Assembly: GCA_014138095.1 (NCBI GenBank)
Contig: JACGXE010000002.1
Coordinates: forward strand, 1-64,000
Length of the DNA: 64,000 nucleotides
Source of the DNA: Ochrobactrum sp. RH2CCR150
GTDB lineage: Bacteria; Pseudomonadota; Alphaproteobacteria; Rhizobiales; Rhizobiaceae
Direction: 5' to 3'
The notes beneath the pieces are model-generated. The model saw nothing but the letters and a program-made list of their open reading frames with translations, was not told the DNA's origin and ran no database searches. Shown in pieces: positions 1-64,000 of the stretch. Every line of letters begins with the position of its first letter. The stretch's first letter is position 1. The position numbers and the translations under genes are program-made.

Positions 1-77
1 TATGACTACAATCGGGCTCCGCCCTCACTCCGTCACACCCCGGCGCGAGTCTCATCCTGATTGACGCTGAATCTCAC

Positions 78-686
78 CTAGATTGCCGCTATGCAAATCT
101 GCGCTAAATCTGAGAACCCCTCTGCGGTTACCCCCTCGGCTATACGCGGATGTCCCTTTCGTCCAATGAGAGTGTAAGTTTCCTCAAACAGGTGCTGGGT
201 ATGAATTTGAGCATGCTCATTTTCGGGCGTCGCGATCGCCATATCTACTTCGCCGTCAGCCAATCGCTGATTAAGTCTTGCCGGGTTGAGCCGATGCACT
301 GCAACGCGCACCGCTGGCGCCTTCTCCTGTAACGCTAGTATGAGCGGTGTAACAACGACCGCTTCAATGTAGTCTGTACAAGCAATCGAAATGGTCAAGG
401 CCGCAGTTTCGGGCGAGAAATCCGCATGATTACGAAGCGTTCCTCTAAGTTGCTCCATTGCCATTCGGAGCGGGCCGATCAGATCCAAAGCCTTGGCTGT
501 TGGGATCATTCCCCGATGCGCGGGGATCAGCAACTGATCTTCGAACACGTCGCGCAGACGATTTAATTGCGCGCTTAGTGCTGGCTGGCTCAAATGCAAA
601 CGAGCTGCTGCCTTGGTGACGTTTCGCTCTATGAGCAAGGCTTCCAGGCTCACAAGCAAGTTAAGATCGACGCGCTTGATATCCAT
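78..686 (-). pseudogene. LysR-family regulator, truncated C-terminus
   Basis: The product has a clear N-terminal LysR winged helix (residues 4-62, with the NVTKAAARLHLSQPALS recognition region) and the first half of the periplasmic-binding-like effector domain. The frame stops at residue 202, while LysR proteins are usually about 300 residues, so roughly 100 residues are missing. The stop lies 77 bases from the window edge and I could not rejoin the remainder in another frame in that short stretch. It is divergent from the NmrA gene at 803, the usual arrangement for a LysR regulator and its target. Most likely a decayed regulator; the DNA-binding half could still be made. Confidence 0.6.
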
Positions 687-802
687 TGTATGGATTGGAA
701 CTCACAACTTAATCGATTTCACAAATACTGCTCGGCAAGCCAATTTGCAAGCGCGGTGGTCACCAATCGATGTACTCCGCTCAATTTGGAAAGGAAGTTT
801 GC

Positions 803-1750
803 ATGTCAAATGAGACAAGACCTCTGATTGTGATTGCGGGAAGCCTGAGCAAGCAAGGCAGGAGCGTTGCCCACTCGCTTCTTCAAAGCGGTCGTTATCG
901 TGTCCGCGCACTGACGAGACGAACTGACTCACCTGAGGCTGTCAAATTGGCCAACGCAGGTGCAGAACTAGTCGCCGTCCCCCTTGCGGGGGGGAGGAAG
1001 GATGAATTCACCAAAGCCTTTCTGGGCGCCAATGGTGCATTCCTGCTGACGCCGGGTGTGGTGCCACCCGAAACAACTGAATTCGAGATCGGCAAGGAAT
1101 TGGTTGATGCAGCAACCGAGGCAGGCGTCAAGCACATCGTATTCAGCTCGCTGGAAGACGTACACACGATTACTCAAGGGAAAATTCTCGCCCGCCATTT
1201 CACGGAGAAGGCGCGTGTCGAGGCCTATATTCGGGGTCTGCCAGTCACAAGTTCGTTTATTGAGCTTGCATTTTTCTACACTAATCTTCTTGAATATTAT
1301 CCGCCGCGTCTGGACGGTGATACATTGGTGTTTCCAATCTATTTGCCAGAATATTTTCCAACTCCCTTTGTCGACCCGCTGACAGCGACCGGTCCTGCGG
1401 TTCTCGAGATATTCGATCATCCCTCCACATACGCCGGTCAAACTCTGCCAGTGATCGGAGACATTATTTCCCCTGCCGAAATGGTAGCTACGTTCAGTCG
1501 TGTCAGCGGACAAAAGGCAGCATATATCCCGGCTCATACGTCAGAGGATTTTCGAACGAATTTTCCGCAATTTAGCCAGGACTTTGTCCACGAGACAATG
1601 GAAATGGTCGAGTATGCAGTGCAATATGGATACTTTCGTTCGGACCGCGACATTGAGTGGAGCCGAAAGAACAATCCAGACACCCTGAACTGGGAGCAGT
1701 TTCTGAGAAACACCGGTTGGGATGGCCAGAAAAAGGTGTTCGGTTTGTAG
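803..1750 (+). CDS. NmrA-like NAD(P)-binding protein
   Basis: A 315-residue atypical short-chain dehydrogenase of the NmrA/HSCARG type. A Rossmann start is seen at residues 8-19, where the usual GATGxxG reads GSLSKQG, followed by HIVFSSLEDV at the end of the fourth strand. Such proteins sense NAD(P)H or act as quinone or isoflavone-type reductases; the substrate here is unknown. The ATG at 803 is preferred over the upstream in-frame ATG at 770 because AAGGAAG lies just before it and the fold starts right after. It is transcribed away from the truncated LysR gene, its probable former regulator. The family call is firm, the function open. Confidence 0.75.
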   Translation: MSNETRPLIVIAGSLSKQGRSVAHSLLQSGRYRVRALTRRTDSPEAVKLANAGAELVAVPLAGGRKDEFTKAFLGANGAFLLTPGVVPPETTEFEIGKELVDAATEAGVKHIVFSSLEDVHTITQGKILARHFTEKARVEAYIRGLPVTSSFIELAFFYTNLLEYYPPRLDGDTLVFPIYLPEYFPTPFVDPLTATGPAVLEIFDHPSTYAGQTLPVIGDIISPAEMVATFSRVSGQKAAYIPAHTSEDFRTNFPQFSQDFVHETMEMVEYAVQYGYFRSDRDIEWSRKNNPDTLNWEQFLRNTGWDGQKKVFGL

Positions 1751-1980
1751 ACGTGACTTCGGCTGTCTAGATCACGTCGGAATGGAAGAATGTGAGTTGA
1801 TCCACTTACTTCACTGTGAGGGCAAGTGGAAACCGGCTTTGTGGTGGACCGTTGCCGGTTTCCTGACACCCTTCCTATATTTTGCGATTAATTGAAAGTG
1901 TCACACGGGAACGCGCAAAGGACGTACCGTTTGCAGATGTCGAGTAATGATATAAACCGATGGTTGTGATGCGCGATAAC
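1751..1980. other. Intergenic, nothing recognised
   Basis: Between the NmrA gene and the small membrane protein gene on the opposite strand. No plausible coding frame, RNA gene or strong terminator hairpin was seen. Confidence 0.4.
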
Positions 1981-2085
1981 TCAGTTCAGGATTGCGCGAA
2001 TAATTAATCCAACAATGGATACTGCGGCGACGCCGACCAGCCATAGACCGATGAAATAACCGGTTCGAGAAATAAATTTATTCAT
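1981..2085 (-). CDS. DUF2474-type CydX-like microprotein (34 aa)
   Basis: A 34-residue frame starting MNKFISRTGYFIGLWLVG and made almost wholly of one transmembrane helix (about residues 9-31). The pattern of a basic N-terminus, R-x-G-aromatic-F, then LW and a long aliphatic run ending IIRAIL matches my recollection of DUF2474, a family of about 40-residue proteins encoded beside cydB that resemble CydX, the small subunit of cytochrome bd oxidase. AGGA precedes the start by about ten bases. Here it is alone, more than 3 kb from the cydAB operon on the same strand, with the GAPDH, DJ-1 and IS relics between. No second copy was seen directly downstream of cydB. Confidence 0.65.
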   Translation of the reverse strand: MNKFISRTGYFIGLWLVGVAAVSIVGLIIRAILN

Positions 2086-2474
2086 GTCATGTTGTTCCTA
2101 CTGCTACGGCAACTCACCCCATTCACCCGGTCTAGCGGTCAGGGGGTAACGCTGCTGATCTCATTGAGTTTACTCAGTCGTATGTGCTGTCGAGATGAGA
2201 TCACCTCTTAAAGATACCGGTCGATAGAGGTATTCATTCAATTGAATGGAAGACCGAAAGACTTTCCCGAATTATCCCACGGTTGGACTGGTTTGGTAAA
2301 AGCCATTATTCCCTCAGAATTAGGCACAACGTCGTGATCGTCGGGTGCCAGAACCCGGCCAATTCATAGCTTTTGTAATCCGGCGGACACACGCGTCTGA
2401 ATTTGAGGGAAGATTGTCATTTCTCGAATGTTCGGCCAACCGTAGTGTGCCGCAAACTTATGAAAGGACACATG
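2086..2474. other. Intergenic with one perfect palindrome
   Basis: About 390 bases between the microprotein gene and GAPDH, presumably holding both promoters. The only structure noted is the palindrome CATTCAATTGAATG at 2235-2248. No other gene was seen. Confidence 0.4.
2235..2248. promoter_or_regulatory. Perfect 14-bp palindrome
   Basis: CATTCAATTGAATG is a perfect dyad about 230 bases before the GAPDH start and 150 bases before the microprotein start. It could be an operator for either, but there is no second copy to support that. Confidence 0.3.
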
Positions 2475-3500
2475 ATGGTTCTGAGAATTGCGATTAATGG
2501 CTATGGCCGGATCGGGAGAAATGCACTTCGGGCGCTTTATGAAGGGAGTAAGCGTGAGGCGATCGAAATTATCGCTATTAACGATCTTGCAAGTGCTGAA
2601 ATCAATGCGCATTTGACTCAGTTCGACACGACCCACGGCAAATTCCCGGGCGAAATCTCTGTTTCTGACGGGGCGCTTGTCGTCAATGGAGATTCAATAA
2701 AAGTTCTGGCGGAGCGTGATCCGGCAAAACTTCCGTGGGGTGAGTTGAATGTAGACGTCGTTCTTGAATGTACGGGATTGTTCGCAAACCGTGCTGCCGC
2801 GTCGGCTCACCTCGCTGCCGGTGCGAAGCGGGTAATAATCTCGGCGCCGGCGGGTCGCGATATCGACGCTACCATCGTTCATGGCGTCAACGACGATGCT
2901 TTAAGAGCAGAGCATCGTGTCATCGCTATTGGATCATGTACAACCAACTGTCTCGCCGCGGTCGCAAAGCCGTTGCACGATGCGATCGGTATCGTTGCTG
3001 GAAACATGACCACGGTTCATGCTGTGACTAACGATCAGGTTTTGACCGACGTCTATCATTCCGATCCGCGCCGCGCCCGCTCTGCAATGGCGTCGATCAT
3101 TCCAACAAAGACAGGCGCGGCATCAGCGATCGGTCTGGTTCTGCCCGAGCTGGAGGGTCGGCTAGATGGATTTTCTATTCGTGTTCCAACCATGGACGTA
3201 TGCCTTCTGATTGTAAGCTTCGCCTGCGGACGCGAAACTTCTGTCGAGGAAATCAACGCTCTGATGCGTTCTGTTGCCAGCGAAGGACCTCTTCAAGGGA
3301 TACTCACCCTTAACGATCTTCCACTGGTTTCAAGCGACTTCATCCACAATCCTGCTTCGGCGATCTTCGATACGACACTCACCAAAGTGATCGGCGATGG
3401 CAAACACGCCACCGTACATGCCTGGTATGACAATGAATGGGGTTTTGCGAACCGGTTGCTCGACAATGCCATACAATTTGGTGAGATGCCTTTGGTATAA
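2475..3500 (+). CDS. gap: Glyceraldehyde-3-phosphate dehydrogenase, accessory copy
   Basis: A full-length (341 aa) phosphorylating GAPDH: N-terminal [10 protein letters not shown] site, THGKFPG, catalytic cysteine in SCTTNCLA, catalytic histidine in HAVTNDQ, and C-terminal WYDNEWG. It converts glyceraldehyde-3-phosphate to 1,3-bisphosphoglycerate in the cytosol. AAAGGA at 2463-2468 favours the ATG at 2475 (2472 also possible). It stands alone, without pgk, tkt or fba as in a housekeeping cluster. The usually conserved strand after RVPT (typically PNVSxVDL) reads MDVCLLIVS, which is unusual. An isolated extra GAPDH in an accessory region is often an inhibitor-tolerant or stress copy; that role is inference. 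Confidence 0.88.
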
Positions 3501-3606
3501 CGGATGATTGCCAATGCGTTATAGCGTTTATTCCAAGCTGAACAGTTGAGCGTACTAGCGGCATATCAGTTACTTTATAGTGGCTCATCATGACTTGAGA
3601 AATATT

Positions 3607-3623
3607 AGAACGCAGTGCGTTCT
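3607..3623. promoter_or_regulatory. Palindrome AGAACGC-AGT-GCGTTCT, likely repressor site
   Basis: Seven-base perfect arms around a 3-base centre, about 150 bases upstream of the DJ-1 start. Size and symmetry resemble TetR-type operators. No TetR gene is in the window, so the regulator would be elsewhere. Confidence 0.4.
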
Positions 3624-3675
3624 TTCGGACGTACAAAACCGCTCTAATTTTGTACTTTTACGCGTTGTACTTTAC

Positions 3676-3695
3676 AAAAATCGATTCCGATTTTT
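3676..3695. terminator. Hairpin AAAAATCG-ATTC-CGATTTTT
   Basis: An 8-base perfect stem with a 4-base loop and an A-tract/T-tract on opposite arms, so it could terminate in either direction. It sits between gap and the DJ-1 gene; it may end gap transcription or lie in the DJ-1 leader. Confidence 0.4.
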
Positions 3696-3769
3696 GCGCC
3701 GATTGGCGAACCGCAAGTCTGCGGAAGTATTCTGTGGAGGCGGCGAATTGCTTGAGGAGAAACCATGTG

Positions 3770-4504
3770 ATGTTCGCGCCCGGTAAACACTTGCATATAG
3801 GATCGTTGATTTTTGATCGTTTTGATCAAATTGATCTGACAGGTCCTTATGAAGTCCTTTCCGCTATTCCGAACGCCACATTCCACATAGGCGCAAAAAA
3901 GAAGCAAGTTGTGAAGGATTTCCATGGACTGCCATTAATGCCCACGATTACTCTGAGCGAAATGCCAAAGCTCGATATTTTGCATATTCCAGGAGGCCCA
4001 GGGCAGCAGGATGTGATGGAGAACGAGGAGGTCCTTGGTTTTATTCGCAAGCAGGCAGAGGCAGCGACATACGTGTTTTCCGTTTGCACCGGTGCGCTTG
4101 TGCTGGGCGCAGCCGGGCTTCTGATGGGGAGACGAGCGACCACGCACTGGGCATCAATGGAAGTCCTTCCGCTATATGGAGCAAATCCTGTCAACGAACG
4201 CGTTGTTATTGATGGCAAGTGGATTTTCGCGGCGGGTGTTACTTCAGGTATAGATGGGGCACTGCAACTCGCTGCTATGGTACGCGACGAAGATTTAGCC
4301 AAACAGATTCAGCTTTATATGCAGTATCAACCGGAACCACCTTTCGATAGTGGAACTCCCGACCGGGCTCCTGCGCATATCGTTGAGAGGCAACTTAATG
4401 CAGTTGCTGACCTCACCGCAGCACGTATCGAAACGGCAAAGAGAATAAGAGAAAAACTCATTGTTGAACGGCGCCACGAAGGAATTAGCGAAAAGAAGAG
4501 CTAA
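3770..4504 (+). CDS. DJ-1/PfpI family protein (isonitrile-hydratase-like)
   Basis: A 244-residue class-I glutamine-amidotransferase-like protein. Residues 9-30 form the first strand and the DLTGPYEV helix, whose Glu28 is the usual partner of the nucleophile. PGGPGQQ is at 74-80 and the nucleophile elbow SVCTG at 104-108 places the reactive cysteine at 106. Relatives hydrate isonitriles or act on glyoxals and other electrophiles. GAGGAGA at 3754-3760 fits the ATG at 3770; an in-frame GTG at 3767 is an alternative. A palindromic operator candidate lies upstream. It is one of four proteins of this fold within 10 kb. The exact substrate cannot be told from sequence. Confidence 0.8.
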   Translation: MFAPGKHLHIGSLIFDRFDQIDLTGPYEVLSAIPNATFHIGAKKKQVVKDFHGLPLMPTITLSEMPKLDILHIPGGPGQQDVMENEEVLGFIRKQAEAATYVFSVCTGALVLGAAGLLMGRRATTHWASMEVLPLYGANPVNERVVIDGKWIFAAGVTSGIDGALQLAAMVRDEDLAKQIQLYMQYQPEPPFDSGTPDRAPAHIVERQLNAVADLTAARIETAKRIREKLIVERRHEGISEKKS

Positions 4505-4540
4505 CGGCGATATCAGGATTTAGCTCTAATATTCTGAGAG

Positions 4541-4954
4541 CGACAGTGCAAAAGTCGGCCACGGAAGAGGCGGGATAACCCTGCTGCGCCGGAGTAAAAC
4601 TCAGCCACTTAATTAATCCTTCTGCTGCGACAGCAGGAAGGGGTAGGAATCTACACCTTGGAACTTTATCTGAGTGTTTGCCTGGTAGTCTCGGAAGGTA
4701 TGTGCCGGCGACAGGCCGAGAAGCATTTCAACATATCGCGTGACAGGATGGCCAAGATCGCGGCCTATTCGACACCGCCGGGCTATCAGTGGCGCACACC
4801 GATCGAGCATTGGCTCGACGACGATCTAAAGATGCCGCGCAAACCGCGCCATACCGCCAAGCGTGTGTTCGACCAGCTGCGTGACAAGTGCGGCTTGACC
4901 GGCGGCTCTGCGATTATCATGGATAACATGGGCGAGTGGAATCCGCGTCGCTAG
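4541..4954 (+). pseudogene. IS21-family istA relic
   Basis: The stretch from about 4541 (GTGCAAAAGTCGGCCAC) resembles an IS21-family end. The reading frame at 4658-4954 encodes 98 residues matching the N-terminus of IstA transposases: ELYLSV, then the helix-turn-helix RRQAEKHFNISRDRMAKI and the PRKPRHTAKRVFDQLRD region. IstA is normally about 500 residues with a DDE core; all of that and istB are missing. The frame loses homology just before its stop, where an IS3-type relic begins. It is dead, and marks past insertion activity between the DJ-1 gene and cydB. Confidence 0.75.
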
Positions 4955-5085
4955 AAGGTAGCTCGCTCCGTGATCTGGCGCACAGCGTCACGCTTAAATT
5001 CTTCTGTGAACTTCGATTTGCTCATGATACTCTTCCTGTCTCAAGATTAAGAAAGAGGGCGTCGACAAATCTCGGGGCTATTCAC
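4951..5085 (-). pseudogene. IS3-family orfA end fragment
   Basis: Read leftwards, TGAATAGCCCCGAG near 5071-5084 looks like an IS3-family terminal repeat. After GACAGGAAGAG there is an ATG at 5025 and 24 codons beginning MSKSKFTEEFKRDAVRQITE, the standard start of IS3-group OrfA transposases. The frame stops at 4951 exactly where it meets the IS21 relic. Only one end of the element remains, so it is a truncated relic butted to another truncated relic. Confidence 0.7.
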
Positions 5086-5236
5086 ACCTGTGTCAACAGA
5101 TCGTAAGGTTTTTTCAATTAAGCTTGTAACTATCTTGCCTTGGTAAAAATCAAAAATCCTTCAAACTTAGGCAGTCGTCAGTCTTATTTCTTACCAGCGA
5201 CTGCGAACCTCAGCCGCTGGTGATTTGACTTTTTAT

Positions 5237-6241
5237 TCAATGATATCCGTCTTCGGCGCGAACCTTTCCTCGAAAAACCCAGTATGCATATCCGGTATAT
5301 GCGAGGATAATCGGGATCAGAATTGCGGACCCAACCAATAGGAACCGCAAGGAGGTGAAAGGGGCTGAGGCTTCTCGAATCGTTAATGAATCCGGGATGA
5401 TGTATGGATAAAAGCTGATCCCCAGACCCGCATAGCTCAGAATGAATAGGCCTAGAGCTGCCAGAAACGGTCGAAGCTGTTTATTTTTTCTAAGCCCGTT
5501 TAACAAAAGATAGGCACATATTGCCAATAACAGCGGCACAAAGGATGAGAAAAAAGCGGTAGGCCAGCGGAACCATCGTTGAAAGTAAATTTCGTTAATA
5601 AACGGGGTCCAGATAGACACAATGCCGATCAATGCAAGCAGCAGGACCGTCAGGGGCTTGGCCAGAAATTGGCAGCGTATTTGCACATATCCCATGGTCT
5701 TCAGATTAAGCCAGGTGGCTCCAAGCAAAGCATAACCTACAAGAAGCGCAACTCCGCATAAAAGCGAAAATGGTGTCAGCCAATCCCACGGGCCGCCCGC
5801 ATAAGCATGGTTTTCGACGCTTATGCCCTGAATGAGGGTGCCGAGCGTAATTCCCTGCATGATCGCGGCAAGCGATGAGCCCATCCAAAATGCGATGTCC
5901 CAAAAGTGCGAGCCTGGCCTCGTTCGCCAACGAAATTCAAAAGCAACGCCCCGGAAGATCAAACTGATCAACATAATGATGATTGGCATGTAAAGCGCCG
6001 GGAGAACGATGGAATAGACCGAGGGAAAAACAGCCATAAGGCCGCCACCGCCAAGTACCAGCCAGGTTTCGTTGCCGTCCCATACCGGTGCGATGGTGTT
6101 TGTCATGAGATCACGGTGTTGTCGCTCCGGGAAAGCGGGAAATATGATTCCAACGCCCAGATCGAATCCGTCGAGAATGACATAGGCAAGAACAGCAAAG
6201 GCAATGATCCCAGCCCATACGAGTGAAAGATCAATTTCCAT
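5237..6241 (-). CDS. cydB: Cytochrome bd-type quinol oxidase subunit II
   Basis: A 334-residue polytopic membrane protein beginning MEIDLSLVWAGIIAFAVLAY, with the YVILDGFDLGVG signature of CydB and WDGNETWLV in helix 2. With CydA it forms the quinol:oxygen oxidoreductase of the inner membrane. The ATG at 6241 lies inside the end of cydA (11-base overlap), showing translational coupling; ten extra upstream codons in the open frame are not homologous. The small DUF2474-like subunit that often follows cydB is not here but at 1981. At 334 residues it is within the short CioB-like range. Confidence 0.92.
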   Translation of the reverse strand: MEIDLSLVWAGIIAFAVLAYVILDGFDLGVGIIFPAFPERQHRDLMTNTIAPVWDGNETWLVLGGGGLMAVFPSVYSIVLPALYMPIIIMLISLIFRGVAFEFRWRTRPGSHFWDIAFWMGSSLAAIMQGITLGTLIQGISVENHAYAGGPWDWLTPFSLLCGVALLVGYALLGATWLNLKTMGYVQIRCQFLAKPLTVLLLALIGIVSIWTPFINEIYFQRWFRWPTAFFSSFVPLLLAICAYLLLNGLRKNKQLRPFLAALGLFILSYAGLGISFYPYIIPDSLTIREASAPFTSLRFLLVGSAILIPIILAYTGYAYWVFRGKVRAEDGYH

Positions 6242-7652
6242 GATGTTCTCCGAGGTTATTACTGAGCGCATGTGCTGTAATCATTCCCGCGGTCCTTATC
6301 GGTGCGGAACCAAGTTCGTGATCATCCAGTTCAAGCGGGGGGCGTCGCATGAGCTTCAGCAGATAGACAACGCCTGCACCAAACACGATAAAGTAGACGA
6401 CGATAAAGATGACAAGCGATGTGCCAACGGCTGAAGCTGATATGGGAGAAAGACTGTCCGCTGTTCTCAATTGTCCGTAAACGGTCCATGGCTGTCGACC
6501 AACTTCGGTCGTGTACCACCCGGCAAGGACCGCGATAAAGCCCGATGGTCCCATGATCACGGCAAACCGATGCAATGATCGCGAACTGTATAGATGTCCT
6601 TTCCAACGACTCCAGATGGACCACAGGCCCACTCCTAACATTAGAAAGCCGAGCCCGACCATTATACGGAAGGTGATGAAGGGCATCAGCGCCGGCGGAC
6701 GCTGATCGCGCCACCACTCTTTCAGCCCCTTTATTTCGGAAGTGAGATCGTGCTTCAATATCAGCGAGCCGAGTTTTGGGATCTCAAGTGCGAATTTTGT
6801 TCGCTCCGCCTCGTCATCTGGTATTCCAAACAGTATCAAGGGAGCGCCATTCTTGTGTGTTTCAAAATGCCCCTCCATTGCCGCAATCTTAGCTGGCTGA
6901 TGTTCCAGCGTATTGAGACCGTGCACGTCCCCGAGCAAAATCTGAAGCGGCGTTCCTAGTGTGGCCATCCACATCGCCATTGAAAACATGATGCGAACCT
7001 GACGGTTTTGATTTCCTTTCAGCAAATGCCATGCTCCCACGGCACCGACAGCAAAAGCTGTTGTCAGGAAGGCCGCCACCACTGTGTGTGACATTCGATA
7101 GGGAAAAGACGGATTGAATACGATTTGCCACCAGTTTTCAGGTATAAATATACCGTTCGCATCTATGCTGAAGCCGGCGGGCGTATGCATCCAGCTATTG
7201 GCCGAGGTGATCCACGTCGCCGAGATCAGAGTCCCTAATGCGACCATGGCGACTGCGAACATATGCGCGCCATCTCCGACGCGCTCGCGCCCGAACAGGG
7301 CAATGCCGAGAAAGCCCGCTTCAAGGAAAAACGCCGTGAGAACCTCGTATCCCATCAGTGGTCCGATGATTGACCCGGCTCTGTGAGAAAGGACAGACCA
7401 GTTCGTTCCGAACTGATAGCTCATGACAATTCCGGATACGACGCCCATGGCGAAGGTCACCGCAAAGATCGTTTTCCAGTATTCGAACAGTTTCAAATAG
7501 GCCGGATCTCTCTTCCACAGCCAGAGACCGTTGAGAACTGCGAGGAAACTCGCGGTGCCAATGGAGAATGCTGGAAAAATGAAGTGAAAGGAAACGGTGA
7601 ACCCAAACTGAATTCGCGCAAGCATTTCTGCCTGTAAGCCAAAGAATGTCAT
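6231..7652 (-). CDS. cydA: Cytochrome bd-type quinol oxidase subunit I, short Q-loop
   Basis: A 473-residue CydA. The conserved haem-ligand regions are visible: FTVSFHF near residues 18-24 (haem b595 histidine), RMSHTVVAAF near 190 and ITFRIMVGLG (haem b558 methionine). GRQPWTVYGQLRT lies near the C-terminal side. The protein is about 50 residues shorter than E. coli CydA, and the loop between helices 6 and 7 is short, as in the CIO (cyanide-insensitive oxidase) group. It opens the cydAB operon. Subunits of this type support respiration in low oxygen or in the presence of cyanide, NO or sulfide; cyanide insensitivity here is family inference. Confidence 0.92.
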   Translation of the reverse strand: MTFFGLQAEMLARIQFGFTVSFHFIFPAFSIGTASFLAVLNGLWLWKRDPAYLKLFEYWKTIFAVTFAMGVVSGIVMSYQFGTNWSVLSHRAGSIIGPLMGYEVLTAFFLEAGFLGIALFGRERVGDGAHMFAVAMVALGTLISATWITSANSWMHTPAGFSIDANGIFIPENWWQIVFNPSFPYRMSHTVVAAFLTTAFAVGAVGAWHLLKGNQNRQVRIMFSMAMWMATLGTPLQILLGDVHGLNTLEHQPAKIAAMEGHFETHKNGAPLILFGIPDDEAERTKFALEIPKLGSLILKHDLTSEIKGLKEWWRDQRPPALMPFITFRIMVGLGFLMLGVGLWSIWSRWKGHLYSSRSLHRFAVIMGPSGFIAVLAGWYTTEVGRQPWTVYGQLRTADSLSPISASAVGTSLVIFIVVYFIVFGAGVVYLLKLMRRPPLELDDHELGSAPIRTAGMITAHALSNNLGEHHGN

Positions 7653-7795
7653 CGCCCGGCTCCCCGGAAGAAGCCCGCACTACCAACACAAAAGGTGCTG
7701 TCGAGTGAAAACGATCGCCGACAAGCGAATAAAAACACAAATCGTGAATACCACGGGTGAATTGAAGCAACAGTTTGCACTTTTGCATCTCCTGT

Positions 7796-7814
7796 CCAAA
7801 TTGATATCGTTTGG
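7796..7814. promoter_or_regulatory. Inverted repeat upstream of cydA
   Basis: CCAAA and TTTGG arms flank TTGATATCG, about 150 bases before the cydA start. The centre contains an FNR/FixK-like TTGAT half, but the second half-site is poor. Candidate control site only. Confidence 0.25.
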
Positions 7815-7894
7815 ATAGAAGGGTAGGCAAAAGGCTTAAAGGACGATGTTCCCTCAATTCAGGACACCGCAGTAATTTCGCATGTGATTCGCGA

Positions 7895-8845
7895 TCACGC
7901 CCCGGAGTTTCCCTGACTAAAACGGCGGCGGTACTCCGTGGGTGTCAGACCAACGACACGCCGGAAGCGCGCCCGGAAGGTCACCGCTGAACCAAAACCG
8001 GACAGGAATGCTGTTTGATCTATGGACGTATCACTTTCCTCAAGCAATTCGCGTGCGCGATCGATGCGGGCCATGAGAAGCCACTGCAAAGGGGTCGTAC
8101 CGGTCTGCTCTTGAAATCGCCGGGCAAAGGTGCGCGAACTCATATTTGCGCGCGCCGCGAGGCTATCAACGGTATGGGCACTGTCCAGATTGTCTCGCAT
8201 CCATTCGATCAAGGGCGTCAAGCTGGCCAGAGATCCCGGCAGTTCGTGGCGGATGAATTGTGCCTGACCACCGTCCCGGTGCAATGGCGCGACAGTGAGA
8301 CGTGCGGCATCGGCGGCGACTGACTGGCCGTAATCTCGTCGCACAAGATGAAGGCACATATCCAGTCCTGCCGACGCACCGGCCGAAGTTACGATACGGC
8401 CTTCGTCTACAAAAAGCACATTCGGTTCGACTGTTATGCAGGGATGAAGTCTCGCAAGGTCCTCTGCAAAACGCCAATGGGTAGCAGCGCGTCTCCCGTC
8501 AAGCAGACCGCTCGCTGCCAATATAAAGGCTCCGGTGCATATTGACGCCACTCTTGCACCGCGCCCGTAAGCTTTTCGTAGTGCACCGCTTACGGCTGCC
8601 GGAATGTCTCGAAACGGATATTCGCTTCCCGGAATTATGATCGTTTCGGCCTGCGCAAGGTCAGCCAAACCTTGTCGTACCTGCATGTCAAAGCCAGCCG
8701 CGCGAATTGTGCGCTTCGGCGCACAAATCCTAACTTCATAAGCTTTGCTTCCATCTGCCAGACGCGCCATTGCAAACACCTGATAGGCGATGCCAAAATC
8801 CAGTGGCACCACGTCATCAAGCACCAAAACAGCAATTTTATGCAT
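7895..8845 (-). CDS. GlxA-type regulator (DJ-1/PfpI domain plus AraC HTH)
   Basis: 316 residues in two parts. Residues 1-185 form a DJ-1/PfpI-like domain with SICTGAF (Cys103) at the elbow. Residues about 212-310 form an AraC/XylS pair of helix-turn-helices (TVDSLAARANMSSRTFARRF, then ETAFLSGF-like and TPTEYRRRF). GlxA-type proteins sense small molecules through the first domain and act as activators. A GGAG site precedes the ATG. The gene is divergent from the stand-alone DJ-1 gene at 8984 across 138 bases, so that gene, and perhaps those behind it, is the likely target. Confidence 0.85.
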   Translation of the reverse strand: MHKIAVLVLDDVVPLDFGIAYQVFAMARLADGSKAYEVRICAPKRTIRAAGFDMQVRQGLADLAQAETIIIPGSEYPFRDIPAAVSGALRKAYGRGARVASICTGAFILAASGLLDGRRAATHWRFAEDLARLHPCITVEPNVLFVDEGRIVTSAGASAGLDMCLHLVRRDYGQSVAADAARLTVAPLHRDGGQAQFIRHELPGSLASLTPLIEWMRDNLDSAHTVDSLAARANMSSRTFARRFQEQTGTTPLQWLLMARIDRARELLEESDTSIDQTAFLSGFGSAVTFRARFRRVVGLTPTEYRRRFSQGNSGA

Positions 8846-8983
8846 TGAATTCGGCTCCTGCCGGAAAATTGTAAACTGCTATTTGCCGTGGCTGCAATCA
8901 ATCGTTTTTTGTCATTCCTGCCACTCACGTAGATTGTTTGAACGCGCTATTCAATAGGAATGTTCAAGACGAAGGAAACGACG

Positions 8984-9715
8984 ATGACGGATCAAAGAAA
9001 GAATAAGACTGAAGGCCGCCAGTTACAGATTGGCATGGTCATTTTCCCCGGCTTTACGCTGCAGGACCTTGCCGGACCCCAGACGGCGTTCGGTCTCCAT
9101 GCCAAAACCCATATAATCTGGAAGACCATGGAGCCCGTCCCAACAGATATGGGCGTCACCATGAATCCCACGATCACGATTGACGAAGTTCCCGACAATC
9201 TCGACGTACTGTTCGTTGCCGGTGGGGGAGGGACACCTGAAATCATGAAGGATCAGGAGTTCCTCGATTTTATTGCTCGCGCCGGAAAAACTGCCACCTA
9301 TATAACCGCAGCATGCACGGGCTCTGTGCTTCTCGCAATGGCGGGATTGCTTGAGGGTTACCGGGCGGCCACCTACTGGCCGTTTTATGAGCCCCTGATA
9401 GCACTGGGTATCGAGCCAAGCTATGAACGTGTCTGCGTTGACAGAAATCGCATTACTGGCGGGGGTGTCACAGCCGGTATCGATTTCGCACTTCAGGTCA
9501 TCGCGGAACTCAAAGGACAAGACGCGGCCGAGTTCACACAGCTTGTTCTCGAATACGACCCGCAGCCCACCATGAACTCAGGTCATCCCCGAAGTGCTCG
9601 CCCAGAAATTGTCGCACAGGTGAAGGGTTTATGGGGGCGAACTGACGCAGCCTTGAAAGTGGCGGAGGAACATATGCAGCGCCGGTCCCAATCGGCAAGG
9701 CTCGCTTCTGCCTGA
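8984..9715 (+). CDS. DJ-1/PfpI family protein
   Basis: 243 residues with the same fold as the protein at 3770: FPGFTLQDLAGPQTAF near residues 21-36, a glycine-rich VAGGGGTPE turn, and TAACTGSVLL with the reactive cysteine at 111. The glutamate that usually pairs with this cysteine is replaced here (GPQTAF instead of GPYEVL), so the chemistry may differ from the first paralogue. The ATG at 8984 is chosen because AAGGAA precedes it; an upstream in-frame ATG at 8960 lacks such a site. Divergent GlxA-type gene is the probable regulator. Likely a hydrolase or hydratase acting on a small electrophile. Confidence 0.78.
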   Translation: MTDQRKNKTEGRQLQIGMVIFPGFTLQDLAGPQTAFGLHAKTHIIWKTMEPVPTDMGVTMNPTITIDEVPDNLDVLFVAGGGGTPEIMKDQEFLDFIARAGKTATYITAACTGSVLLAMAGLLEGYRAATYWPFYEPLIALGIEPSYERVCVDRNRITGGGVTAGIDFALQVIAELKGQDAAEFTQLVLEYDPQPTMNSGHPRSARPEIVAQVKGLWGRTDAALKVAEEHMQRRSQSARLASA

Positions 9716-9747
9716 TTGAAGAATAGCTGTTTTCAACCTTAGATCAT

Positions 9748-9784
9748 GGGTGCCGCTGATCGAACCGATGGTTCTGCGGCACCC
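9748..9784. terminator. Long hairpin after the DJ-1 gene
   Basis: GGGTGCCGC pairs with GCGGCACCC, with a second inner stem GAACC-gat-GGTTC. There is no long T-run after it, so it may act as an mRNA 3' stabiliser rather than a strong terminator. Confidence 0.5.
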
Positions 9785-9935
9785 CTCTCTAAGGCTCACA
9801 GCATGATATTTCGGCCAAGCATACAGTATGGCTAGCAATGAGGGAAATACGTCTTTTACTTTGCTCAGCCTTTACGGGAGAAGCAGGGTGGATCGTGAGG
9901 TCCAACTTCATTCCGTAACGGAGGCTGTCTTCATA

Positions 9936-10346
9936 ATGACCAGACGCATCATCAACGTTCCAGCTAACTCGCCTCTCTTTCCCAGTCAGGCCGAGTTCGA
10001 AAAATATGGATACTCACCCGCAGTAAGTGCAGGCGGCTTGCTGTTTATTTCTGGCCAGGTCGCACTAGAGCCGGATGGGTCCGTGTCTGACGATATTACA
10101 GAACAGGTGGACCTTGTTTTTCAGAAAACGTTTGAAGTGCTTCGCTGGGCTGGCCTGACGAAGGACGATCTGGTCGAGATATACAGCTATCACGTGAACC
10201 TCCCCGAACATTTTTCTCAGTTTATCGCGGTAAAGGAAAAATATCTCACGTCATCCTTTCCCGCGTGGACAGCACTTGGTGTCGAAGCATTGGGTCTGCC
10301 TGAGTTGAAGATTGAAATGCGCAGTATTGCGGCTTTTCGTGATTGA
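9936..10346 (+). CDS. RidA/YjgF-family protein
   Basis: 136 residues with Rid-family features: YSPAVSAGGLLFISGQVA near residues 25-42, a DLVEIYSYHVNL strand and the closing IEMRSIAAF. The classical RidA arginine of the C-terminal RVE/CVA signature seems to be shifted, so this is probably a Rid2-7 type rather than canonical RidA. RidA hydrolyses reactive enamines from PLP enzymes; the others are less well known. The ATG at 9936 follows GGAGG at 9920-9924, and the upstream in-frame ATG at 9828 has no homology. It lies between a DJ-1 gene and an SDR gene on the same strand. Confidence 0.8.
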   Translation: MTRRIINVPANSPLFPSQAEFEKYGYSPAVSAGGLLFISGQVALEPDGSVSDDITEQVDLVFQKTFEVLRWAGLTKDDLVEIYSYHVNLPEHFSQFIAVKEKYLTSSFPAWTALGVEALGLPELKIEMRSIAAFRD

Positions 10347-10468
10347 TCGGACAAAGCCAACCAAATTGCCGCCTCCTCGTTTTTCCCTCGTGAGTCAACC
10401 ATATCGCTCACCAGCGGCGTGTGACGACCATTGAATACGAAACCATGATCTCCATTAAGGAACAGCCT

Positions 10469-11209
10469 ATGAATGAATTTGCAGGTAAGCGCGCCCTCAT
10501 CACTGGTGCTTCACGTGGCATTGGCGCGGCCATCGCATTGGAATTGGCTGAAAGAGGCGCAGACATCGCATTCACCTACGTCAAATCCACCACTGCTGCC
10601 GAAGAACTGGTCAAGAAGATCGAAGCAAAAGGTCGGCGAGCCTTTGCGATTCAGGCCGATAGTGCGGACGCGTCAGAGATTAAACGCTCAGTCGATGAAG
10701 CTGCTTCAAAACTCGGTGGTCTGGACATTCTGGTGAACAATGCGGGGGTATTGTTCCAGGGGCTGCTCGAGGATATGCCACTGGAACATATCGACAAGAT
10801 TCTCGCGGTGAATGTCCGGGCAGTGGTAGTGGCTTCGCAAGCTGCAATCCCATACCTTGGCGAAGGCGGCAGGATTATCTCGATCGGATCATGCCTTGCG
10901 GAACGTGTCGCTTTTGAAGCCGTGGCTGTTTACTCGATGTCAAAGTCGGCGCTTCTGGCATTTACGCGCGGTTTGTCACGCGAACTTGGCTCGCGAGGCA
11001 TCACGGTCAACCTCGTGCATCCCGGGCCGACCGAAACGGAAATGAGTCCGCCAGATGCGCCGGGCGCCGCCGCGATGCGCGCGCAAATTGCACTTGGCAA
11101 ATATGGTACGGACAAGGATGTTGCGGCTGCAGTTGCTTTCATCGCCAGTTCGGCTGCCCGGCACATCACAGGCACAGGGCTGAACGTCGATGGCGGCATG
11201 AACGCTTAA
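10469..11209 (+). CDS. Short-chain dehydrogenase/reductase
   Basis: A 246-residue classical SDR: TGASRGIG cofactor motif at residues 12-19, NNAG at about 88-91, catalytic Ser in SIGSCLA, and the YSMSK tyrosine-lysine pair. The C-terminal TGTGLNVDGG matches the FabG-like group. The residue context after strand 2 (YVKSTTAAE) suggests NADP(H), but this is weak. AAGGA precedes the ATG at 10469 by about 7 bases; the upstream start at 10421 lacks this. It may form one transcript with the RidA gene 120 bases before. The substrate is unknown. Confidence 0.85.
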   Translation: MNEFAGKRALITGASRGIGAAIALELAERGADIAFTYVKSTTAAEELVKKIEAKGRRAFAIQADSADASEIKRSVDEAASKLGGLDILVNNAGVLFQGLLEDMPLEHIDKILAVNVRAVVVASQAAIPYLGEGGRIISIGSCLAERVAFEAVAVYSMSKSALLAFTRGLSRELGSRGITVNLVHPGPTETEMSPPDAPGAAAMRAQIALGKYGTDKDVAAAVAFIASSAARHITGTGLNVDGGMNA

Positions 11210-11316
11210 GCCTATCAGAAATTGCTCAACACAGGGCGTATCTTGAACTTTATGTGCAAAGGTTTGCGTGTGTGTTTCAGATATCTCCTGGTGGGCTTTT
11301 TTATAGAAGTGATATG

Positions 11317-12258
11317 ATGAGTATCAGTCATTATCTCAAGACTATTGGTCGGGGCGCGCGGGGGGCTCAATCCCTCTCTCGCGAACAGGCCGTAGACTTG
11401 TTTGCTCAAGTTCTGGACGGTACCGTAACTGACTTGGAAATAGGTGCATTTTGCCTCGCCATGCGCAGTAAAGGTGAGACGCCGGAGGAAATGGCCGGCT
11501 TTCATGATGCGCTACGACTGAGGCAGTCAATCATACCTCTTTCCCCTTCGGGGCGGGCAACCGTCATATTGCCAAGCTATAATGGTGCGAGAAAGCTCCC
11601 TGTCCTGACGGCTCTGCTCGGATTGCTCCTCGCCGAAAAGGGCATACGGGTTATTGTGCATGGATTGAATCACGACCCTGGACGAACGACAGTCGCGGAG
11701 ACATTTTCGGCGCTAGGACTACCCCATTGTGGTCACGTGGACGATGTGTCTGACGGTATCAATTTTCTACCTGTCGATGTTTTTGCGCCAAAGCTTGCAA
11801 AGCTTGTGGATGTCCGCAAAACCATCGGTCTAAGGAACTCCGCGCACAGCCTGGTCAAAATCCTCAATCCCACTTCTGCGCGGGCGCTGGTCATCGGAAG
11901 CTACACGCACACGGCCTACGCGGAAATCATGTCTGAGACCTATCGGCTGCTCGGCGCAGACGCGATGCTGCTGAGGGGGATCGAAGGAGAATCCATTACC
12001 GATGCAAGGAAGATTCAACAGGTCGATGTATTCGTTGCGGGTGTCCAGACGCGGTTGCAAGAAGCTGAAAAGTCACCTCTTGTCGCTGCACCAGAATGGC
12101 CTGACGATATTACCGCATCCGCCACTGCAAACTATATAGAAGAAGTTATGGATCGCCGCAGACCGGTTCCCGAACCTATTCTAAGGCAAATCATGCATAT
12201 CCAAGATACGCTACTTGTTATGGAAAAGCAGGTGAAGCCTCCGATCCCAAACGGGTAG
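11317..12258 (+). CDS. YbiB/TrpD2-like glycosyltransferase-fold protein
   Basis: 313 residues resembling anthranilate phosphoribosyltransferase. There is a helical N-terminal part with the LSREQAVDLFAQVLDG and GAFCLAMRSKGETPEE segments, then the phosphoribosyltransferase-like core with a VDVRKTIGLRNSAHSLVKILNP stretch typical of YbiB. The TrpD substrate-binding glycine loop is altered (PSYNGARKLP), so anthranilate synthesis is unlikely; YbiB homologues bind nucleic acids without known substrate. Adjacent ATGs at 11314 and 11317 are both possible and the ribosome site is weak. No trp genes are near. Confidence 0.75.
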   Translation: MSISHYLKTIGRGARGAQSLSREQAVDLFAQVLDGTVTDLEIGAFCLAMRSKGETPEEMAGFHDALRLRQSIIPLSPSGRATVILPSYNGARKLPVLTALLGLLLAEKGIRVIVHGLNHDPGRTTVAETFSALGLPHCGHVDDVSDGINFLPVDVFAPKLAKLVDVRKTIGLRNSAHSLVKILNPTSARALVIGSYTHTAYAEIMSETYRLLGADAMLLRGIEGESITDARKIQQVDVFVAGVQTRLQEAEKSPLVAAPEWPDDITASATANYIEEVMDRRRPVPEPILRQIMHIQDTLLVMEKQVKPPIPNG

Positions 12259-12340
12259 GAAGTTATTTGGAAAGAGCGTCAAAAGTATCCTACAAATGGC
12301 ACGAAAGCGTTGTGCAGAGGGCTACAATTCGTTGTTGGCA

Positions 12341-13390
12341 TCAGAATGAAGATGCTTTTTCTTCAAAAGTGCCCTTTCCGCTCTGATGCGTTGCACTTGG
12401 GGCTGGCTCTGTCGACATACGACGCAGGCTCTGAGGAGGATGACCGAAGATGCGAAGAAATGCACGTCGCATTCTTTCAGGATCGGTAAAACCAACCTGA
12501 CGGGCAATGACCTCTATCGGCTCTACGCCCCGCTCGACACGGACGCGGGCCACCTCCGCTCTTAAACGTTCCACGGCTTTAGCTGGTGTTTCTCCAGTCT
12601 CTGCGAGAAATGAACGTCCGAACTGCCGCGGGCTAAGATGTGCTACATCTGCAAGACGCTCGGTGGATAGAGACTCTGTCAAATGTTCACGAATGTAGGT
12701 GAGTACGGTTCTGATACGATCAGAAGCCGGTTCCATATCCAGCATAGCCGAGAATTGCGATTGTCCGCCTGGGCGGCGATGATACACAACGAGCATCTGA
12801 GCCACGCTTTTTGACGTCTCAGTGCCTAAATCCTCCTCTATCATTGCCAGAGCAAGATCGATGCCGGCTGTAATACCAGCGGATGTCCAGAGATCGCCGT
12901 CTTTCGTGAATATGCGATCTCCATCCACCTTAATTTTCGGATACATTCGTTGAAGTTGACCGGCGTATTTCCAGTGAGTTGTAGCCCGACGTCCATTTAG
13001 GAGGCCGGCGGCTGCGAGTAAAAATGTGCCAGTGCAGACGCTTGCAACCCGGCGTGCAGAATGCAGACTCTTATGAAATGTACCGTCGATTTCAAAGCCT
13101 ATCTCAGCGGGATTTATAAGTACGTCTCCTCCGGTGAAAATAATCGTATCGTACGGCTCCGATCGGATGGCCTCGGTCTGAACGGCCAAGCCCGACGAAC
13201 TTGTGATAAGCCCTCCCTCTTTCGAGACAATGTGAAGATTGTACGGCAAACATTCATTCTGCCTGCTGGCGATTTCGAATGTTGAAAGAGGGCCGCTTAA
13301 ATCTTGGATCTGGAATTGGGGATACACGACAAACGCTACATCCCGAGTCATCAATACAGGCCCGTTGCTAATTGCGGCAATCATATTCAT
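12341..13390 (-). CDS. GlxA-type regulator (DJ-1/PfpI domain plus AraC HTH), second copy
   Basis: 349 residues. The DJ-1/PfpI-like part is at residues 15-200 with the SVCTGTF elbow (Cys119) and GRRATTHW after it. The AraC DNA-binding part is at about 225-325 (LSTERLADVAHLSPRQFGRSF, and IARQVGFTDPERMRRAF). A 25-residue polar tail follows. GAGAGG is 6 bases before the ATG at 13390; ten earlier codons in the frame are non-homologous. It faces the DUF3817/CopD/SDR genes across 320 bases, which are candidate targets. It is clearly diverged from the paralogue at 7895. Confidence 0.83.
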   Translation of the reverse strand: MNMIAAISNGPVLMTRDVAFVVYPQFQIQDLSGPLSTFEIASRQNECLPYNLHIVSKEGGLITSSSGLAVQTEAIRSEPYDTIIFTGGDVLINPAEIGFEIDGTFHKSLHSARRVASVCTGTFLLAAAGLLNGRRATTHWKYAGQLQRMYPKIKVDGDRIFTKDGDLWTSAGITAGIDLALAMIEEDLGTETSKSVAQMLVVYHRRPGGQSQFSAMLDMEPASDRIRTVLTYIREHLTESLSTERLADVAHLSPRQFGRSFLAETGETPAKAVERLRAEVARVRVERGVEPIEVIARQVGFTDPERMRRAFLRIFGHPPQSLRRMSTEPAPSATHQSGKGTFEEKASSF

Positions 13391-13713
13391 CGAGAACCTC
13401 TCAGCGCATGGAGTCTTCAACAGTCACACTTCCAGCTTGCTCTTTCCTATCATGACTTCGCTAAGGGTACATCTCGGTATGGCGAAAAAAGAGGGAAGTG
13501 CGTCATTTCCTCGCGCTAGCCGCTGCTGTATGAAAAGTGAAATAGAAATTTTGAATGCGCCAATGGAAGCGATTTGTCCTTGGAAACCGTTGCGTTTGAG
13601 ATGACGAACTTATTCGGATCGTCACCTTAGGCGGCAAGGGAGAAAGACAATATCCCACCTTCCGGTAAGCGGTCGCAGCGGTGGCATCGAAGACTTGGAC
13701 AGGATTATCGGTG
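13391..13713. other. Intergenic, divergent promoter region
   Basis: About 320 bases between the second GlxA-type gene and the DUF3817 gene. It must hold both promoters. Short open frames exist but none has a recognisable family or good start. Confidence 0.35.
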
Positions 13714-14046
13714 ATGAGCTCGGTGAATATTGAGGAAGAGTTATCGCAGTTGCGGCGGATGCGATTGGCATCTGTGATCGAAGCCACAACACTCATATTG
13801 CTTCTTTGCATCGCAGTACCGTTAAAGCATCTCAATGGATTTCCTATGGCTGTCTCGGTCATGGGCCCCATCCACGGTATAGCTTTCGTCTACTATGCGT
13901 GGGCCATTATCCAAACGGTTGCGGGTGGTGACTACGACCGGTTTGAGGTCGTCCGGATGGTCGTCTCAGCCTTCATTCCTTTTGGTGGCTTTCTAAACGA
14001 CCGCGCGCTTGCACGACGTCAAGCGACCCTACAGTCTTCAATTTAA
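13714..14046 (+). CDS. DUF3817 small membrane protein
   Basis: 110 residues with about three transmembrane helices. The layout of LRRMRLASVIEATTLILLL, then the AVPLKHLNGFP segment and MGPIHGIAFVYYAW is that of DUF3817, a family of unknown function often near transporters. AGGA lies 10-12 bases before the ATG at 13714. Stop to next start is 9 bases, so it is co-transcribed with the CopD-like gene that follows. Confidence 0.75.
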   Translation: MSSVNIEEELSQLRRMRLASVIEATTLILLLCIAVPLKHLNGFPMAVSVMGPIHGIAFVYYAWAIIQTVAGGDYDRFEVVRMVVSAFIPFGGFLNDRALARRQATLQSSI

Positions 14047-14055
14047 GGAAACCCG

Positions 14056-14487
14056 ATGGACTACCTTTGGTTAAAAGCAATCCATGTTGCTGCGGCTATC
14101 ATCTGGATTGGGGGCATGTTGACCGTTGGCATCACAACAACCGCTGTCAACGTTATTCCTGTAGACGTGTCGGGGGCGCGCCGAGGTGCATTCTTTGCGC
14201 GGATTCGTCGCTGGGATCGAAGGGTGACAACGCCTGCGATGCTGATGGTCTGGGCATTCGGGCTCGCGCTAGCGGTCACTGGTCAATGGCTGTCACAGCC
14301 CTGGATAATAATCAAAATTGCCCTCGTCATTGTACTTTCCGGGATTCACGGCATGCTATCGGGCGGTCTGAGACGTCTCACTCTTGAGCAGCAGCCACGC
14401 GGTATTGCCGCCATCCGGTTTGCTGCTTTCGGCATCATCTGCATCGTGATCGTCGTGGTCGGTCTTGTCGTCATCAAGCCGTTCTAG
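14056..14487 (+). CDS. CopD/HemJ-like membrane protein
   Basis: 143 residues with four predicted helices. WLKAIHVAAAIIWIGGML at residues 5-22 is the HemJ/CopD-type first helix with its histidine, and there is an RRWDRRVTTPAMLMVWAFG segment in the second. Such proteins bind haem or copper or form part of redox chains. AAGGAAACCCG immediately precedes the ATG. It sits between DUF3817 and an SDR in what looks like one operon. It is too short and unlike HemJ in the rest of its length to be called protoporphyrinogen oxidase. Confidence 0.65.
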   Translation: MDYLWLKAIHVAAAIIWIGGMLTVGITTTAVNVIPVDVSGARRGAFFARIRRWDRRVTTPAMLMVWAFGLALAVTGQWLSQPWIIIKIALVIVLSGIHGMLSGGLRRLTLEQQPRGIAAIRFAAFGIICIVIVVVGLVVIKPF

Positions 14488-14502
14488 CCATTGGAGTTGT
14501 CT

Positions 14503-15264
14503 ATGTTTTCTGGACGAAATGAACCTCATGTATCGCAACGCACCATGCTATTGACAGGTGCAAGCCGAGGTATTGGCCATGCAACCGTAAAGCTTTTTTA
14601 TCAAAGCGGATGGCGGGTTCTAACCGTGTCGAGGGCTGCTTTCGCCGAGGATTGCCCATGGCCGGGAGGTCGTGACAACCATATCCAGGCGGACTTGTCG
14701 CGGGCTGACAGCTATAAAACATTGGCAGCAGAAGTAAGCGAACGTCTTGGAGGCAGCGGTCTTTATGGAATTGTCAATAATGCGGCAATTTCCCCCAAGC
14801 TTGAGGGCGGCGTTCGTATGGGGATCTCAGATACGTCATATGAGGACTGGCTGGCCGTCTTTAACGTTAACTTATTTTCAGCGGCGGCATTATCCCGGCT
14901 TCTCTTGCCTGAACTCAAGGCGACGAACGGGGCAATTGTCAACGTGACATCAATCGCTGGCTCTCGGGTTCACCCATTCGCAGGCGTTGCATATGCCTGT
15001 TCTAAAGCAGCTTTAGCTGCGTTGACACGCGAGCAAGCTTCCGAATTTGCCCGTTACGGAATTCGAGTCAATGCGATCGCACCTGGAGAAATCGACACGT
15101 CGATACTCTCACCAGGTACGGAAAAAATAGTCGCCGACCAAATCCCCATGCATAGGCTCGGTGATCCAACGGAGATCGCCCGTGTAATCCTTTTCCTGTG
15201 TTCCGGTGAAGCGTCGTATATCAACGGTGCGGAAATCAATGTGAACGGCGGCCAGCATGTTTGA
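14503..15264 (+). CDS. Short-chain dehydrogenase/reductase
   Basis: 253 residues with TGASRGIGHA near the N-terminus, NNAAIS for the structural NNAG motif, catalytic serine in VTSIAGS and YACSK for the Tyr/Lys pair. The end INGAEINVNGGQHV fits the FabG-like group. GGAG at 14493-14496 supports the ATG at 14503; a TTG at 14491 would overlap that site. It is 15 bases after the CopD-like gene, so it is the third gene of a small operon. NAD(P)-dependent oxidation or reduction of an unknown alcohol or ketone. Confidence 0.83.
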   Translation: MFSGRNEPHVSQRTMLLTGASRGIGHATVKLFYQSGWRVLTVSRAAFAEDCPWPGGRDNHIQADLSRADSYKTLAAEVSERLGGSGLYGIVNNAAISPKLEGGVRMGISDTSYEDWLAVFNVNLFSAAALSRLLLPELKATNGAIVNVTSIAGSRVHPFAGVAYACSKAALAALTREQASEFARYGIRVNAIAPGEIDTSILSPGTEKIVADQIPMHRLGDPTEIARVILFLCSGEASYINGAEINVNGGQHV

Positions 15265-15386
15265 TCGGTCTAGATAGGATTGGGATAATACACATCGGAT
15301 CGTGATCTTATCTCGCTTGATGTCGGAAGGTCTGTTTTAGGACGGAACGGCTTTTGGCTTCACCAAGCACTAAGGAGTCAGTCATC

Positions 15387-16442
15387 ATGAAAACAATATT
15401 AGTTGCAGGGGCTGTCGGTGTCATAGGGCGCGCGATACTCGAACATTATGAGCAGAAAAAGGATGTGAGAGTCATAGGGCTGTCTAGGCGCCGTCCGGAA
15501 TTCAAAACGCGAGCCGAACATATCTCTGTGGATCTTCTTGACAAGGCTGATACAGCGTCGAAGCTTGGGACCGTAGATGGTACGACGCATATCGTTTATG
15601 CGGCCTACAAGGAGCTACCGACACGTCACGAGCTCGTTGCTCCAAACCTCGCAATGCTTTGCAATATTGTGAAAACCGTAGAACAGACGTCTCCATCGTT
15701 GCAGCACGTCACGCTCATGCAAGGCGGGAAAGCCTACGGATGTCATCTCGGGCCCTTTCCGACACCTGCGCGCGAAGATGATCCCAGACATATTTCACCC
15801 AACTTCTATTACGATCAAGAGGACTTTTTGCGGGTGCATTCGGTCGGAAAGCAGTGGTAATGGTCTGCGCTCAGGCCAGAGGCTGTATGCGGAATGGCAG
15901 TCGGAAATCCGATGAACCTACTCATGGTGATTGCAGTCTACGCCACGATCTGTCGGGCACTGAGTTTGCCATTGACATTCCCTGGAACCGACGCGTCGTA
16001 TAACACGCTTTACCAAGTGACCGATGCCCGGATTCTTGCGCAAGCAACTGAGTGGGCCGGATCTACGGATGCCGCGCGAGGCCAAGTGTATAACATCACC
16101 AATGGAGACTATTTTCGTTGGGTGCGCTTGTGGCCTCGCATCGCGGAGTTTTTCAAATTGCCGATCGGAGCACCGCTTCCGTTCTCGATGCAAGAGATGA
16201 TGGCAGATAAAAAAGCTCTCTGGGACGGCCTTGTCCGCGATCATGGGCTTGCACCCTATGGCTATGACGAAATCGCGAACTGGAACTTCGGAGATTTGGT
16301 TCTGAAAACCCAATACGACAACATTACCAGTACGATCAAAGCCAGACGGGATGGTTTTGCGGACTGCATCGATACAGAAGACATGTTCAAAGAACTTTTT
16401 ACGAATTTGATCGAGAAGCGGATCATTCCAACACCAGTTTAG
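15387..16442 (+). pseudogene. PRISE-type NAD(P)-dependent reductase with in-frame stop
   Basis: The frame encodes a 351-residue-equivalent protein of the progesterone-5-beta-reductase/iridoid-synthase-like SDR family: N-terminal AGAVGVIGRAI, NFYYDQEDFLR in the middle and WSALRPEAVCG after it. A single TAA at 15858-15860 lies between GKQW and WSALRP, and the reading frame continues unchanged on both sides, so this is a nonsense change, not a frameshift. AAGGAG at 15372 marks the start at 15387. The catalytic tyrosine and cofactor loop are in the first half, substrate residues in the second. Probably inactive unless the stop is a sequencing error or is read through. Confidence 0.8.
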
Positions 16443-16577
16443 GATAGATGGGGCGGTGGCTGTTAGCTTCTAGCAGTTAGTGATGTGTAAGAGTTAGTTG
16501 AAAAGACATGGTTATATTACTTCCCAGAAGTGCTGCTAGATGGATATCTTTAATGAATGTCGGTATCGGTAGTTGCG
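16443..16577. other. Island-side intergenic
   Basis: AT-richer sequence between the PRISE pseudogene and the tRNA-like fragment. No gene was seen. Confidence 0.35.
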
Positions 16578-16591
16578 TGCCCCCGCAACCA
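16578..16591 (+). other. tRNA 3'-end fragment, probable island attachment site (attR)
   Basis: TGCCCCCGCAACCA equals the end of the T-stem, the 3' acceptor strand, A73 and CCA of an alphaproteobacterial initiator tRNA(fMet), with A72 as in that tRNA. The rest of the tRNA is absent: the bases before it (GGTATCGGTAGTTGCG) do not form a T-loop. A strong terminator follows 12 bases later, as after a real tRNA gene. This is the expected product of phage-type integration into a tRNA 3' end. Sequence style changes at the same place. The tRNA identity is from memory of the family. Confidence 0.6.
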
Positions 16592-16602
16592 AAACATTCC
16601 AG

Positions 16603-16631
16603 AAAAGCCCCGCAATTAATGCGGGGCTTTT
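16603..16631 (+). terminator. Perfect rho-independent terminator
   Basis: AAAAGCCCCGCA, loop ATTAA, TGCGGGGCTTTT: a 12-base perfect stem with T-tract in both directions. It fits as the original terminator of the tRNA whose 3' end lies at 16578. Confidence 0.85.
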
Positions 16632-17038
16632 GACGTTTTAAGCACTGAAAAGATCGGAAGAGCGCTCCCAAGGCTATGTTCACACAGCCGCGGCACCACA
16701 CAGGCACAGAGCGTAGTTTACCCCGTAAAGACATCAGGAAAAGGCTCAAGCGCCTCTTCAGCGCATCAAACCCAAAACAAGCCCAAGACCTCGAAATAAG
16801 CCAGAGCGCAACAAGACACAGAAAAACCCCGCTGCGTAAGCGGCGGGGCTTTCGACGTTTAATGTTCACGATGAGTGGGGAGGGTACCCCCTGTGGTCAA
16901 ACCCCCGCCTCACGCCATACAGAATGGCCGCCGCCAAGCTCCACATGATCGAGTTGCGGGTGCCCCTGCTTTGTCTGTGTAAGACTTATAGCGCTACTGC
17001 AGCTATTTAGAAGTTGCACTCATTAGCCGGCTTCAGCC
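16632..17038. other. Intergenic between island end and thiC
   Basis: About 400 bases holding the thiC terminator (16827-16848) and no convincing gene. A 14-base string at 16651-16664 equals the start of a common sequencing adapter; see the rejected list. Confidence 0.4.
16827..16848 (-). terminator. Terminator of thiC
   Basis: CCCCGCTGC / GCGGCGGGG form a 9-base stem (one G-T pair) closed by a GTAA tetraloop. On the minus strand it is followed by five Ts, so it most likely ends thiC, whose stop is 190 bases before. Confidence 0.75.
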
Positions 17039-18998
<1,960 letters not shown>

Positions 18999-19154
18999 TT
19001 AAAATTATGCACGGACAGTTTTGGTCGTCAAGACCGGTTGGTTGGGCGCGCCTCTATTCCTGACCATGGATGTAAAGCAAAGCGGTGAGGCTTGGCTTCT
19101 CTTTTTCCATTTGGCATCATCACTGATGCGGCTCTTTACAGAATCCGAAGCGCT

Positions 19155-20471
19155 TTAATTCACCAGATCCCTGCCTTTGGTTTCCGGCGTGGTGATCATC
19201 ACATAGATCGCCGGGATTGCCATCAATGTGGCGTAGATCGCGACCGCGAAGGGCGTACCGAAAATTTCGAGCAGCCACGTACCGATGATCGGAGCAAGCG
19301 CTCCACCCAGCACGGTCGCAACCGAATAGGACGTCGACATCGCCGTGTAGCGAACGCGTGCCGGGAAGAGTTCGGTGAAATAGGCCGACATGCCACCCAC
19401 GATAATGCCGTGGAACGAGAGTGTCAGCACGGTTGCCCAGGTGAGCGTCGCGGTGTCTGCGCCGGGCGGCAGGCTGAAGAGCCAGAAGCCTGCGCCGATA
19501 CCGCCCACGAGACCCACCAGCGTAACGGCCTTGCGTCCGATACGGTCTGCGGTGGCGCCTGCCGCGAGTATGACTGCGACTTCGGCAATGGAACCGACGA
19601 ACAGTGCGCCAAGGGCAGCTTCACGTGGCACCTTGAGGAACACGGTCGCCAGCACGACGAAGAATGTGGAGAAGAGATAGAAGAGCGCGCTTTCGCCAGC
19701 CTTGACGAACAGGACGCGCAGCATGTTGGCGCCCTGGGTCGTAATCGCTTCGCGCAAGGGTGCTTTGACGGCTTCGGTCTTCTGTTCCTGCAGATGGATG
19801 AAAGCAGGGGATTCCTCGACCTTGCGCCGGACCCAAAGACCGAGACCGATCAGCAGGATGGAGGCGATAAAGGGAATACGCCAGGCCCATTCCACAAAAG
19901 CGTCCGATCCGAAATGACCGATGACCAAACCGATAACGGCGGTCGCAAGTACATTGCCAGCCGGTCCGCCGATCATGGGAAAGCCGGTCCAGAGACCGCG
20001 CTGCTTTGCCGGAAGGCTTTCGGCGATCAGCACTAGCGCGCCAGTGGATTCGCCGCCGATGGCAAAACCTTGCAGCAGGCGCATCAGGAGAAGCAGAAGC
20101 GGAGCGAACACGCCAATCTGCTGATAGGTGGGGAGTAAACCCATGGCAACAGTCGCACCGCCCATCATGAAGAGACTGATAACGAGCGCCTGCTTGCGCC
20201 CGATCCTGTCACCCAGAACACCGAAGAACCAGCCTCCGGCGGGACGGGCGATAAAGCCGACAGCCTGCGTAGACAGGGCTGCAATCAGGCCGGTGATCGG
20301 ATCAACCACCGGAAAAAACGCGGTGTTGAAAACAAGTGCGGCGCAAAAAGCGAAAACCGCGAAGTCATACCACTCGATAATCGTGCCAGTGCTGGCCGCG
20401 AAAAGAAGCCGTATCGATGATTTTTGCGTCTGCGCGGCATCCATTGTGCCCGCCGGTGCTGATGTGTTCAT
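19155..20471 (-). CDS. MHS-type major facilitator transporter
   Basis: 438 residues with twelve helices, of the metabolite:H+ symporter family (ProP, KgtP, ShiA relatives). FAASTGTIIEWYDFAVFAF near residues 20-40 is the MHS signature; GxLxDRIGRK-type loops occur as GVLGDRIGRKQAL and ATADRIGRKAV. It imports a carboxylate or zwitterion. GGAGGAGC precedes the ATG at 20471. Its promoter region holds three operator-like sites shared with hmgA, so its substrate is probably an aromatic acid feeding homogentisate, such as homogentisate or phenylacetate-type acids; that is inference. Confidence 0.85.
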   Translation of the reverse strand: MNTSAPAGTMDAAQTQKSSIRLLFAASTGTIIEWYDFAVFAFCAALVFNTAFFPVVDPITGLIAALSTQAVGFIARPAGGWFFGVLGDRIGRKQALVISLFMMGGATVAMGLLPTYQQIGVFAPLLLLLMRLLQGFAIGGESTGALVLIAESLPAKQRGLWTGFPMIGGPAGNVLATAVIGLVIGHFGSDAFVEWAWRIPFIASILLIGLGLWVRRKVEESPAFIHLQEQKTEAVKAPLREAITTQGANMLRVLFVKAGESALFYLFSTFFVVLATVFLKVPREAALGALFVGSIAEVAVILAAGATADRIGRKAVTLVGLVGGIGAGFWLFSLPPGADTATLTWATVLTLSFHGIIVGGMSAYFTELFPARVRYTAMSTSYSVATVLGGALAPIIGTWLLEIFGTPFAVAIYATLMAIPAIYVMITTPETKGRDLVN

Positions 20472-20532
20472 GGCTGCTCCTCCGCTGCCCAGCATTTGAA
20501 ATACCGGTTCCTCGCTACCGGCTCCCTATAAT

Positions 20533-20588
20533 CGTATCATTTGCAACGAAGTCAAGTTCATTGCAATAGCAACGTTACATATGCAATG
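20533..20588. promoter_or_regulatory. Three operator-like 16-mers before the transporter gene
   Basis: CGTATC-ATTT-GCAACG (20533-20548), CATTGC-AATA-GCAACG (20559-20574) and CGTTAC-ATAT-GCAATG (20573-20588) match the pattern C(G/A)TTGC-N4-GCAA(C/T)G seen before hmgA. The last two overlap. Probable MarR binding sites. Confidence 0.65.
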
Positions 20589-20821
20589 AAATAATGGCCA
20601 TCAGATTCTGGGGATTACAATCTGCAGGAGGTGCGAGGATCAATTCAAAAGGCTGTTCGAACGGACAGGATAACAGTGGTGTACGGGTAGTTTTCATTGA
20701 GGCGCAATCTCATCAGACCGCGTTTCGCTCCGATTAGATCTCGCTCTTGAAAAAGCCTTTGAAATTGTTCGTCCATTCCGGGAAAATGATTGAAATGAAA
20801 AGACTTTGTGAGGGGCATGCA

Positions 20822-21262
20822 ATGCGCATGGAGACGTTTTTTCCTTATAGGCTCGCGATTGTCGCGGAAGCGTTCTCGCGGCAGCTCGTTGCAGTCTATG
20901 GTCACGAATATGGGTTGATGCGTGAGGAATGGCGCCTGCTGTTTCTGCTTGCGGAGGCGGGTTCCATCGATTCCGTGCGGCTTGCCCAGCGAACATCCCT
21001 CGACAAGGTGCAGGTCAGCCGTGCGGCCAGCCGTCTGGAAGAGAAAGGCCTGATTATCCGGACCATATCCGAAGAAGACCGGCGTTTGCGGCATTATGCG
21101 GTCACTGATGTCGGACAAGCCCTGTTCCAAAAGGCCTTTGGCGAAGTCGATGCCAAGGCCAATGCCATCTTGAGTGCGATGTCCGAGCAGGACCGGCTGG
21201 CTCTGGAAACGGGCATTGCTGCTCTGCACAAGGCCGTCAAACAGGTGACCGAAGCCGAGTGA
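20822..21262 (+). CDS. MarR-family regulator
   Basis: 146 residues with an N-terminal dimer helix (ETFFPYRLAIVAEAFSRQL), winged helix-turn-helix at about 45-100 (SVRLAQRTSLDKVQVSRAASRLEEKGLI, then the wing ISEEDRRLRHYAVT) and a C-terminal dimer helix. GAGGGG five bases before the ATG at 20822 sets the start; the ATG six bases later is also possible. It is tail-to-tail with a second MarR gene (21272) and divergent from the transporter across a region with three operator-like sites. Probably senses an aromatic ligand of the homogentisate pathway. Confidence 0.87.
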   Translation: MRMETFFPYRLAIVAEAFSRQLVAVYGHEYGLMREEWRLLFLLAEAGSIDSVRLAQRTSLDKVQVSRAASRLEEKGLIIRTISEEDRRLRHYAVTDVGQALFQKAFGEVDAKANAILSAMSEQDRLALETGIAALHKAVKQVTEAE

Positions 21263-21271
21263 GGTTCGCAA

Positions 21272-21703
21272 TTATCGCGAAGGGTGGGCGCTGGAAAGGC
21301 GGGTCAGCCCCTCGAGAAAATGTTTGGCGTCCGGGCCCAGATCTTTCAATATCTCCGCCTGAAACTCGTCGGCAATCTTGCCGAGACGGTGCATCAGTTC
21401 TTCCCCCTTCGGGGTGAGTGCGAGTACAATCAATCGACGGTCGACATTGTTGTCGGATTTACGCAGCAGGCCAGCACCTTCCAGACGGGTTGCGGCCCGG
21501 CTGACAATCGACTTGTCGAGATTGACCCGGGTATTGATGTCCCGGATGCTGACTTCGCCGCTTCGATAGAGATGCGCCAGCACGCGCCATTCAGGGATGG
21601 TCAGCCCCGCTTCAGCGGCGTAGCGTTTTGCAAATCGCTCGCTGATCCGCGCGGCCACAACACTGAGCCGGTAGGGCAGGAAACTATCGAGTTCGAATGC
21701 CAT
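21272..21703 (-). CDS. MarR-family regulator of the hmg cluster
   Basis: 143 residues, same architecture as its neighbour at 20822: FLPYRLSVVAARISERFAKRY dimer helix, IRDINTRVNLDKSIVSRAATRLEGAGLL recognition region, and a DNNVDRRLIVLALT wing. The two share the PYRLxxVA start and probably arose by duplication. AAGGAG precedes the ATG. It is divergent from hmgA over 144 bases holding three operator-like palindromes, so it is the most likely direct repressor of hmgA-fahA-maiA, relieved by a pathway intermediate. Confidence 0.87.
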   Translation of the reverse strand: MAFELDSFLPYRLSVVAARISERFAKRYAAEAGLTIPEWRVLAHLYRSGEVSIRDINTRVNLDKSIVSRAATRLEGAGLLRKSDNNVDRRLIVLALTPKGEELMHRLGKIADEFQAEILKDLGPDAKHFLEGLTRLSSAHPSR

Positions 21704-21738
21704 GCACGTCTCCTTTTTGCAGGAAAGGAGCAGAGTTT

Positions 21739-21826
21739 CATTGCAAATACAACGGAAAAAGATGTGTCACGCAAGAAGCATTGACTTCGTTGCATTCGCA
21801 ACGTTAATATCGTTGTTAGAGCAACG
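21739..21826. promoter_or_regulatory. Operator-like 16-mers before hmgA
   Basis: CATTGC-AAAT-ACAACG (21739-21754), CGTTGC-ATTC-GCAACG (21788-21803, a perfect dyad) and CGTTGT-TAGA-GCAACG (21811-21826). The last two centres are 23 bases apart, about two helical turns. The last ends 21 bases before the hmgA start, so binding would block transcription. Confidence 0.75.
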
Positions 21827-21847
21827 AATTTGCCGGGAGGAATAATC

Positions 21848-23233
21848 ATGACCACTCACACGATCCCGCAGGGCATGGTCCGCGCATCGGTAACGACTGG
21901 AACGGTCGAGGGCTATATGCCTGGTTTCGGCAATGACTTTGAAACCGAGGCGCTGCCGGGCGCTTTGCCGCAAGGTCAGAATTCACCGCAGAAATGTAAT
22001 TACGGGCTTTATGCAGAGCAACTGTCAGGCACTGCTTTCACCGCGCCGCGCGGGCAGAATGAGCGGACCTGGTGTTATCGTATTCGCCCGTCCGTTCATC
22101 ATACGGGCCGGTTTCAGCTGATCGATGTGCCCTACTGGAAGACCGCGCCCAATCTGCCGGTCGGCGATCCACAGCGGCGCAATATCACCAGTCTCGGCCA
22201 GTATCGCTGGGACCCGATTCCGCTGCCGGGGCCGGATGAGGATCTGACTTGGATCACCGGCATGCGCACCATGACCACGGCGGGCGATGTGAATATCCAG
22301 ATCGGCATGGCAAGCCATGTCTATCTGATCACGCGCTCGATGCAGGACGAGTATTTTTACTCCGCCGACAGCGAATTGCTGGTCGTGCCGCAGGAGGGCC
22401 GCCTGCGCTTCTGTACCGAGCTTGGCATCATCGATCTTGAGCCCAAGGAGATTGCCATTATCCCGCGCGGTCTTGTCTATCGCGTCGAGGTGCTTGAGGG
22501 ACCGTGCCGCGGTTTCGTCTGCGAGAATTACGGCCAGAAATTCGATATGCCGGGTCGTGGTCCTATCGGCGCGAACTGCCTTGCCAATCCACGCGATTTC
22601 AAATCCCCCGTTGCGGCTTATGAAGATAAACAGGCGCGCTCGCGTGTTGTCATCAAATGGTGCGGCCAGTTCCACGAGAGCTGGATTGACCATTCGCCGC
22701 TCGATATTGTGGCGTGGCATGGCAATTACTGTGCCTATAAATATGATCTGCGCACTTATTCGCCGGTTGGCGCCATTCTGTTCGACCATCCCGATCCGTC
22801 AATTTTCACGGTGCTGACCGCGCCGTCAGGTCAGGAGGGAACAGCCAATATCGACTTTGTGCTGTTCCGCGAACGCTGGCTGGTGGCGGAACATTCCTTC
22901 CGTCCACCATGGTATCACAAGAACATCATGTCCGAGCTGATGGGCAATATTTACGGTGTCTATGATGCCAAGCCGCAGGGCTTTGCGCCGGGTGGCATCA
23001 GCCTGCACAATTGCATGTTGCCGCATGGTCCTGACCGCGACGCATTTGAAGGCGCGTCGAATGCGGAACTGCGCCCGGAAAAGCTCGACAATACGATGAG
23101 CTTCATGTTCGAGACCCGCTTCCCGCAGCATCTGACTGAATTTGCCGCGCGCGAGGCCCCCATGCAGCAGGAATATATCGAAGTGTGGGACCATCTCGAA
23201 AAGAAGTTCGACGGCACGCCCGGTTTGAAGTGA
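21848..23233 (+). CDS. hmgA: Homogentisate 1,2-dioxygenase
   Basis: 461 residues. It opens the ring of homogentisate to maleylacetoacetate with non-haem iron, in tyrosine and phenylalanine breakdown. The N-terminal [19 protein letters not shown] block is typical, and the iron site is visible as [14 protein letters not shown] (His, Glu) and [10 protein letters not shown] (His). GGGAGG at 21835-21840 selects the ATG at 21848. It is the first gene of hmgA-fahA-maiA, with two MarR genes and a transporter upstream and operator palindromes in its promoter. Confidence 0.97.
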
Positions 23234-23307
23234 TGTCAATCAACCGGATGCTGTGCGCTTTATGCGCCGGTACTCCAAGAATATGATCTGAAACGAGGAG
23301 ATGGACA

Positions 23308-24513
23308 TTGGCTTTGATCCGGTCCTGGGTAGAGAGCGCCAATCATGCGGATTGCCCCTTTCCCCTGAACAATCTGCCCTATGGTGTGTTTTCGGTAGGC
23401 GGGAACGCACCGCGTTGCGGCGTCGCCATCGGCGATATGATACTCGATCTTGATAAATGCGAAGCGGCGGGCCTCATCGAAGCTGACGGCACTTTTGCTG
23501 AAGCGCAGCTCAATGGTTTCATGGCATTGGGCCGCGCCAAATGGGACGAGGTGCGCGCAACGCTGACGGAGCTGTTGCGTGAAGGCGGCGATACAAGCCT
23601 GCCTCTCGTGCCGATGGCCGATGCGCAGATGCACTTGCCCATTCGTGTGACGGAGTTCACCGATTTTTATGCATCGAAAAACCATGCCTTCAATGTGGGC
23701 GTGCTGTTTCGCGGACCCGAAAATGCGCTGCCGCCGCAATGGACCCATATGCCGATCGGCTATAATGGGCGCGCCTCTTCGGTTGTGGTGACCGGCACAC
23801 CGATCCGTCGCCCGATGGGTCAAACCAAAGCTGAACAGGGACCGGTGTGGGACCCCTGCAAAAAGCTTGATCTGGAGCTGGAGCTGGGCGCTATCGTTGG
23901 CATCGACAGTGCTATGGGCGAACGCATCAGCGTCGAACAGGCGGAGAATATGATCTTCGGCTATGTTCTGCTCAATGACTGGTCGGCCCGCGACATTCAG
24001 GCCTGGGAGTACCAGCCGCTAGGGCCTTTCCAGTCGAAGGCTCTGGGAACGACAATCGGCGCGTGGGTCGTGACGCAGGCTGCGCTTGAGCCGTTCCGCA
24101 GCGTGGGCGCAGAGCGCGTCAATCCGCTTCTGCCCTATCTGCATGAAGACCGTCCGGGCTTCTACGATCTCGCTATCGGCTGGACCATGAACGGTCAGCA
24201 GATGGCTGAGACGAACTACAATGTCATGTATTATTCGAGCGCACAGCAGCTTGCGCATCATACCGAAACCGGTTGCCCTATGCGGGTGGGGGATCTGCTT
24301 GGTTCCGGCACGATTTCCGGTCCGAGCCTCGATCAGACCGGCGCTCTTCTGGAAATGACGCAGAACGGCAAGAACCCGGTCACGGTGAATGGCGCGAGCC
24401 GCACCTTCATTGAGGATGGCGACGAGGTTGGCCTTTTTGCGGAAGCCAGAGGCGATGGCTATCGCATCGGCTTTGGGCCCTGTATCGGCCAGATTCTCCC
24501 GGCGCAGCCATGA
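23308..24513 (+). CDS. fahA: Fumarylacetoacetase
   Basis: 401 residues. It cleaves fumarylacetoacetate to fumarate and acetoacetate, the last step of the pathway. N-terminal FPLNNLPYGVFS, FTDFYASKNHAFNVG, the metal-binding LDLELELGAIVG and YVLLNDWSARDIQAWEYQPLGPF blocks are all present. The start is a TTG at 23308, seven bases after GAGGAG (23295-23300); the ATG at 23301 is out of frame. The stop overlaps the maiA start by four bases (ATGA), so the two are translationally coupled. Confidence 0.96.
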   Translation: MALIRSWVESANHADCPFPLNNLPYGVFSVGGNAPRCGVAIGDMILDLDKCEAAGLIEADGTFAEAQLNGFMALGRAKWDEVRATLTELLREGGDTSLPLVPMADAQMHLPIRVTEFTDFYASKNHAFNVGVLFRGPENALPPQWTHMPIGYNGRASSVVVTGTPIRRPMGQTKAEQGPVWDPCKKLDLELELGAIVGIDSAMGERISVEQAENMIFGYVLLNDWSARDIQAWEYQPLGPFQSKALGTTIGAWVVTQAALEPFRSVGAERVNPLLPYLHEDRPGFYDLAIGWTMNGQQMAETNYNVMYYSSAQQLAHHTETGCPMRVGDLLGSGTISGPSLDQTGALLEMTQNGKNPVTVNGASRTFIEDGDEVGLFAEARGDGYRIGFGPCIGQILPAQP

Positions 24514-25145
24514 CGGTGACTTTATATGATTACTGGCGCTCCTCCTCGGCCTATCGCGTGCGTCTTGCGTTGGCCCTGAAGGGGATCGCCTATGAGCATG
24601 TGCCGGTGGATCTGACTGCGGGTGCGCAGTTATCGCTCGAGCATCTGGCGCTGCAACCGCAGGGGCTTGTGCCCGTTCTCAAAATCGACGGGCTGGTGCT
24701 GGTCCAGTCGCTGGCGATTATCGAATATCTGGACGAGACGCGGCCCGACCCCGCCTTGCTCCCGCGCGATGCAGCGGGAAGGGCGCATGTCCGCGCGCTG
24801 GCTGAAGCAATCGCCTGCGAAATCCATCCGGTTTCCAACCTTCGGGTTTTGGCACAGGTGGAGGCGTTGGCGGGCAAGGAAGCTCGCGCGACGTGGAACA
24901 GCGACAATATCCGCGGTGGTCTGGAAGCGTTTGAAAAGCTGCTTGATCATCCGGGTTTCGAAGGTCGCTTCTGCCATGGCGATACGCCGGGCTTGGCCGA
25001 TTGCGTGCTGGTTCCCCAGCTTTACAATGCAAGCCGCTGGGGCGTCGAGTGGCAGCATCTTCCGCGTATTGCAGCAGTGGCTAAGGCCTGCGCAGAGTTG
25101 CCGGCCTTTGCGGCAGCGGCTCCCGAACAGTTCCAGCCAGCATAG
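24510..25145 (+). CDS. maiA: Maleylacetoacetate isomerase (zeta-class GST)
   Basis: 211 residues with thioredoxin-fold and helical GST domains. The SSSAYRVR motif at residues 10-17 binds glutathione in zeta-class enzymes, and QGLVPVL supplies the cis-proline region. It isomerises maleylacetoacetate to fumarylacetoacetate. The ATG overlaps the fahA stop. A strong terminator follows 23 bases after the stop, closing the operon. Confidence 0.95.
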   Translation: MTVTLYDYWRSSSAYRVRLALALKGIAYEHVPVDLTAGAQLSLEHLALQPQGLVPVLKIDGLVLVQSLAIIEYLDETRPDPALLPRDAAGRAHVRALAEAIACEIHPVSNLRVLAQVEALAGKEARATWNSDNIRGGLEAFEKLLDHPGFEGRFCHGDTPGLADCVLVPQLYNASRWGVEWQHLPRIAAVAKACAELPAFAAAAPEQFQPA

Positions 25146-25168
25146 ACAGCTTGAACAGACAGGCAGAT

Positions 25169-25196
25169 AAATCCCGGCACATGTGCCGGGATTTTT
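25169..25196 (+). terminator. Terminator of the hmg operon
   Basis: AAATCCCGGCACATGTGCCGGGATTTTT: a near-perfect stem with T-tract, 23 bases after maiA. It also faces the YceI fusion gene on the other strand and may serve both. Confidence 0.88.
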
Positions 25197-25206
25197 GTTT
25201 TGGGCA

Positions 25207-26568
25207 TCAGCTCTTTGCTGCCGTGACATTGATCGTGACGGCAATCGTCTTGGATACCCATTCGGCAGCCGGGTCGGAGAACATGCCGAGATTAAGCGCT
25301 GCGCGATCAAGCTCGATGCTGCCTTCCACCGCTGCCATGTCGCCTTCGGGCTTGTAGGTGAAGGGTAGGACGACCGGTACGGCCTTGTTCTTGATCGTCA
25401 GGATAGCGTCGGCTTCATAGCGCTCGCCGCCAAGAGACCGGAAGCTCTTGGTCTCGAAATGCGCATCGGGGAAGCGACGGGCATTGAACCATTCGCCGTT
25501 CTTGAGCGAACTTTCCTGCGTGGAGTCGCCGGTCGTCGCCGAGCCGGTGTTGACCGTGATGACGGCTTTCGAACCGGCGAGATTGTCGGGATCGAAACGA
25601 ATATCGCCGCTCCACTGGCTGAACTGTCCGGCAAAATTCTTGCCCGCATGGGTGCCGGTAAAGCGGATGGCAGACGCGGCCGGGTCAATGGTCCATGCGG
25701 TGGCATTGGCCTCGCCTGTTGTTGCGGTGGCTGGTGCGGGGGATGCAGGTGTTTGTGGCGCCGCTTCAACCGGCTCCGCTTGTGCCACAACAGGTTCAGA
25801 AGGCAGAGGCGTGGTTGGCAGATGCATGGCGTAGCCTGCAAGCCCGATCATGACGACAAAAGCAATGCCGAGACCGCGCGGCAACATGGCTCTGCCCGGG
25901 AGCACCGCGTCGCCATGGTCTTTGCTGCGCAGGAAGGGCAGCATCTGGGCCAGTACACCGTCGCGGTCGATCAGCTGGTGCTTCAGTGCGGCGGCAATGT
26001 GCAGGACAATAAGAGCGGCACCCCCATAGGCCATATAGGCATGGGCGCCCATGGCCCCGAAGGCAACGTCGCGCATACCGTCCATGGCCGGAATAGCCGG
26101 AACATCGAACAGGCCGAACCACGATGTCGCCACCATCAGCGGGCGATCCGTGCTGATAGCCCAGCCAGTTGAGACATAGGTCCAACCGGTCAGCGGAATG
26201 GCCAGCAGGAGGGCATAAAAGGCAATGTGGGTCGCGCGCGCCAGCATGCGTTCCCAGCCCTTCATGTCGGATGGTAGTGCCGGAACCGGATGGGTCAGAC
26301 GCCAGATCACGCGAAGCAGGGTCAAGGCCAGAATGGCGAAACCGATGGACTTGTGGAGCTGGAACAGCTGATAGGCGAGCTGCTGTGTGTCGGGATTGTT
26401 GATAGCCCTGACCATCCACCAGCCCATCGGGATCATGGAGATGACGAGAATGGCTATGGCCCAATGCAGCAATATGGCCACTGTGCTGTAGCGTTTGGCC
26501 TTGCCCTGTCCGTGGCTATTGGATGTTGAGGGCGACGATAGGTTGGGGGCTTGGGGATGAGTGTTCAT
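25207..26568 (-). CDS. Cytochrome b561-YceI fusion protein
   Basis: 453 residues. Residues about 25-205 form a four-helix cytochrome b561 (YSTVAILLHWAIAILVI with the first haem histidine, LFQLHKSIGF and later AHAYMAYGGAALIVLH). One further helix near 235 leads through a Pro/Ala-rich linker to a periplasmic YceI lipocalin-like domain (about 285-453, starting AWTIDPAASAIRFTG). YceI proteins bind isoprenoids such as quinones, and b561 proteins move electrons between quinol and periplasm. AGGA fits the ATG at 26568. A free YceI gene lies just upstream on the same strand. Confidence 0.85.
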   Translation of the reverse strand: MNTHPQAPNLSSPSTSNSHGQGKAKRYSTVAILLHWAIAILVISMIPMGWWMVRAINNPDTQQLAYQLFQLHKSIGFAILALTLLRVIWRLTHPVPALPSDMKGWERMLARATHIAFYALLLAIPLTGWTYVSTGWAISTDRPLMVATSWFGLFDVPAIPAMDGMRDVAFGAMGAHAYMAYGGAALIVLHIAAALKHQLIDRDGVLAQMLPFLRSKDHGDAVLPGRAMLPRGLGIAFVVMIGLAGYAMHLPTTPLPSEPVVAQAEPVEAAPQTPASPAPATATTGEANATAWTIDPAASAIRFTGTHAGKNFAGQFSQWSGDIRFDPDNLAGSKAVITVNTGSATTGDSTQESSLKNGEWFNARRFPDAHFETKSFRSLGGERYEADAILTIKNKAVPVVLPFTYKPEGDMAAVEGSIELDRAALNLGMFSDPAAEWVSKTIAVTINVTAAKS

Positions 26569-26711
26569 TGTCATCCTGACGGGGTCGAGGCCGAATGCCG
26601 CCAATGCGGTATCGGACAAAGATTTCGTGATTCAAATGGCGGAACCCACCGGCGCGGCTTGGGAGGAGACGCAGCCGGTGGGGCATTCGATTTAGTCAAT
26701 CAAGCCTGGAC

Positions 26712-27377
26712 TTAGCTTGCTTCCTGAATGAACTCGCCGTCGAAGCGGATGGTGATATCCGGACCGACGGGGCCGAGCGCCTGACCGAATTCGGTGCGGT
26801 TGAAGGTGCCTTCTGCAGCGAAGCCGAGCGCCGGCACGCCAGCATAAGGATGGCTGTCGATTGCGCCAATAAGCGTGGCTTTCAGCGTGACGGGCTTGGT
26901 CACGCCCAGAAGTGTCAGGTCGCCAACAATGTCGGCTGTCGTGTCGCCGGTCGACGTGACCTTGGTCGACTTGAATGTGATTGTCGGATGGGCGTCACTG
27001 TTCAGGAAGTTCGGCGAGCGGCTGACATCTTCGTCCCAGGTTGCAAAGCCGGAATCGGCATGCGTGGCCTTGTAATCTGCCGGATAGGCGGTGGCGACGG
27101 AGGTGGGGTCGATGGTCACTTCGATCGAAGAGTTTTCGATCTTGGCCGGGTCGAGCTTCAATGTTGCGTCGAACTTGTTGAAGCGGGCCGTATAGTTGGA
27201 AATCTGGTTATGCTTCAGGGACCACAGCAGGGCCGCATGTGTCGGATCAAGCTTGTAGGTGCCAGCTGGCGCTGTTGCTTCGGATGCCGCCGTTTGCGCG
27301 TAGGAAACACCTGATGCTGCGCCGAGCATTCCCAGAGCGATGACTGCAGAGAAAATGCGCTGCCCGTTCATTTTCAT
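26712..27377 (-). CDS. YceI-family periplasmic protein
   Basis: 221 residues with a signal peptide (cleavage likely after SGVSYA near residue 27) and one YceI domain: YKLDPTHAALLWSLKH at the start of the barrel, SPNFLNSDAHPTITF in the middle and TFNRTEFGQALG near the end. It is an isoprenoid-binding lipocalin-like carrier. ATG at 27377 follows AGGA. The pair with the b561-YceI fusion, 143 bases downstream, suggests one electron-transfer or quinone-protection unit in the periplasm. Confidence 0.87.
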   Translation of the reverse strand: MKMNGQRIFSAVIALGMLGAASGVSYAQTAASEATAPAGTYKLDPTHAALLWSLKHNQISNYTARFNKFDATLKLDPAKIENSSIEVTIDPTSVATAYPADYKATHADSGFATWDEDVSRSPNFLNSDAHPTITFKSTKVTSTGDTTADIVGDLTLLGVTKPVTLKATLIGAIDSHPYAGVPALGFAAEGTFNRTEFGQALGPVGPDITIRFDGEFIQEAS

Positions 27378-27689
27378 AACCAAAAATCCTTTCTGTGTTG
27401 ATTGGTTTTCGGATTATGGAAAAACGAGGCGTACACGTTGAAATGAATTAATGTTGAGGGATGTCCTCTTGAAATTATGAGCCATCGAAACGGTTCATTT
27501 GATGGGTATTTCGGAGCGCCGATCTCATTGAAATATTAGAATATTATTTTACAGTAAGTCGCCATATGGTACGATTTTCCAAATTCAGTGAGGATTTTTT
27601 CCGTGGTTAAAACGGAAAATGCAGGCTTCCCGAATTTAGTTTTGGAGCTGCTTTCGGCTCTTTCGTCCATGGTGGCGAAGCAGTGCTTT
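27378..27689. other. Intergenic, AT-rich
   Basis: About 310 bases between the yceI promoter and the end of the NicO gene. It is clearly more AT-rich than its surroundings. Short frames on the plus strand have no recognisable family. No terminator of good quality was seen. Confidence 0.35.
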
Positions 27690-28805
27690 TTATCCAACCA
27701 GCGATGCGCTCAGCAAAAGCGCGCCCGTGAGCGCGATAAAGAGGGCGGCGCAGACTTCAACGACCGCCTTCAACCGGCCCGACATGGCGTTGCTGCCTGC
27801 GAAGCGCAGCGCAACATTCTTGGCCGTGACGGCTAGTGTGGCGAGCACCGCCACGGTGAGAAAAGTCCCGAAGGCCATGGCGAAGACAGACAGCAATCCA
27901 CCCATCAGCAAGCCGTTGAGCAGCGCAAAGGTCAGCACGATCAGCGCGCCGGAACATGGACGAAGGCCGACCGAGAAAATGGCGGACCACGCCGTCGTCC
28001 AGTTGAATTCGTCGCCAAGTGTCGATGGATCGGCGATATGGGCATTGCCGCAGGCAGCGCAAACATCGCTTTCACCAATGAAGACATGGTCTGTTGCAAC
28101 TGCCGCTGCCGCAGCGGGCTTGTAGTTGAGTTTGACCGTGCTGCCGCCTGCCGCCGCGCGCGTCGTTTGCGAAATGCTGCCTTGCCAGGCAGGACCGCTT
28201 GCCATAGCCGGTTGCGGCGTGCCTGCAAAAAGGGCTGCGGCCGGGCTTGCCCCGGATACGTTGCCTCTGGGCTTGCGGAAAAGAAGCGGCAGTTTGCGGG
28301 CCAGAAGCCACAGGCCGAAGAACAGCACCAGCGCGAAGCTGGTAATTTCCATATAGCGGGCGGTCTGGTTCATCGAAATGCCGGTGCCGCGCAGCACCAG
28401 CCATGCAAGGCCAACCACGACAATCGCCATTATGGCCTGTAGCAGCGATGAGATGAAGGACAGGAAAATGCCGCGCCGCAGCGCCGTTTCATTGGCGATC
28501 ATATAGGAGGAGATCACCGCTTTGCCGTGCCCCGGACCAGCCGCATGGAAGATGCCGTAGATGAAGGAAAGACCGATCAGAATGGAAGCCTGCCACGGGT
28601 CTTCGCGCATGGCTTTCAGCGCGGTGGTCATGGCGAGATAGAACGAGCGCTGCTGCTCGTTCATCCAGAGAATGATATGCGCAAACGGTCCGGTCGGCGT
28701 CATGGCCACTTCATTCGCACCGATGCCAAGAGATGATTGCGCAAGCGCTTGCGCAGCAATGACAATCAGGCAAGAGGTGAGTATGAGCGTCGCCGTTCTC
28801 TTCAT
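27690..28805 (-). CDS. NicO/RcnA-family nickel-cobalt transporter
   Basis: 371 residues with a signal-like first helix and about six helices. The GIFHAAGPGHGKAVISSY block contains the HxxGPGHGK motif of RcnA-type exporters, and GLRPCSGALIVLTFALLNG is the second conserved block. A long cytoplasmic or periplasmic loop in the middle (about residues 195-260) holds CAACGNAH, a possible metal site. It starts 8 bases after the DUF1007 gene and is transcribed with it. Divalent-metal efflux or delivery, probably Ni or Co, perhaps Zn or Mn. Confidence 0.8.
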   Translation of the reverse strand: MKRTATLILTSCLIVIAAQALAQSSLGIGANEVAMTPTGPFAHIILWMNEQQRSFYLAMTTALKAMREDPWQASILIGLSFIYGIFHAAGPGHGKAVISSYMIANETALRRGIFLSFISSLLQAIMAIVVVGLAWLVLRGTGISMNQTARYMEITSFALVLFFGLWLLARKLPLLFRKPRGNVSGASPAAALFAGTPQPAMASGPAWQGSISQTTRAAAGGSTVKLNYKPAAAAAVATDHVFIGESDVCAACGNAHIADPSTLGDEFNWTTAWSAIFSVGLRPCSGALIVLTFALLNGLLMGGLLSVFAMAFGTFLTVAVLATLAVTAKNVALRFAGSNAMSGRLKAVVEVCAALFIALTGALLLSASLVG

Positions 28806-28813
28806 CTGCTGGT

Positions 28814-29503
28814 CTATCCTTTCGCTGCGCACTCGATTTCAAGACGTGTGGCAAAAATCTTCGACATGTCGGTGCCCGCCGGATCGTTGAAGAAAGCCTC
28901 GGTCAGCGTTGCCTGATTTTGCGCGATGGCCTGATCGGGATCGGGTCGCACCACGGTCGATTTACAGCCCTTGGGCATTCCTTTGACGACCAGATCCTTG
29001 TCGCTCACATAGTCGATGGCGGTGTAGAAGGTCGGGTCATAGACGCCGAAACTGACCTTGTGGCCGGGTTGCACCTTGAGCGGCTTGGCGGGCTTGCTGG
29101 TGAAGACGATCAGCAGGCGATTGTCGGTAAAGTCGGCGGCGAGATCGTTGGGCCTTGCCATTGCGACATCCTTGCCGTCTTCCAGAACGCTCTGGAAATA
29201 TTTGAACTCCGCAATGGACTCATTGATGACATGGCCGAGATCGATCAGCTCTTTATGGTCGAGCTTGAGATCGCCATTCTTGTCGAATTCCATCAGTACG
29301 GTCGACGAGAACACATCGTCGAAGCGCCAGACATGGGCGAGTTGCTGAACTGTTCCGTCCGGCGCAAGGGTCAGTTCCAGACGCGCTTCGGCAAAGACAT
29401 GCGGGTGGGCAAGCGCAACCGTCGGCACAAGGCCAGCAGCAGTAAGTGCAGCTGCGATGGTCCGGGCGAGCCGGCCTTTGAACCGTGATGACGAAGCCTG
29501 CAT
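28814..29503 (-). CDS. DUF1007 periplasmic protein
   Basis: 229 residues with a signal peptide ending VALA and mature N-terminus HPHVFAEARLEL, characteristic of DUF1007. This family is nearly always encoded beside NicO transporters, and the N-terminal HPH histidines may bind metal (FDKNGDLKLDHKEL also resembles an EF-hand-like loop). It is the first gene of a two-gene unit. It likely captures or hands metal to the membrane partner in the periplasm. Confidence 0.8.
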   Translation of the reverse strand: MQASSSRFKGRLARTIAAALTAAGLVPTVALAHPHVFAEARLELTLAPDGTVQQLAHVWRFDDVFSSTVLMEFDKNGDLKLDHKELIDLGHVINESIAEFKYFQSVLEDGKDVAMARPNDLAADFTDNRLLIVFTSKPAKPLKVQPGHKVSFGVYDPTFYTAIDYVSDKDLVVKGMPKGCKSTVVRPDPDQAIAQNQATLTEAFFNDPAGTDMSKIFATRLEIECAAKG

Positions 29504-29585
29504 ATAGTCTTTCCGTGAGAGTTATCTAATGCTCAAAGCCGAAGACGGCGAAAGTGGGACGCTTAGCCCAAAAACGACGATAGTT

Positions 29586-30509
29586 TTATGAAGTCTGGGG
29601 CTTTGTGGACGTGTTCTGCTCGCGGTCCTTGAACCACTGGGTCAGAAAATCCACAAGCGCGCGAATTTTCGCTGGCAGATAGCGGCGATGTGGATAGACA
29701 GCATAGATGCCGCCATCCTTGACGATGAATTCGTCCAGACACGCGACCAGCCTGCCGCGCTCGATTTCCTCTTCGGCGATGAAGACGGGCAGCATACTGA
29801 AACCGAGGCCCGCCAGCGCCGCATTTTTGGTGGCGACTGGGCTGTTGACCTCGATGGGGCCATTGACCGGCACAGTCATCATCGAGCCGTCCGTATTGCG
29901 GAAGTGCCAGTTGTTGCGCGAGCGGGCATTGGTGTCGATGATGCAGGGCCTGTCGGTCAGGTCTTCCGGGCGTTCCGGCTTGCCGACGCGGGCAATCAAT
30001 TCCGGTGCGCCGCACAGAATGGAATGAAAAGGCGAAAGCCTCTTGGCAATCAGCGAAGAGTCCTGCAGACGCGTGATGCGGATGGCGAGGTCAAAACCTT
30101 CTTCGACCAGATCGACGAAACGGTCGTCCAGCCGAACATCGAGCACGATTTCAGGATGGGCAAGGCAGAAGTCGATCAGCGACTGGCCAATCACCGCATC
30201 GGCAAAGGTGCGTGGGGCAGACAGTTTTATCCGCCCGCGCGCATCGGAGCTGGTTTCGCTGACAGCATCCTGAAGGGCATCAATCTCGCGGATGATTTCC
30301 ACAGCGCGATGATAATAGGTGTGGCCCGCCTCGGTCAGTGAGAACTGGCGCGTGGTGCGGTTGAGAAGGCGCGCGCCCAGCTCGTCTTCCAGTTCGCGCA
30401 CATATTTGGACAGCAGGGCCTTGGAGCGCCCGATTTTTCGCGCTGCGGCGGAAAATCCTTCCGCCTCGACCACGTCGATAAAGGCGCGCATACGTGTCAG
30501 CGTGTCCAT
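29586..30509 (-). CDS. LysR-family regulator
   Basis: 307 residues: winged helix at 4-62 (AFIDVVEAEGFSAAARKIGRSKALLSKYV) and a full effector domain. The AfFID.. start and GFSAAAR..SKALLSKYVRELE pattern belong to the CrgA/DsdC-like LysR branch. It begins 5 bases after the amidase stop, so it is co-transcribed with the amidase rather than divergent from it, an unusual arrangement for the family. Confidence 0.9.
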   Translation of the reverse strand: MDTLTRMRAFIDVVEAEGFSAAARKIGRSKALLSKYVRELEDELGARLLNRTTRQFSLTEAGHTYYHRAVEIIREIDALQDAVSETSSDARGRIKLSAPRTFADAVIGQSLIDFCLAHPEIVLDVRLDDRFVDLVEEGFDLAIRITRLQDSSLIAKRLSPFHSILCGAPELIARVGKPERPEDLTDRPCIIDTNARSRNNWHFRNTDGSMMTVPVNGPIEVNSPVATKNAALAGLGFSMLPVFIAEEEIERGRLVACLDEFIVKDGGIYAVYPHRRYLPAKIRALVDFLTQWFKDREQNTSTKPQTS

Positions 30510-30514
30510 CTGTT

Positions 30515-31702
30515 CTAGCCCCGCGTTTCAAGAATGGTTTTGCCAAGCGCGATCAGCGCCCGATCGCTGCCACGTGGTCCGATGAGAGAGATGCCGAATG
30601 GCGCGCCGTCAACGCGGCCGAGCGGCAAGTTGATCTGTGGCAGGCCTGAGAGCACCGAAAGACAGAGCAGGCGCAAGGCCTGTTCACGATAGGCCTGCAA
30701 CGCTTCGAACGGCAGGTTGGCCAGTGGCGCGGCGCCCGGAACGGTGGGGAGTGCAAGCACGGCATGATCGCCGATGATCGCCTCAAGCTCCTGCGTGAAA
30801 CGCGCTCGCCGTGTCCGCTGTTGCGCCAGTATCTCGGGCGTGATCTGCGATCCAAAAACGAAGCGGTCGGCAACGCCGGGTCCAAGCTGACGCTCGCCGG
30901 ACGATATCCATTCGCCGTGGGTGGCCCATGCTTCGGCGCCCTGTATCTGCCGGAAGGTGAGATAAAGCTCGTCGATAGACAAGGTCGGCTGGCTGGCCGC
31001 CTTCAGGCCGGAGAAATGCGGGCGGATCGCCCCGAACATGACGCGATAGGCATCGGTTTCGTCCTGTCCAAGCAGCAGTTGCTCCAGAACCGGCATATAC
31101 AGCAATTGGTTCAGCTGAAACGACAGGCTGTCTTCACCCAGCAGGACCGCGCCCACTTTTTCGTAAAGCGCGATGTCGCGTGCAAACCAGCCGATTGTAT
31201 CAAGCGACGGTGCAAGGGGCATGATGCTTTCAAGCGGGATGCGGCCATGGGTGGTGCGCAGGCCGACAAGGCCGCAGAAGCTTGCAGGGGCGCGGATGGA
31301 GCCGCCCGTATCGGAGCCGAGCGCAATGTCGGCGATCCCGCCAGCGACCGCTGCCGCCGAACCGGATGACGATCCGCCGGTTACGCGATCCGGCGCGGCA
31401 GGATTGATCGGGTGAGGGTAATGCGAATTCTGTCCCATCAGCGAAAAGGCAAGCTCATCCGTCTGGGCCTTGCCGATGACTTCAGCGCCAGCAGCCATGA
31501 GCTTTTGGACCACAGGCGCGGATTTTTCAGCGGGTACTGATTCGGCCAGAATCTGCGGATTGCCGCATCCGGTGACCATTCCAGCCAGATCATAGATGTC
31601 CTTGACCGCCAGCCGTTCGCCGAAAAGTGGACCATTTTCCGCGTGGGGAAGGGGATTTTCGGGCTTCGCGATGATCGCATTGAAGGGATCGAAGGTGGTC
31701 AT
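30515..31702 (-). CDS. Amidase-signature hydrolase
   Basis: 395 residues with the amidase-signature core: GGSSSGSAAAVAGG around residues 107-120, and the Ser-cisSer-Lys triad given by LAVKDIYD (Lys), GSDTGGSIRAPASFCG (both serines). It hydrolyses an amide to acid and ammonia; the substrate is not evident. It is shorter than GatA (about 480), lacks a transmembrane segment and stands with a LysR gene instead of gatCB, so it is not the tRNA amidotransferase. Confidence 0.9.
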   Translation of the reverse strand: MTTFDPFNAIIAKPENPLPHAENGPLFGERLAVKDIYDLAGMVTGCGNPQILAESVPAEKSAPVVQKLMAAGAEVIGKAQTDELAFSLMGQNSHYPHPINPAAPDRVTGGSSSGSAAAVAGGIADIALGSDTGGSIRAPASFCGLVGLRTTHGRIPLESIMPLAPSLDTIGWFARDIALYEKVGAVLLGEDSLSFQLNQLLYMPVLEQLLLGQDETDAYRVMFGAIRPHFSGLKAASQPTLSIDELYLTFRQIQGAEAWATHGEWISSGERQLGPGVADRFVFGSQITPEILAQQRTRRARFTQELEAIIGDHAVLALPTVPGAAPLANLPFEALQAYREQALRLLCLSVLSGLPQINLPLGRVDGAPFGISLIGPRGSDRALIALGKTILETRG

Positions 31703-31850
31703 TGTTCACCGCTTGGTGCAGAAATCTGCCATTATGCTGAATAGAAAGTGAAAATTTCCGGTGGAATGTTTCACTATTGCTGAACAATGGCAAGCACACA
31801 GACCCGCTGAAACAGCGGAAAAATAAATTCGTTTCGACAAAGATTTGTCA

Positions 31851-31878
31851 TTGAATGGTCACGGCTTTGCGCTTATAT
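31851..31878 (+). promoter_or_regulatory. Candidate promoter of the odc leader
   Basis: TTGAAT (31851-31856) and TTATAT (31873-31878) with a 16-base spacer, placing a transcript start near 31885 and giving a leader of about 495 bases. Confidence 0.4.
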
Positions 31879-31884
31879 CGCCCT

Positions 31885-32380
31885 TGCCCAAAGTCGCACG
31901 TGCCTGTGGGTGTCCGCCGATCCTCGAATGGTGAGGAATTCGGTACGGTACCTGGACCTAACCGCTCCAGTCGATCTGTTGGCCAACCGCCAGATCGAGG
32001 ACATCTTGAAGCAACGACGGTGCGGGCCTTTCTAGTGTCTTTCGGCTGTCCAAAAGCCGAAATTACTGAAGAGGCACACCTTCATTGCCGGTAGTGCGGA
32101 TGCGGTTCTCCAATTCCAATCCAAGGCAGACAAAGCGGAGTAACGCGGGTTTAGCGTTGTTCCATCGCCGCATGTTCTTTCGTGTGATATCAGCGCCTCC
32201 AAAGGCTGACTTCGCGGCGAGGGTCTCATGCACCTTTGTCTCTTAGAGAATTTCCATTCCCGTAAGCTAGGGATGGTCCTCTAAGTATTTGTTTTTATGT
32301 GCAGTTTGCAGAAAAGGCAGCAACTTTTCGCGATTGTGCACCAAAAACGGCCCGGTTAGGGTCGCCGCAGGAGAACGACT
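31885..32380 (+). promoter_or_regulatory. Long structured leader of odc (speF-type RNA)
   Basis: About 500 bases without a gene before ornithine decarboxylase. It holds a strong stem TTTCGGCT-gtccaa-AAGCCGAAA near 32039-32063 and, near its end, a terminator-like hairpin (AGAG..CCATTCCC / GGGATGG..CTCT, 32243-32282) followed by TTTGTTTTT. An alphaproteobacterial leader RNA called speF is known upstream of this enzyme class; position and structure fit, though I cannot run the covariance model. It probably couples decarboxylase synthesis to polyamine or ornithine. Confidence 0.6.
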
Positions 32381-33514
32381 ATGGCTACACAGCGCATCAT
32401 TGATTTCCTCAACACCCGTCGCCCGGACGGTCCGTGCCTCGTCGTCGATACCGATGTGGTTCGCGAGAACTATCACAGCTTTGAGAAGGCATTGCCCTAT
32501 TCCCGCATTTTCTATGCGGTGAAGGCCAATCCTGCGCCAGAAATCCTGCGCCTGCTCGCTTCGCTTGGTTCTTGCTTTGACACCGCTTCGGTTGCCGAAA
32601 TTGAAATGGCGCTGGAAGCCGGTGCAACGCCGAACCGTATTTCCTACGGCAACACCATCAAGAAGGAGCGCGATATTGCGCGCGCTTTCGAGCTGGGCAT
32701 CCGTCTCTATGCAGTCGACTCCGTGGAAGAAGTCGAGAAGGTCGCGCGCGCCGCTCCTGGCAGCCGCGTCTTCTGCCGCGTTCTGACCGACGGTGAAGGC
32801 GCCGAATGGCCGCTGTCGCGCAAGTTCGGCTGCGTGCCTGCAATGGCCGTGGACGTGCTGCGCCATGCCAAGGTGTTCGGCCTCGATTCTTATGGCGTAT
32901 CGTTCCATGTCGGCTCGCAACAGACGGACCTTTCGGCCTGGGACCGCGCGCTTGGCGATGCGGCATCGGTGTTCCGCACCCTTGCCGATGAAGGCATCGT
33001 GCTGCGCATGGTCAATATGGGCGGTGGTTTCCCCACCCGTTACCTCAAGGACGTGCCGACCGCTCAGGCCTATGGCATGGCGATCTTCGACGCGCTGTCC
33101 AAGCATTTCGGCAACCGCATTCCGGAAACTATCATTGAACCGGGCCGCGGCATGGTCGGCAATGCAGGCGTGATCAAGACCGAAGTGGTTCTGGTCTCCC
33201 GCAAGGCGGACAACGACAATGTGCGCTGGGTCTATCTCGACATTGGCAAGTTCGGCGGTCTCGCCGAAACCATGGACGAGGCGATCCGCTATCAGATCGT
33301 GACCCCGCATGACGGCAGTGAAACCGAGCCTTGCGTGCTGGCTGGCCCGACCTGCGACAGTGCGGATGTTCTTTACGAAAAGACGCCGTATCCGCTGCCG
33401 GTCTCGCTGACCATCGGTGACGAAATACTCATCGAAGGCACGGGCGCTTACACCACCACCTATTCGGCGGTGGCGTTTAACGGCTTCGAACCGCTCCGAT
33501 CCTACGTCATCTGA
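32381..33514 (+). CDS. odc: Ornithine/lysine decarboxylase (fold III PLP enzyme)
   Basis: 377 residues of the alanine-racemase-fold decarboxylase family. AVKANP near residue 50 carries the PLP lysine; GGGFPTRY and EPGRGMVG bind the phosphate; GPTCDSADVLY contains the catalytic cysteine-aspartate. It makes putrescine from ornithine (some members also cadaverine). The ATG follows AGGAG. It has a very long, structured leader and is followed by a palindromic repeat that may act as terminator. Confidence 0.93.
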   Translation: MATQRIIDFLNTRRPDGPCLVVDTDVVRENYHSFEKALPYSRIFYAVKANPAPEILRLLASLGSCFDTASVAEIEMALEAGATPNRISYGNTIKKERDIARAFELGIRLYAVDSVEEVEKVARAAPGSRVFCRVLTDGEGAEWPLSRKFGCVPAMAVDVLRHAKVFGLDSYGVSFHVGSQQTDLSAWDRALGDAASVFRTLADEGIVLRMVNMGGGFPTRYLKDVPTAQAYGMAIFDALSKHFGNRIPETIIEPGRGMVGNAGVIKTEVVLVSRKADNDNVRWVYLDIGKFGGLAETMDEAIRYQIVTPHDGSETEPCVLAGPTCDSADVLYEKTPYPLPVSLTIGDEILIEGTGAYTTTYSAVAFNGFEPLRSYVI

Positions 33515-33519
33515 TCTTT

Positions 33520-33585
33520 CAGGTTCGGTATGATCCCGAAAAGTGGGAACCGGTTTTCGGATAAGATCATACCGTCAGAGACCTG
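33520..33585. repeat. Rhizobial-type intergenic palindrome
   Basis: An outer stem CAGGT..CGGTATGATC pairs with GATCATACCG..ACCTG and an inner stem CCGAAAA pairs with TTTTCGG. The inner unit CCGAAAAGTG..ACGGTTTTCGG recurs at 50623. Such elements are common in Rhizobiales intergenic DNA. Here it lies right after odc. Confidence 0.75.
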
Positions 33586-33662
33586 AATGATCCTCTCAAT
33601 CTGTCCGGTGCCGCAAGGCACTGGACGGGGTGTGCTGCTGCCGCTTTGCGGGGATAGATGTG

Positions 33663-34283
33663 ATGAATGCAATTCTCGATTTTCAGGACAATGACGCCGC
33701 TGGCTTCGTGCAGGGCTTTGCCCCCGTTGCTGCGCCTGCTTTTGCAATAGCAGGCGAGACGGTGGAGCACGTGCTGGCGCGTGAAGCGCTGCTCGACCGC
33801 GCCATGGGCGAAGGCCGTCGCAGAAAGTCTTCGGAAAAGTTGCGTCGCGGTCGTTTGCCCGCCGCAGGGCTGGCCTTTGCTGCCGAGAGTGCTGATGGCG
33901 CTCTCTCCGGCACCGTTCGTCTGTGGAATGTTCAGGCTGGCATTGATGCCTTCGGCTTTCCGGTTGCCGCGCTGCTGCTTGGCCCCCTGGCCGTCGACCC
34001 GTCGGCTGCCGGTACCGGTATCGGTTCGGCCCTGATGCGTCATGCGATTGCGCAGGCAGCGATGCTTGGCCACGGCGCGATCCTGCTGGTCGGAGATCCG
34101 GAATATTACGAACGTTTCGGCTTCACGGCGGCGAAGACCGGCGAACTGGCTATGCCCGGCCCTTATGAAAGACGGCGTTTTCTGGCGCTCGAACTGAAGC
34201 CGGGTCACCTCGACGGCGCCCACGGCGTTCTGCGCGCAAGCGGTCGCAAGGTGCCGCGCGCCGAGATTGCGCGCACTGCCTAA
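33663..34283 (+). CDS. GNAT-family N-acetyltransferase
   Basis: 206 residues. The acetyl-CoA-binding motif A is seen as LLLGPLAVDPSAAGTGIGSALMRHAIAQA (about 103-131) with the QxxGxG/A-type loop reading AAGTGIG, followed by VGDPEYYERFGF, typical of the YhbS-like group. The ATG at 33663 follows GGGGATA; a GTG three bases before is an alternative. It is transcribed from the far side of the palindromic repeat after odc. The substrate is unknown; a polyamine acetyltransferase would fit the neighbour but is not supported by motif. Confidence 0.85.
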   Translation: MNAILDFQDNDAAGFVQGFAPVAAPAFAIAGETVEHVLAREALLDRAMGEGRRRKSSEKLRRGRLPAAGLAFAAESADGALSGTVRLWNVQAGIDAFGFPVAALLLGPLAVDPSAAGTGIGSALMRHAIAQAAMLGHGAILLVGDPEYYERFGFTAAKTGELAMPGPYERRRFLALELKPGHLDGAHGVLRASGRKVPRAEIARTA

Positions 34284-34299
34284 GACCATCTTGCCCGAA

Positions 34300-36102
34300 C
34301 TATTTTGAAAGGCGCAGCAGCCGTCCGAAGTTGCGGACGGCTGTAATGGCCAGCCCCGCCAGCAAACCGGCGATCAATCCTGCAATCACGATCAGCTTGC
34401 GCGATGTGCCCGAAGGATCGAGCGGTGGGCGAGCTTCCGAAAGCACACGGATATTGACCGTGTTGAGGCCTTCCTGTTCGCCGGTTTCACGCGAGCGCAG
34501 GAGGAATGCTTCATAGACGGAGCGGCGGGCCGCCGCTTCGCGTTCCAGTTCGCGCAGCTTGACCAGATCGCCATTATTATTGGCCTGTTGCGCTTTCAGC
34601 TGCGCCAGACGAGCCGACAATTCCTTTTCCTGCTGAACTGATCGCTGAACCTCGACCTGAAGCGAGGAACGGATGCGGCGCAGCTCTGCGTCGATATCGC
34701 CGAGGATAGCACCTGCCTGCGATTGCGCCTGGATCAATTGCGGATGGCGCGGCCCAAGCTGTGAAGACATGCCGTTTGCCGCCTGTCTTGCCTGCGCATA
34801 TTGCGCCCGCAAGGCGGTCAGTGTGTTGGACCGGAATTCTTCCGGCAATGTACCGGCAACCACATTGTCCGACGTGGCGCTGTTCATCACCTCGATACGC
34901 GCCTGCAACCGCATCGTCTCTGCGCGCTGGTTGGAAAGCTGTTCGTTGAGACGGCCAAGATCGCTGTCGCTGATGAGCTTGCCGTCGACATCCACGAGGT
35001 CATGCGCGGCGCGGAAATCTGCCGCTGCTGTTTCCGCCTGCTCGACGCTTGCGCGCAGGCTGGCAAGCCGGGTGGACAGTTCTTCCGATGTACGACGGGT
35101 CGCATCGGATTGCATCGAGACAAGCTCGTTCTGAAACACCGTGCTGATCGTATTGGCCAGGGAAGCCGATTTTTGCGGATCGCGGGTCTTGACCGAAATC
35201 GAATAGATGAAGGTCTTGGCATCGCGGTCGATCTTCATCGCCTTGTAGAGATTATAGAGCACCCGCGTTTCCAGCGCCTGCCCGTCGCTCGTCTTCCTGG
35301 CTGACAGCATGTCGCGGATCTGCGCGAAGAAACCGGCCACGCCAGTTGGCACCAGCGTTCCGTTGAATTCGGGATCTTGCGTGAGCTTGGTCTGGTCGAT
35401 CACTTTCAAAAGCACGCTGCTGGAACCGACAATGCGCGCCTGACTTTCTGCCACGGCCAGCGAAGCGTCAGTCGGCAACTGGCCGGGGGTCAGTTCGGTA
35501 CCAACGGTTTTGATATTGCGCGGATCGACCAGCACATCGGTCGTCGCGACATACATGGTTGGCACGGAAAGCGCGATCAGCACACCGGCGATGCCGCCGA
35601 GAACGGTCGTGACGAGCAGAAGCTTGCGCGATCCCTTGATCACGTCAATTGCCGCATAGGGGTCGATCAGCGGGCGCCAGCTATTGTCATCGGCGCGATC
35701 CTTATCCGGCGTTCTAGCCGCGTGATCTGCGGAAACAGGTGTTTCCGGTGCCAACAGTGTCTCTTCGGGGATCGGCTGAGGCGAGGGCTGGTCCTCAACC
35801 AGTTCCTGCCTGCGCCGCTCGCGCGCGACGAGCTTACGGTCAAGTTCGGTTTCTATGGCCGCAAGACGCTCCTGCAAGGCCGCAAGTTCTTCCTCGGTCA
35901 GCCGTTCCGGGCTGAGATCGTGCGTGCGACCGAATTCCTCGCGCTCTTCTTTCGAAGCGGGTGGAGTCCATGGGGGCGTCTGGGTTTGTGTCTGGGCAGA
36001 TGTCGGGGAGGTCGGTGTCCGGCTCAAGCCAGCGGGCGCGTCGGAGAATGAGAGAAGGGGTTTCCCGCTCTCCTCTTTATGACGCTTATCATCGCTGCTC
36101 AT
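34300..36102 (-). CDS. Wzz/GumC-type polysaccharide chain-length protein
   Basis: 600 residues. A disordered Pro/Thr-rich N-terminus with a charged coiled coil (about 52-105) precedes the first helix at 160-180. A large periplasmic part follows with VATTDVLVDPRN, long coiled coils (about 330-480) and the second helix at about 570-590. Co-polymerases of this kind control the length and export of surface polysaccharide. There is no C-terminal tyrosine kinase domain. It sits at the edge of a polysaccharide cluster, divergent from the flippase-like gene. Confidence 0.85.
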   Translation of the reverse strand: MSSDDKRHKEESGKPLLSFSDAPAGLSRTPTSPTSAQTQTQTPPWTPPASKEEREEFGRTHDLSPERLTEEELAALQERLAAIETELDRKLVARERRRQELVEDQPSPQPIPEETLLAPETPVSADHAARTPDKDRADDNSWRPLIDPYAAIDVIKGSRKLLLVTTVLGGIAGVLIALSVPTMYVATTDVLVDPRNIKTVGTELTPGQLPTDASLAVAESQARIVGSSSVLLKVIDQTKLTQDPEFNGTLVPTGVAGFFAQIRDMLSARKTSDGQALETRVLYNLYKAMKIDRDAKTFIYSISVKTRDPQKSASLANTISTVFQNELVSMQSDATRRTSEELSTRLASLRASVEQAETAAADFRAAHDLVDVDGKLISDSDLGRLNEQLSNQRAETMRLQARIEVMNSATSDNVVAGTLPEEFRSNTLTALRAQYAQARQAANGMSSQLGPRHPQLIQAQSQAGAILGDIDAELRRIRSSLQVEVQRSVQQEKELSARLAQLKAQQANNNGDLVKLRELEREAAARRSVYEAFLLRSRETGEQEGLNTVNIRVLSEARPPLDPSGTSRKLIVIAGLIAGLLAGLAITAVRNFGRLLRLSK

Positions 36103-36259
36103 TGCCTGAAATATCCGAACTCTGAAAACCCGTTTGGGTTGAGACTGTAAGTGCCTACGGGAAAAAAATGGTTAATGTTATAGAAAATCGCCCTATGCAA
36201 TATGCTGGCCGTTAACCATTCCAAGTTTTGCGCTGGCTTTTCGCTTCGGCCCGTGAAAC

Positions 36260-37567
36260 ATGCCAGATTGTGAGCGATGCGACGAACACAAAGGCTCGTT
36301 GGTGATAGCGAAAGCAATTCAAAAAATTTCTGGTCTCAAGTCCGGCATGCTCAGGGATTATCTCTCGCTCATCTCCGGTTCGGTCGGGCGCCTCGTGGTG
36401 TCGCTGGTTTATTTCATCGCGCTCGCCAATACGCTGCCGACCGGCGATTTCGGTATTTTCGCGACCGCATCGGGCACCGGCGTCATGCTGTCCCGCATCG
36501 TTTCGCTGGGCTTCACCTCGCCGCTTTACCGCATCTCCACCGTCAAGCCGCATCTGCTCGGCACCTATAGCGCCGGATATCTCATGGCGGTGGTGGCGTC
36601 GCTGCCGTTGTTCGCCGTCTGCTCGTGGCTGGTCTATCTGGTCTTCTTCAGCCGGGATATCACGCTTCTGCCCTTCGCCGTCATCATCGTGGCGGAAGCC
36701 CTGTTCTGGCGCTCGGCGGAAGTCATCATCATCGTCAATAACGGCCTCAACCGGTTTGGCATTTCGGCGGGTCTCGTCATTTTCGGCACGGTCACGCGGG
36801 CAGTGGCGGCGGTACTGTTCACCTGGATGGCGGCAGTGCACAATGTTGCCCATTGGGCATGGTGGTATCTCGCGGCCAACGCAGTAGCGCTTGCGGTGTC
36901 GATCTATTTCTATCCGCGCAGAAAAATCCGTTTTCGGCCCAAACTTTATATACGCCGCATCGCGGATTCGATTGCTGTCGCCGGGGCGGAACTGCTCTTC
37001 TATGTGCAAAGCGAGCTGGACAAATTGCTGGTGCTCAGTGTCGGCGGGCCGGAAATTGCCGGGCTTTATGCCATCGTCATGCGGCTGGTCGATCTGACGG
37101 CGCTGCCGGTGCGCTCCTTCAACATGATGCTGGTGCAAAAACTGATGCGCAAGCCGGACATGCTGTCGAGCCTGCGCCTGCGCGCAGGACTGGAAGCGGC
37201 GGTGTTCGCCGTTTCGGTGGGCGGTCTTGCGGCGCTTGCAATCTTCCTCTGGGTGTTTCCAAATGCGCTCGGCGCAAATGTGGCGGCGATTGTCAGCCTG
37301 CTGCCGCTGGTATTGCTGGTGCCGGGCTTTCGCAATCTCATCGAATACCAGACAGAGCTTCTCTATGCGCGCGGCCAGTCGGGTCTGCGCACGCTCAGCC
37401 TCGTCATCATGACGGCAGCCAAGGCTCTGTTTGTCTGGTTGCTGCTGCGCCATGCCGCCAGCGGCAATGACTGGATTGCAGGCCTCAATCTCGTGTTCGG
37501 CGCGCTTTATATCCTGTCGCTGGTTTTCACCTATACGAGCTTACGGTTGCCCGCCAAGCGCATTTAA
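36260..37567 (+). CDS. Wzx-like polysaccharide flippase
   Basis: 435 residues with about twelve helices and the LSLISGSVGRLVVSLVYFIALANTLPTGDFGIFAT N-terminal region of the polysaccharide-transporter (MATE/MVF-like) clan. It would flip lipid-linked repeat units across the inner membrane. The start is uncertain: AAAGG at 36289-36293 suits a GTG at 36302, and the homologous part begins near the ATG at 36347; the given ATG has no clear ribosome site. It is alone on the plus strand between oppositely oriented genes. Confidence 0.78.
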   Translation: MPDCERCDEHKGSLVIAKAIQKISGLKSGMLRDYLSLISGSVGRLVVSLVYFIALANTLPTGDFGIFATASGTGVMLSRIVSLGFTSPLYRISTVKPHLLGTYSAGYLMAVVASLPLFAVCSWLVYLVFFSRDITLLPFAVIIVAEALFWRSAEVIIIVNNGLNRFGISAGLVIFGTVTRAVAAVLFTWMAAVHNVAHWAWWYLAANAVALAVSIYFYPRRKIRFRPKLYIRRIADSIAVAGAELLFYVQSELDKLLVLSVGGPEIAGLYAIVMRLVDLTALPVRSFNMMLVQKLMRKPDMLSSLRLRAGLEAAVFAVSVGGLAALAIFLWVFPNALGANVAAIVSLLPLVLLVPGFRNLIEYQTELLYARGQSGLRTLSLVIMTAAKALFVWLLLRHAASGNDWIAGLNLVFGALYILSLVFTYTSLRLPAKRI

Positions 37568-37569
37568 AT

Positions 37570-38433
37570 TTATGCGCCGATAATGCGGCGTATATCGTCG
37601 ACCGAGAGGCCAAGGAAAGACTGCATGCAGATGGCCACCTGATAGGGCTCCATTTCGGTGATGAACGCGCGGAATTCCGCCTCGCTCGGTGGTGGCTCGA
37701 ACCACATCACCCGACACAGATCCCTCGTGTCGGTATAGTGACCCGCGCCGTTCAGCACATCTTCCACATAGCGGCCATAGATGAAACATTCCGAAAAACG
37801 GCGGTCCATCCCGATGCCTGCCACCCAGTGGCGTCCCGTCTGTTGTTCGATGCGCTCGCACATGGAAAGCATCGTGTCGCGCCGCCAGGCGATGAGCTGG
37901 CCGACATAATCGTTGAGCGAGGGTTTGGTCTCGGGAATACCCAGAACCTTTGCCGCATTGGCGGACCAGAACGGATGCTCTGTCCATTTCGGGTCGGCCA
38001 GAGCATTGGGACGCACGAAGAAGCGCAGCCGGTCTTCGTGCCAGAAACTGTTGCAGTCGAACGGATGGAGAAAGACCGTGTCGGAATCGGTATAGAGAAA
38101 ACTGTCTTCCTTCAGCACTTGCGCCACGGCGATGCGTCGCAATTGCTGCACATGCCAGCCGCGCAGCGGCCTTGTCTTCAGCGATAGCCAGATGCGGCGT
38201 TTGCCGAGGGAGGTCGGATCGGGAAAAACATGCAGCCATGAGGGCAGCAGCTCGCGCTCATCGATGACGATGCGGCGTGGTCCGGCCAGCTGACGGAAAA
38301 GCGGGACATCGCGCGGTTCAACGAGGAGGTAGTGATTGGTGTAACCGCTCACATATTCGTCCACCGTCTCGCACAGCAGTTTGCAGCGTTCGAAATCCTT
38401 GTCATAGCTTGCCGTGACAATAGCGTTTTTCAT
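37570..38433 (-). CDS. DUF6492-like glycosyltransferase-type protein
   Basis: 287 residues starting MKNAIVTASYDKDFERCKLL. The segment SFLYTDSDTVFLHPF carries a DxD motif as in GT-A enzymes that bind a nucleotide sugar through a metal ion. I believe it belongs to the DUF6492 group of putative glycosyltransferases; membership is from memory. The ATG overlaps the stop of the WecG gene (ATGA at 38430), so the two are coupled, and 41 upstream codons in the frame are not homologous. It is the last gene of a three-gene leftward operon of transferases. Confidence 0.7.
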   Translation of the reverse strand: MKNAIVTASYDKDFERCKLLCETVDEYVSGYTNHYLLVEPRDVPLFRQLAGPRRIVIDERELLPSWLHVFPDPTSLGKRRIWLSLKTRPLRGWHVQQLRRIAVAQVLKEDSFLYTDSDTVFLHPFDCNSFWHEDRLRFFVRPNALADPKWTEHPFWSANAAKVLGIPETKPSLNDYVGQLIAWRRDTMLSMCERIEQQTGRHWVAGIGMDRRFSECFIYGRYVEDVLNGAGHYTDTRDLCRVMWFEPPPSEAEFRAFITEMEPYQVAICMQSFLGLSVDDIRRIIGA

Positions 38434-39203
38434 CGATTGCCTCGCTTGAAATATCCCGGAAGTCCATGGACCATGACGCGCCACAGGAAGAGCGGATTGC
38501 CAACCAGATAGCGTCCCGCCAGTCGCACGGGCTCGCGCATTAGCCGGTAAGCCCATTCAAGCCGCATCTGGCGCACCCATTGTGGTGCGCGTTCCGTTGC
38601 GCCAGCCTGAAAGTCGAACAGCGCGCCAACCGCGCAGGCCATGGCGCAATGCGCTGTTGTGATTTGTGTCTCGATGAACAGTTCCTGCAACGGTACGCCC
38701 ATGGCGACCAGCAGGATATCCGGCCTGTCGGCTGCAAGCCGGTCGAGGATGGCAGTCAACTGGTCCGCAGTGAAAAAACCGTCTGCATAGACCCGATAGT
38801 CATGCTGCGGCGCAAGCACATGAAATGCTTCTGCGGCCTTTTCAGGAATGCCGGGCCGCCCGCCGATCAATCCAATGCGCAGCGGGCGCTTGATATGGCC
38901 GAGAAGGCGCGGCACGAAATCCGTTCCGTTGAGATTGGCAGGGAATTTCAGCCCGTAGGCGATCTTGCTTGCAATATCGACGCCGACACCATCGGGCAGC
39001 ACGAGAAAACCCTGCAAAGCCTGCTTATAGGTCGCATCGACATGCGCAACATTGGCGCAATGGGCGTTGAGCCATGCCACGCGCTGGAACTGCCCGCCTT
39101 CGAGCGTCTTGTCGAAAAAGTCGAGCGCTTCGCTCCAGTCGAAGCAGGCGACGTCAATGCCAAGAATATTGCGGGTTGGGGCAGAACTGCGTTCCAGCAT
39201 CAT
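38430..39203 (-). CDS. WecG/TagA/CpsF-family glycosyltransferase
   Basis: 257 residues with the family blocks VAWLNAHCANVAHVD (about 42-56), LPDGVGVDIASKI, RIGLIGGRPGIPEKAAE and DILLVAMGVPLQELFIE. These enzymes transfer UDP-ManNAcA, ManNAc or similar sugars to a lipid-linked acceptor, here probably a step in an exopolysaccharide repeat unit. Its start overlaps the stop of the upstream GT-B gene by four bases, and its stop overlaps the next start, so all three are coupled. Confidence 0.9.
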   Translation of the reverse strand: MMLERSSAPTRNILGIDVACFDWSEALDFFDKTLEGGQFQRVAWLNAHCANVAHVDATYKQALQGFLVLPDGVGVDIASKIAYGLKFPANLNGTDFVPRLLGHIKRPLRIGLIGGRPGIPEKAAEAFHVLAPQHDYRVYADGFFTADQLTAILDRLAADRPDILLVAMGVPLQELFIETQITTAHCAMACAVGALFDFQAGATERAPQWVRQMRLEWAYRLMREPVRLAGRYLVGNPLFLWRVMVHGLPGYFKRGNR

Positions 39204-40393
39204 TGGATTCCGGCCGCGCGCTTCGCAGCCTGACGCAGCGCTTCCAGCCCGCGTTTCAGCGCCTGATCCATGCCTTCAATCTGCGAGTGGGTAAAGGCCT
39301 TGCCGTCGAGCATCTGGCGGTCGCCTGCTCGGGCCGTCGCAATGCGCGTCTTGATTGCTGCTGCAAATTTCGCGGGCGTGTCGGCAAGGGTGCAGTTCTC
39401 AGGAATGCGCGCGATGCCACGCACGGAATGCGGCGTGGCGACGCTCGGCATGCCCAACTCGAAGGTTTCGATAGTCTTGAGCTGAACGCCGGTGCCCGCG
39501 CGGCTGATCAGCGGTACGACGGCGCAACTTTCGACAAAGGCGGTGGCGTCCGGTACTTTGCCGACGAAATTCACGCCCGGCCAGGCGGCAATCAGATCGG
39601 CTGGCGTGCTGCCGGCAATCGCGATTGTTACATCCGATGGCAGCAGCGGTCTGACCTCTCTGAGGAACCATTCGAGGCCGATCCGGTTTGGATGCCATGT
39701 CCAGGTGCCAATCAAAGCAAGGTCATATTCGATCTCGCGTTTGGCCGATCTGCGTCCGGCTGGCATGACCAGCGGGAAGGTTGCGGCTTTTTCCGGGGAG
39801 AGGCCAAGCGCTGGCGCATCGTCCTCGGCAAAGGTGAAGACGAAGGCCGAATTGTCGCAAAGCCGCTTTTCCAGCCGCTTGAGAATGCTGGCTTCGCGGG
39901 CAAACAGAAGCTTCTGGATAATGCCCCTGGCATCTTCGGCATTCTCGCGCGCTGAGCGGTGCTCCACATTATGCGCAACAAAAAGCGATGGCTTGTCGCG
40001 AAATACGGATTCGAACGCGCCCGCAAGTGCGACGCCGTTCAGCACATAGGCGTCAAAATCGCCACAAGCAGCAATGGTTTCATGCAGTTTCATCGGAGGA
40101 ATGACGCGCAGCTTGGCGGAGGAAACCGTCAGGCCGGTGAGGAAGGATTTGATGACCCAGCCGATTTTCCGCGCGGCGCTTGCGCCTTCGGTACGCACTT
40201 CCACCTCACCCAGCACCACGACATCCGCGTCGGCGGCAGCCTTGCGTCCCGGCCATGTGAAACCGATCACGGTGACATGTGCGCCGGCCCGACGCAGCCC
40301 GGTGATGACTGCGGCATTGGCGACTTCATATCCAGTCGAAGCATCTTCGTGGGGTACAAGGGAGGTCACGAAGACAAGACGCAACGGTAGCAA
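39200..40393 (-). CDS. GT-B glycosyltransferase
   Basis: 397 residues. The N-terminal Rossmann half begins LRLVFVTSLVPHEDASTGYEVANAAV and contains FVAHNVEHRSARENAED; the C-terminal half has IGTWTWHPNRIGLEWFL and VPLISRAGTGVQLKTIE, the nucleotide-sugar region of family 1/4-type transferases. The start is a TTG at 40393 with AGGAG six bases before. It opens the three-gene leftward operon of sugar transferases and is divergent from a GT2 gene. Confidence 0.85.
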   Translation of the reverse strand: MLPLRLVFVTSLVPHEDASTGYEVANAAVITGLRRAGAHVTVIGFTWPGRKAAADADVVVLGEVEVRTEGASAARKIGWVIKSFLTGLTVSSAKLRVIPPMKLHETIAACGDFDAYVLNGVALAGAFESVFRDKPSLFVAHNVEHRSARENAEDARGIIQKLLFAREASILKRLEKRLCDNSAFVFTFAEDDAPALGLSPEKAATFPLVMPAGRRSAKREIEYDLALIGTWTWHPNRIGLEWFLREVRPLLPSDVTIAIAGSTPADLIAAWPGVNFVGKVPDATAFVESCAVVPLISRAGTGVQLKTIETFELGMPSVATPHSVRGIARIPENCTLADTPAKFAAAIKTRIATARAGDRQMLDGKAFTHSQIEGMDQALKRGLEALRQAAKRAAGIQ

Positions 40394-40648
40394 TTCGACT
40401 CCTGGGGATATGCCGTATTTCCTATGCCATGAGTCATAGCGGCGCGGTGTAAATGATCCTTAAACGCTCGCCTGATAATAAGGCTCGAAATAAATTATTT
40501 GAATCGAGTTGGGCGCTGTCTTTGAGTACAACCGCACCAATTGAATAATTGATGTGGCATAGGGAAGTTTACGTGTCAAAATTAGGGCATTTCCGGCAAA
40601 AGTGCCAATTGGTTTTGCATCGGATGATAGGGCGCGGTTGAAATTATA

Positions 40649-41653
40649 ATGGACAACACGACGCCGAAGCTTCCCGATCATGTTCAAGTCGTCACGCAAA
40701 CACCCCATTTGGATTTTGTGAATGTCGAGGTGGTGGTGACGCTGCCGACATTTCGCCGTCCCGAGCATCTTCTGCGAACGCTGGAGAGCCTGAAGGCGCA
40801 GGTGACCGGGCGGCAATTTGCTATCATCGTTGTTGAAAATGAGGCGGAAGAACGGGCGGGCGCCAAGGTTGCAGCCCCACTTTTCGCGGCTGGAACCCAT
40901 CGTGGTCTGGTGATCGTGGAAACGCAGCGCGGCAATTGCAACGCCTATAATGCCGCCTGGCTGACCGCGCTCGGTTACTTCACAAACATGAAACATGTTC
41001 TGGTGATCGACGATGACGAACTGGCCGATCCGTCATGGCTGGAAAACATGATGGCGGCGGCGGAACGCTATTCCGTCGATCTGGTCGGCGGTCCGCAGGT
41101 GCCGGTCTTCGATCGCCCGGGCTCTGAGGACTGGGCACGTCACCCGGTGTTCCTGCCGACCTATCAGCGCAGCGGGCCGGTGCCAACTCTCTATTCGTCG
41201 GGCAATCTGGCCGTCGCCCGGCCTGTGCTGGAAGCGGCGGGTTTTCCGTTTCTCGATCCGATGTTCAACTTCACCGGCGGCGGCGATTCCGATTTCATCA
41301 GCCGTTCGGTCGCCAAGGGTTTCAAAACGGGCTGGTGCGCGGAAGCCCCGGTGCATGAAACCGTCCCGGCGCGGCGGCTGGAGGGCGACTGGATCCGGGC
41401 GCGCGGTTTGCGCAACGGTATGATTTCAACCATGATGGAGCGGCGCAAGCGCAAGGACGAACCGTTCAGCGCAGCGCGGGTTTTTCTGAAGAGTGCGCTT
41501 CTGCTTGGCTTCTCGCCGGTCAAGGCCTTGTACAAGGGAGTTCAGGCGCGGTCGGTTTCCGTCGGCGCCTATTATATCCATGTCGGATTGGGTCGGGTCA
41601 TGGCGCATTTTGGATATGAGCATGAGCAGTATCGTAACCCCGACAAAAACTGA
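40649..41653 (+). CDS. GT2-family glycosyltransferase
   Basis: 334 residues. The GT-A fold begins VVVTLPTFRRPEHLLRTLESL (about 28-48), followed by the DDD metal site in VLVIDDDELADP and FTGGGDSDFISR, which is the later acid/base region. It transfers a sugar from a nucleotide donor to a lipid-linked intermediate. It is the first gene of a rightward unit and its end overlaps the start of the O-antigen-ligase-like gene. Confidence 0.87.
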   Translation: MDNTTPKLPDHVQVVTQTPHLDFVNVEVVVTLPTFRRPEHLLRTLESLKAQVTGRQFAIIVVENEAEERAGAKVAAPLFAAGTHRGLVIVETQRGNCNAYNAAWLTALGYFTNMKHVLVIDDDELADPSWLENMMAAAERYSVDLVGGPQVPVFDRPGSEDWARHPVFLPTYQRSGPVPTLYSSGNLAVARPVLEAAGFPFLDPMFNFTGGGDSDFISRSVAKGFKTGWCAEAPVHETVPARRLEGDWIRARGLRNGMISTMMERRKRKDEPFSAARVFLKSALLLGFSPVKALYKGVQARSVSVGAYYIHVGLGRVMAHFGYEHEQYRNPDKN

Positions 41654-42965
41654 CAGCGGCGCCTCCGGCGCTGTTGCCGCCGGGGTTGCGGGAGCGCACC
41701 GCGCGCAGATGCGCAAGGTCGCGCTGGTTGTCGCTGTGATCATCATGTGCGTCCTGATGATTTCGTTTCGTCCTTTCATGCCCGAGCCTGAAAGCGATGG
41801 CGGCGGCAGCGGCGATATCGTCAATCAGCTCGGCTTCAGCCTTCTGGGCATTGGGGCCATGGCGGCGCTTGTCACGCTGGCCGACCCGCGAAAAGTGGCG
41901 CGGATCGTCGGCTTCGGCTGGTCGCTGATGTTTCTTCTGTTGTTTGCGTCGCTCATGCAGAGCATCTATCCCGGCGTGGTGATGCGCGGCGCTATTTTCA
42001 CGATGATCGGTGTTTGCTGTGTCGTCGCGGTTCTCGCACTGCCGCAAGACGGTGAGGGCTATGCGCGGCTTTTGATGACTGTAGCCTCCGTTGTGCTGGT
42101 CATTTCCTATGCCGGTGTCGTGCTGTTGCCATCGCTTGGTACGCATGGGGCAGACCCGATTGAACCGCAGAACTCTTACCTCTGGCGCGGTGTCTTCAGC
42201 CATAAGAATGTTGCCGGTCCGGTCATGGCGGCTTTCGCCTTTTCAGGGCTCTATCTCTGGCGACGCGGCTGGCGCGCAAGCGGCCTGCTGATCGGCCTGT
42301 CGGCCTTGTTCTTCGTTGCGCAGACCGGGTCCAAAACCACCATGGCGCTGGTGCCGCTGGCCATGCTGCTGGTGATGGTGCCGGGTGCTTTTGGCCTGCG
42401 ATTTGTGACGGTCGCGGCGATCTTTTCCATTCAGTTCATGTTCGCGCTGCTGACCTTCGGTTCGGTTCTGTTCGAGCCGATCCGCATCTTTGTCGAGGGT
42501 CTCGGTATCGATGCCACTTTCACCGGACGTGTGTCGATCTGGCAGTTCGCCATCGAAAATCTGCCGGGCCGATGGTGGACGGGCTACGGCTATGAAAGCT
42601 TCTGGAAGTCGCCCATCGCGCTGGAAGCGGCCAGCCCCTATTATCTCGGCTGGGACGTGCGCAACATGGTCCATGCCCATAATGGCTATCTCGATCTGGT
42701 GGTGGCCATGGGCATTCCGGGGCTGATCTGTGGCGTGACGGTGATCATCGTGATGCCGCTGATCAATTACATCCGGTGCAGGCCGCAGCGCGAGAACCTG
42801 CTTCTTGCCGATTACTTCCTGATGATCGTGTTCTTCTGCACGTTGAATGCGATGATGGAGAGTTTCTTCTTCCGGCGTGTCGATCCGGTCTGGCTCACCA
42901 CCCTGTTCGGGATTTTCGGGCTGCGTCTGACATCCAGAATCAGCATACCGAAAAAGCTGGACTGA
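41616..42965 (+). CDS. O-antigen ligase/Wzy-like membrane protein
   Basis: 449 residues with 11-12 helices. The large periplasmic loop contains GRVSIWQFAIENLPGRWWTGYGYESFW and VHAHNGYLDLVVAMGIPG, the HAHN region of WaaL/Wzy (Wzy_C-type) proteins; RGVFSHKNVAG is another typical element. Such proteins polymerise repeat units or ligate them to a carrier. Two ATGs (41616, 41622) lie close and both overlap the GT2 gene by about 35 bases. The frame extends upstream without homology. Confidence 0.86.
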   Translation: MSMSSIVTPTKTDSGASGAVAAGVAGAHRAQMRKVALVVAVIIMCVLMISFRPFMPEPESDGGGSGDIVNQLGFSLLGIGAMAALVTLADPRKVARIVGFGWSLMFLLLFASLMQSIYPGVVMRGAIFTMIGVCCVVAVLALPQDGEGYARLLMTVASVVLVISYAGVVLLPSLGTHGADPIEPQNSYLWRGVFSHKNVAGPVMAAFAFSGLYLWRRGWRASGLLIGLSALFFVAQTGSKTTMALVPLAMLLVMVPGAFGLRFVTVAAIFSIQFMFALLTFGSVLFEPIRIFVEGLGIDATFTGRVSIWQFAIENLPGRWWTGYGYESFWKSPIALEAASPYYLGWDVRNMVHAHNGYLDLVVAMGIPGLICGVTVIIVMPLINYIRCRPQRENLLLADYFLMIVFFCTLNAMMESFFFRRVDPVWLTTLFGIFGLRLTSRISIPKKLD

Positions 42966-42996
42966 CAATGCGAGCCGCCTCTATCGGAGATCATTC

Positions 42997-44133
42997 ATGA
43001 ATATTGCGATTGTCGGTACGGGTTTCGTTGCCGATTATTACATGACCACCTTGCGCAATTACCCCGAGCTTGTGCTGCGCGGTGTCTATGATCGGTCGCC
43101 GGAACGGCTCAAGGCGTTTGCAGCGCATTATGGCGCGCAGGTCTATGATAGTTTCGACGCCGTGTTGGCCGATCCGGACGTGCAGATCGTCGTCAATCTG
43201 ACGACGCCGGAAAGCCATTACGAGATCTCGCGGGCGGTATTGGCGGCGGGCAAGCATGTCTATTCCGAAAAGCCGCTTGCGATGAGTTTCGATGAGGCCA
43301 AGGCGCTGGTCGATTTTGCCGCGAGCCGTGGCCTGACACTGGCCGCAGCGCCTGCCAACGGTCTCAGCGATGCGCAGAAACTGGTCTCGTCCGCAATCGA
43401 CGCTGTTGGCACGCCGCGTCTGGTCTATGCACAGATGGAAGACGGCCCTGTGTTTCGCGACAGATGGTCGACATGGCGCTCGCAGTCCGGCGCGGTCTGG
43501 CCCGGCCTGCACGAATTTGAAATCGGCTGTACGCTTGAACATGCAGGCTATGCGCTGTCATGGCTGGTTTCGCTGTTCGGTCCGGTGGAAAGCGTGACGG
43601 CGTTTTCCGCGATCACCTTTCCCGACAAGGGGCCGGGCACCGAGCATCTTCAGATGGCTCCCGATTTTTCCGTCGGTTGCCTGCGTTTCAAGTCGGGCCT
43701 CGTGGCGCGGCTGACATCGGGTCTGGCCATGCCGCGTGATCGCAGCCTGACGGTGGTGGGCGACAAGGGCTCGATCAGCGTTGACGATCTGTGGGACAAT
43801 CGCTCTGCCGTGCGTCTTGAGAAGGCGGATGAAAAGACACGGTTCTGGGCGCGGCTGTTCATCATTCTCGAAGTGCGGATCGGCAAATTCCTATCGTGGA
43901 AGCCCGTCGCGGGCAAGAAGCTGCCCTATCCGAAGGGCAGCAAAGCTGCTTTGCCGTCCTTTCCGTCGCAGATCGATTTTGCGCGCGGTATCGTCGATCA
44001 GGCGCGCGCCATCCAAACGGGAGAGACGGCGTTCTTTTCCGGCGATGTGGCGCTGCACATCACCGAAATTGCATTGGCGCTCAACAATGCTGGTGATAGC
44101 GCAGTTCCATATAAAATGAAGAGCAGTTTCTAA
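42997..44133 (+). CDS. Gfo/Idh/MocA-family dehydrogenase
   Basis: 378 residues. NAD-binding start IAIVGTGFVADYY, EKPLAM in the cofactor domain and a beta-sheet substrate domain after about 130. The central histidine is in GLHEFEIGCTLEH. These enzymes oxidise sugars, UDP-sugars or inositols. In the polysaccharide cluster it may act on a nucleotide sugar used for the repeat unit. Its end overlaps by four bases the end of an oppositely oriented paralogue. Confidence 0.87.
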   Translation: MNIAIVGTGFVADYYMTTLRNYPELVLRGVYDRSPERLKAFAAHYGAQVYDSFDAVLADPDVQIVVNLTTPESHYEISRAVLAAGKHVYSEKPLAMSFDEAKALVDFAASRGLTLAAAPANGLSDAQKLVSSAIDAVGTPRLVYAQMEDGPVFRDRWSTWRSQSGAVWPGLHEFEIGCTLEHAGYALSWLVSLFGPVESVTAFSAITFPDKGPGTEHLQMAPDFSVGCLRFKSGLVARLTSGLAMPRDRSLTVVGDKGSISVDDLWDNRSAVRLEKADEKTRFWARLFIILEVRIGKFLSWKPVAGKKLPYPKGSKAALPSFPSQIDFARGIVDQARAIQTGETAFFSGDVALHITEIALALNNAGDSAVPYKMKSSF

Positions 44134-45203
44134 TCCCGCGATACGATCCGATGCAGAATGTCCGCCACGGCTGTACTGTCCGCCAGCGGCATGACCGGAC
44201 TTGAAATCGCACCGTTCACAACAGCATCGCGCACGGCAAGCGCCTGAAACTGAAGGCCGTTGCCGGAAAAGGCGTGGCTTTCGATTTTACGGCCCGGCAG
44301 GGGCAGGCGGTTGATGATCTTGCCGATCAGGCCGGAGCCTTTGCCCGGACCGAAGGGCGATTTCAATGCACCAGCGGAATAGATCGTCAGACGCTGGGCT
44401 TTCAGGAAAGGCCCGTGCAGCAAGAGCGCGCCCTTGGTTCCCGTGATCAGCATGCGATTGTCGCCGTCCCGGTCGAAGCCGCAGGACAGTCGGGCTTCTG
44501 CATCGGGCCAGGACAGTTCAATCTCCGTGCGCAGGTCGACGCCATTGTCCGCGCGCTTGCAGCGACCCTGCGAGCGCTCCGGCGCTCCCATGAAGAACAG
44601 CGCCAGCGAGACCGGATAGACGCCGAGGTCGAATGCCGCCCCGCCGCCAAGTTCGGGATCGAAGAAGCGGCTCTGTCGATCATAGGCGCGAAGATAGGAG
44701 AGGTCTGCCTCGATGCGCGTGACCTTGCCGATAGTGCCGGTCTCAATATGCTGCTTCGCCGCCTGTATGGCAGGCAGAAACCGCGACCACATCGCTTCCA
44801 TCACGAAAGTCCGGCTGATTTCGCTGGCTGCGGCAAGACGCGCTGCCCCTGCAGCATCGAGCGCCAGCGGCTTTTCGGTCAGGCAGGGTTTGCCTGCGGC
44901 GATGACCTGCAAGGTCTGGGCGACATGCATGGCGCTGGGTGTCGCGACATAGACCGCATTGATATCCGGGTCGGCAAGAAATGTACCCACTGCGTTGAAG
45001 GTCTTGTCGGCGCCGACACGGTTGCCGAAGACTTCCGCTGCTTCCAGCGTGCGCGAGCACACGGCGGAAACGCGCATGCCGTCAATGGCCGCAATATCGG
45101 CTGCAAAGGCGCTGGCAATGGCGCCAGTTCCCCATATTCCCCAGCGGAACTCGTCTCGCGCGTTTTTCTGTTGCAATCTGCGCCTCGTCCTGCCTGCATT
45201 CAC
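44130..45203 (-). CDS. Gfo/Idh/MocA-family dehydrogenase
   Basis: 357 residues, with WGIWGTGAIASAFAADI for NAD binding, VATPSAMH, CLTEKPLALD and GGGAAFDLGVYPVS, the last being the dihydrodiol-dehydrogenase-like signature. It converges with the paralogue at 42997 (4-base overlap) but is only distantly related to it. An Arg/Gln-rich N-terminal extension of about 15 residues precedes the fold, so the true start may be internal. Substrate unknown; a sugar or dihydrodiol. Confidence 0.85.
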   Translation of the reverse strand: MNAGRTRRRLQQKNARDEFRWGIWGTGAIASAFAADIAAIDGMRVSAVCSRTLEAAEVFGNRVGADKTFNAVGTFLADPDINAVYVATPSAMHVAQTLQVIAAGKPCLTEKPLALDAAGAARLAAASEISRTFVMEAMWSRFLPAIQAAKQHIETGTIGKVTRIEADLSYLRAYDRQSRFFDPELGGGAAFDLGVYPVSLALFFMGAPERSQGRCKRADNGVDLRTEIELSWPDAEARLSCGFDRDGDNRMLITGTKGALLLHGPFLKAQRLTIYSAGALKSPFGPGKGSGLIGKIINRLPLPGRKIESHAFSGNGLQFQALAVRDAVVNGAISSPVMPLADSTAVADILHRIVSRD

Positions 45204-45326
45204 ATAAATGTCTTATAACCTATGATAGCAGGCCAGGAGAGTTTTTTCCCTTCGAGAAATATTCTCCTGAACAATAATTGGCTCCCTAACAAAAGGGCGG
45301 CCAAAGCGATAGATGGGATGAGGATC

Positions 45327-45872
45327 ATGGGTGCTGGATTTGTCGTGGCCGTTGCACGCGATGGCGAACATCGCTTTTCCAAGCAGCCCGTAGCGGAAAT
45401 CCATATCCTCACCGGGCTCGGCGTCGAGGGCGATGCGCATCAGGGCACAACGGTAAAGCACCGTTCGCGCGTGAAAGTGGACCCGACCCAGCCAAATCTG
45501 CGACAGGTACATCTCATTCAGGCCGAACTTTTCGACGAACTGGCGGAAAAAGGCTTTCAGATTGCGCCTGCCGATCTTGGCGAGAATGTCACCACGCGCG
45601 GCGTTGATCTGCTGGGCCTGCCGAGGGACGCATTGCTGAAAATCGGCAAGGATGTGGTGTTGCAGGTGACAGGCCTGCGCAATCCGTGCCCGCAGATCGA
45701 AAACTTCCAGAAGGGTCTTCTCTCGGCAGTGCTCGACAAGACGCCCGATGGGGAAGTGATCCGCAAGACGGGCGTCATGACCATCGTTCTGTCCGGTGGG
45801 CATGTGCGCGCCGACGATCCGATTGAGGTCGAGCTGCCGCCTCTGCCGCATATCAAGCTGGAACGGGTTTAA
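45327..45872 (+). CDS. MOSC-domain protein
   Basis: 181 residues of the MOSC (Moco sulfurase C-terminal) fold. The conserved cysteine lies in GLRNPCPQIENF near the middle of the domain, after LGENVTTRGVDLLGLP. Stand-alone MOSC proteins bind a sulfur or Moco and some act in N-hydroxylated-compound reduction. GAGGA precedes the ATG at 45327; a second ATG at 45318 and much longer frames are possible. It overlaps the LysR gene on the other strand by 20 bases at its 3' end. Confidence 0.82.
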   Translation: MGAGFVVAVARDGEHRFSKQPVAEIHILTGLGVEGDAHQGTTVKHRSRVKVDPTQPNLRQVHLIQAELFDELAEKGFQIAPADLGENVTTRGVDLLGLPRDALLKIGKDVVLQVTGLRNPCPQIENFQKGLLSAVLDKTPDGEVIRKTGVMTIVLSGGHVRADDPIEVELPPLPHIKLERV

Positions 45873-46791
45873 AATCCCAGTCCTGTTGTTGCAGCCATTT
45901 GCAGAAAGCTGCGATGGCAGCGACGCGCAGATGCGCTTTCGGGAAGACAAGATAAAAGCCCGGCACCTTTGCTTCTGGCATGGTGCTCATGATCTCGCGC
46001 CCAAAAGGCGCGACGAGACGCCCAAGCTTGAGGTCTTCCTCCGCATCGGCGATGGAGAGCAGTCCGACGCCCAGGCCCGCCACGGTGGCGCGGCGCATGG
46101 TGGCGGCGTCTTGCAGGCGCATATTGCCCGCCGCCGGGTCGAAGGCCACGCCCATATGCGCCAGAACATCGGCCCACAGGTCGCCTGAAAGCACGGGATG
46201 CAGCAGGGTCATCATGAGAAGATCGGCGGGTGACGCGATTTGGCGTGCCAGATCGGGCGTACAGCAGATCACCTTGACGTCGCGGGTCAGAAGTCTGGTC
46301 TCATAGTTTTTCCAGCTGCCCTGAATATCGCCTTCAAAACCCCATTGTATGGCGACATCCACATCGTCGCGGGCAAAGTCCGGCAGCTCCACCATGGTTG
46401 TCAGGCGCAGATCGGCTCCGGGCACAATGTCGCGAAAGCCGCCCAGCTTCTCGAGCAGATAGCGCGTCGCAAAATAGGGGCTGGCATTGATATTGATCCG
46501 GTCGCGAGGGCCGGTCTTGCTGATGCGACGGATACCCTCGGCAAATTCGGCAAAGCCGGACTGGACATAGTGGCCGAGCAGAATGGCATTCTCGGTCGGT
46601 TCGACCGTGCGCCCCTTCCGCTCAAAGAGTTGAACGCCAGTCGTTTCTTCAAGCTGCTTGATCTGCTGGCTGACAGCTTGCGGGCTGACCAGAAGATCGT
46701 CGGCGGCGCTGCGAAAACTGCGGTGGCGCATGACCGCGTGAAACACACGCAGCGCGTTGAGAGGGGGCAGTCTGACAGTCCGCTCGCTCAT
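45853..46791 (-). CDS. GcvA-like LysR-family regulator
   Basis: 312 residues. PPLNALRVFHAVMRHRSFRSAADDLLVSPQAVSQQI is the typical GcvA-type DNA-binding domain; the effector domain follows with NASPYFATRYLLEKL. It lies 115 bases behind hyuB on the same strand, at the end of the leftward SDR-SDR-ThDP-HyuA-HyuB operon, so it may control that operon. Its 3' end overlaps the MOSC gene. Confidence 0.9.
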   Translation of the reverse strand: MSERTVRLPPLNALRVFHAVMRHRSFRSAADDLLVSPQAVSQQIKQLEETTGVQLFERKGRTVEPTENAILLGHYVQSGFAEFAEGIRRISKTGPRDRININASPYFATRYLLEKLGGFRDIVPGADLRLTTMVELPDFARDDVDVAIQWGFEGDIQGSWKNYETRLLTRDVKVICCTPDLARQIASPADLLMMTLLHPVLSGDLWADVLAHMGVAFDPAAGNMRLQDAATMRRATVAGLGVGLLSIADAEEDLKLGRLVAPFGREIMSTMPEAKVPGFYLVFPKAHLRVAAIAAFCKWLQQQDWDFKPVPA

Positions 46792-46905
46792 ATCGCTCCA
46801 TCAAGAATGCCGGCTGATCATCTATTTGGTTTTGCCGGAAACGCTATTTTCTATGTCATCGGCCCGAAGATCAGAACTGATTTCGGGCCGATGTTGCATT
46901 TTATT

Positions 46906-48522
46906 TCACTTGGTCGACACATAGCCCTTCGAAATATCTTCGGCGCGGGCTTGCGGGTCGCGGTTCTGTGGCTCGCCGTAACCACCACCGCCCGGCAGTT
47001 GCAGCACCAGCCTCCGGCCCGACGGGACATGCTGCCAGCCTTTCGGCTTCAGCTTGGTGCCGTCATCCAGAGCCACCACGCCCGGCGCGCCTTCGCTGCC
47101 GCCATTGCGGCCTCTGGCACGATGGTGAACGCGGTCGAACATCGCCGAAAAATCAAATTCGTGGCCGGGAATGGCCTCGATTTCAATCGTCTGACCGAGG
47201 CCGCCGCGATATTCGCCGTCGCCGCCGGAATCGGGACGCAGTTCCTTGCGCCAGACGACAATCGGCCCTGTATGCTCGGTCGCCTCAATCGGCATGGTCA
47301 TCACCCCGGACGGGAAAGCGGTTGCCGACAGGCCGTCAAGCTCCGGACGTGCGCCCATGCCGCCGGAGTTGAACATCAGGATTTCGGCTTTGCGTCCGGT
47401 TTGACCTGCCACGGGACGCGCCGAAATGTGGATGTTCCACAACGCGGCAGCGCCTTCGGCCAGAATCTGGCCGGGCAGGGCCTTGGCCAGCGCACCGAGC
47501 ACGAGGTCTGGAACCATATGGCCGATGACGTGGCGCAGTGACACCGGGGCGGGGCGCTCGGCATTCAGGATGTTGACCGGCGAGGAGATCGTGAACAGTT
47601 CCAGCGACGCCCAGTTGTTGGGGATATCCGGCGCGATCACGCATTTCAGGGCATAGCAGGCATAGGCCTTGGTGTAGATGATCGGGACATTGATGCCCCA
47701 AGGGCTGACGGCATCGCTGCCCGCAAAATCGACATTGACCGCGTCGCCTTCAATCTCGACCTTCGCCGCGAGGCTGATCGGCTTGTCGTAACCATCGGTG
47801 ACAAGTTCGTTCGACCACTGGCCCTTCGGCAATGCGCGGATGCGATCCAGCGTCGCGGCGCGGGTCCGCGCAAAGATGAACTCGCCCAGCATGTCGAGCG
47901 ATGTCAGGCCGATTTCCTGCATCATGTCGATGAGGCGGTTATGGCCGACATCGTTACAGGCGGCGAGCGAATAGAAATCGCCGACAACCTGATTGGGCTC
48001 GCGCACATTGGCGCGCAGCATGCGCACCAGATCCTTGTTCACCGCGCCACGCTCGGCAAACTTCATGATCGGAATCTGGATGCCCTCTTCATAGACCGAC
48101 TTGCCGTCGGCGCCAAAGCCGCGACCACCGACATCGACCACATGCGCCGTACAGGCAAAGAAGCCGACCAGCGTGTCGCCGAGGAAGGACGGCGACACCA
48201 TGGTGATGTCGTGCAGATGGCCGGTGCCTTTCCATGGATCGTTGGTGACATAGGTGTCGCCGGGATACATCTCCTCGCGCGGGATTTCGGCCATGAAATG
48301 CAGCACGGCCTCGGCCATGGTGTTCACATGTCCGGGCGTGCCGGTCACGGCCTGCGCCAGCATGCGTCCCTGCGGGTCGAACACACCGGCGGACAGGTCG
48401 CCCGCCTCGCGAACCGAGGTGGAGAAGGCCGTGCGCAGAAGGGTGAGCGCCTGTTCCTCGACAACCGAGATCAGACGGTTCCACATGACCTGCATGCGGA
48501 TTTCCTGTGTCGCGTCGCTCAT
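46906..48522 (-). CDS. hyuB: Hydantoinase/oxoprolinase subunit B
   Basis: 538 residues, full length for HyuB. Typical blocks are REAGDLSAGVFDPQGRMLAQ, GTPGHVNTMAEAV, YPGDTYVTNDPWKGTGHLHDITMV and GGGGYGEP near the end. With HyuA it makes the ATP-dependent ring-opening enzyme of the N-methylhydantoinase, oxoprolinase or acetone-carboxylase-like group. The start overlaps hyuA by four bases (ATGA), so the subunits are coupled. The real substrate cannot be told; 5-membered cyclic amides are known for the family. Confidence 0.92.
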   Translation of the reverse strand: MSDATQEIRMQVMWNRLISVVEEQALTLLRTAFSTSVREAGDLSAGVFDPQGRMLAQAVTGTPGHVNTMAEAVLHFMAEIPREEMYPGDTYVTNDPWKGTGHLHDITMVSPSFLGDTLVGFFACTAHVVDVGGRGFGADGKSVYEEGIQIPIMKFAERGAVNKDLVRMLRANVREPNQVVGDFYSLAACNDVGHNRLIDMMQEIGLTSLDMLGEFIFARTRAATLDRIRALPKGQWSNELVTDGYDKPISLAAKVEIEGDAVNVDFAGSDAVSPWGINVPIIYTKAYACYALKCVIAPDIPNNWASLELFTISSPVNILNAERPAPVSLRHVIGHMVPDLVLGALAKALPGQILAEGAAALWNIHISARPVAGQTGRKAEILMFNSGGMGARPELDGLSATAFPSGVMTMPIEATEHTGPIVVWRKELRPDSGGDGEYRGGLGQTIEIEAIPGHEFDFSAMFDRVHHRARGRNGGSEGAPGVVALDDGTKLKPKGWQHVPSGRRLVLQLPGGGGYGEPQNRDPQARAEDISKGYVSTK

Positions 48523-50606
48523 GCTGCTGTTTCCTTGCGCAGGAGAAGAAGGGCGCCGTCATCCTGCATGACCACATCGAAGGGCGAGGTGACAACGGTG
48601 GAGGTTTCCCGTTCGACGATCACGGCTGGGCCGCTGACGCGCGCGCCGGGTGCAAGCGTGTGGCGTTCCACAATGGCGGTCGTCAGATTGGCGGCCTCCG
48701 CGGGGTCGAAGACGGCGCGGGTAACCGGCGTTTCAACGGTCGAGCGACCGAAGGTCAGCACATGGCGTTCCGGTGCGGGGCGCTCGTCCTGCGCCTTGAC
48801 CGACCAGGTCACGATCTCGATTTCAAGACCATCCAGCCCATCAATGGCGCGACCGAAGAAACGGGCATAATTTTGCCGGAAGCTGTCGCGGATCAGTTCT
48901 GCGTCGGCTTCGGTAAAGCTGCGGTCGGGCAGCGTCACCGGGATTTCCCAGCCCTGACCGACATAGCGCATGAAGGCGGTGATTTCACGCAGCACCTTTC
49001 CGTTCGTGCCTGCGCGGACAAAGCCTTCCGCCGTCGTCTTCAGTTCGTCCAGAAGCGTGTTGACGCTGGCAGCCTTGAAGTCCGACATGCGAACGATCTT
49101 CGAGGCCAGCGCCTCATAGCCGAATGGCGCCTTGAGAAAGCCGATGGCCGAGCCCACGCCTGCGCCAGTAGGGATCAGGCACTGGCCGATGCCGAGCTTT
49201 TCGCACAGGCGCGCCGCATGCAGCGGGGCCGCGCCGCCAAAGGCGATCATGATATTGTCGGAAATATTCTTGCCGTTTTCCACCGCGTGAACGCGGGCGG
49301 CGTTGGCCATGTTCTCGTCCACCACTTCGCAGATGCCGAAGGCGGCAGGCTCGACGGCGATGTTTAGTTTGTCTCCCACATCGCGCGCCACGGCTTTGGC
49401 GGCATTCTCCACCGATAGCCGGATTGCGCCACCGGCAAAATTATCCGGGTCAAGCTTGCCGAGCAGCAGATCGGCATCGGTGATGGCGGGGCGTTCGCCG
49501 CCGCGCTGATAGGAGGCCGGGCCGGGTTCGGAAGCTGCCGATTCCGGGCCGGTCTGGATGCGGCCCATGGCGTCTACCCATGCGATAGAGCCGCCGCCCG
49601 CGCCGATCTCGATCATCTCGATCACCGGAATGGAGATCGGCATGCCCGATCCTTTGCAGAAGCGATAGGTGCGGGCCACTTCGAATGTGCGGGCAGTCTT
49701 GGGAGCAAAATCTTCGATCAGGCAGATCTTGGCGGTCGTGCCGCCCATGTCATAGCTTACCACTCTGTCGAGGCCAAAGCGCTGCGCCACATCGGCAGCA
49801 AAGATCGCACCGCCTGCCGGTCCTGATTCAACAAGACGCACCGGGAATTCGGATGCGGTCTCTACGGTGATCAGCCCGCCGCCGGAGTGGATGAGGAAGA
49901 CCGGGCACTTTGCGCCCATCTCCGCCAGACGCACCTGCAAGCGGGAGAGATAATCCGCCATCTGCGGACGCACATAGGCATTGGCGCATACGGTGTTGAA
50001 GCGCTCGAACTCGCGCATCTGCGGCGAGACTTCGGAGGAAATGGAAACCGGCACAGAAACCTTGCGCGCGATGATATCGCGGGCGCGGCGCTCGTGGTCC
50101 GGGTTCATATAGGAGTGGATGAAGCCAATGGCCACAGCGCCGAAACCACCCGCGGCAATGGTGTCGGCAATGGCCTCCAGCGCCGCTTCGTCGAGGGCCA
50201 GCAGTTCCTGCCCCTGCGCGCCGATGCGCCCTTTGACTGCAAAGCGATCCTCACGCGGGATCAGCGGCTTCGGCAGGCGCAGATTGAGATCATATTGCTC
50301 GAAGCGGCTTTCGGTACGCATTTCGATGACATCGCGAAAGCCATCCGTCGTCACAAAGGCGGTACGCGCGCCGCGACGTTCGATCAGCGCGTTGGTGGCC
50401 AGTGTGGTGCCATGAATGACAATGTCGAGATCGGCGGGGCTGATGCCCGCATCGCGGGTCACAATGGCAATGCCGTCGAGGATCGCCTGTTCGGGCGCGC
50501 TGTAATTGGTCAGAACCTTCGTGGAATAGAGCGCGCCTTTGCATTCGAGCGCGATGTCGGTGAAGGTGCCGCCGATATCAGCGCCAAGGCGGATGGTCTG
50601 GCTCAT
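48519..50606 (-). CDS. hyuA: Hydantoinase/oxoprolinase subunit A
   Basis: 695 residues. The N-terminal actin/Hsp70-like ATPase part opens RLGADIGGTFTDIAL and has HGTTLATNALIERRGA and YDMGGTTAKICLIEDF, the phosphate-binding loops. The C-terminal part is the usual beta-rich HyuA tail. ATP hydrolysis drives opening of a stable amide ring or carboxylation of a ketone. AAGGAAC precedes the ATG. A palindromic repeat lies between it and the ThDP enzyme gene upstream. Confidence 0.93.
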   Translation of the reverse strand: MSQTIRLGADIGGTFTDIALECKGALYSTKVLTNYSAPEQAILDGIAIVTRDAGISPADLDIVIHGTTLATNALIERRGARTAFVTTDGFRDVIEMRTESRFEQYDLNLRLPKPLIPREDRFAVKGRIGAQGQELLALDEAALEAIADTIAAGGFGAVAIGFIHSYMNPDHERRARDIIARKVSVPVSISSEVSPQMREFERFNTVCANAYVRPQMADYLSRLQVRLAEMGAKCPVFLIHSGGGLITVETASEFPVRLVESGPAGGAIFAADVAQRFGLDRVVSYDMGGTTAKICLIEDFAPKTARTFEVARTYRFCKGSGMPISIPVIEMIEIGAGGGSIAWVDAMGRIQTGPESAASEPGPASYQRGGERPAITDADLLLGKLDPDNFAGGAIRLSVENAAKAVARDVGDKLNIAVEPAAFGICEVVDENMANAARVHAVENGKNISDNIMIAFGGAAPLHAARLCEKLGIGQCLIPTGAGVGSAIGFLKAPFGYEALASKIVRMSDFKAASVNTLLDELKTTAEGFVRAGTNGKVLREITAFMRYVGQGWEIPVTLPDRSFTEADAELIRDSFRQNYARFFGRAIDGLDGLEIEIVTWSVKAQDERPAPERHVLTFGRSTVETPVTRAVFDPAEAANLTTAIVERHTLAPGARVSGPAVIVERETSTVVTSPFDVVMQDDGALLLLRKETAA

Positions 50607-50622
50607 GCTGGTTCCTTTTTAG

Positions 50623-50666
50623 TGCGCATCCCGAAAAGTGTGAAACGGTTTTCGGAAAAGATGCGC
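50623..50666. repeat. Rhizobial-type intergenic palindrome, second copy
   Basis: TGCGCATC pairs with GATGCGCG around the inner unit CCGAAAAGTG..AACGGTTTTCGG shared with the element at 33520. It lies within an operon, between the ThDP gene and hyuA, so it is transcribed and may affect mRNA levels between those genes. Confidence 0.75.
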
Positions 50667-50702
50667 GTTAAAATAAACAGCTAAACTGCTGATCTGATCC
50701 AA

Positions 50703-52364
50703 TCAGACCGGCACCTTAGCGAGGGCTGCGGCGCGCATCTGGCTGAGCGTCTGGCGCGGTGTCAGCGCTTCGGGCGAAATGTCGAGATCGAGCACAGCGC
50801 CGCTGCGCGATGCGCGGGCGCGGGCAAAAGCGGCAGGGAAGTCTTCCGTCCGCTCAACGCGCTCCGCGTGAAAGCCATAGGCCTTGGCAAGCGCCACGAA
50901 ATCGGGGTTGTCCATGGTCGTTCCAGACACACGACCCGGATAGTTGCGCTCCTGATGGGCGCGGATCGTACCATAGATACCGTTGTTGAGGATGAGCACG
51001 ATGGGTTGCGCGCCAGCCTGTTTGGCGGTTGCCAGTTCCTGACAGTTCATCTGGAAATCACCATCACCGGCAAAGCAGACAACCGTGCGCTCCGGAAAGG
51101 CCACCTTCGCGGCGACAGCCGCGGGGAGGCCATAGCCCATTGCGCCCGATTGCGGTGCGAGCAGGCGGCTCTTCTTGCCGAATTTGAAGAACTTGTTGGG
51201 CCAGACGGTGAAATTGCCTGCGCCATTGGTAAGAATGGCGTCTTCGGGCAGCACATCGCGGACATGCTCCATGGCCACCACCATATCGACGGGCGAGGGC
51301 TGCGAAGGCGCCGAAAAACTCGCCTCGAAAGCGGCGCGGGCATCGACCCGCCACTTGCTCCAGTCGCCTTTGATTGGCTTCAAGGCCGTAGCAAAAGCAT
51401 TGGGGCCAGCCTGAATACCAAGCGTCGGCTGGTAGATCTTGCCGATCTCCCGGTCCGAACCGTGGACATGGATGAGCTTTTGCGCCGGAACCGGCACGGA
51501 CAGTAGCGTATAGCCATCCGTTGTCATTTCGCCGAAGCGGACATTGATCGCGAGGATCAGGTCGGCATCGCGGATCAGCGCCTTGACATGCGGCAGCATG
51601 CCGACGCCTGCCTCGCCAACGAAGGCGGGCGAGAAATTGTCGAACTGGTCCTGATAGCGGAAGGCAGCGACAACCGGAATGTCGGAGGCTTCAGCGTAGT
51701 TTTGCAGGGCGTCGCGTCCGGCCCCAGTCCAGTTGATGCCGCCCATCAGGATGACAGGCCGCCTGGCTGCTCCGAGCAAGGTTTGCACGTCGTTCAAACC
51801 GGCGGCGGAAGGTGCCGCTTCGCTGATCTTTGCGGGGCCGGAAAGGGGGGCTGCATCTGTTGCCGAGGTCAGCATATCTTCCGGCAGGGCGATGACCACC
51901 GGGCCGGGGCGTCCCGTGGTCGCCGTCGTCCAGGCGCGGGCCAGAATTTCTGGAATACGGTCGATATCATCGATCTCGGTCGCCCATTTGGCCATGGTGC
52001 CGAAGACGGCGCGGTAATCGATTTCCTGAAAGGCTTCACGGCCCTTCATATCGGTTCCGACCTGTCCGACAAAGATCAGCATCGGCACGGAATCCTGCAT
52101 GGCGGTGTGAATGCCGATGGAGGCGTTGGTAACGCCGGGACCGCGTGTGACGAAGCAGAGGCCGGGTTCGCCGGTGAGCTTGCCCCAGGCTGCTGCCATG
52201 AAGGAAGCGCCACCTTCGTTGCGACACAGAACGAAGTCGAGCGCGCCTCTGGTATCGTGCAATGCGTCGAGCACGGCGAGATAGCTTTCTCCCGGCACGC
52301 CGAAAGATTTTCTTGCTCCCAAAGCGACGAGGCTTTCGACGAGAAGCTGGCCTCCGTTACGCAT
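50703..52364 (-). CDS. ThDP-dependent enzyme of the acetolactate-synthase family
   Basis: 553 residues in three domains: PYR (residues about 5-170, with FGVPGESYLAVLDAL supplying the cofactor glutamate), central domain, and PP domain with GDGDFQMNCQELATAKQ..NNGIYG binding ThDP and Mg. Relatives include acetolactate synthase, oxalyl-CoA and benzoylformate-type decarboxylases and glyoxylate carboligase. The normal ilvN-type small subunit is not adjacent, so it is probably catabolic. AAGGAA fits the ATG at 52364. It lies inside the SDR-to-HyuB operon, suggesting a 2-oxo acid intermediate. Confidence 0.88.
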   Translation of the reverse strand: MRNGGQLLVESLVALGARKSFGVPGESYLAVLDALHDTRGALDFVLCRNEGGASFMAAAWGKLTGEPGLCFVTRGPGVTNASIGIHTAMQDSVPMLIFVGQVGTDMKGREAFQEIDYRAVFGTMAKWATEIDDIDRIPEILARAWTTATTGRPGPVVIALPEDMLTSATDAAPLSGPAKISEAAPSAAGLNDVQTLLGAARRPVILMGGINWTGAGRDALQNYAEASDIPVVAAFRYQDQFDNFSPAFVGEAGVGMLPHVKALIRDADLILAINVRFGEMTTDGYTLLSVPVPAQKLIHVHGSDREIGKIYQPTLGIQAGPNAFATALKPIKGDWSKWRVDARAAFEASFSAPSQPSPVDMVVAMEHVRDVLPEDAILTNGAGNFTVWPNKFFKFGKKSRLLAPQSGAMGYGLPAAVAAKVAFPERTVVCFAGDGDFQMNCQELATAKQAGAQPIVLILNNGIYGTIRAHQERNYPGRVSGTTMDNPDFVALAKAYGFHAERVERTEDFPAAFARARASRSGAVLDLDISPEALTPRQTLSQMRAAALAKVPV

Positions 52365-52598
52365 CCCTGATTCCTTCCTGTGCGCCTTTTCGGCAATCAC
52401 CTTGTGAATGATCATGCCAGCCGGAGCGTTTTCACGAAATCAAGATATTCCGGCAATTGGCAAGTTTTACTTGTCTATCGTTGGAGCTGTGCGTGGGCTT
52501 TTCGCGCGCGCATAGCTGTTCGGTGCGCGACTCTTGCGAGCCATGCCCGGTATGATGGTGATGAAACGACAAAGGCGACGCAGAGCGTCGCCGTCGCC

Positions 52599-53342
52599 TT
52601 ATTTTTCCTGAAACTTGACCATGGAGCCGCCGCCGGTCGCCTGATCGGTCGGGAAGACTTCGACGCGGGAAACATCGACGAAGACCGGCAGTTCGATCAC
52701 CTGACCGATGATCTGGGCAATGTTTTCCGGCTGGATCGGGCGATACCCATCGTAAAGCACGGCTTGTGCCTGATTGTCGGGGATCGATGTCCGGTAGAGT
52801 GCAGTCTGCACCCGGCCCGGTACGATTTCGCTGACGCGTACCGAAGTGCCCAGAAGGTCGCAACGCAGATTGTCGCAGAACAGGCTCAAGCCAGCCTTGG
52901 AGGGGCCGTAAGCGCCCATATTCGGATAAGGCGCCTGACCGCCGCTCGATCCGATATAGATGAGGTGACCGCGCTTGCGTGCCACCATGCCGGGCAGAAA
53001 GGCGCGGGTCAGATGCATCGGCGCTTTGAGATTGATATCGACCATGGCATCGATCTCGTCGGGGTCAATCTCGTGAAACAAAGCGCGGGTGGAAAGAATG
53101 CCCGCATTGTTGATCAGGATGTCGACCTCGACGCCGGAAAGTGCAGCCTCGATTGCTTTCGTGTCGCGCACATCGGCCTCAACCGTGAGCGCACCAGTTT
53201 CTGCGGCTAGTGCTGCCAGCGCCTGACTGTTGCGACCGACGGCATAGACGGTCAGCCCGCGCTCGCGCAGCCGCGCGACGGTGGCCTTGCCGATGCCGCT
53301 CGTGGCGCCGGTGACAAGCGCAACGCGGTAGGGATCAGACAT
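52599..53342 (-). CDS. Short-chain dehydrogenase/reductase
   Basis: 247 residues of the classical SDR type: TGATSGIG near the N-terminus, [15 protein letters not shown] with the catalytic serine, and the YGPSK pair. The RNSQAL segment after strand 2 fits NADP(H), as in the YdfG-like serine dehydrogenase group. The start at 53342 overlaps the end of the upstream SDR by 8 bases. Together with that SDR it begins the leftward operon; the two have different sequences and so probably different steps. Confidence 0.88.
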
Positions 53343-54084
53343 AGATATAGCCTCCGCTGACCACCACATTCTCACCGGTGGCATAGGTATTGCGGCCGGA
53401 AGCCATCATGACGATCCACTGCGCCATTTCCACCGGCTCGGCGGCACGTCCAAGCGCGCTTGCCTTTGCCAGTTCCGGCAGGAAGCCCAGTTCCTTGGCG
53501 CGGTCGGTTGCAAAGCCCGCCGGTGCAACGGAATTGACCAGAATCTGGTCCTTGGCGCATTCCTGCGCGAAGGATTTGGTCAGGCTGACAACAGCCGCCT
53601 TTGTGGCTGCATAATGGGCGTTTTGCGGATGCGCCTTGAAGGCGTCGACCGAGGTGACATTGACGATGCGGCCCGTGACATGAGGCACATCGACGAACTG
53701 TCGCATATGAAGAACGGCGGCCACCATCATGTGATAGGTGCCCTTGACGTTGATGGCGTTTTCCAGATCCCAGTCTTCATCTGTGATTTCAAGGATTGGC
53801 TTGCGCGGATAGATGGCTGCGCTGTTGACGAGCGCATGCACGCGGCCTAGCTTGCCGGCGACGTCGTTGAAGCCCTTATGGGCAGATTCGGCTCGCGAAA
53901 TATCTGCGACCGAAGTCGCGACTTCAACGCCCAGTCCGCGCAAGGTTTCCGCGGAACTGGCGAGTAGTTCCGCATTGCGGTCTATGAGGCCGATTTTGGC
54001 CGCTCCGTTTTCCACCATCAGCTTTGCTGTCGTCAAACCCAGTCCCGAAGCGCCGCCGACAATGATAATGGTCTGATCTTTCAC
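53335..54084 (-). CDS. Short-chain dehydrogenase/reductase
   Basis: 249 residues. GTG start at 54084 with GAGGCGG before it, then [16 protein letters not shown] for the cofactor site, DRNAE after strand 2 (aspartate favours NAD), NSAAIYP for the NNAG motif, serine in VTSVDA and YAATK for the catalytic pair. The open frame runs on upstream to 55665 only because it is antisense to the FAD/Fe-S dehydrogenase gene; there is no homology there. It is the first gene of the leftward operon and lies 93 bases from the divergent dehydrogenase. Confidence 0.9.
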
Positions 54085-54097
54085 GTTCCGCCTCTTA

Positions 54098-54126
54098 TTG
54101 GTCTTGCGTGGGAAGAATTGTATGTT
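54098..54126 (+). promoter_or_regulatory. Candidate promoter of the FAD/Fe-S dehydrogenase
   Basis: TTGGTC (54098-54103), 17-base spacer, TATGTT (54121-54126), with TTATCACTTATATG just after, similar to a string in the livJ promoter. The divergent SDR promoter must overlap this 93-base region. Confidence 0.35.
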
Positions 54127-54177
54127 ATCACTTATATGCCAAGTTGAAGGCGATGCAAGAGGTTTTTTGAGTCCCAC

Positions 54178-57100
54178 ATGATTCCGTCCCTGATCAGGAA
54201 ACAGCCCTTCAATGGCCTGACACTCGAACTCTCGCAACACCTGGCCCAGGCGGGCTTTCAAGGTGAAGTGGAGGTCGGTGACAGCTCGCGTACCGTCTAT
54301 TCCACCGACAATTCCATCTATCAGGTGGAGCCGACCGGCATCGTATTTCCCAAGGGAACCGACGACCTGAAAATTCTTGCAACGGTTCTGGAACAGCCTG
54401 CATTTCGTGACGTGGTGATTTCGCCGCGCGGCGGCGGCACCGGCACCAATGGCCAGTCCCTGACGACCGGTATCGTGGTTGACTGCTCGCGCCATATGAA
54501 CCGCATTCTGGAAATCGATACGGAAAGGCGCGTGGCCCGCGTTCAATCCGGTGTGGTGAAGGATCAGCTCAACAAGGCATTGAAGCCTTATGGCCTGTTT
54601 TTCGCACCGGAGCTTTCCACCTCCAACCGCGCCACCATTGGCGGCATGGTCAGCACCGATGCATGCGGGCAGGGCTCGTGCCTTTATGGCAAGACCAGCA
54701 ATCACATTCTGGGGCTGCATGTCGTCCTGACCAATGGAGAGGCGTTGTGGTCCCGCCCGCTCGACGGACCGGCGCTGGCGCAGGCTCAGGCGAAGCCCGG
54801 CCGTGTCGGTGAGATCTATCGCGCCGTCGAACGCATCGCGACCGAGAAGCGGGCGCTGATCGACGAGATTTTCCCCAATCTCAACCGCTATATGACGGGC
54901 TATGATCTGAAGCATCTGTGGCGCGAGGATGGTCGCTTCGACCTCAACGCCATTCTGTGCGGGTCGGAAGGCACACTGGCCATGATCGCGGAGATCGAGG
55001 TCAATCTTCTGCCGATCCCGGCGCATGCGCTGCTGATCAATATCCGCTACGACAGTTTCAACACAGCGCTGGAACATGCCCGCGCGCTGGTGGCGCTGAA
55101 GGTCGCCTCGGTCGAAACCATCGACGAGAAGGTGCTGGGTCTCGCCAAGAAGGATATTGTCTGGCCGGGCATTGCTCGGTTCTTCCCGGATGATGCCAGC
55201 AGCCCGACCAATGGTATCAACATTGTCGAGCTGGTGGCCGATGACGCAGATGAGCTGGAAAGCAAGTTCCGCGACGTGATCGCCGCGCTCGATGCCGATC
55301 AGTCCGGCGGTGGCAAGCCTTACACCATTGCGCGCGATCCGAAGGACATCGAGGCGATCTGGACGATGCGCAAGCGCTCGGTTGGTCTGCTTGGCAATGT
55401 CGACGGGCCGGTGCGTCCGGTGCCTTTCGTGGAAGACACGGCGGTTCCGCCGGAAAACCTCGCCGCCTATATTCGCGAATTCCGGGCGCTTCTGGACGGA
55501 GAAGGCCTCAGCTACGGCATGTTCGGCCATGTCGATGCGGGCGTGCTGCATGTGCGCCCGGCGCTTGATCTGACGCGGACCGATCACGAGCCGCTGGTAC
55601 GCAAGATCAGCGACGGCGTGGTTGCGCTGACGCGCAAATATGGCGGCGTGCTGTGGGGTGAACATGGCAAGGGCGTGCGTTCGGAATATGTGCCCGAATT
55701 CTTTGGTGCGCTTTATCCGAGCCTGCAGGAAATCAAGGGTCTGTTCGACCCGCGCAACCGGCTCAATCCCGGCAAGATTGCAACGCCGTCTTCGCAGGCA
55801 CTGTTGAAGATTGATGAAGTGCCGCTGCGCGGTCAGTTCGACCGGATCATCGGTCTGGAAATCCGCGAGGCTTTCGACAACGCGGCCTATTGCAACGGCA
55901 ATGGCGCCTGTTTCGATTTCGACGATGCCAGCCTGATGTGCCCTTCCTACAAGGCAACGCGCGACCGTCGTTATTCACCGAAAGGCCGCGCTTCGCTGAT
56001 GCGCGAATGGTTGCGGCTGATGGCGGAGAGCGGGAAAGACCCGCGCAAGGAAGCCGGACAGGCCCGCAACGCCGGTGCCATTCGCACGCTGCCTGCACGG
56101 CTGTGGAACTCGATCAACCCAGCCAATCGCAACGATTTCTCGCATGAAGTGCGCGAGGCGATGGATAGCTGCCTCGCCTGCAAGGCCTGCGCCGGGCAAT
56201 GTCCGGTAAAGGTCAGCGTTCCGGCGTTCCGGGCCAAGTTCCTTGAGATCTACTATGGACGCTATGTCCGCCCGATCAAGGATATGATGGTGGCGAGCAT
56301 CGAGAACACGCTGCCTTTGTTCGCGCGGCTGAAGCCTGCTTACAATGCATGGGTGCGGTCCGGTCTGGGTCGCGCTGCCATGCGCCGGGCCGGGCTGACG
56401 GCCTTGCCGGAAATGCCCGCTCTGTCGCTGACACGTGAAGCGCAGCGCATGGGTGTGGCTGTGGCAACACCTGAACGCATGCGCAAACTTTCGGATGCGC
56501 AGCGGCAACAGGCGGTTGTGTTCGTTCTGGATGCCTTCACGGCCCATTTCGATCCGGCTGTCGGGCTGTCGGCTCTGCAACTCGCCCGCAAGATGGGCTT
56601 TACGCCCTATCTCGCCGCGCCCAACCAGAACGGCAAGGCGCTGCATGTTCACGGCTATCTGGGCGCCTTCGAGAAAACCGCGTCGAAGTCCATCCGCTAC
56701 CTCAACGAACTGGCGGAAATGGGCATTGCGCTGGTCGGTCTCGACCCTTCGATGACGCTGACCTATCGCAGCGAATATAAGGGTGTCGAGGCGGCGCGGA
56801 TCAGGGCGCAGGTCAATCTGGTGCAGGAATGGCTGGAGGCCAATCGCGACCGTCTGCACGGGCTCGACAATGCGGCGCACGAAAAGCGTCTGCGTCTGCT
56901 CGGGCACTGCACGGAGCGCAGCAATGTTCCATCATCGATGAAACAATGGAAATCCGTGTTCCAGCAGATCGGCGTGGAACTGGATGTGCCGGAAACGGGC
57001 TGTTGCGGCATGGCGGGCACTTTCGGTCACGAGGTCCGCAATCGCCCGATTTCGGAAAAGCTGTTCGCTGCGAGCTGGAATGGTATTCTCGCATCGTCCG

Positions 57101-57219
57101 GCGAGAAGGATATAGTCATGGCCACCGGCTATTCTTGCCGTTCTCAGGTCAAGGCGATTGAACGCCGGTCCATCCGGCATCCTGTTCAGATACTCAATGA
57201 AATGGTACTGCCTCTATAG
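54178..57219 (+). CDS. YdiJ-type FAD and Fe-S 2-hydroxyacid dehydrogenase
   Basis: 1013 residues. N-terminal FAD domain of the vanillyl-alcohol-oxidase type ([17 protein letters not shown] near 81-97, then VGGM-like [15 protein letters not shown]), FAD C-terminal domain with [11 protein letters not shown], then a 4Fe-4S part with [18 protein letters not shown] (about 660-677), and a CCG-type domain (GHCTERSN and [14 protein letters not shown] near the end). YdiJ-type proteins oxidise D-2-hydroxyglutarate or D-lactate-like acids and pass electrons to quinones. Divergent from the SDR operon and followed by a GntR gene. Confidence 0.9.
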
Positions 57220-57225
57220 TTAGTC

Positions 57226-57235
57226 ATCACGTGAT
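57226..57235. promoter_or_regulatory. Palindrome ATCACGTGAT before the GntR gene
   Basis: A perfect 10-base dyad 38 bases before the GntR start. It may be an autoregulatory site; related TCA/TGA elements occur near 54125 and 61488. Confidence 0.35.
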
Positions 57236-57272
57236 TTATAAAATCAAATAACCAGCGCTGGAGTTAAATGTC

Positions 57273-58004
57273 GTGTCAATCATTACCCAACGCGGAAATC
57301 TGGCGGAAATTGTCGTCGCGGAACTGACGACCCGGATAGACTCGGGTCTCTATGGTCCGGGCGACAAGCTGCCGTCCAGCGCCCAGCTATGTGAAGAGTT
57401 TGGCGTCAGCAGAACTGTCATCCGCGAGGCGCTGACCTCGCTCAAGGTGGCAGGGCGTGTCACCACGCGGCAGGGCGCGGGCGTCTATGTCACGGACAAG
57501 GACGTGAAGGCGCTCAATTACGAGATCAGCCGGATCGACGATATTCGCTCCGCAATGCAGATTCTCGAATTGCGGCTTGGTGTGGAAATGCAGTCGGTGG
57601 CGCTTGCCGCCACTCGCCGCACGCCAGAGGCGCTGGCGGAAATCGCCCGCGCTTACGATCATCTGGAAAATCTGGAAACCGACGATCCGGAAGTCGAGGC
57701 ACGCGCCGATTTCGATTTCCACCTTGCGATTGCGCGGGCAACCCGCAATCCGCATTTCCCGAGCTTTCTGGAAGCGGTGATCGGCGAGATCAACTTCGAT
57801 CTGCTGCTGAAGCACCGCCAGCCCGTGCGGGCTTCGCGGTCCTACCTGAAGAAGATCAACAAGGAACATGCGATGATCCTTGCCGCGATCACGCAGGGCG
57901 ATGCAAAGGCGGCGCGCAATGCGCTGGTCGCGCATCTGGAGGAAAGCCTCAATCGCTATCGCTCCTTGCTGGAAGAACCGGCCAGCGATGCGCTGACGGA
58001 CTGA
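57273..58004 (+). CDS. FadR/FCD-type GntR regulator
   Basis: 243 residues: winged helix at about 8-75 (GDKLPSSAQLCEEFGVSRTVIREAL) and an FCD helical ligand domain from about 90, with DFDFHLAIARATRNP containing the Asp/His metal ligands common to this group. The start is a GTG with GGAG nine bases before; an ATG five bases earlier is out of frame. It follows the FAD/Fe-S dehydrogenase by 53 bases and converges on the oxidase gene. It likely controls this catabolic cluster with a carboxylate as ligand. Confidence 0.9.
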   Translation: MSIITQRGNLAEIVVAELTTRIDSGLYGPGDKLPSSAQLCEEFGVSRTVIREALTSLKVAGRVTTRQGAGVYVTDKDVKALNYEISRIDDIRSAMQILELRLGVEMQSVALAATRRTPEALAEIARAYDHLENLETDDPEVEARADFDFHLAIARATRNPHFPSFLEAVIGEINFDLLLKHRQPVRASRSYLKKINKEHAMILAAITQGDAKAARNALVAHLEESLNRYRSLLEEPASDALTD

Positions 58005-58021
58005 GCAGCGAAAATTACAAG

Positions 58022-58056
58022 AAAAGCCCGGAACCGGCGACGGTTTCGGGCTTTTT
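58022..58056. terminator. Bidirectional terminator between gntR and the oxidase gene
   Basis: AAAAGCCCG-GAACC-ggcgac-GGTTTCGGGCTTTTT: nearly perfect stem with A-tract and T-tract, placed between two converging genes, so it can serve both. Confidence 0.85.
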
Positions 58057-58076
58057 GATTTTGTCCGGAAGGCCGG

Positions 58077-59270
58077 TCAGATCACGGCATCTTCCAGGAA
58101 TGGACGATTGACCGTCACGCGCTCATAGCCGAAGGGCGAGAGGTCGAGCGTTTTGAACGCGCCATAGATGATCAACTCGCTCAAGCCGCGCCCCATGGCT
58201 GGCGACTGCTGCAATCCGTGACCGGAAAACCCGTTGGCGAACAGGAGGTTCTTCACCTCGGTATGCGGTCCCAGAATGACATTGTGATCGAGCGTGCAAT
58301 AGTCGTAATGGCCAGCCCATGAGTTGACGACCTTGATCGCCTCGAAGGCCGGAACGCGATTGGCCAAGGTCGGCCAGATTTCCTCGTCAAACTCGTCATG
58401 CATGACATCGAAATCGTTCGGATCGACTTCCGGGTCGTGTTTGGGATAGGTCCCCATCAGATAGAACTTGCCTTCAGGCCGGAAGAACACGCCGCTTGGG
58501 TCGATGGTAAGGCCCACCTTGCCTTCCAGTGGTGTGCGGCAATCGACGACGAACAGCGAACGGCGGCGCGGTTCGACCGGAATGTCCAGCCCGGCCATGC
58601 GGGCGACTTTCTTGCCGTTGGTGCCCGACGTGTTGACCATGGTGCCGCAGGCAATCGTCTGCCCGCTTTTGGTGGTCACGGAGACAATGCGGTCGCCCTC
58701 ACGATTGACGGCCACCACCTCGTCCTCGATATATTCGACGCCAAGCGAGCGCGCCTTCTTGCGGAAACCCTGCATGAGCGCGGAACTGTCGAACCAGCCT
58801 TCGCCGCGTTCGCCGGTGCTGCCAAGAGTCAGCCCCTCAAGGTTGAGCCAGGGAAAGCGCTGGCCAAGGCCATCCACATCCAGCAGCGAAACTTCCGCGC
58901 CGCAGGAAACCTGTGTCTCATGATTGCGCCGCAGAACCTGATCGCCGCGGTCATCGGCGGCGAGGAACAGATAGCCTGCTTCGTGGAAGCCGATTTCCGG
59001 CGTGTCGTCGTCAACGGCCACGTTTTCGCGGAAATTGCGGATGAATTCCGTGCCGAAACGCGAAACCTGCACATTGATGGCGTTGGAAAACTGATGGCGG
59101 ATAGAGCTGGACGACAGCGCCGTTGCCGAGCGCTGATAGGTCCAGTCCTTTTCGATCACCAGTATGGTGCCGCTGAAATCGGGGTTGGTCGCCAGAAAAT
59201 AAGCAGTCGCGCTGCCCACAACCGCGCCGCCGACAATGACGACATCATAGGAAGTCTTGGGAGCCTGCAT
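58077..59270 (-). CDS. DAO-family FAD oxidoreductase
   Basis: 397 residues starting MQAPKTSYDVVIVGGAVVGSA with the GxGxxG FAD motif (GGAVVGSATA). SSSSIRHQFSNAINVQVS follows, typical of the FOXRED1/sarcosine-oxidase-like branch. C-terminal GFSGHGLQQSPAMGRGLSELI is the second FAD-binding block. It oxidises an amino group, commonly N-methyl or secondary amine. It begins 7 bases after the uronate-dehydrogenase-like gene. The open frame upstream of 59270 lacks homology; the ribosome site is weak. Confidence 0.88.
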   Translation of the reverse strand: MQAPKTSYDVVIVGGAVVGSATAYFLATNPDFSGTILVIEKDWTYQRSATALSSSSIRHQFSNAINVQVSRFGTEFIRNFRENVAVDDDTPEIGFHEAGYLFLAADDRGDQVLRRNHETQVSCGAEVSLLDVDGLGQRFPWLNLEGLTLGSTGERGEGWFDSSALMQGFRKKARSLGVEYIEDEVVAVNREGDRIVSVTTKSGQTIACGTMVNTSGTNGKKVARMAGLDIPVEPRRRSLFVVDCRTPLEGKVGLTIDPSGVFFRPEGKFYLMGTYPKHDPEVDPNDFDVMHDEFDEEIWPTLANRVPAFEAIKVVNSWAGHYDYCTLDHNVILGPHTEVKNLLFANGFSGHGLQQSPAMGRGLSELIIYGAFKTLDLSPFGYERVTVNRPFLEDAVI

Positions 59271-59277
59271 TGTAAGC

Positions 59278-60090
59278 CTACTTGTTTTCGTCTTCGAAAT
59301 GACCGGCGGCGCAGAAGCTGCCACCCTGAAACCGGACTGCCGGATCGTTGGGATCGCCCTGCGGCGTCTTGGCGAAAACCGCATCGCGATAATCGTCGGC
59401 GCTGTCCTTGGCTTTGTAGCCAAGGACAGCGGCTGTGCGGTTGTCCCAGAAGGATTCGCTGTTGTTCGACATGCCATAGGCGACCATGAAACCGACACGC
59501 GGTGCCGACAGGCACTTCTCGACCAGCTGGCGGCAGTCTTCGAAGGACAGCCAGGTAATCAGATGGCGACGGTCGGTCGGTTCTGGAAAGGACGAGCCGA
59601 TGCGCACGCAGACGGTTTCGATGCCGAACTTGTCGAAATAATACCGGGCCAGATTTTCCACGAAGGTTTTGGAGACGCCGTAAAGGCTGTCCGGGCGTGT
59701 TTGAACAGTGCCGTCGATGGTTTCCGTCCGCTCGTAATAGCCGATGGCATGGACCGAGCTTGCGAAGACGATGCGCTTCACGCCATGGCGGCGGGCTGCC
59801 TCGTAAATATTGTAGCCGCCAGAAATGTTGGAATCGAGGATGGTCTTCCATGGCGCTTCGACCGATTGTCCGCCCATATGTATGATGGCGTCGCAGCCTT
59901 CGACAGCGCGCGAAACCGCGTCAAAGTCCGCGAGATCGGCGGGGAAATCCTCTTCATGCGGCGCGAGATCCTGACACGGTTCCAGCGCCGACAAGCGCAC
60001 GATCTGGCCCAGCCGCGTTCCCGATTTGCGCAGCTCCGATCCGAGGCGACCGGCAGCGCCGGTCAACAGCGTTCTTTGAAAGTGGGTCAT
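59278..60090 (-). CDS. Uronate-dehydrogenase-like SDR
   Basis: 270 residues of the extended SDR type: TGAAGRLGSEL near residue 10, GGQSVEAPWKTILDSNI, ASSVHAIGYY, the YGVSK catalytic pair and DPNDPAVRFQGGSF at the end. This order closely follows Agrobacterium/Pseudomonas uronate dehydrogenase (NAD-dependent oxidation of galacturonate or glucuronate to the lactone). No other uronate-catabolism gene is next to it, so the substrate may be different. It is the middle gene of a three-gene leftward operon. Confidence 0.82.
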   Translation of the reverse strand: MTHFQRTLLTGAAGRLGSELRKSGTRLGQIVRLSALEPCQDLAPHEEDFPADLADFDAVSRAVEGCDAIIHMGGQSVEAPWKTILDSNISGGYNIYEAARRHGVKRIVFASSVHAIGYYERTETIDGTVQTRPDSLYGVSKTFVENLARYYFDKFGIETVCVRIGSSFPEPTDRRHLITWLSFEDCRQLVEKCLSAPRVGFMVAYGMSNNSESFWDNRTAAVLGYKAKDSADDYRDAVFAKTPQGDPNDPAVRFQGGSFCAAGHFEDENK

Positions 60091-60103
60091 GAGGAGGTCC
60101 TAA

Positions 60104-61315
60104 TTAGCGAAGTTTTGCGAGGGCATCGGACGTGCGCTCGATGGCTGCGGTCAGGTTTTCCCGGGAGGTCGCGAAAGAGAGGCGGATGTAAGGTTCAACG
60201 CCGAAAGCCGCGCCGGGCACAGTGGCGACCTTGCCTTCGGTCAGAAGATAGGAAGCGAGCATTGTATCATTCGCAATCAGAGTGCCGTCCGGCGTCACTT
60301 TACCGATATAGGCGGCGCATTTCGGGAAGAGATAGAATGCACCTTCCGGCGCGCGCACTTCAAGCCCCGCAATGGCGCCAAAGCCCTTTGTCACCAGTTC
60401 GCCACGCGCCTTGTATTCCGCAACCGCCGTCCGCACGAAATCCTGCGGGCCGTTGAGAGCGGCCGCCGCCGCAACCTGCGTGATGGACGAGGGGCAGGTG
60501 GTGCTCTGCGACTGAAGCTTGTTGAGCACCTTGGTCAGTTCCTTCGGACCCGCCGCATAGCCGAGGCGCCAGCCGGTCATGGCATAGGCCTTGGAAACGC
60601 CGTTTATGATCAATGTGCGGTCGCGCAGATCGGGGCAGGCAATGGCGAATGACGTAAAAGGCGTGTCGCCACAGACGATGTGTTCGTAGATTTCATCCGA
60701 CATGATCGCGACGCGCGGATGGCGCGCCAGCACTTCGCCCAGCGCCTTCAATTCATCCGCCGTATAGATCGCGCCGGTTGGATTGGATGGGGAGTTGAAC
60801 AAAAACCAGCGGGTTTTCGGGGTGATTGCCGCTTCCAGCCGCTCCGGCGTGATCTTGAAATCGTCTTCCACACCGCAGGCGATCACTTTCGGCAGGCCGC
60901 CATGCAGGATCACCAGATCGGTATAGGACACCCAGTAAGGGGCTGGAACGATCACCTCATCGCCGGGCTCCAAGGTGCCGAGAAAGGCGTTGAACAGGAT
61001 CTGCTTTGCGCCATTGCCGATGGAGATTTCATCCAGCGCATAGTCGAGACCGTTCTCGCGCCTGAACTTATCGACAATGGCCTGGCGCAGTTCGGGCAGG
61101 CCATCGGGTGCGGTATAGCGCGTGATGCCGCTGCGCATCGCGCCGATTGCCGCCTCGACAATATGCGACGGCGTATCAAAATCCGGCTCGCCGAGCGATA
61201 GGTCGAGGACGTTTTCGCCTCTGGCCCGCATGGCCTTGGCCGCCATCGAAACTGCCATCGACGGTGAGGATTTGATGGTCGCTGCGCGCCGGCTTTCGAA
61301 CGCGATCATGTTCAT
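60104..61315 (-). CDS. Class I/II PLP aminotransferase
   Basis: 403 residues of the aspartate-aminotransferase fold type I. SPSMAVSMAAKAMRARGE, LSLGEPDFDTPSHI, FNSPSNPTGAIY and SDEIYEHIVCGD are visible; the PLP lysine is in INGVSKAYAMTGWRLGY and the substrate arginine in YIRLSFA. Closest to AspB-type enzymes of Rhizobiales. It is the first gene of the leftward operon with the SDR and FAD oxidase, and is divergent from the Liv-type importer across 461 bases. It may transaminate an amino acid made by the pathway. Confidence 0.9.
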   Translation of the reverse strand: MNMIAFESRRAATIKSSPSMAVSMAAKAMRARGENVLDLSLGEPDFDTPSHIVEAAIGAMRSGITRYTAPDGLPELRQAIVDKFRRENGLDYALDEISIGNGAKQILFNAFLGTLEPGDEVIVPAPYWVSYTDLVILHGGLPKVIACGVEDDFKITPERLEAAITPKTRWFLFNSPSNPTGAIYTADELKALGEVLARHPRVAIMSDEIYEHIVCGDTPFTSFAIACPDLRDRTLIINGVSKAYAMTGWRLGYAAGPKELTKVLNKLQSQSTTCPSSITQVAAAAALNGPQDFVRTAVAEYKARGELVTKGFGAIAGLEVRAPEGAFYLFPKCAAYIGKVTPDGTLIANDTMLASYLLTEGKVATVPGAAFGVEPYIRLSFATSRENLTAAIERTSDALAKLR

Positions 61316-61467
61316 GTCTGGTCTCCCTGGCCTGTGGTTCCTGGCTTGCTGCCGCTCACGGCATTTCTTTGTGCTGGGTCGTATGGAGGCGGGTGGAAGA
61401 TCGGGCCGTCGGGGTCGGGAATTGATGCGTCTTGATGGTGTCTGGCCGCGCTCATTCGTATTTCCAC

Positions 61468-61511
61468 TTGACGATCTTTAAATACGTCACTTATCATATA
61501 TGTGTCAACAT
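61468..61511 (+). promoter_or_regulatory. Candidate livJ promoter with overlapping regulator site
   Basis: TTGACG (61468-61473), 18-base spacer and TATCAT (61492-61497) fit a sigma-70-type promoter. TCACTTATCATATATGTGTC lies over the -10 box and is similar to a string near the FAD/Fe-S dehydrogenase promoter, a candidate for the GntR protein. It implies a leader of about 270 bases. Confidence 0.4.
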
Positions 61512-61663
61512 GAAAACAAGCCGCAAAAACGGCGATTCAGCTGGCCGGTTTTTGTTTGGTGGAGGTAATAGGCAAGCAAAATCAGACGATTGGCGCGATG
61601 CGACCAGTCGCGAGGAAATGGCGAGGGCCGAAAGAGTCCAGAACCTTTCCAGTGAGAATATAG

Positions 61664-61739
61664 AGCGATTTTGCCCCGAAAATGCATGCAAGCAAAGAGT
61701 TGGAGCGGTTCGAACACTTCCATCGGAACAGAAATCGCT
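61664..61739. repeat. Rhizobiales intergenic palindromic repeat
   Basis: AGCGATTT at the left pairs with GAAATCGCT at the right. The inner part GAGTTGGAGCGGTTCGAACA and CTTCCATCGGAACAG resembles a widely dispersed Brucella/rhizobial element. It sits in the livJ leader, 38 bases before the start. Confidence 0.7.
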
Positions 61740-61776
61740 TCGATAAGAACAACGGTTAAAACCAGAGGGAAACTCC

Positions 61777-62892
61777 ATGAAATCCATCGCAAGACTTCTC
61801 GCCGGATCGGCCATCGCATCCGGTCTCCTGCTGTCGCAGGCCTTTGCCGCCGACACGATCAAGATCGGTGTTGCAGGCCCGATGACAGGCCCCAACGCTA
61901 CATTCGGTGAACAGGTTTACAGTGGCGTTTCCGCTTATGTGAACGATGTGAACGCCAGCGGCGGCATCAATGGCAAGCAGATCGAGCTGGTGAAGGGCGA
62001 CGATGCCTGCGAACCGAAGCAGGCGATTGCAGTTGCCAACCGTTTTGTCGATCAGGACAAGGTTCAGGCGGTGATCGGCCATTTCTGCTCGTCGAGCACC
62101 ATCCCTGCTTCCGAAGTTTACAATGATGCAGGCATTCTGGAGATGGCTCCTGCATCCACCAATCCAACCGTGACCGAGCGCGGCCTTGAAACCGTGTTTC
62201 GCGGTTGCGGACGCGACGATCAGCAGGCAGTTGTTGCCGGTGCGTTCATTCTCGACACGTTGAAGCGGGACAAGATCGCGCTGATCCATGACAAGGACAC
62301 TTATGGTCAGGGCCTCGTCGATGCGGTCAAGAAGACCATCGAAGCACGCGGCATCAAGCCGGTTCTCTATGAAGGGCTGACGCGCGGTGAGCGCGACTTC
62401 AATGCACTGGTGACCAAGATCAAAAGCTCCGGTGCAACGGCCGTTTATTTTGGCGGTCTTATTCCGGAAGGCGGCCCGCTGATCCGTCAGATCAAGGAAC
62501 AGGGTCTGGATGTGGTTGTGGTGAGCGGCGATTCCTTCGCGCAGGCCGAGCTGATTGCGGCAGCTGGCGGCGCGGGCAATCTCAAGAATGTCTATTATTC
62601 GGCAACGCCGGACCCGCTGGCCGATCCGTCGACCAAGGGCGTTCAGGATGCGCTGAAGAAGGCCAATATCACCCCAGCCAACTACACGCTCTATGGCTAC
62701 GCCAATGCGCAGGCCATCGTGGCTGCGTTGAAAGCGGGTGACGACATCAAGGCCCAGACCAACTGGCTGCGTAACAACACGGTTGATTCCGCCATTGGCA
62801 AGATCACCTGGGACGAGAAGGGCGACATCAAGGACTTCAAGTTCGTCTTCTATAATTTCGACGACAAGGGAACCCCAGTTCTCGTCAATTAA
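61777..62892 (+). CDS. livJ: Liv-type ABC transporter substrate-binding protein
   Basis: 371 residues with a signal peptide (cleavage after SQAFA) and the type I periplasmic binding fold: DTIKIGVAGPMTGPNATFGEQ, VIGHFCSSSTIPASEVYNDAG and ALIHDKDTYGQGL. It binds an amino acid or related acid in the periplasm. The substrate may not be leucine, given the adjacent catabolic genes. It is followed by a perfect hairpin and then livH. Confidence 0.92.
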   Translation: MKSIARLLAGSAIASGLLLSQAFAADTIKIGVAGPMTGPNATFGEQVYSGVSAYVNDVNASGGINGKQIELVKGDDACEPKQAIAVANRFVDQDKVQAVIGHFCSSSTIPASEVYNDAGILEMAPASTNPTVTERGLETVFRGCGRDDQQAVVAGAFILDTLKRDKIALIHDKDTYGQGLVDAVKKTIEARGIKPVLYEGLTRGERDFNALVTKIKSSGATAVYFGGLIPEGGPLIRQIKEQGLDVVVVSGDSFAQAELIAAAGGAGNLKNVYYSATPDPLADPSTKGVQDALKKANITPANYTLYGYANAQAIVAALKAGDDIKAQTNWLRNNTVDSAIGKITWDEKGDIKDFKFVFYNFDDKGTPVLVN

Positions 62893-62905
62893 GGCTCTAC
62901 CAGCT

Positions 62906-62931
62906 CCAGCCAGACCCTGCGGTCTGGCTGG
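62906..62931 (+). terminator. Perfect hairpin between livJ and livH
   Basis: CCAGCCAGACC-ctgc-GGTCTGGCTGG, an 11-base perfect stem without a proper T-run. It probably stabilises the livJ mRNA or partly stops transcription, giving more binding protein than permease. Confidence 0.75.
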
Positions 62932-63036
62932 TTCCTCCTTGCCTGAACCGCATCCGCAGCCCGTCATGCTGTTTGGCTGGATGCGTCGGACCAAGAGTTC
63001 AGATCGCATGTCGCTCTGAATGCAAAAGGGGTTGCC

Positions 63037-63954
63037 ATGGACTTCTATATTCTGGCCCAGCAGCTGATCAATGGGATCACGCTGGGCGCTATCTACGGAC
63101 TGATCGCTGTCGGCTACACGATGGTCTACGGGGTCATCCGCATGATCAATTTCGCTCATGGCGACGTCTATATGGTGTCGGCCTATATTGCCGCGATCAC
63201 GCTTGCGGTGCTGGGCTTCTTCGGCGTTCAGTCGGTTCCTTTCGCGCTGATCTCGATCCTGATCATCACCTGCGCCATCACGGCGGTCTACGGGTGGGTG
63301 ATCGAGCGCGTGGCCTACAGGCCGTTGCGCGGCTCCACCAAACTGGCGCCGCTGATTTCGGCGATTGGCATATCGCTGATGCTGCAAAGCTATGTTCAGA
63401 TTTCGCAAGGCGCGCGCGATCAGGGCGTGCCGACGCTGATCCAGGGCGCTTTCCGGTTCGGCACCGAACAGCATTTCGCCCAGATCACCTATATGCAGAC
63501 CGTGATCCTGCTGGCCTCATTGATCGCCATGGGCATTCTGACCTATGTGATCGGCTATACGCGCATTGGCCGTGAGTGCCGCGCGACCCAGCAAAATATC
63601 CGCATTTCTGCGATCCTCGGCGTCAATACCGACCGCACCATCTCCACCGTCTTCGTGATCGGCGCGGCGACGGCTGCCGTCGGCGGCGTGCTCGTGACCT
63701 TCAACTATGGCTCGTTCAATTTCTTCATCGGCTTCGTGATGGGCATCAAGGCCTTCACGGCGGCAGTGCTTGGCGGCATCGGCTCTCTGCCGGGCGCCGT
63801 GCTCGGCGGCATATTGCTTGGCCTCACCGAAGCGCTGTTCGCCGGTTATGTCAGCACGGACTACAAGGACGTCTTCGCCTTTGCCTTGCTGATTGTTCTT
63901 CTGTTCTTCCGTCCTTACGGCCTGCTCGGTCGTCCGGAAATCCAGAAAGTCTGA
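63037..63954 (+). CDS. livH: Liv-type ABC transporter permease
   Basis: 305 residues with eight helices. QQLINGITLGAIYGLIAVGYTMVYGVIRMINFAHGDVYM is the standard LivH start, and FTAAVLGGIGSLPGAVLGGILLGLTEAL is the loop that contacts the ATPase. It forms the channel with LivM. It lies 144 bases after livJ, with the hairpin between. GGGG precedes the ATG. Confidence 0.94.
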   Translation: MDFYILAQQLINGITLGAIYGLIAVGYTMVYGVIRMINFAHGDVYMVSAYIAAITLAVLGFFGVQSVPFALISILIITCAITAVYGWVIERVAYRPLRGSTKLAPLISAIGISLMLQSYVQISQGARDQGVPTLIQGAFRFGTEQHFAQITYMQTVILLASLIAMGILTYVIGYTRIGRECRATQQNIRISAILGVNTDRTISTVFVIGAATAAVGGVLVTFNYGSFNFFIGFVMGIKAFTAAVLGGIGSLPGAVLGGILLGLTEALFAGYVSTDYKDVFAFALLIVLLFFRPYGLLGRPEIQKV

Positions 63955-63971
63955 GGGGGAGGCCGTAAACC

Positions 63972-64000
63972 ATGCTGAACGACCGTCTTCTCGCGCTTTT
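63972..64000 (+). CDS. livM: Liv-type ABC transporter permease LivM (start only)
   Basis: An ATG 17 bases after livH, preceded by GAGGGGGAGG, opens a frame MLNDRLLAL that runs off the window. Position after livJ and livH makes LivM nearly certain, though only nine codons are visible. Confidence 0.6.

What the first reader, a model, noticed from the sequence alone, without database searches (positions are those of the whole stretch)
15900..16650. A tRNA 3'-end remnant marks the right end of an accessory island
TGCCCCCGCAACCA at 16578-16591 equals the 3' end of an alphaproteobacterial initiator tRNA, without the rest of the tRNA, and is followed at once by a strong tRNA-type terminator. To its left the DNA is visibly less GC-rich and holds IS relics and damaged genes; to its right is packed core-like DNA beginning with thiC. 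That is how attR of a tRNA-integrated island looks. The tRNA identity is recalled, the rest is seen. The integrase and intact tRNA should lie left of position 1.
Basis: partly seen in the sequence, partly recalled or inferred. Interest (0 to 1): 0.7.

Follow-up and report, generated by a model that had tools for sequence, protein, structure and literature searches.

The report
Right end of a tRNA-inserted island
The short tRNA fragment is most likely the right-hand scar of a mobile DNA island of roughly 114,000 bases that a serine-type integrase inserted into an initiator-tRNA gene beside a ribosomal RNA operon; the left end lies on another contig of the same genome.

Summary
The 14-mer at 16578-16591 is real; the genome's three other exact copies end intact tRNA-Met genes at contig ends. 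Left of it, 16558-16577 is an arm whose only partner in this genome (up to 1 mismatch) is C17:94906, beside an intact tRNA-Met and a large-serine-recombinase gene. The arms, 18 of 20 alike, form a dyad around TGCCCC: attL on C17, attR in the window. C17:1 and window base 1 are opposite ends of one IS21-type element and share the 7-base flank AATCTGC, so they were probably adjacent: island about 114 kb. C17 has TraG/Trb genes and an RlxS-like relaxase. Two relatives lacking the arm have an intact tRNA-Met before the same right-hand genes. Corrections: thiC is not core (0 of 23 same-genus relatives), the GC step is at about 19 kb, and relatives can have a second tRNA fragment here, so the 14-mer alone proves nothing. 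Serine integrases at tRNA genes are rare but known (PMC3218068, passages). New variant of a known kind.

The parts
16558..16577 (+). island-side arm of attR (one half of attP)
   Evidence: 18 of 20 identical to the arm at attL on C17, read on the integrase strand; pattern with up to 1 mismatch in 13 of 35 genus genomes, own included
16578..16591 (+). attR core: 3' end of tRNA-fMet, 14 bases; crossover predicted within TGCCCC (16578-16583)
   Evidence: dyad; the crossover position is inferred
16592..16638 (+). native flank of an rrn-linked tRNA-fMet with its terminator-like hairpin
   Evidence: 100% identical to the flank of the intact tRNA on C4
96..16577 (.). right end of the island: NmrA-like, GAPDH, DJ-1/PfpI and AraC-type proteins, cytochrome bd, short-chain dehydrogenases, a split PRISE-like gene
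   Evidence: 6 of 33 other genus genomes have a match at E<=1e-30, 8 candidates scored per genome; Pfam
1..95 (+). one end of an IS21-type element, cut by the contig end
   Evidence: 98% match to one end of the intact copy G003:C2:70684-73307, which encodes an IstB-like and a Mu-transposase-like protein
96..102 (+). AATCTGC, probable 7-base target duplication shared with the end of C17
   Evidence: the G003 copy is also flanked by a 7-base repeat, CTCGTGG
16639..16959 (+). rest of an rrn 3' flank repeat that also lies downstream of the tRNA on C12
   Evidence: 16578-16959 is 89% identical to C12:128705-129083
16960..19117 (-). thiC with TPP riboswitch, a patchy insert outside the island
   Evidence: in G048 at 93%; not found between tRNA and 19118/19140 in G016 and G021; riboswitch

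Best explanation
16558-16591 is attR, the right junction of an integrated island. Its left junction, attL, is at C17:94906-94931: an intact, probably rrn-linked tRNA-fMet met at once by the 3' end of a large serine recombinase gene. The circular element would carry a palindromic attP (arms TGTCGGTATC[A/G]GT[G/A]GTTGCG around TGCCCC), and the integrase would recombine it with the 3' end of tRNA-fMet. The element brings its own copy of that end, so the tRNA is rebuilt at attL, and the displaced 3' end is left at attR in front of the old terminator. Shown: both junctions, their dyad, an integrase gene with three diagnostic domains, intact tRNA at the corresponding place in two relatives, transfer genes on C17. 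Inferred: that C17 and C2 are joined through an IS21-type copy (size about 114 kb), the crossover point, rrn linkage in this strain (seen only in relatives), and any present-day mobility.
For: 14-mer and tRNA copies. Two arms in the own genome at up to 1 mismatch, C2:16558 and C17:94906, 18 of 20 alike (1.6e-9 for one comparison of random bases). In four relatives arms lie on one contig in the orientation of island ends: G003:C45 (89.7 kb apart), G005:C445 (57.5 and 65.1 kb), G011:C2 (31.4 kb), G041:C2 (71.1 kb). Integrase: Pfam Resolvase, Recombinase, Zn_ribbon_recom above cut-offs. tRNA-Met in the same locus for 11 of 20 integrase relatives from 40 genomes, own included, and 17 of 28 further loci from the order; 23S-5S-tRNA order in the 3 of 3 integrase loci scanned for it, L035, L037, L043. 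IS21-type ends on C17 and C2 with the same 7-mer; the third end, on C16, has another. Uninterrupted tRNA in G016 and G021. TraG, TrbB, TrbL on C17 above NCBIfam cut-offs. DNA like C17:40-45 kb lies on contigs that carry arms in G005, G014, G020, G041, G043.
Against: C17 and C2 are separate contigs and nothing held spans the IS21-type copy. Two left ends of that element and one right end were found, so C16 is a formal alternative partner. G016, G021 and own C12 have a degenerate second fMet fragment between tRNA and terminator; the window's flank lacks it, so the original site was C4-like or was remodelled. In G011, G014 and G041 the arm at attL differs from the attR arms at positions where the own genome's two agree, and some arms have no island-like partner: in G014:C2 the two arms face the wrong way, in G046:C2 they are 941 kb apart. 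Seven of 28 integrase relatives (L228-L234, 57-62% identity) have no tRNA-Met in the locus; L230 is cut by its contig end. Several absence counts rest on few scored candidates per genome (8; 4). No excision or transfer was observed.
Confidence: 0.9

Rival explanations
1. The 14-mer is only the end of the old, degenerate second fMet copy that this kind of rrn flank carries in relatives; the DNA to its left arrived independently.
For: G016, G021 and own C12 have such a second fragment before the terminator.
Against: In G016 and C12 that fragment keeps further tRNA bases to its left (ACAAATCC before TGC), whereas the window has the 20-base arm that also lies beside the integrase on C17 and at tRNA-less 14-mers in many genomes.
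Confidence: 0.05
2. It is an attR, but of another element than the one whose attL is on C17; C2:1 joins a different contig.
For: Two left IS ends (C17, C16) compete for one right end; an attR arm followed by integrase-like DNA, as in a tandem junction, occurs in G018:C2:877445.
Against: Only two arms found in the genome, one of each kind; the 7-base flank matches C17 and not C16.
Confidence: 0.08
3. Chance or a plain hairpin: TTGCG..CGCAA is a stem and the tRNA likeness is accidental.
For: The sequence is palindromic.
Against: 61 identical bases with the C4 tRNA 3' end and flank; in 61 of 119 hits of a core pattern the 10 bases outside the pattern match TGTCGGTATC at 9 or 10 places.
Confidence: 0.01

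Closest known systems
tRNA-inserted genomic islands as defined by Islander (PMC4383910; passages seen)
   Same: Intact tRNA at one end, 3' fragment at the other, integrase gene next to the intact tRNA, tRNA rebuilt by the element.
   Different: The integrase is a large serine recombinase; that paper says only tyrosine integrases were known to target tRNA genes.
Serine-recombinase elements in RNA genes: Mycobacterium AICEs in tRNA-Leu and phage phiRSM1 in tRNA-Ser (PMC3218068, passages); Dehalococcoides islands in ssrA (PMC3146451, passages)
   Same: Serine integrase; RNA gene as target; for ssrA a 20-bp repeat at the far end and tandem islands.
   Different: Target is the initiator tRNA, other phyla, and Trb/TraG transfer genes with an RlxS-like relaxase here.
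Mesorhizobium ICEs of the ICEMlSym(R7A) backbone (PMC8627217; passages)
   Same: trb, traG and rlxS-type transfer genes; tRNA-Met is among the sites listed there.
   Different: 73 of its 79 elements carry tyrosine recombinases; five IMEs and one ICE carry serine recombinases, whose sites I did not see stated, so one could be a relative.
Streptococcal ICEs with a serine integrase in rumA (PMC4701971; passages)
   Same: Integration exchanges the 3' part of the integrase gene, changing its C-terminus.
   Different: Protein-coding target; here the last residues come from the antisense strand of a tRNA.

Membership tests
tRNA-inserted genomic island | intact tRNA at one end and its 3' fragment at the other | tested here: met
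   the two ends are on different contigs
tRNA-inserted genomic island | both ends on one contiguous stretch | tested here: inconclusive
   IS21-type ends with a shared 7-base flank, not sequenced through
tRNA-inserted genomic island | uninterrupted site in relatives | tested here: met
   G016:C1 and G021:C1; both also have a degenerate tRNA fragment and lack thiC there
large serine recombinase | Resolvase, Recombinase and zinc-ribbon domains | tested here: met
large serine recombinase | recombines attP with attB | not testable with these tools
   sites inferred from junctions only
ICE with RlxS/Trb backbone | TraG, TrbB, TrbL | tested here: met
   above NCBIfam cut-offs
ICE with RlxS/Trb backbone | RlxS relaxase and TrbI | tested here: inconclusive
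   RlxS 658 bits of 850 needed; TrbI 202 of 386
ICE with RlxS/Trb backbone | rdfS, fseA and the rest of the trb set | not tested
   not searched

The most novel reading that the evidence does not exclude
Integration state is written into the integrase itself: in the chromosome its last residues come from the antisense strand of the initiator tRNA (565 aa, ending VAGAGFEPAAFRL), in the circle from the far half of attP (predicted 569 aa, ending VAGARNYRYRHSLKISI). The exchange could help set the direction of recombination or tie integrase expression to the rrn-linked tRNA, in a family found across Alphaproteobacteria.
Probability: 0.12. Interest if true: 0.65.

Novelty: new variant of a known kind. 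Interest (0 to 1): 0.45.

Why it matters
Serine integrases at tRNA genes have been called unknown (PMC4383910, 2014) and rare (PMC3218068, 2011). Here initiator tRNA is a repeated target: integrase relatives at E<=1e-140 in 31 of 297 genomes of the order, own included, with only 4 candidates scored per genome, and tRNA-Met in 17 of 28 fetched loci. Since several rrn operons each offer a site, such islands may build up beside rRNA operons, just where short-read contigs break, and so be missed (inference). The attR arm is a simple tag for finding them.

Tried and rejected
Searching window bases 1-400 in the own genome found only itself; the IS end was recognised later from relatives. Paper searches returned nothing; all paper searches cover only the held open-licence library. 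Rejected: thiC as start of core DNA; the GC step as boundary mark; the 14-mer alone as proof; calling 4535-4959 an IS (no Pfam match).

Searches scored 8 candidates per genome, four, at most 14, so their absences are soft. C17 was compared with relatives in two of its five fetched pieces, 1-20000 and 40001-60000. One search looked at 19 of 20 integrase loci (L050, a fragment, left out); at 28 of 36 listed matches (two more, L034 and L045, were; six had no locus).

Full report
OBSERVATION. The 14-mer is at 16578-16591 and has no other match in the window with up to one mismatch; 0.03 were expected. ARAGORN finds no tRNA in the window. The genome (5.54 Mb, 40 contigs; the window is C2:1-64000) has four exact copies: this one and three at the ends of C4, C12 and C17, each the 3' end of an intact tRNA-Met with anticodon CAT. 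That these contigs end at rrn operons is inferred; in relatives the order 23S-5S-tRNA is visible (L035, L037, L043).

THE ARM. A search of 40 genomes with 16440-17060 gave two main classes of hit: those starting at the 14-mer and running right, and those ending at or just after the 14-mer and coming from the left. The left class is a conserved arm. The pattern TGTCNGTATCRGTNGTTGCG with up to one mismatch is in 13 of 35 genus genomes, own included; the backward control pattern matched once, in G018. The pattern was written after both own arms had been seen. The own genome has two, C2:16558 and C17:94906, 18 of 20 alike when both are read towards the core, forming an inverted repeat around TGCCCC. 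That is how the halves of one attP should look. In G003, G005, G011 and G041 arms lie on one contig in the orientation of island ends, 31 to 90 kb apart; in G014:C2 and G046:C2 the pairs on one contig do not look like island ends.

THE LEFT JUNCTION. At C17 the intact tRNA-Met meets the 3' end of a 565-aa gene with Resolvase, Recombinase and zinc-ribbon domains. Its frame ends inside the antisense strand of the tRNA. Read across the inferred attP it would be 569 aa with another C-terminus. An exchange of integrase 3' ends on integration is in print for rumA ICEs (PMC4701971, passages). In one search, 18 of 28 order-level relatives end in a peptide of the same kind (VAG..F....FRL), 12 of 19 do.

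CLOSING THE GAP. C17:1-98 and C2:1-95 match opposite ends of one 2624-bp element, G003:C2:70684-73307, which encodes an IstB-like ATPase and a Mu-transposase-like protein and is flanked by a 7-base repeat, CTCGTGG. The 7 bases outside the element are AATCTGC at both C17 and C2; at C16, the only other end found, they are TGTTTAT. The chance of one 7-mer match is 6e-5. So reverse C17 - IS - C2 is the likely order, in the orientation attL and attR need: about 94.8 + 2.6 + 16.5 = 114 kb. This is inferred, not read through.

SITES WITHOUT THE ISLAND. G016:C1 and G021:C1 match the window from 19118 and 19140 on (90% and 85% up to 22000) and have an intact tRNA-Met near their starts; neither has an arm within one mismatch. 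G048 matches from 16907 on, thiC included, at 93%, and has no arm either, but its contig ends before any tRNA. In G016, G021 and own C12 a degenerate second fMet fragment lies between tRNA and terminator. Window 16578-16638 is instead identical to the simpler arrangement on C4, while 16578-16959 is 89% like C12: the flank is a mosaic.

CONTENT. Window 1-16600: 6 of 33 other genus genomes match at E<=1e-30, the longest being G013 with 1.5 kb at 95%. C17:1-20000: short stretches only, namely 1029-1874 (67-85%), a dispersed repeat near 15729-15894, and the IS end. C17:40-45 kb has relatives at 73-89% in many genomes. TraG, TrbB, TrbL and ParA pass NCBIfam cut-offs; RlxS (658 of 850 bits) and TrbI (202 of 386) do not. 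C17 also carries biotin genes (bioB passes its cut-off, bioF does not; the other gene names are my reading of the frames) with a 71% copy of the stretch at C2:556949-561790, a MvaI/BcnI-type endonuclease with a cytosine methylase and Vsr, a Drt5-like reverse transcriptase (RVT_1 just under its Pfam cut-off), a HerA-like ATPase and a HigB-like gene.

DISTRIBUTION. Integrase relatives: 15 of 40 genomes at E<=1e-60 and 31 of 297 genomes of the order at E<=1e-140, own included in both. tRNA-Met lies in the fetched locus in 11 of 20 and 17 of 28. The 11 misses among the 28 are L228-L234, L239, L242, L246 and L249; L239 and L249 still end in a tRNA-like antisense peptide, and L228-L233 end at GCCCCCGCAACCA-like sequence in the opposite sense.

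NAMES. Genus Brucella sensu lato rests on equal contig lengths: G005:C445 with NZ_JAMJWE010000005.1, G041:C1 and C2 with NZ_ML636800.1 and NZ_ML636801.1. The species of the window is not known. 'IS21' and 'initiator tRNA' are names I give from IstB and from recalled alphaproteobacterial tRNA sequence.

PAPERS. Passages only: PMC12884075, PMC4701971, PMC8627217, PMC4383910, PMC7589603, PMC10654092, PMC3146451, PMC12765450, PMC11476347, PMC3218068. I saw no description of an fMet-specific serine-integrase family in the listings of searches or in these passages; that is limited to the held library.

Noticed in passing
window 16960-19117: thiC with a TPP riboswitch is patchy in the genus and sits beside an rrn flank: perhaps a second accretion at the same place.
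   Followed up: partly
L003 and L023 (C12), L214, L215: A degenerate second tRNA-fMet with a palindrome-like insert lies roughly 150 bases downstream of the intact tRNA.
   Followed up: partly
L228-L233: An integrase clade of 60-62% identity ends at a GCCCCCGCAACCA-like sequence in the opposite sense, as if the integrase lay at the attR end.
   Followed up: partly
L014 (G018:C2:877445): attR arm followed directly by DNA like the integrase 3' end: looks like a tandem island junction.
   Followed up: no
L030 15729-15894: A dispersed repeat of about 165 bases with many copies across the genus.
   Followed up: no
L032 5761-10617: Biotin gene stretch on the island, 71% identical to another copy at C2:556949-561790.
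   Followed up: no
window 31886-32188: ar45 sRNA next to a speF leader (Rfam).
   Followed up: no
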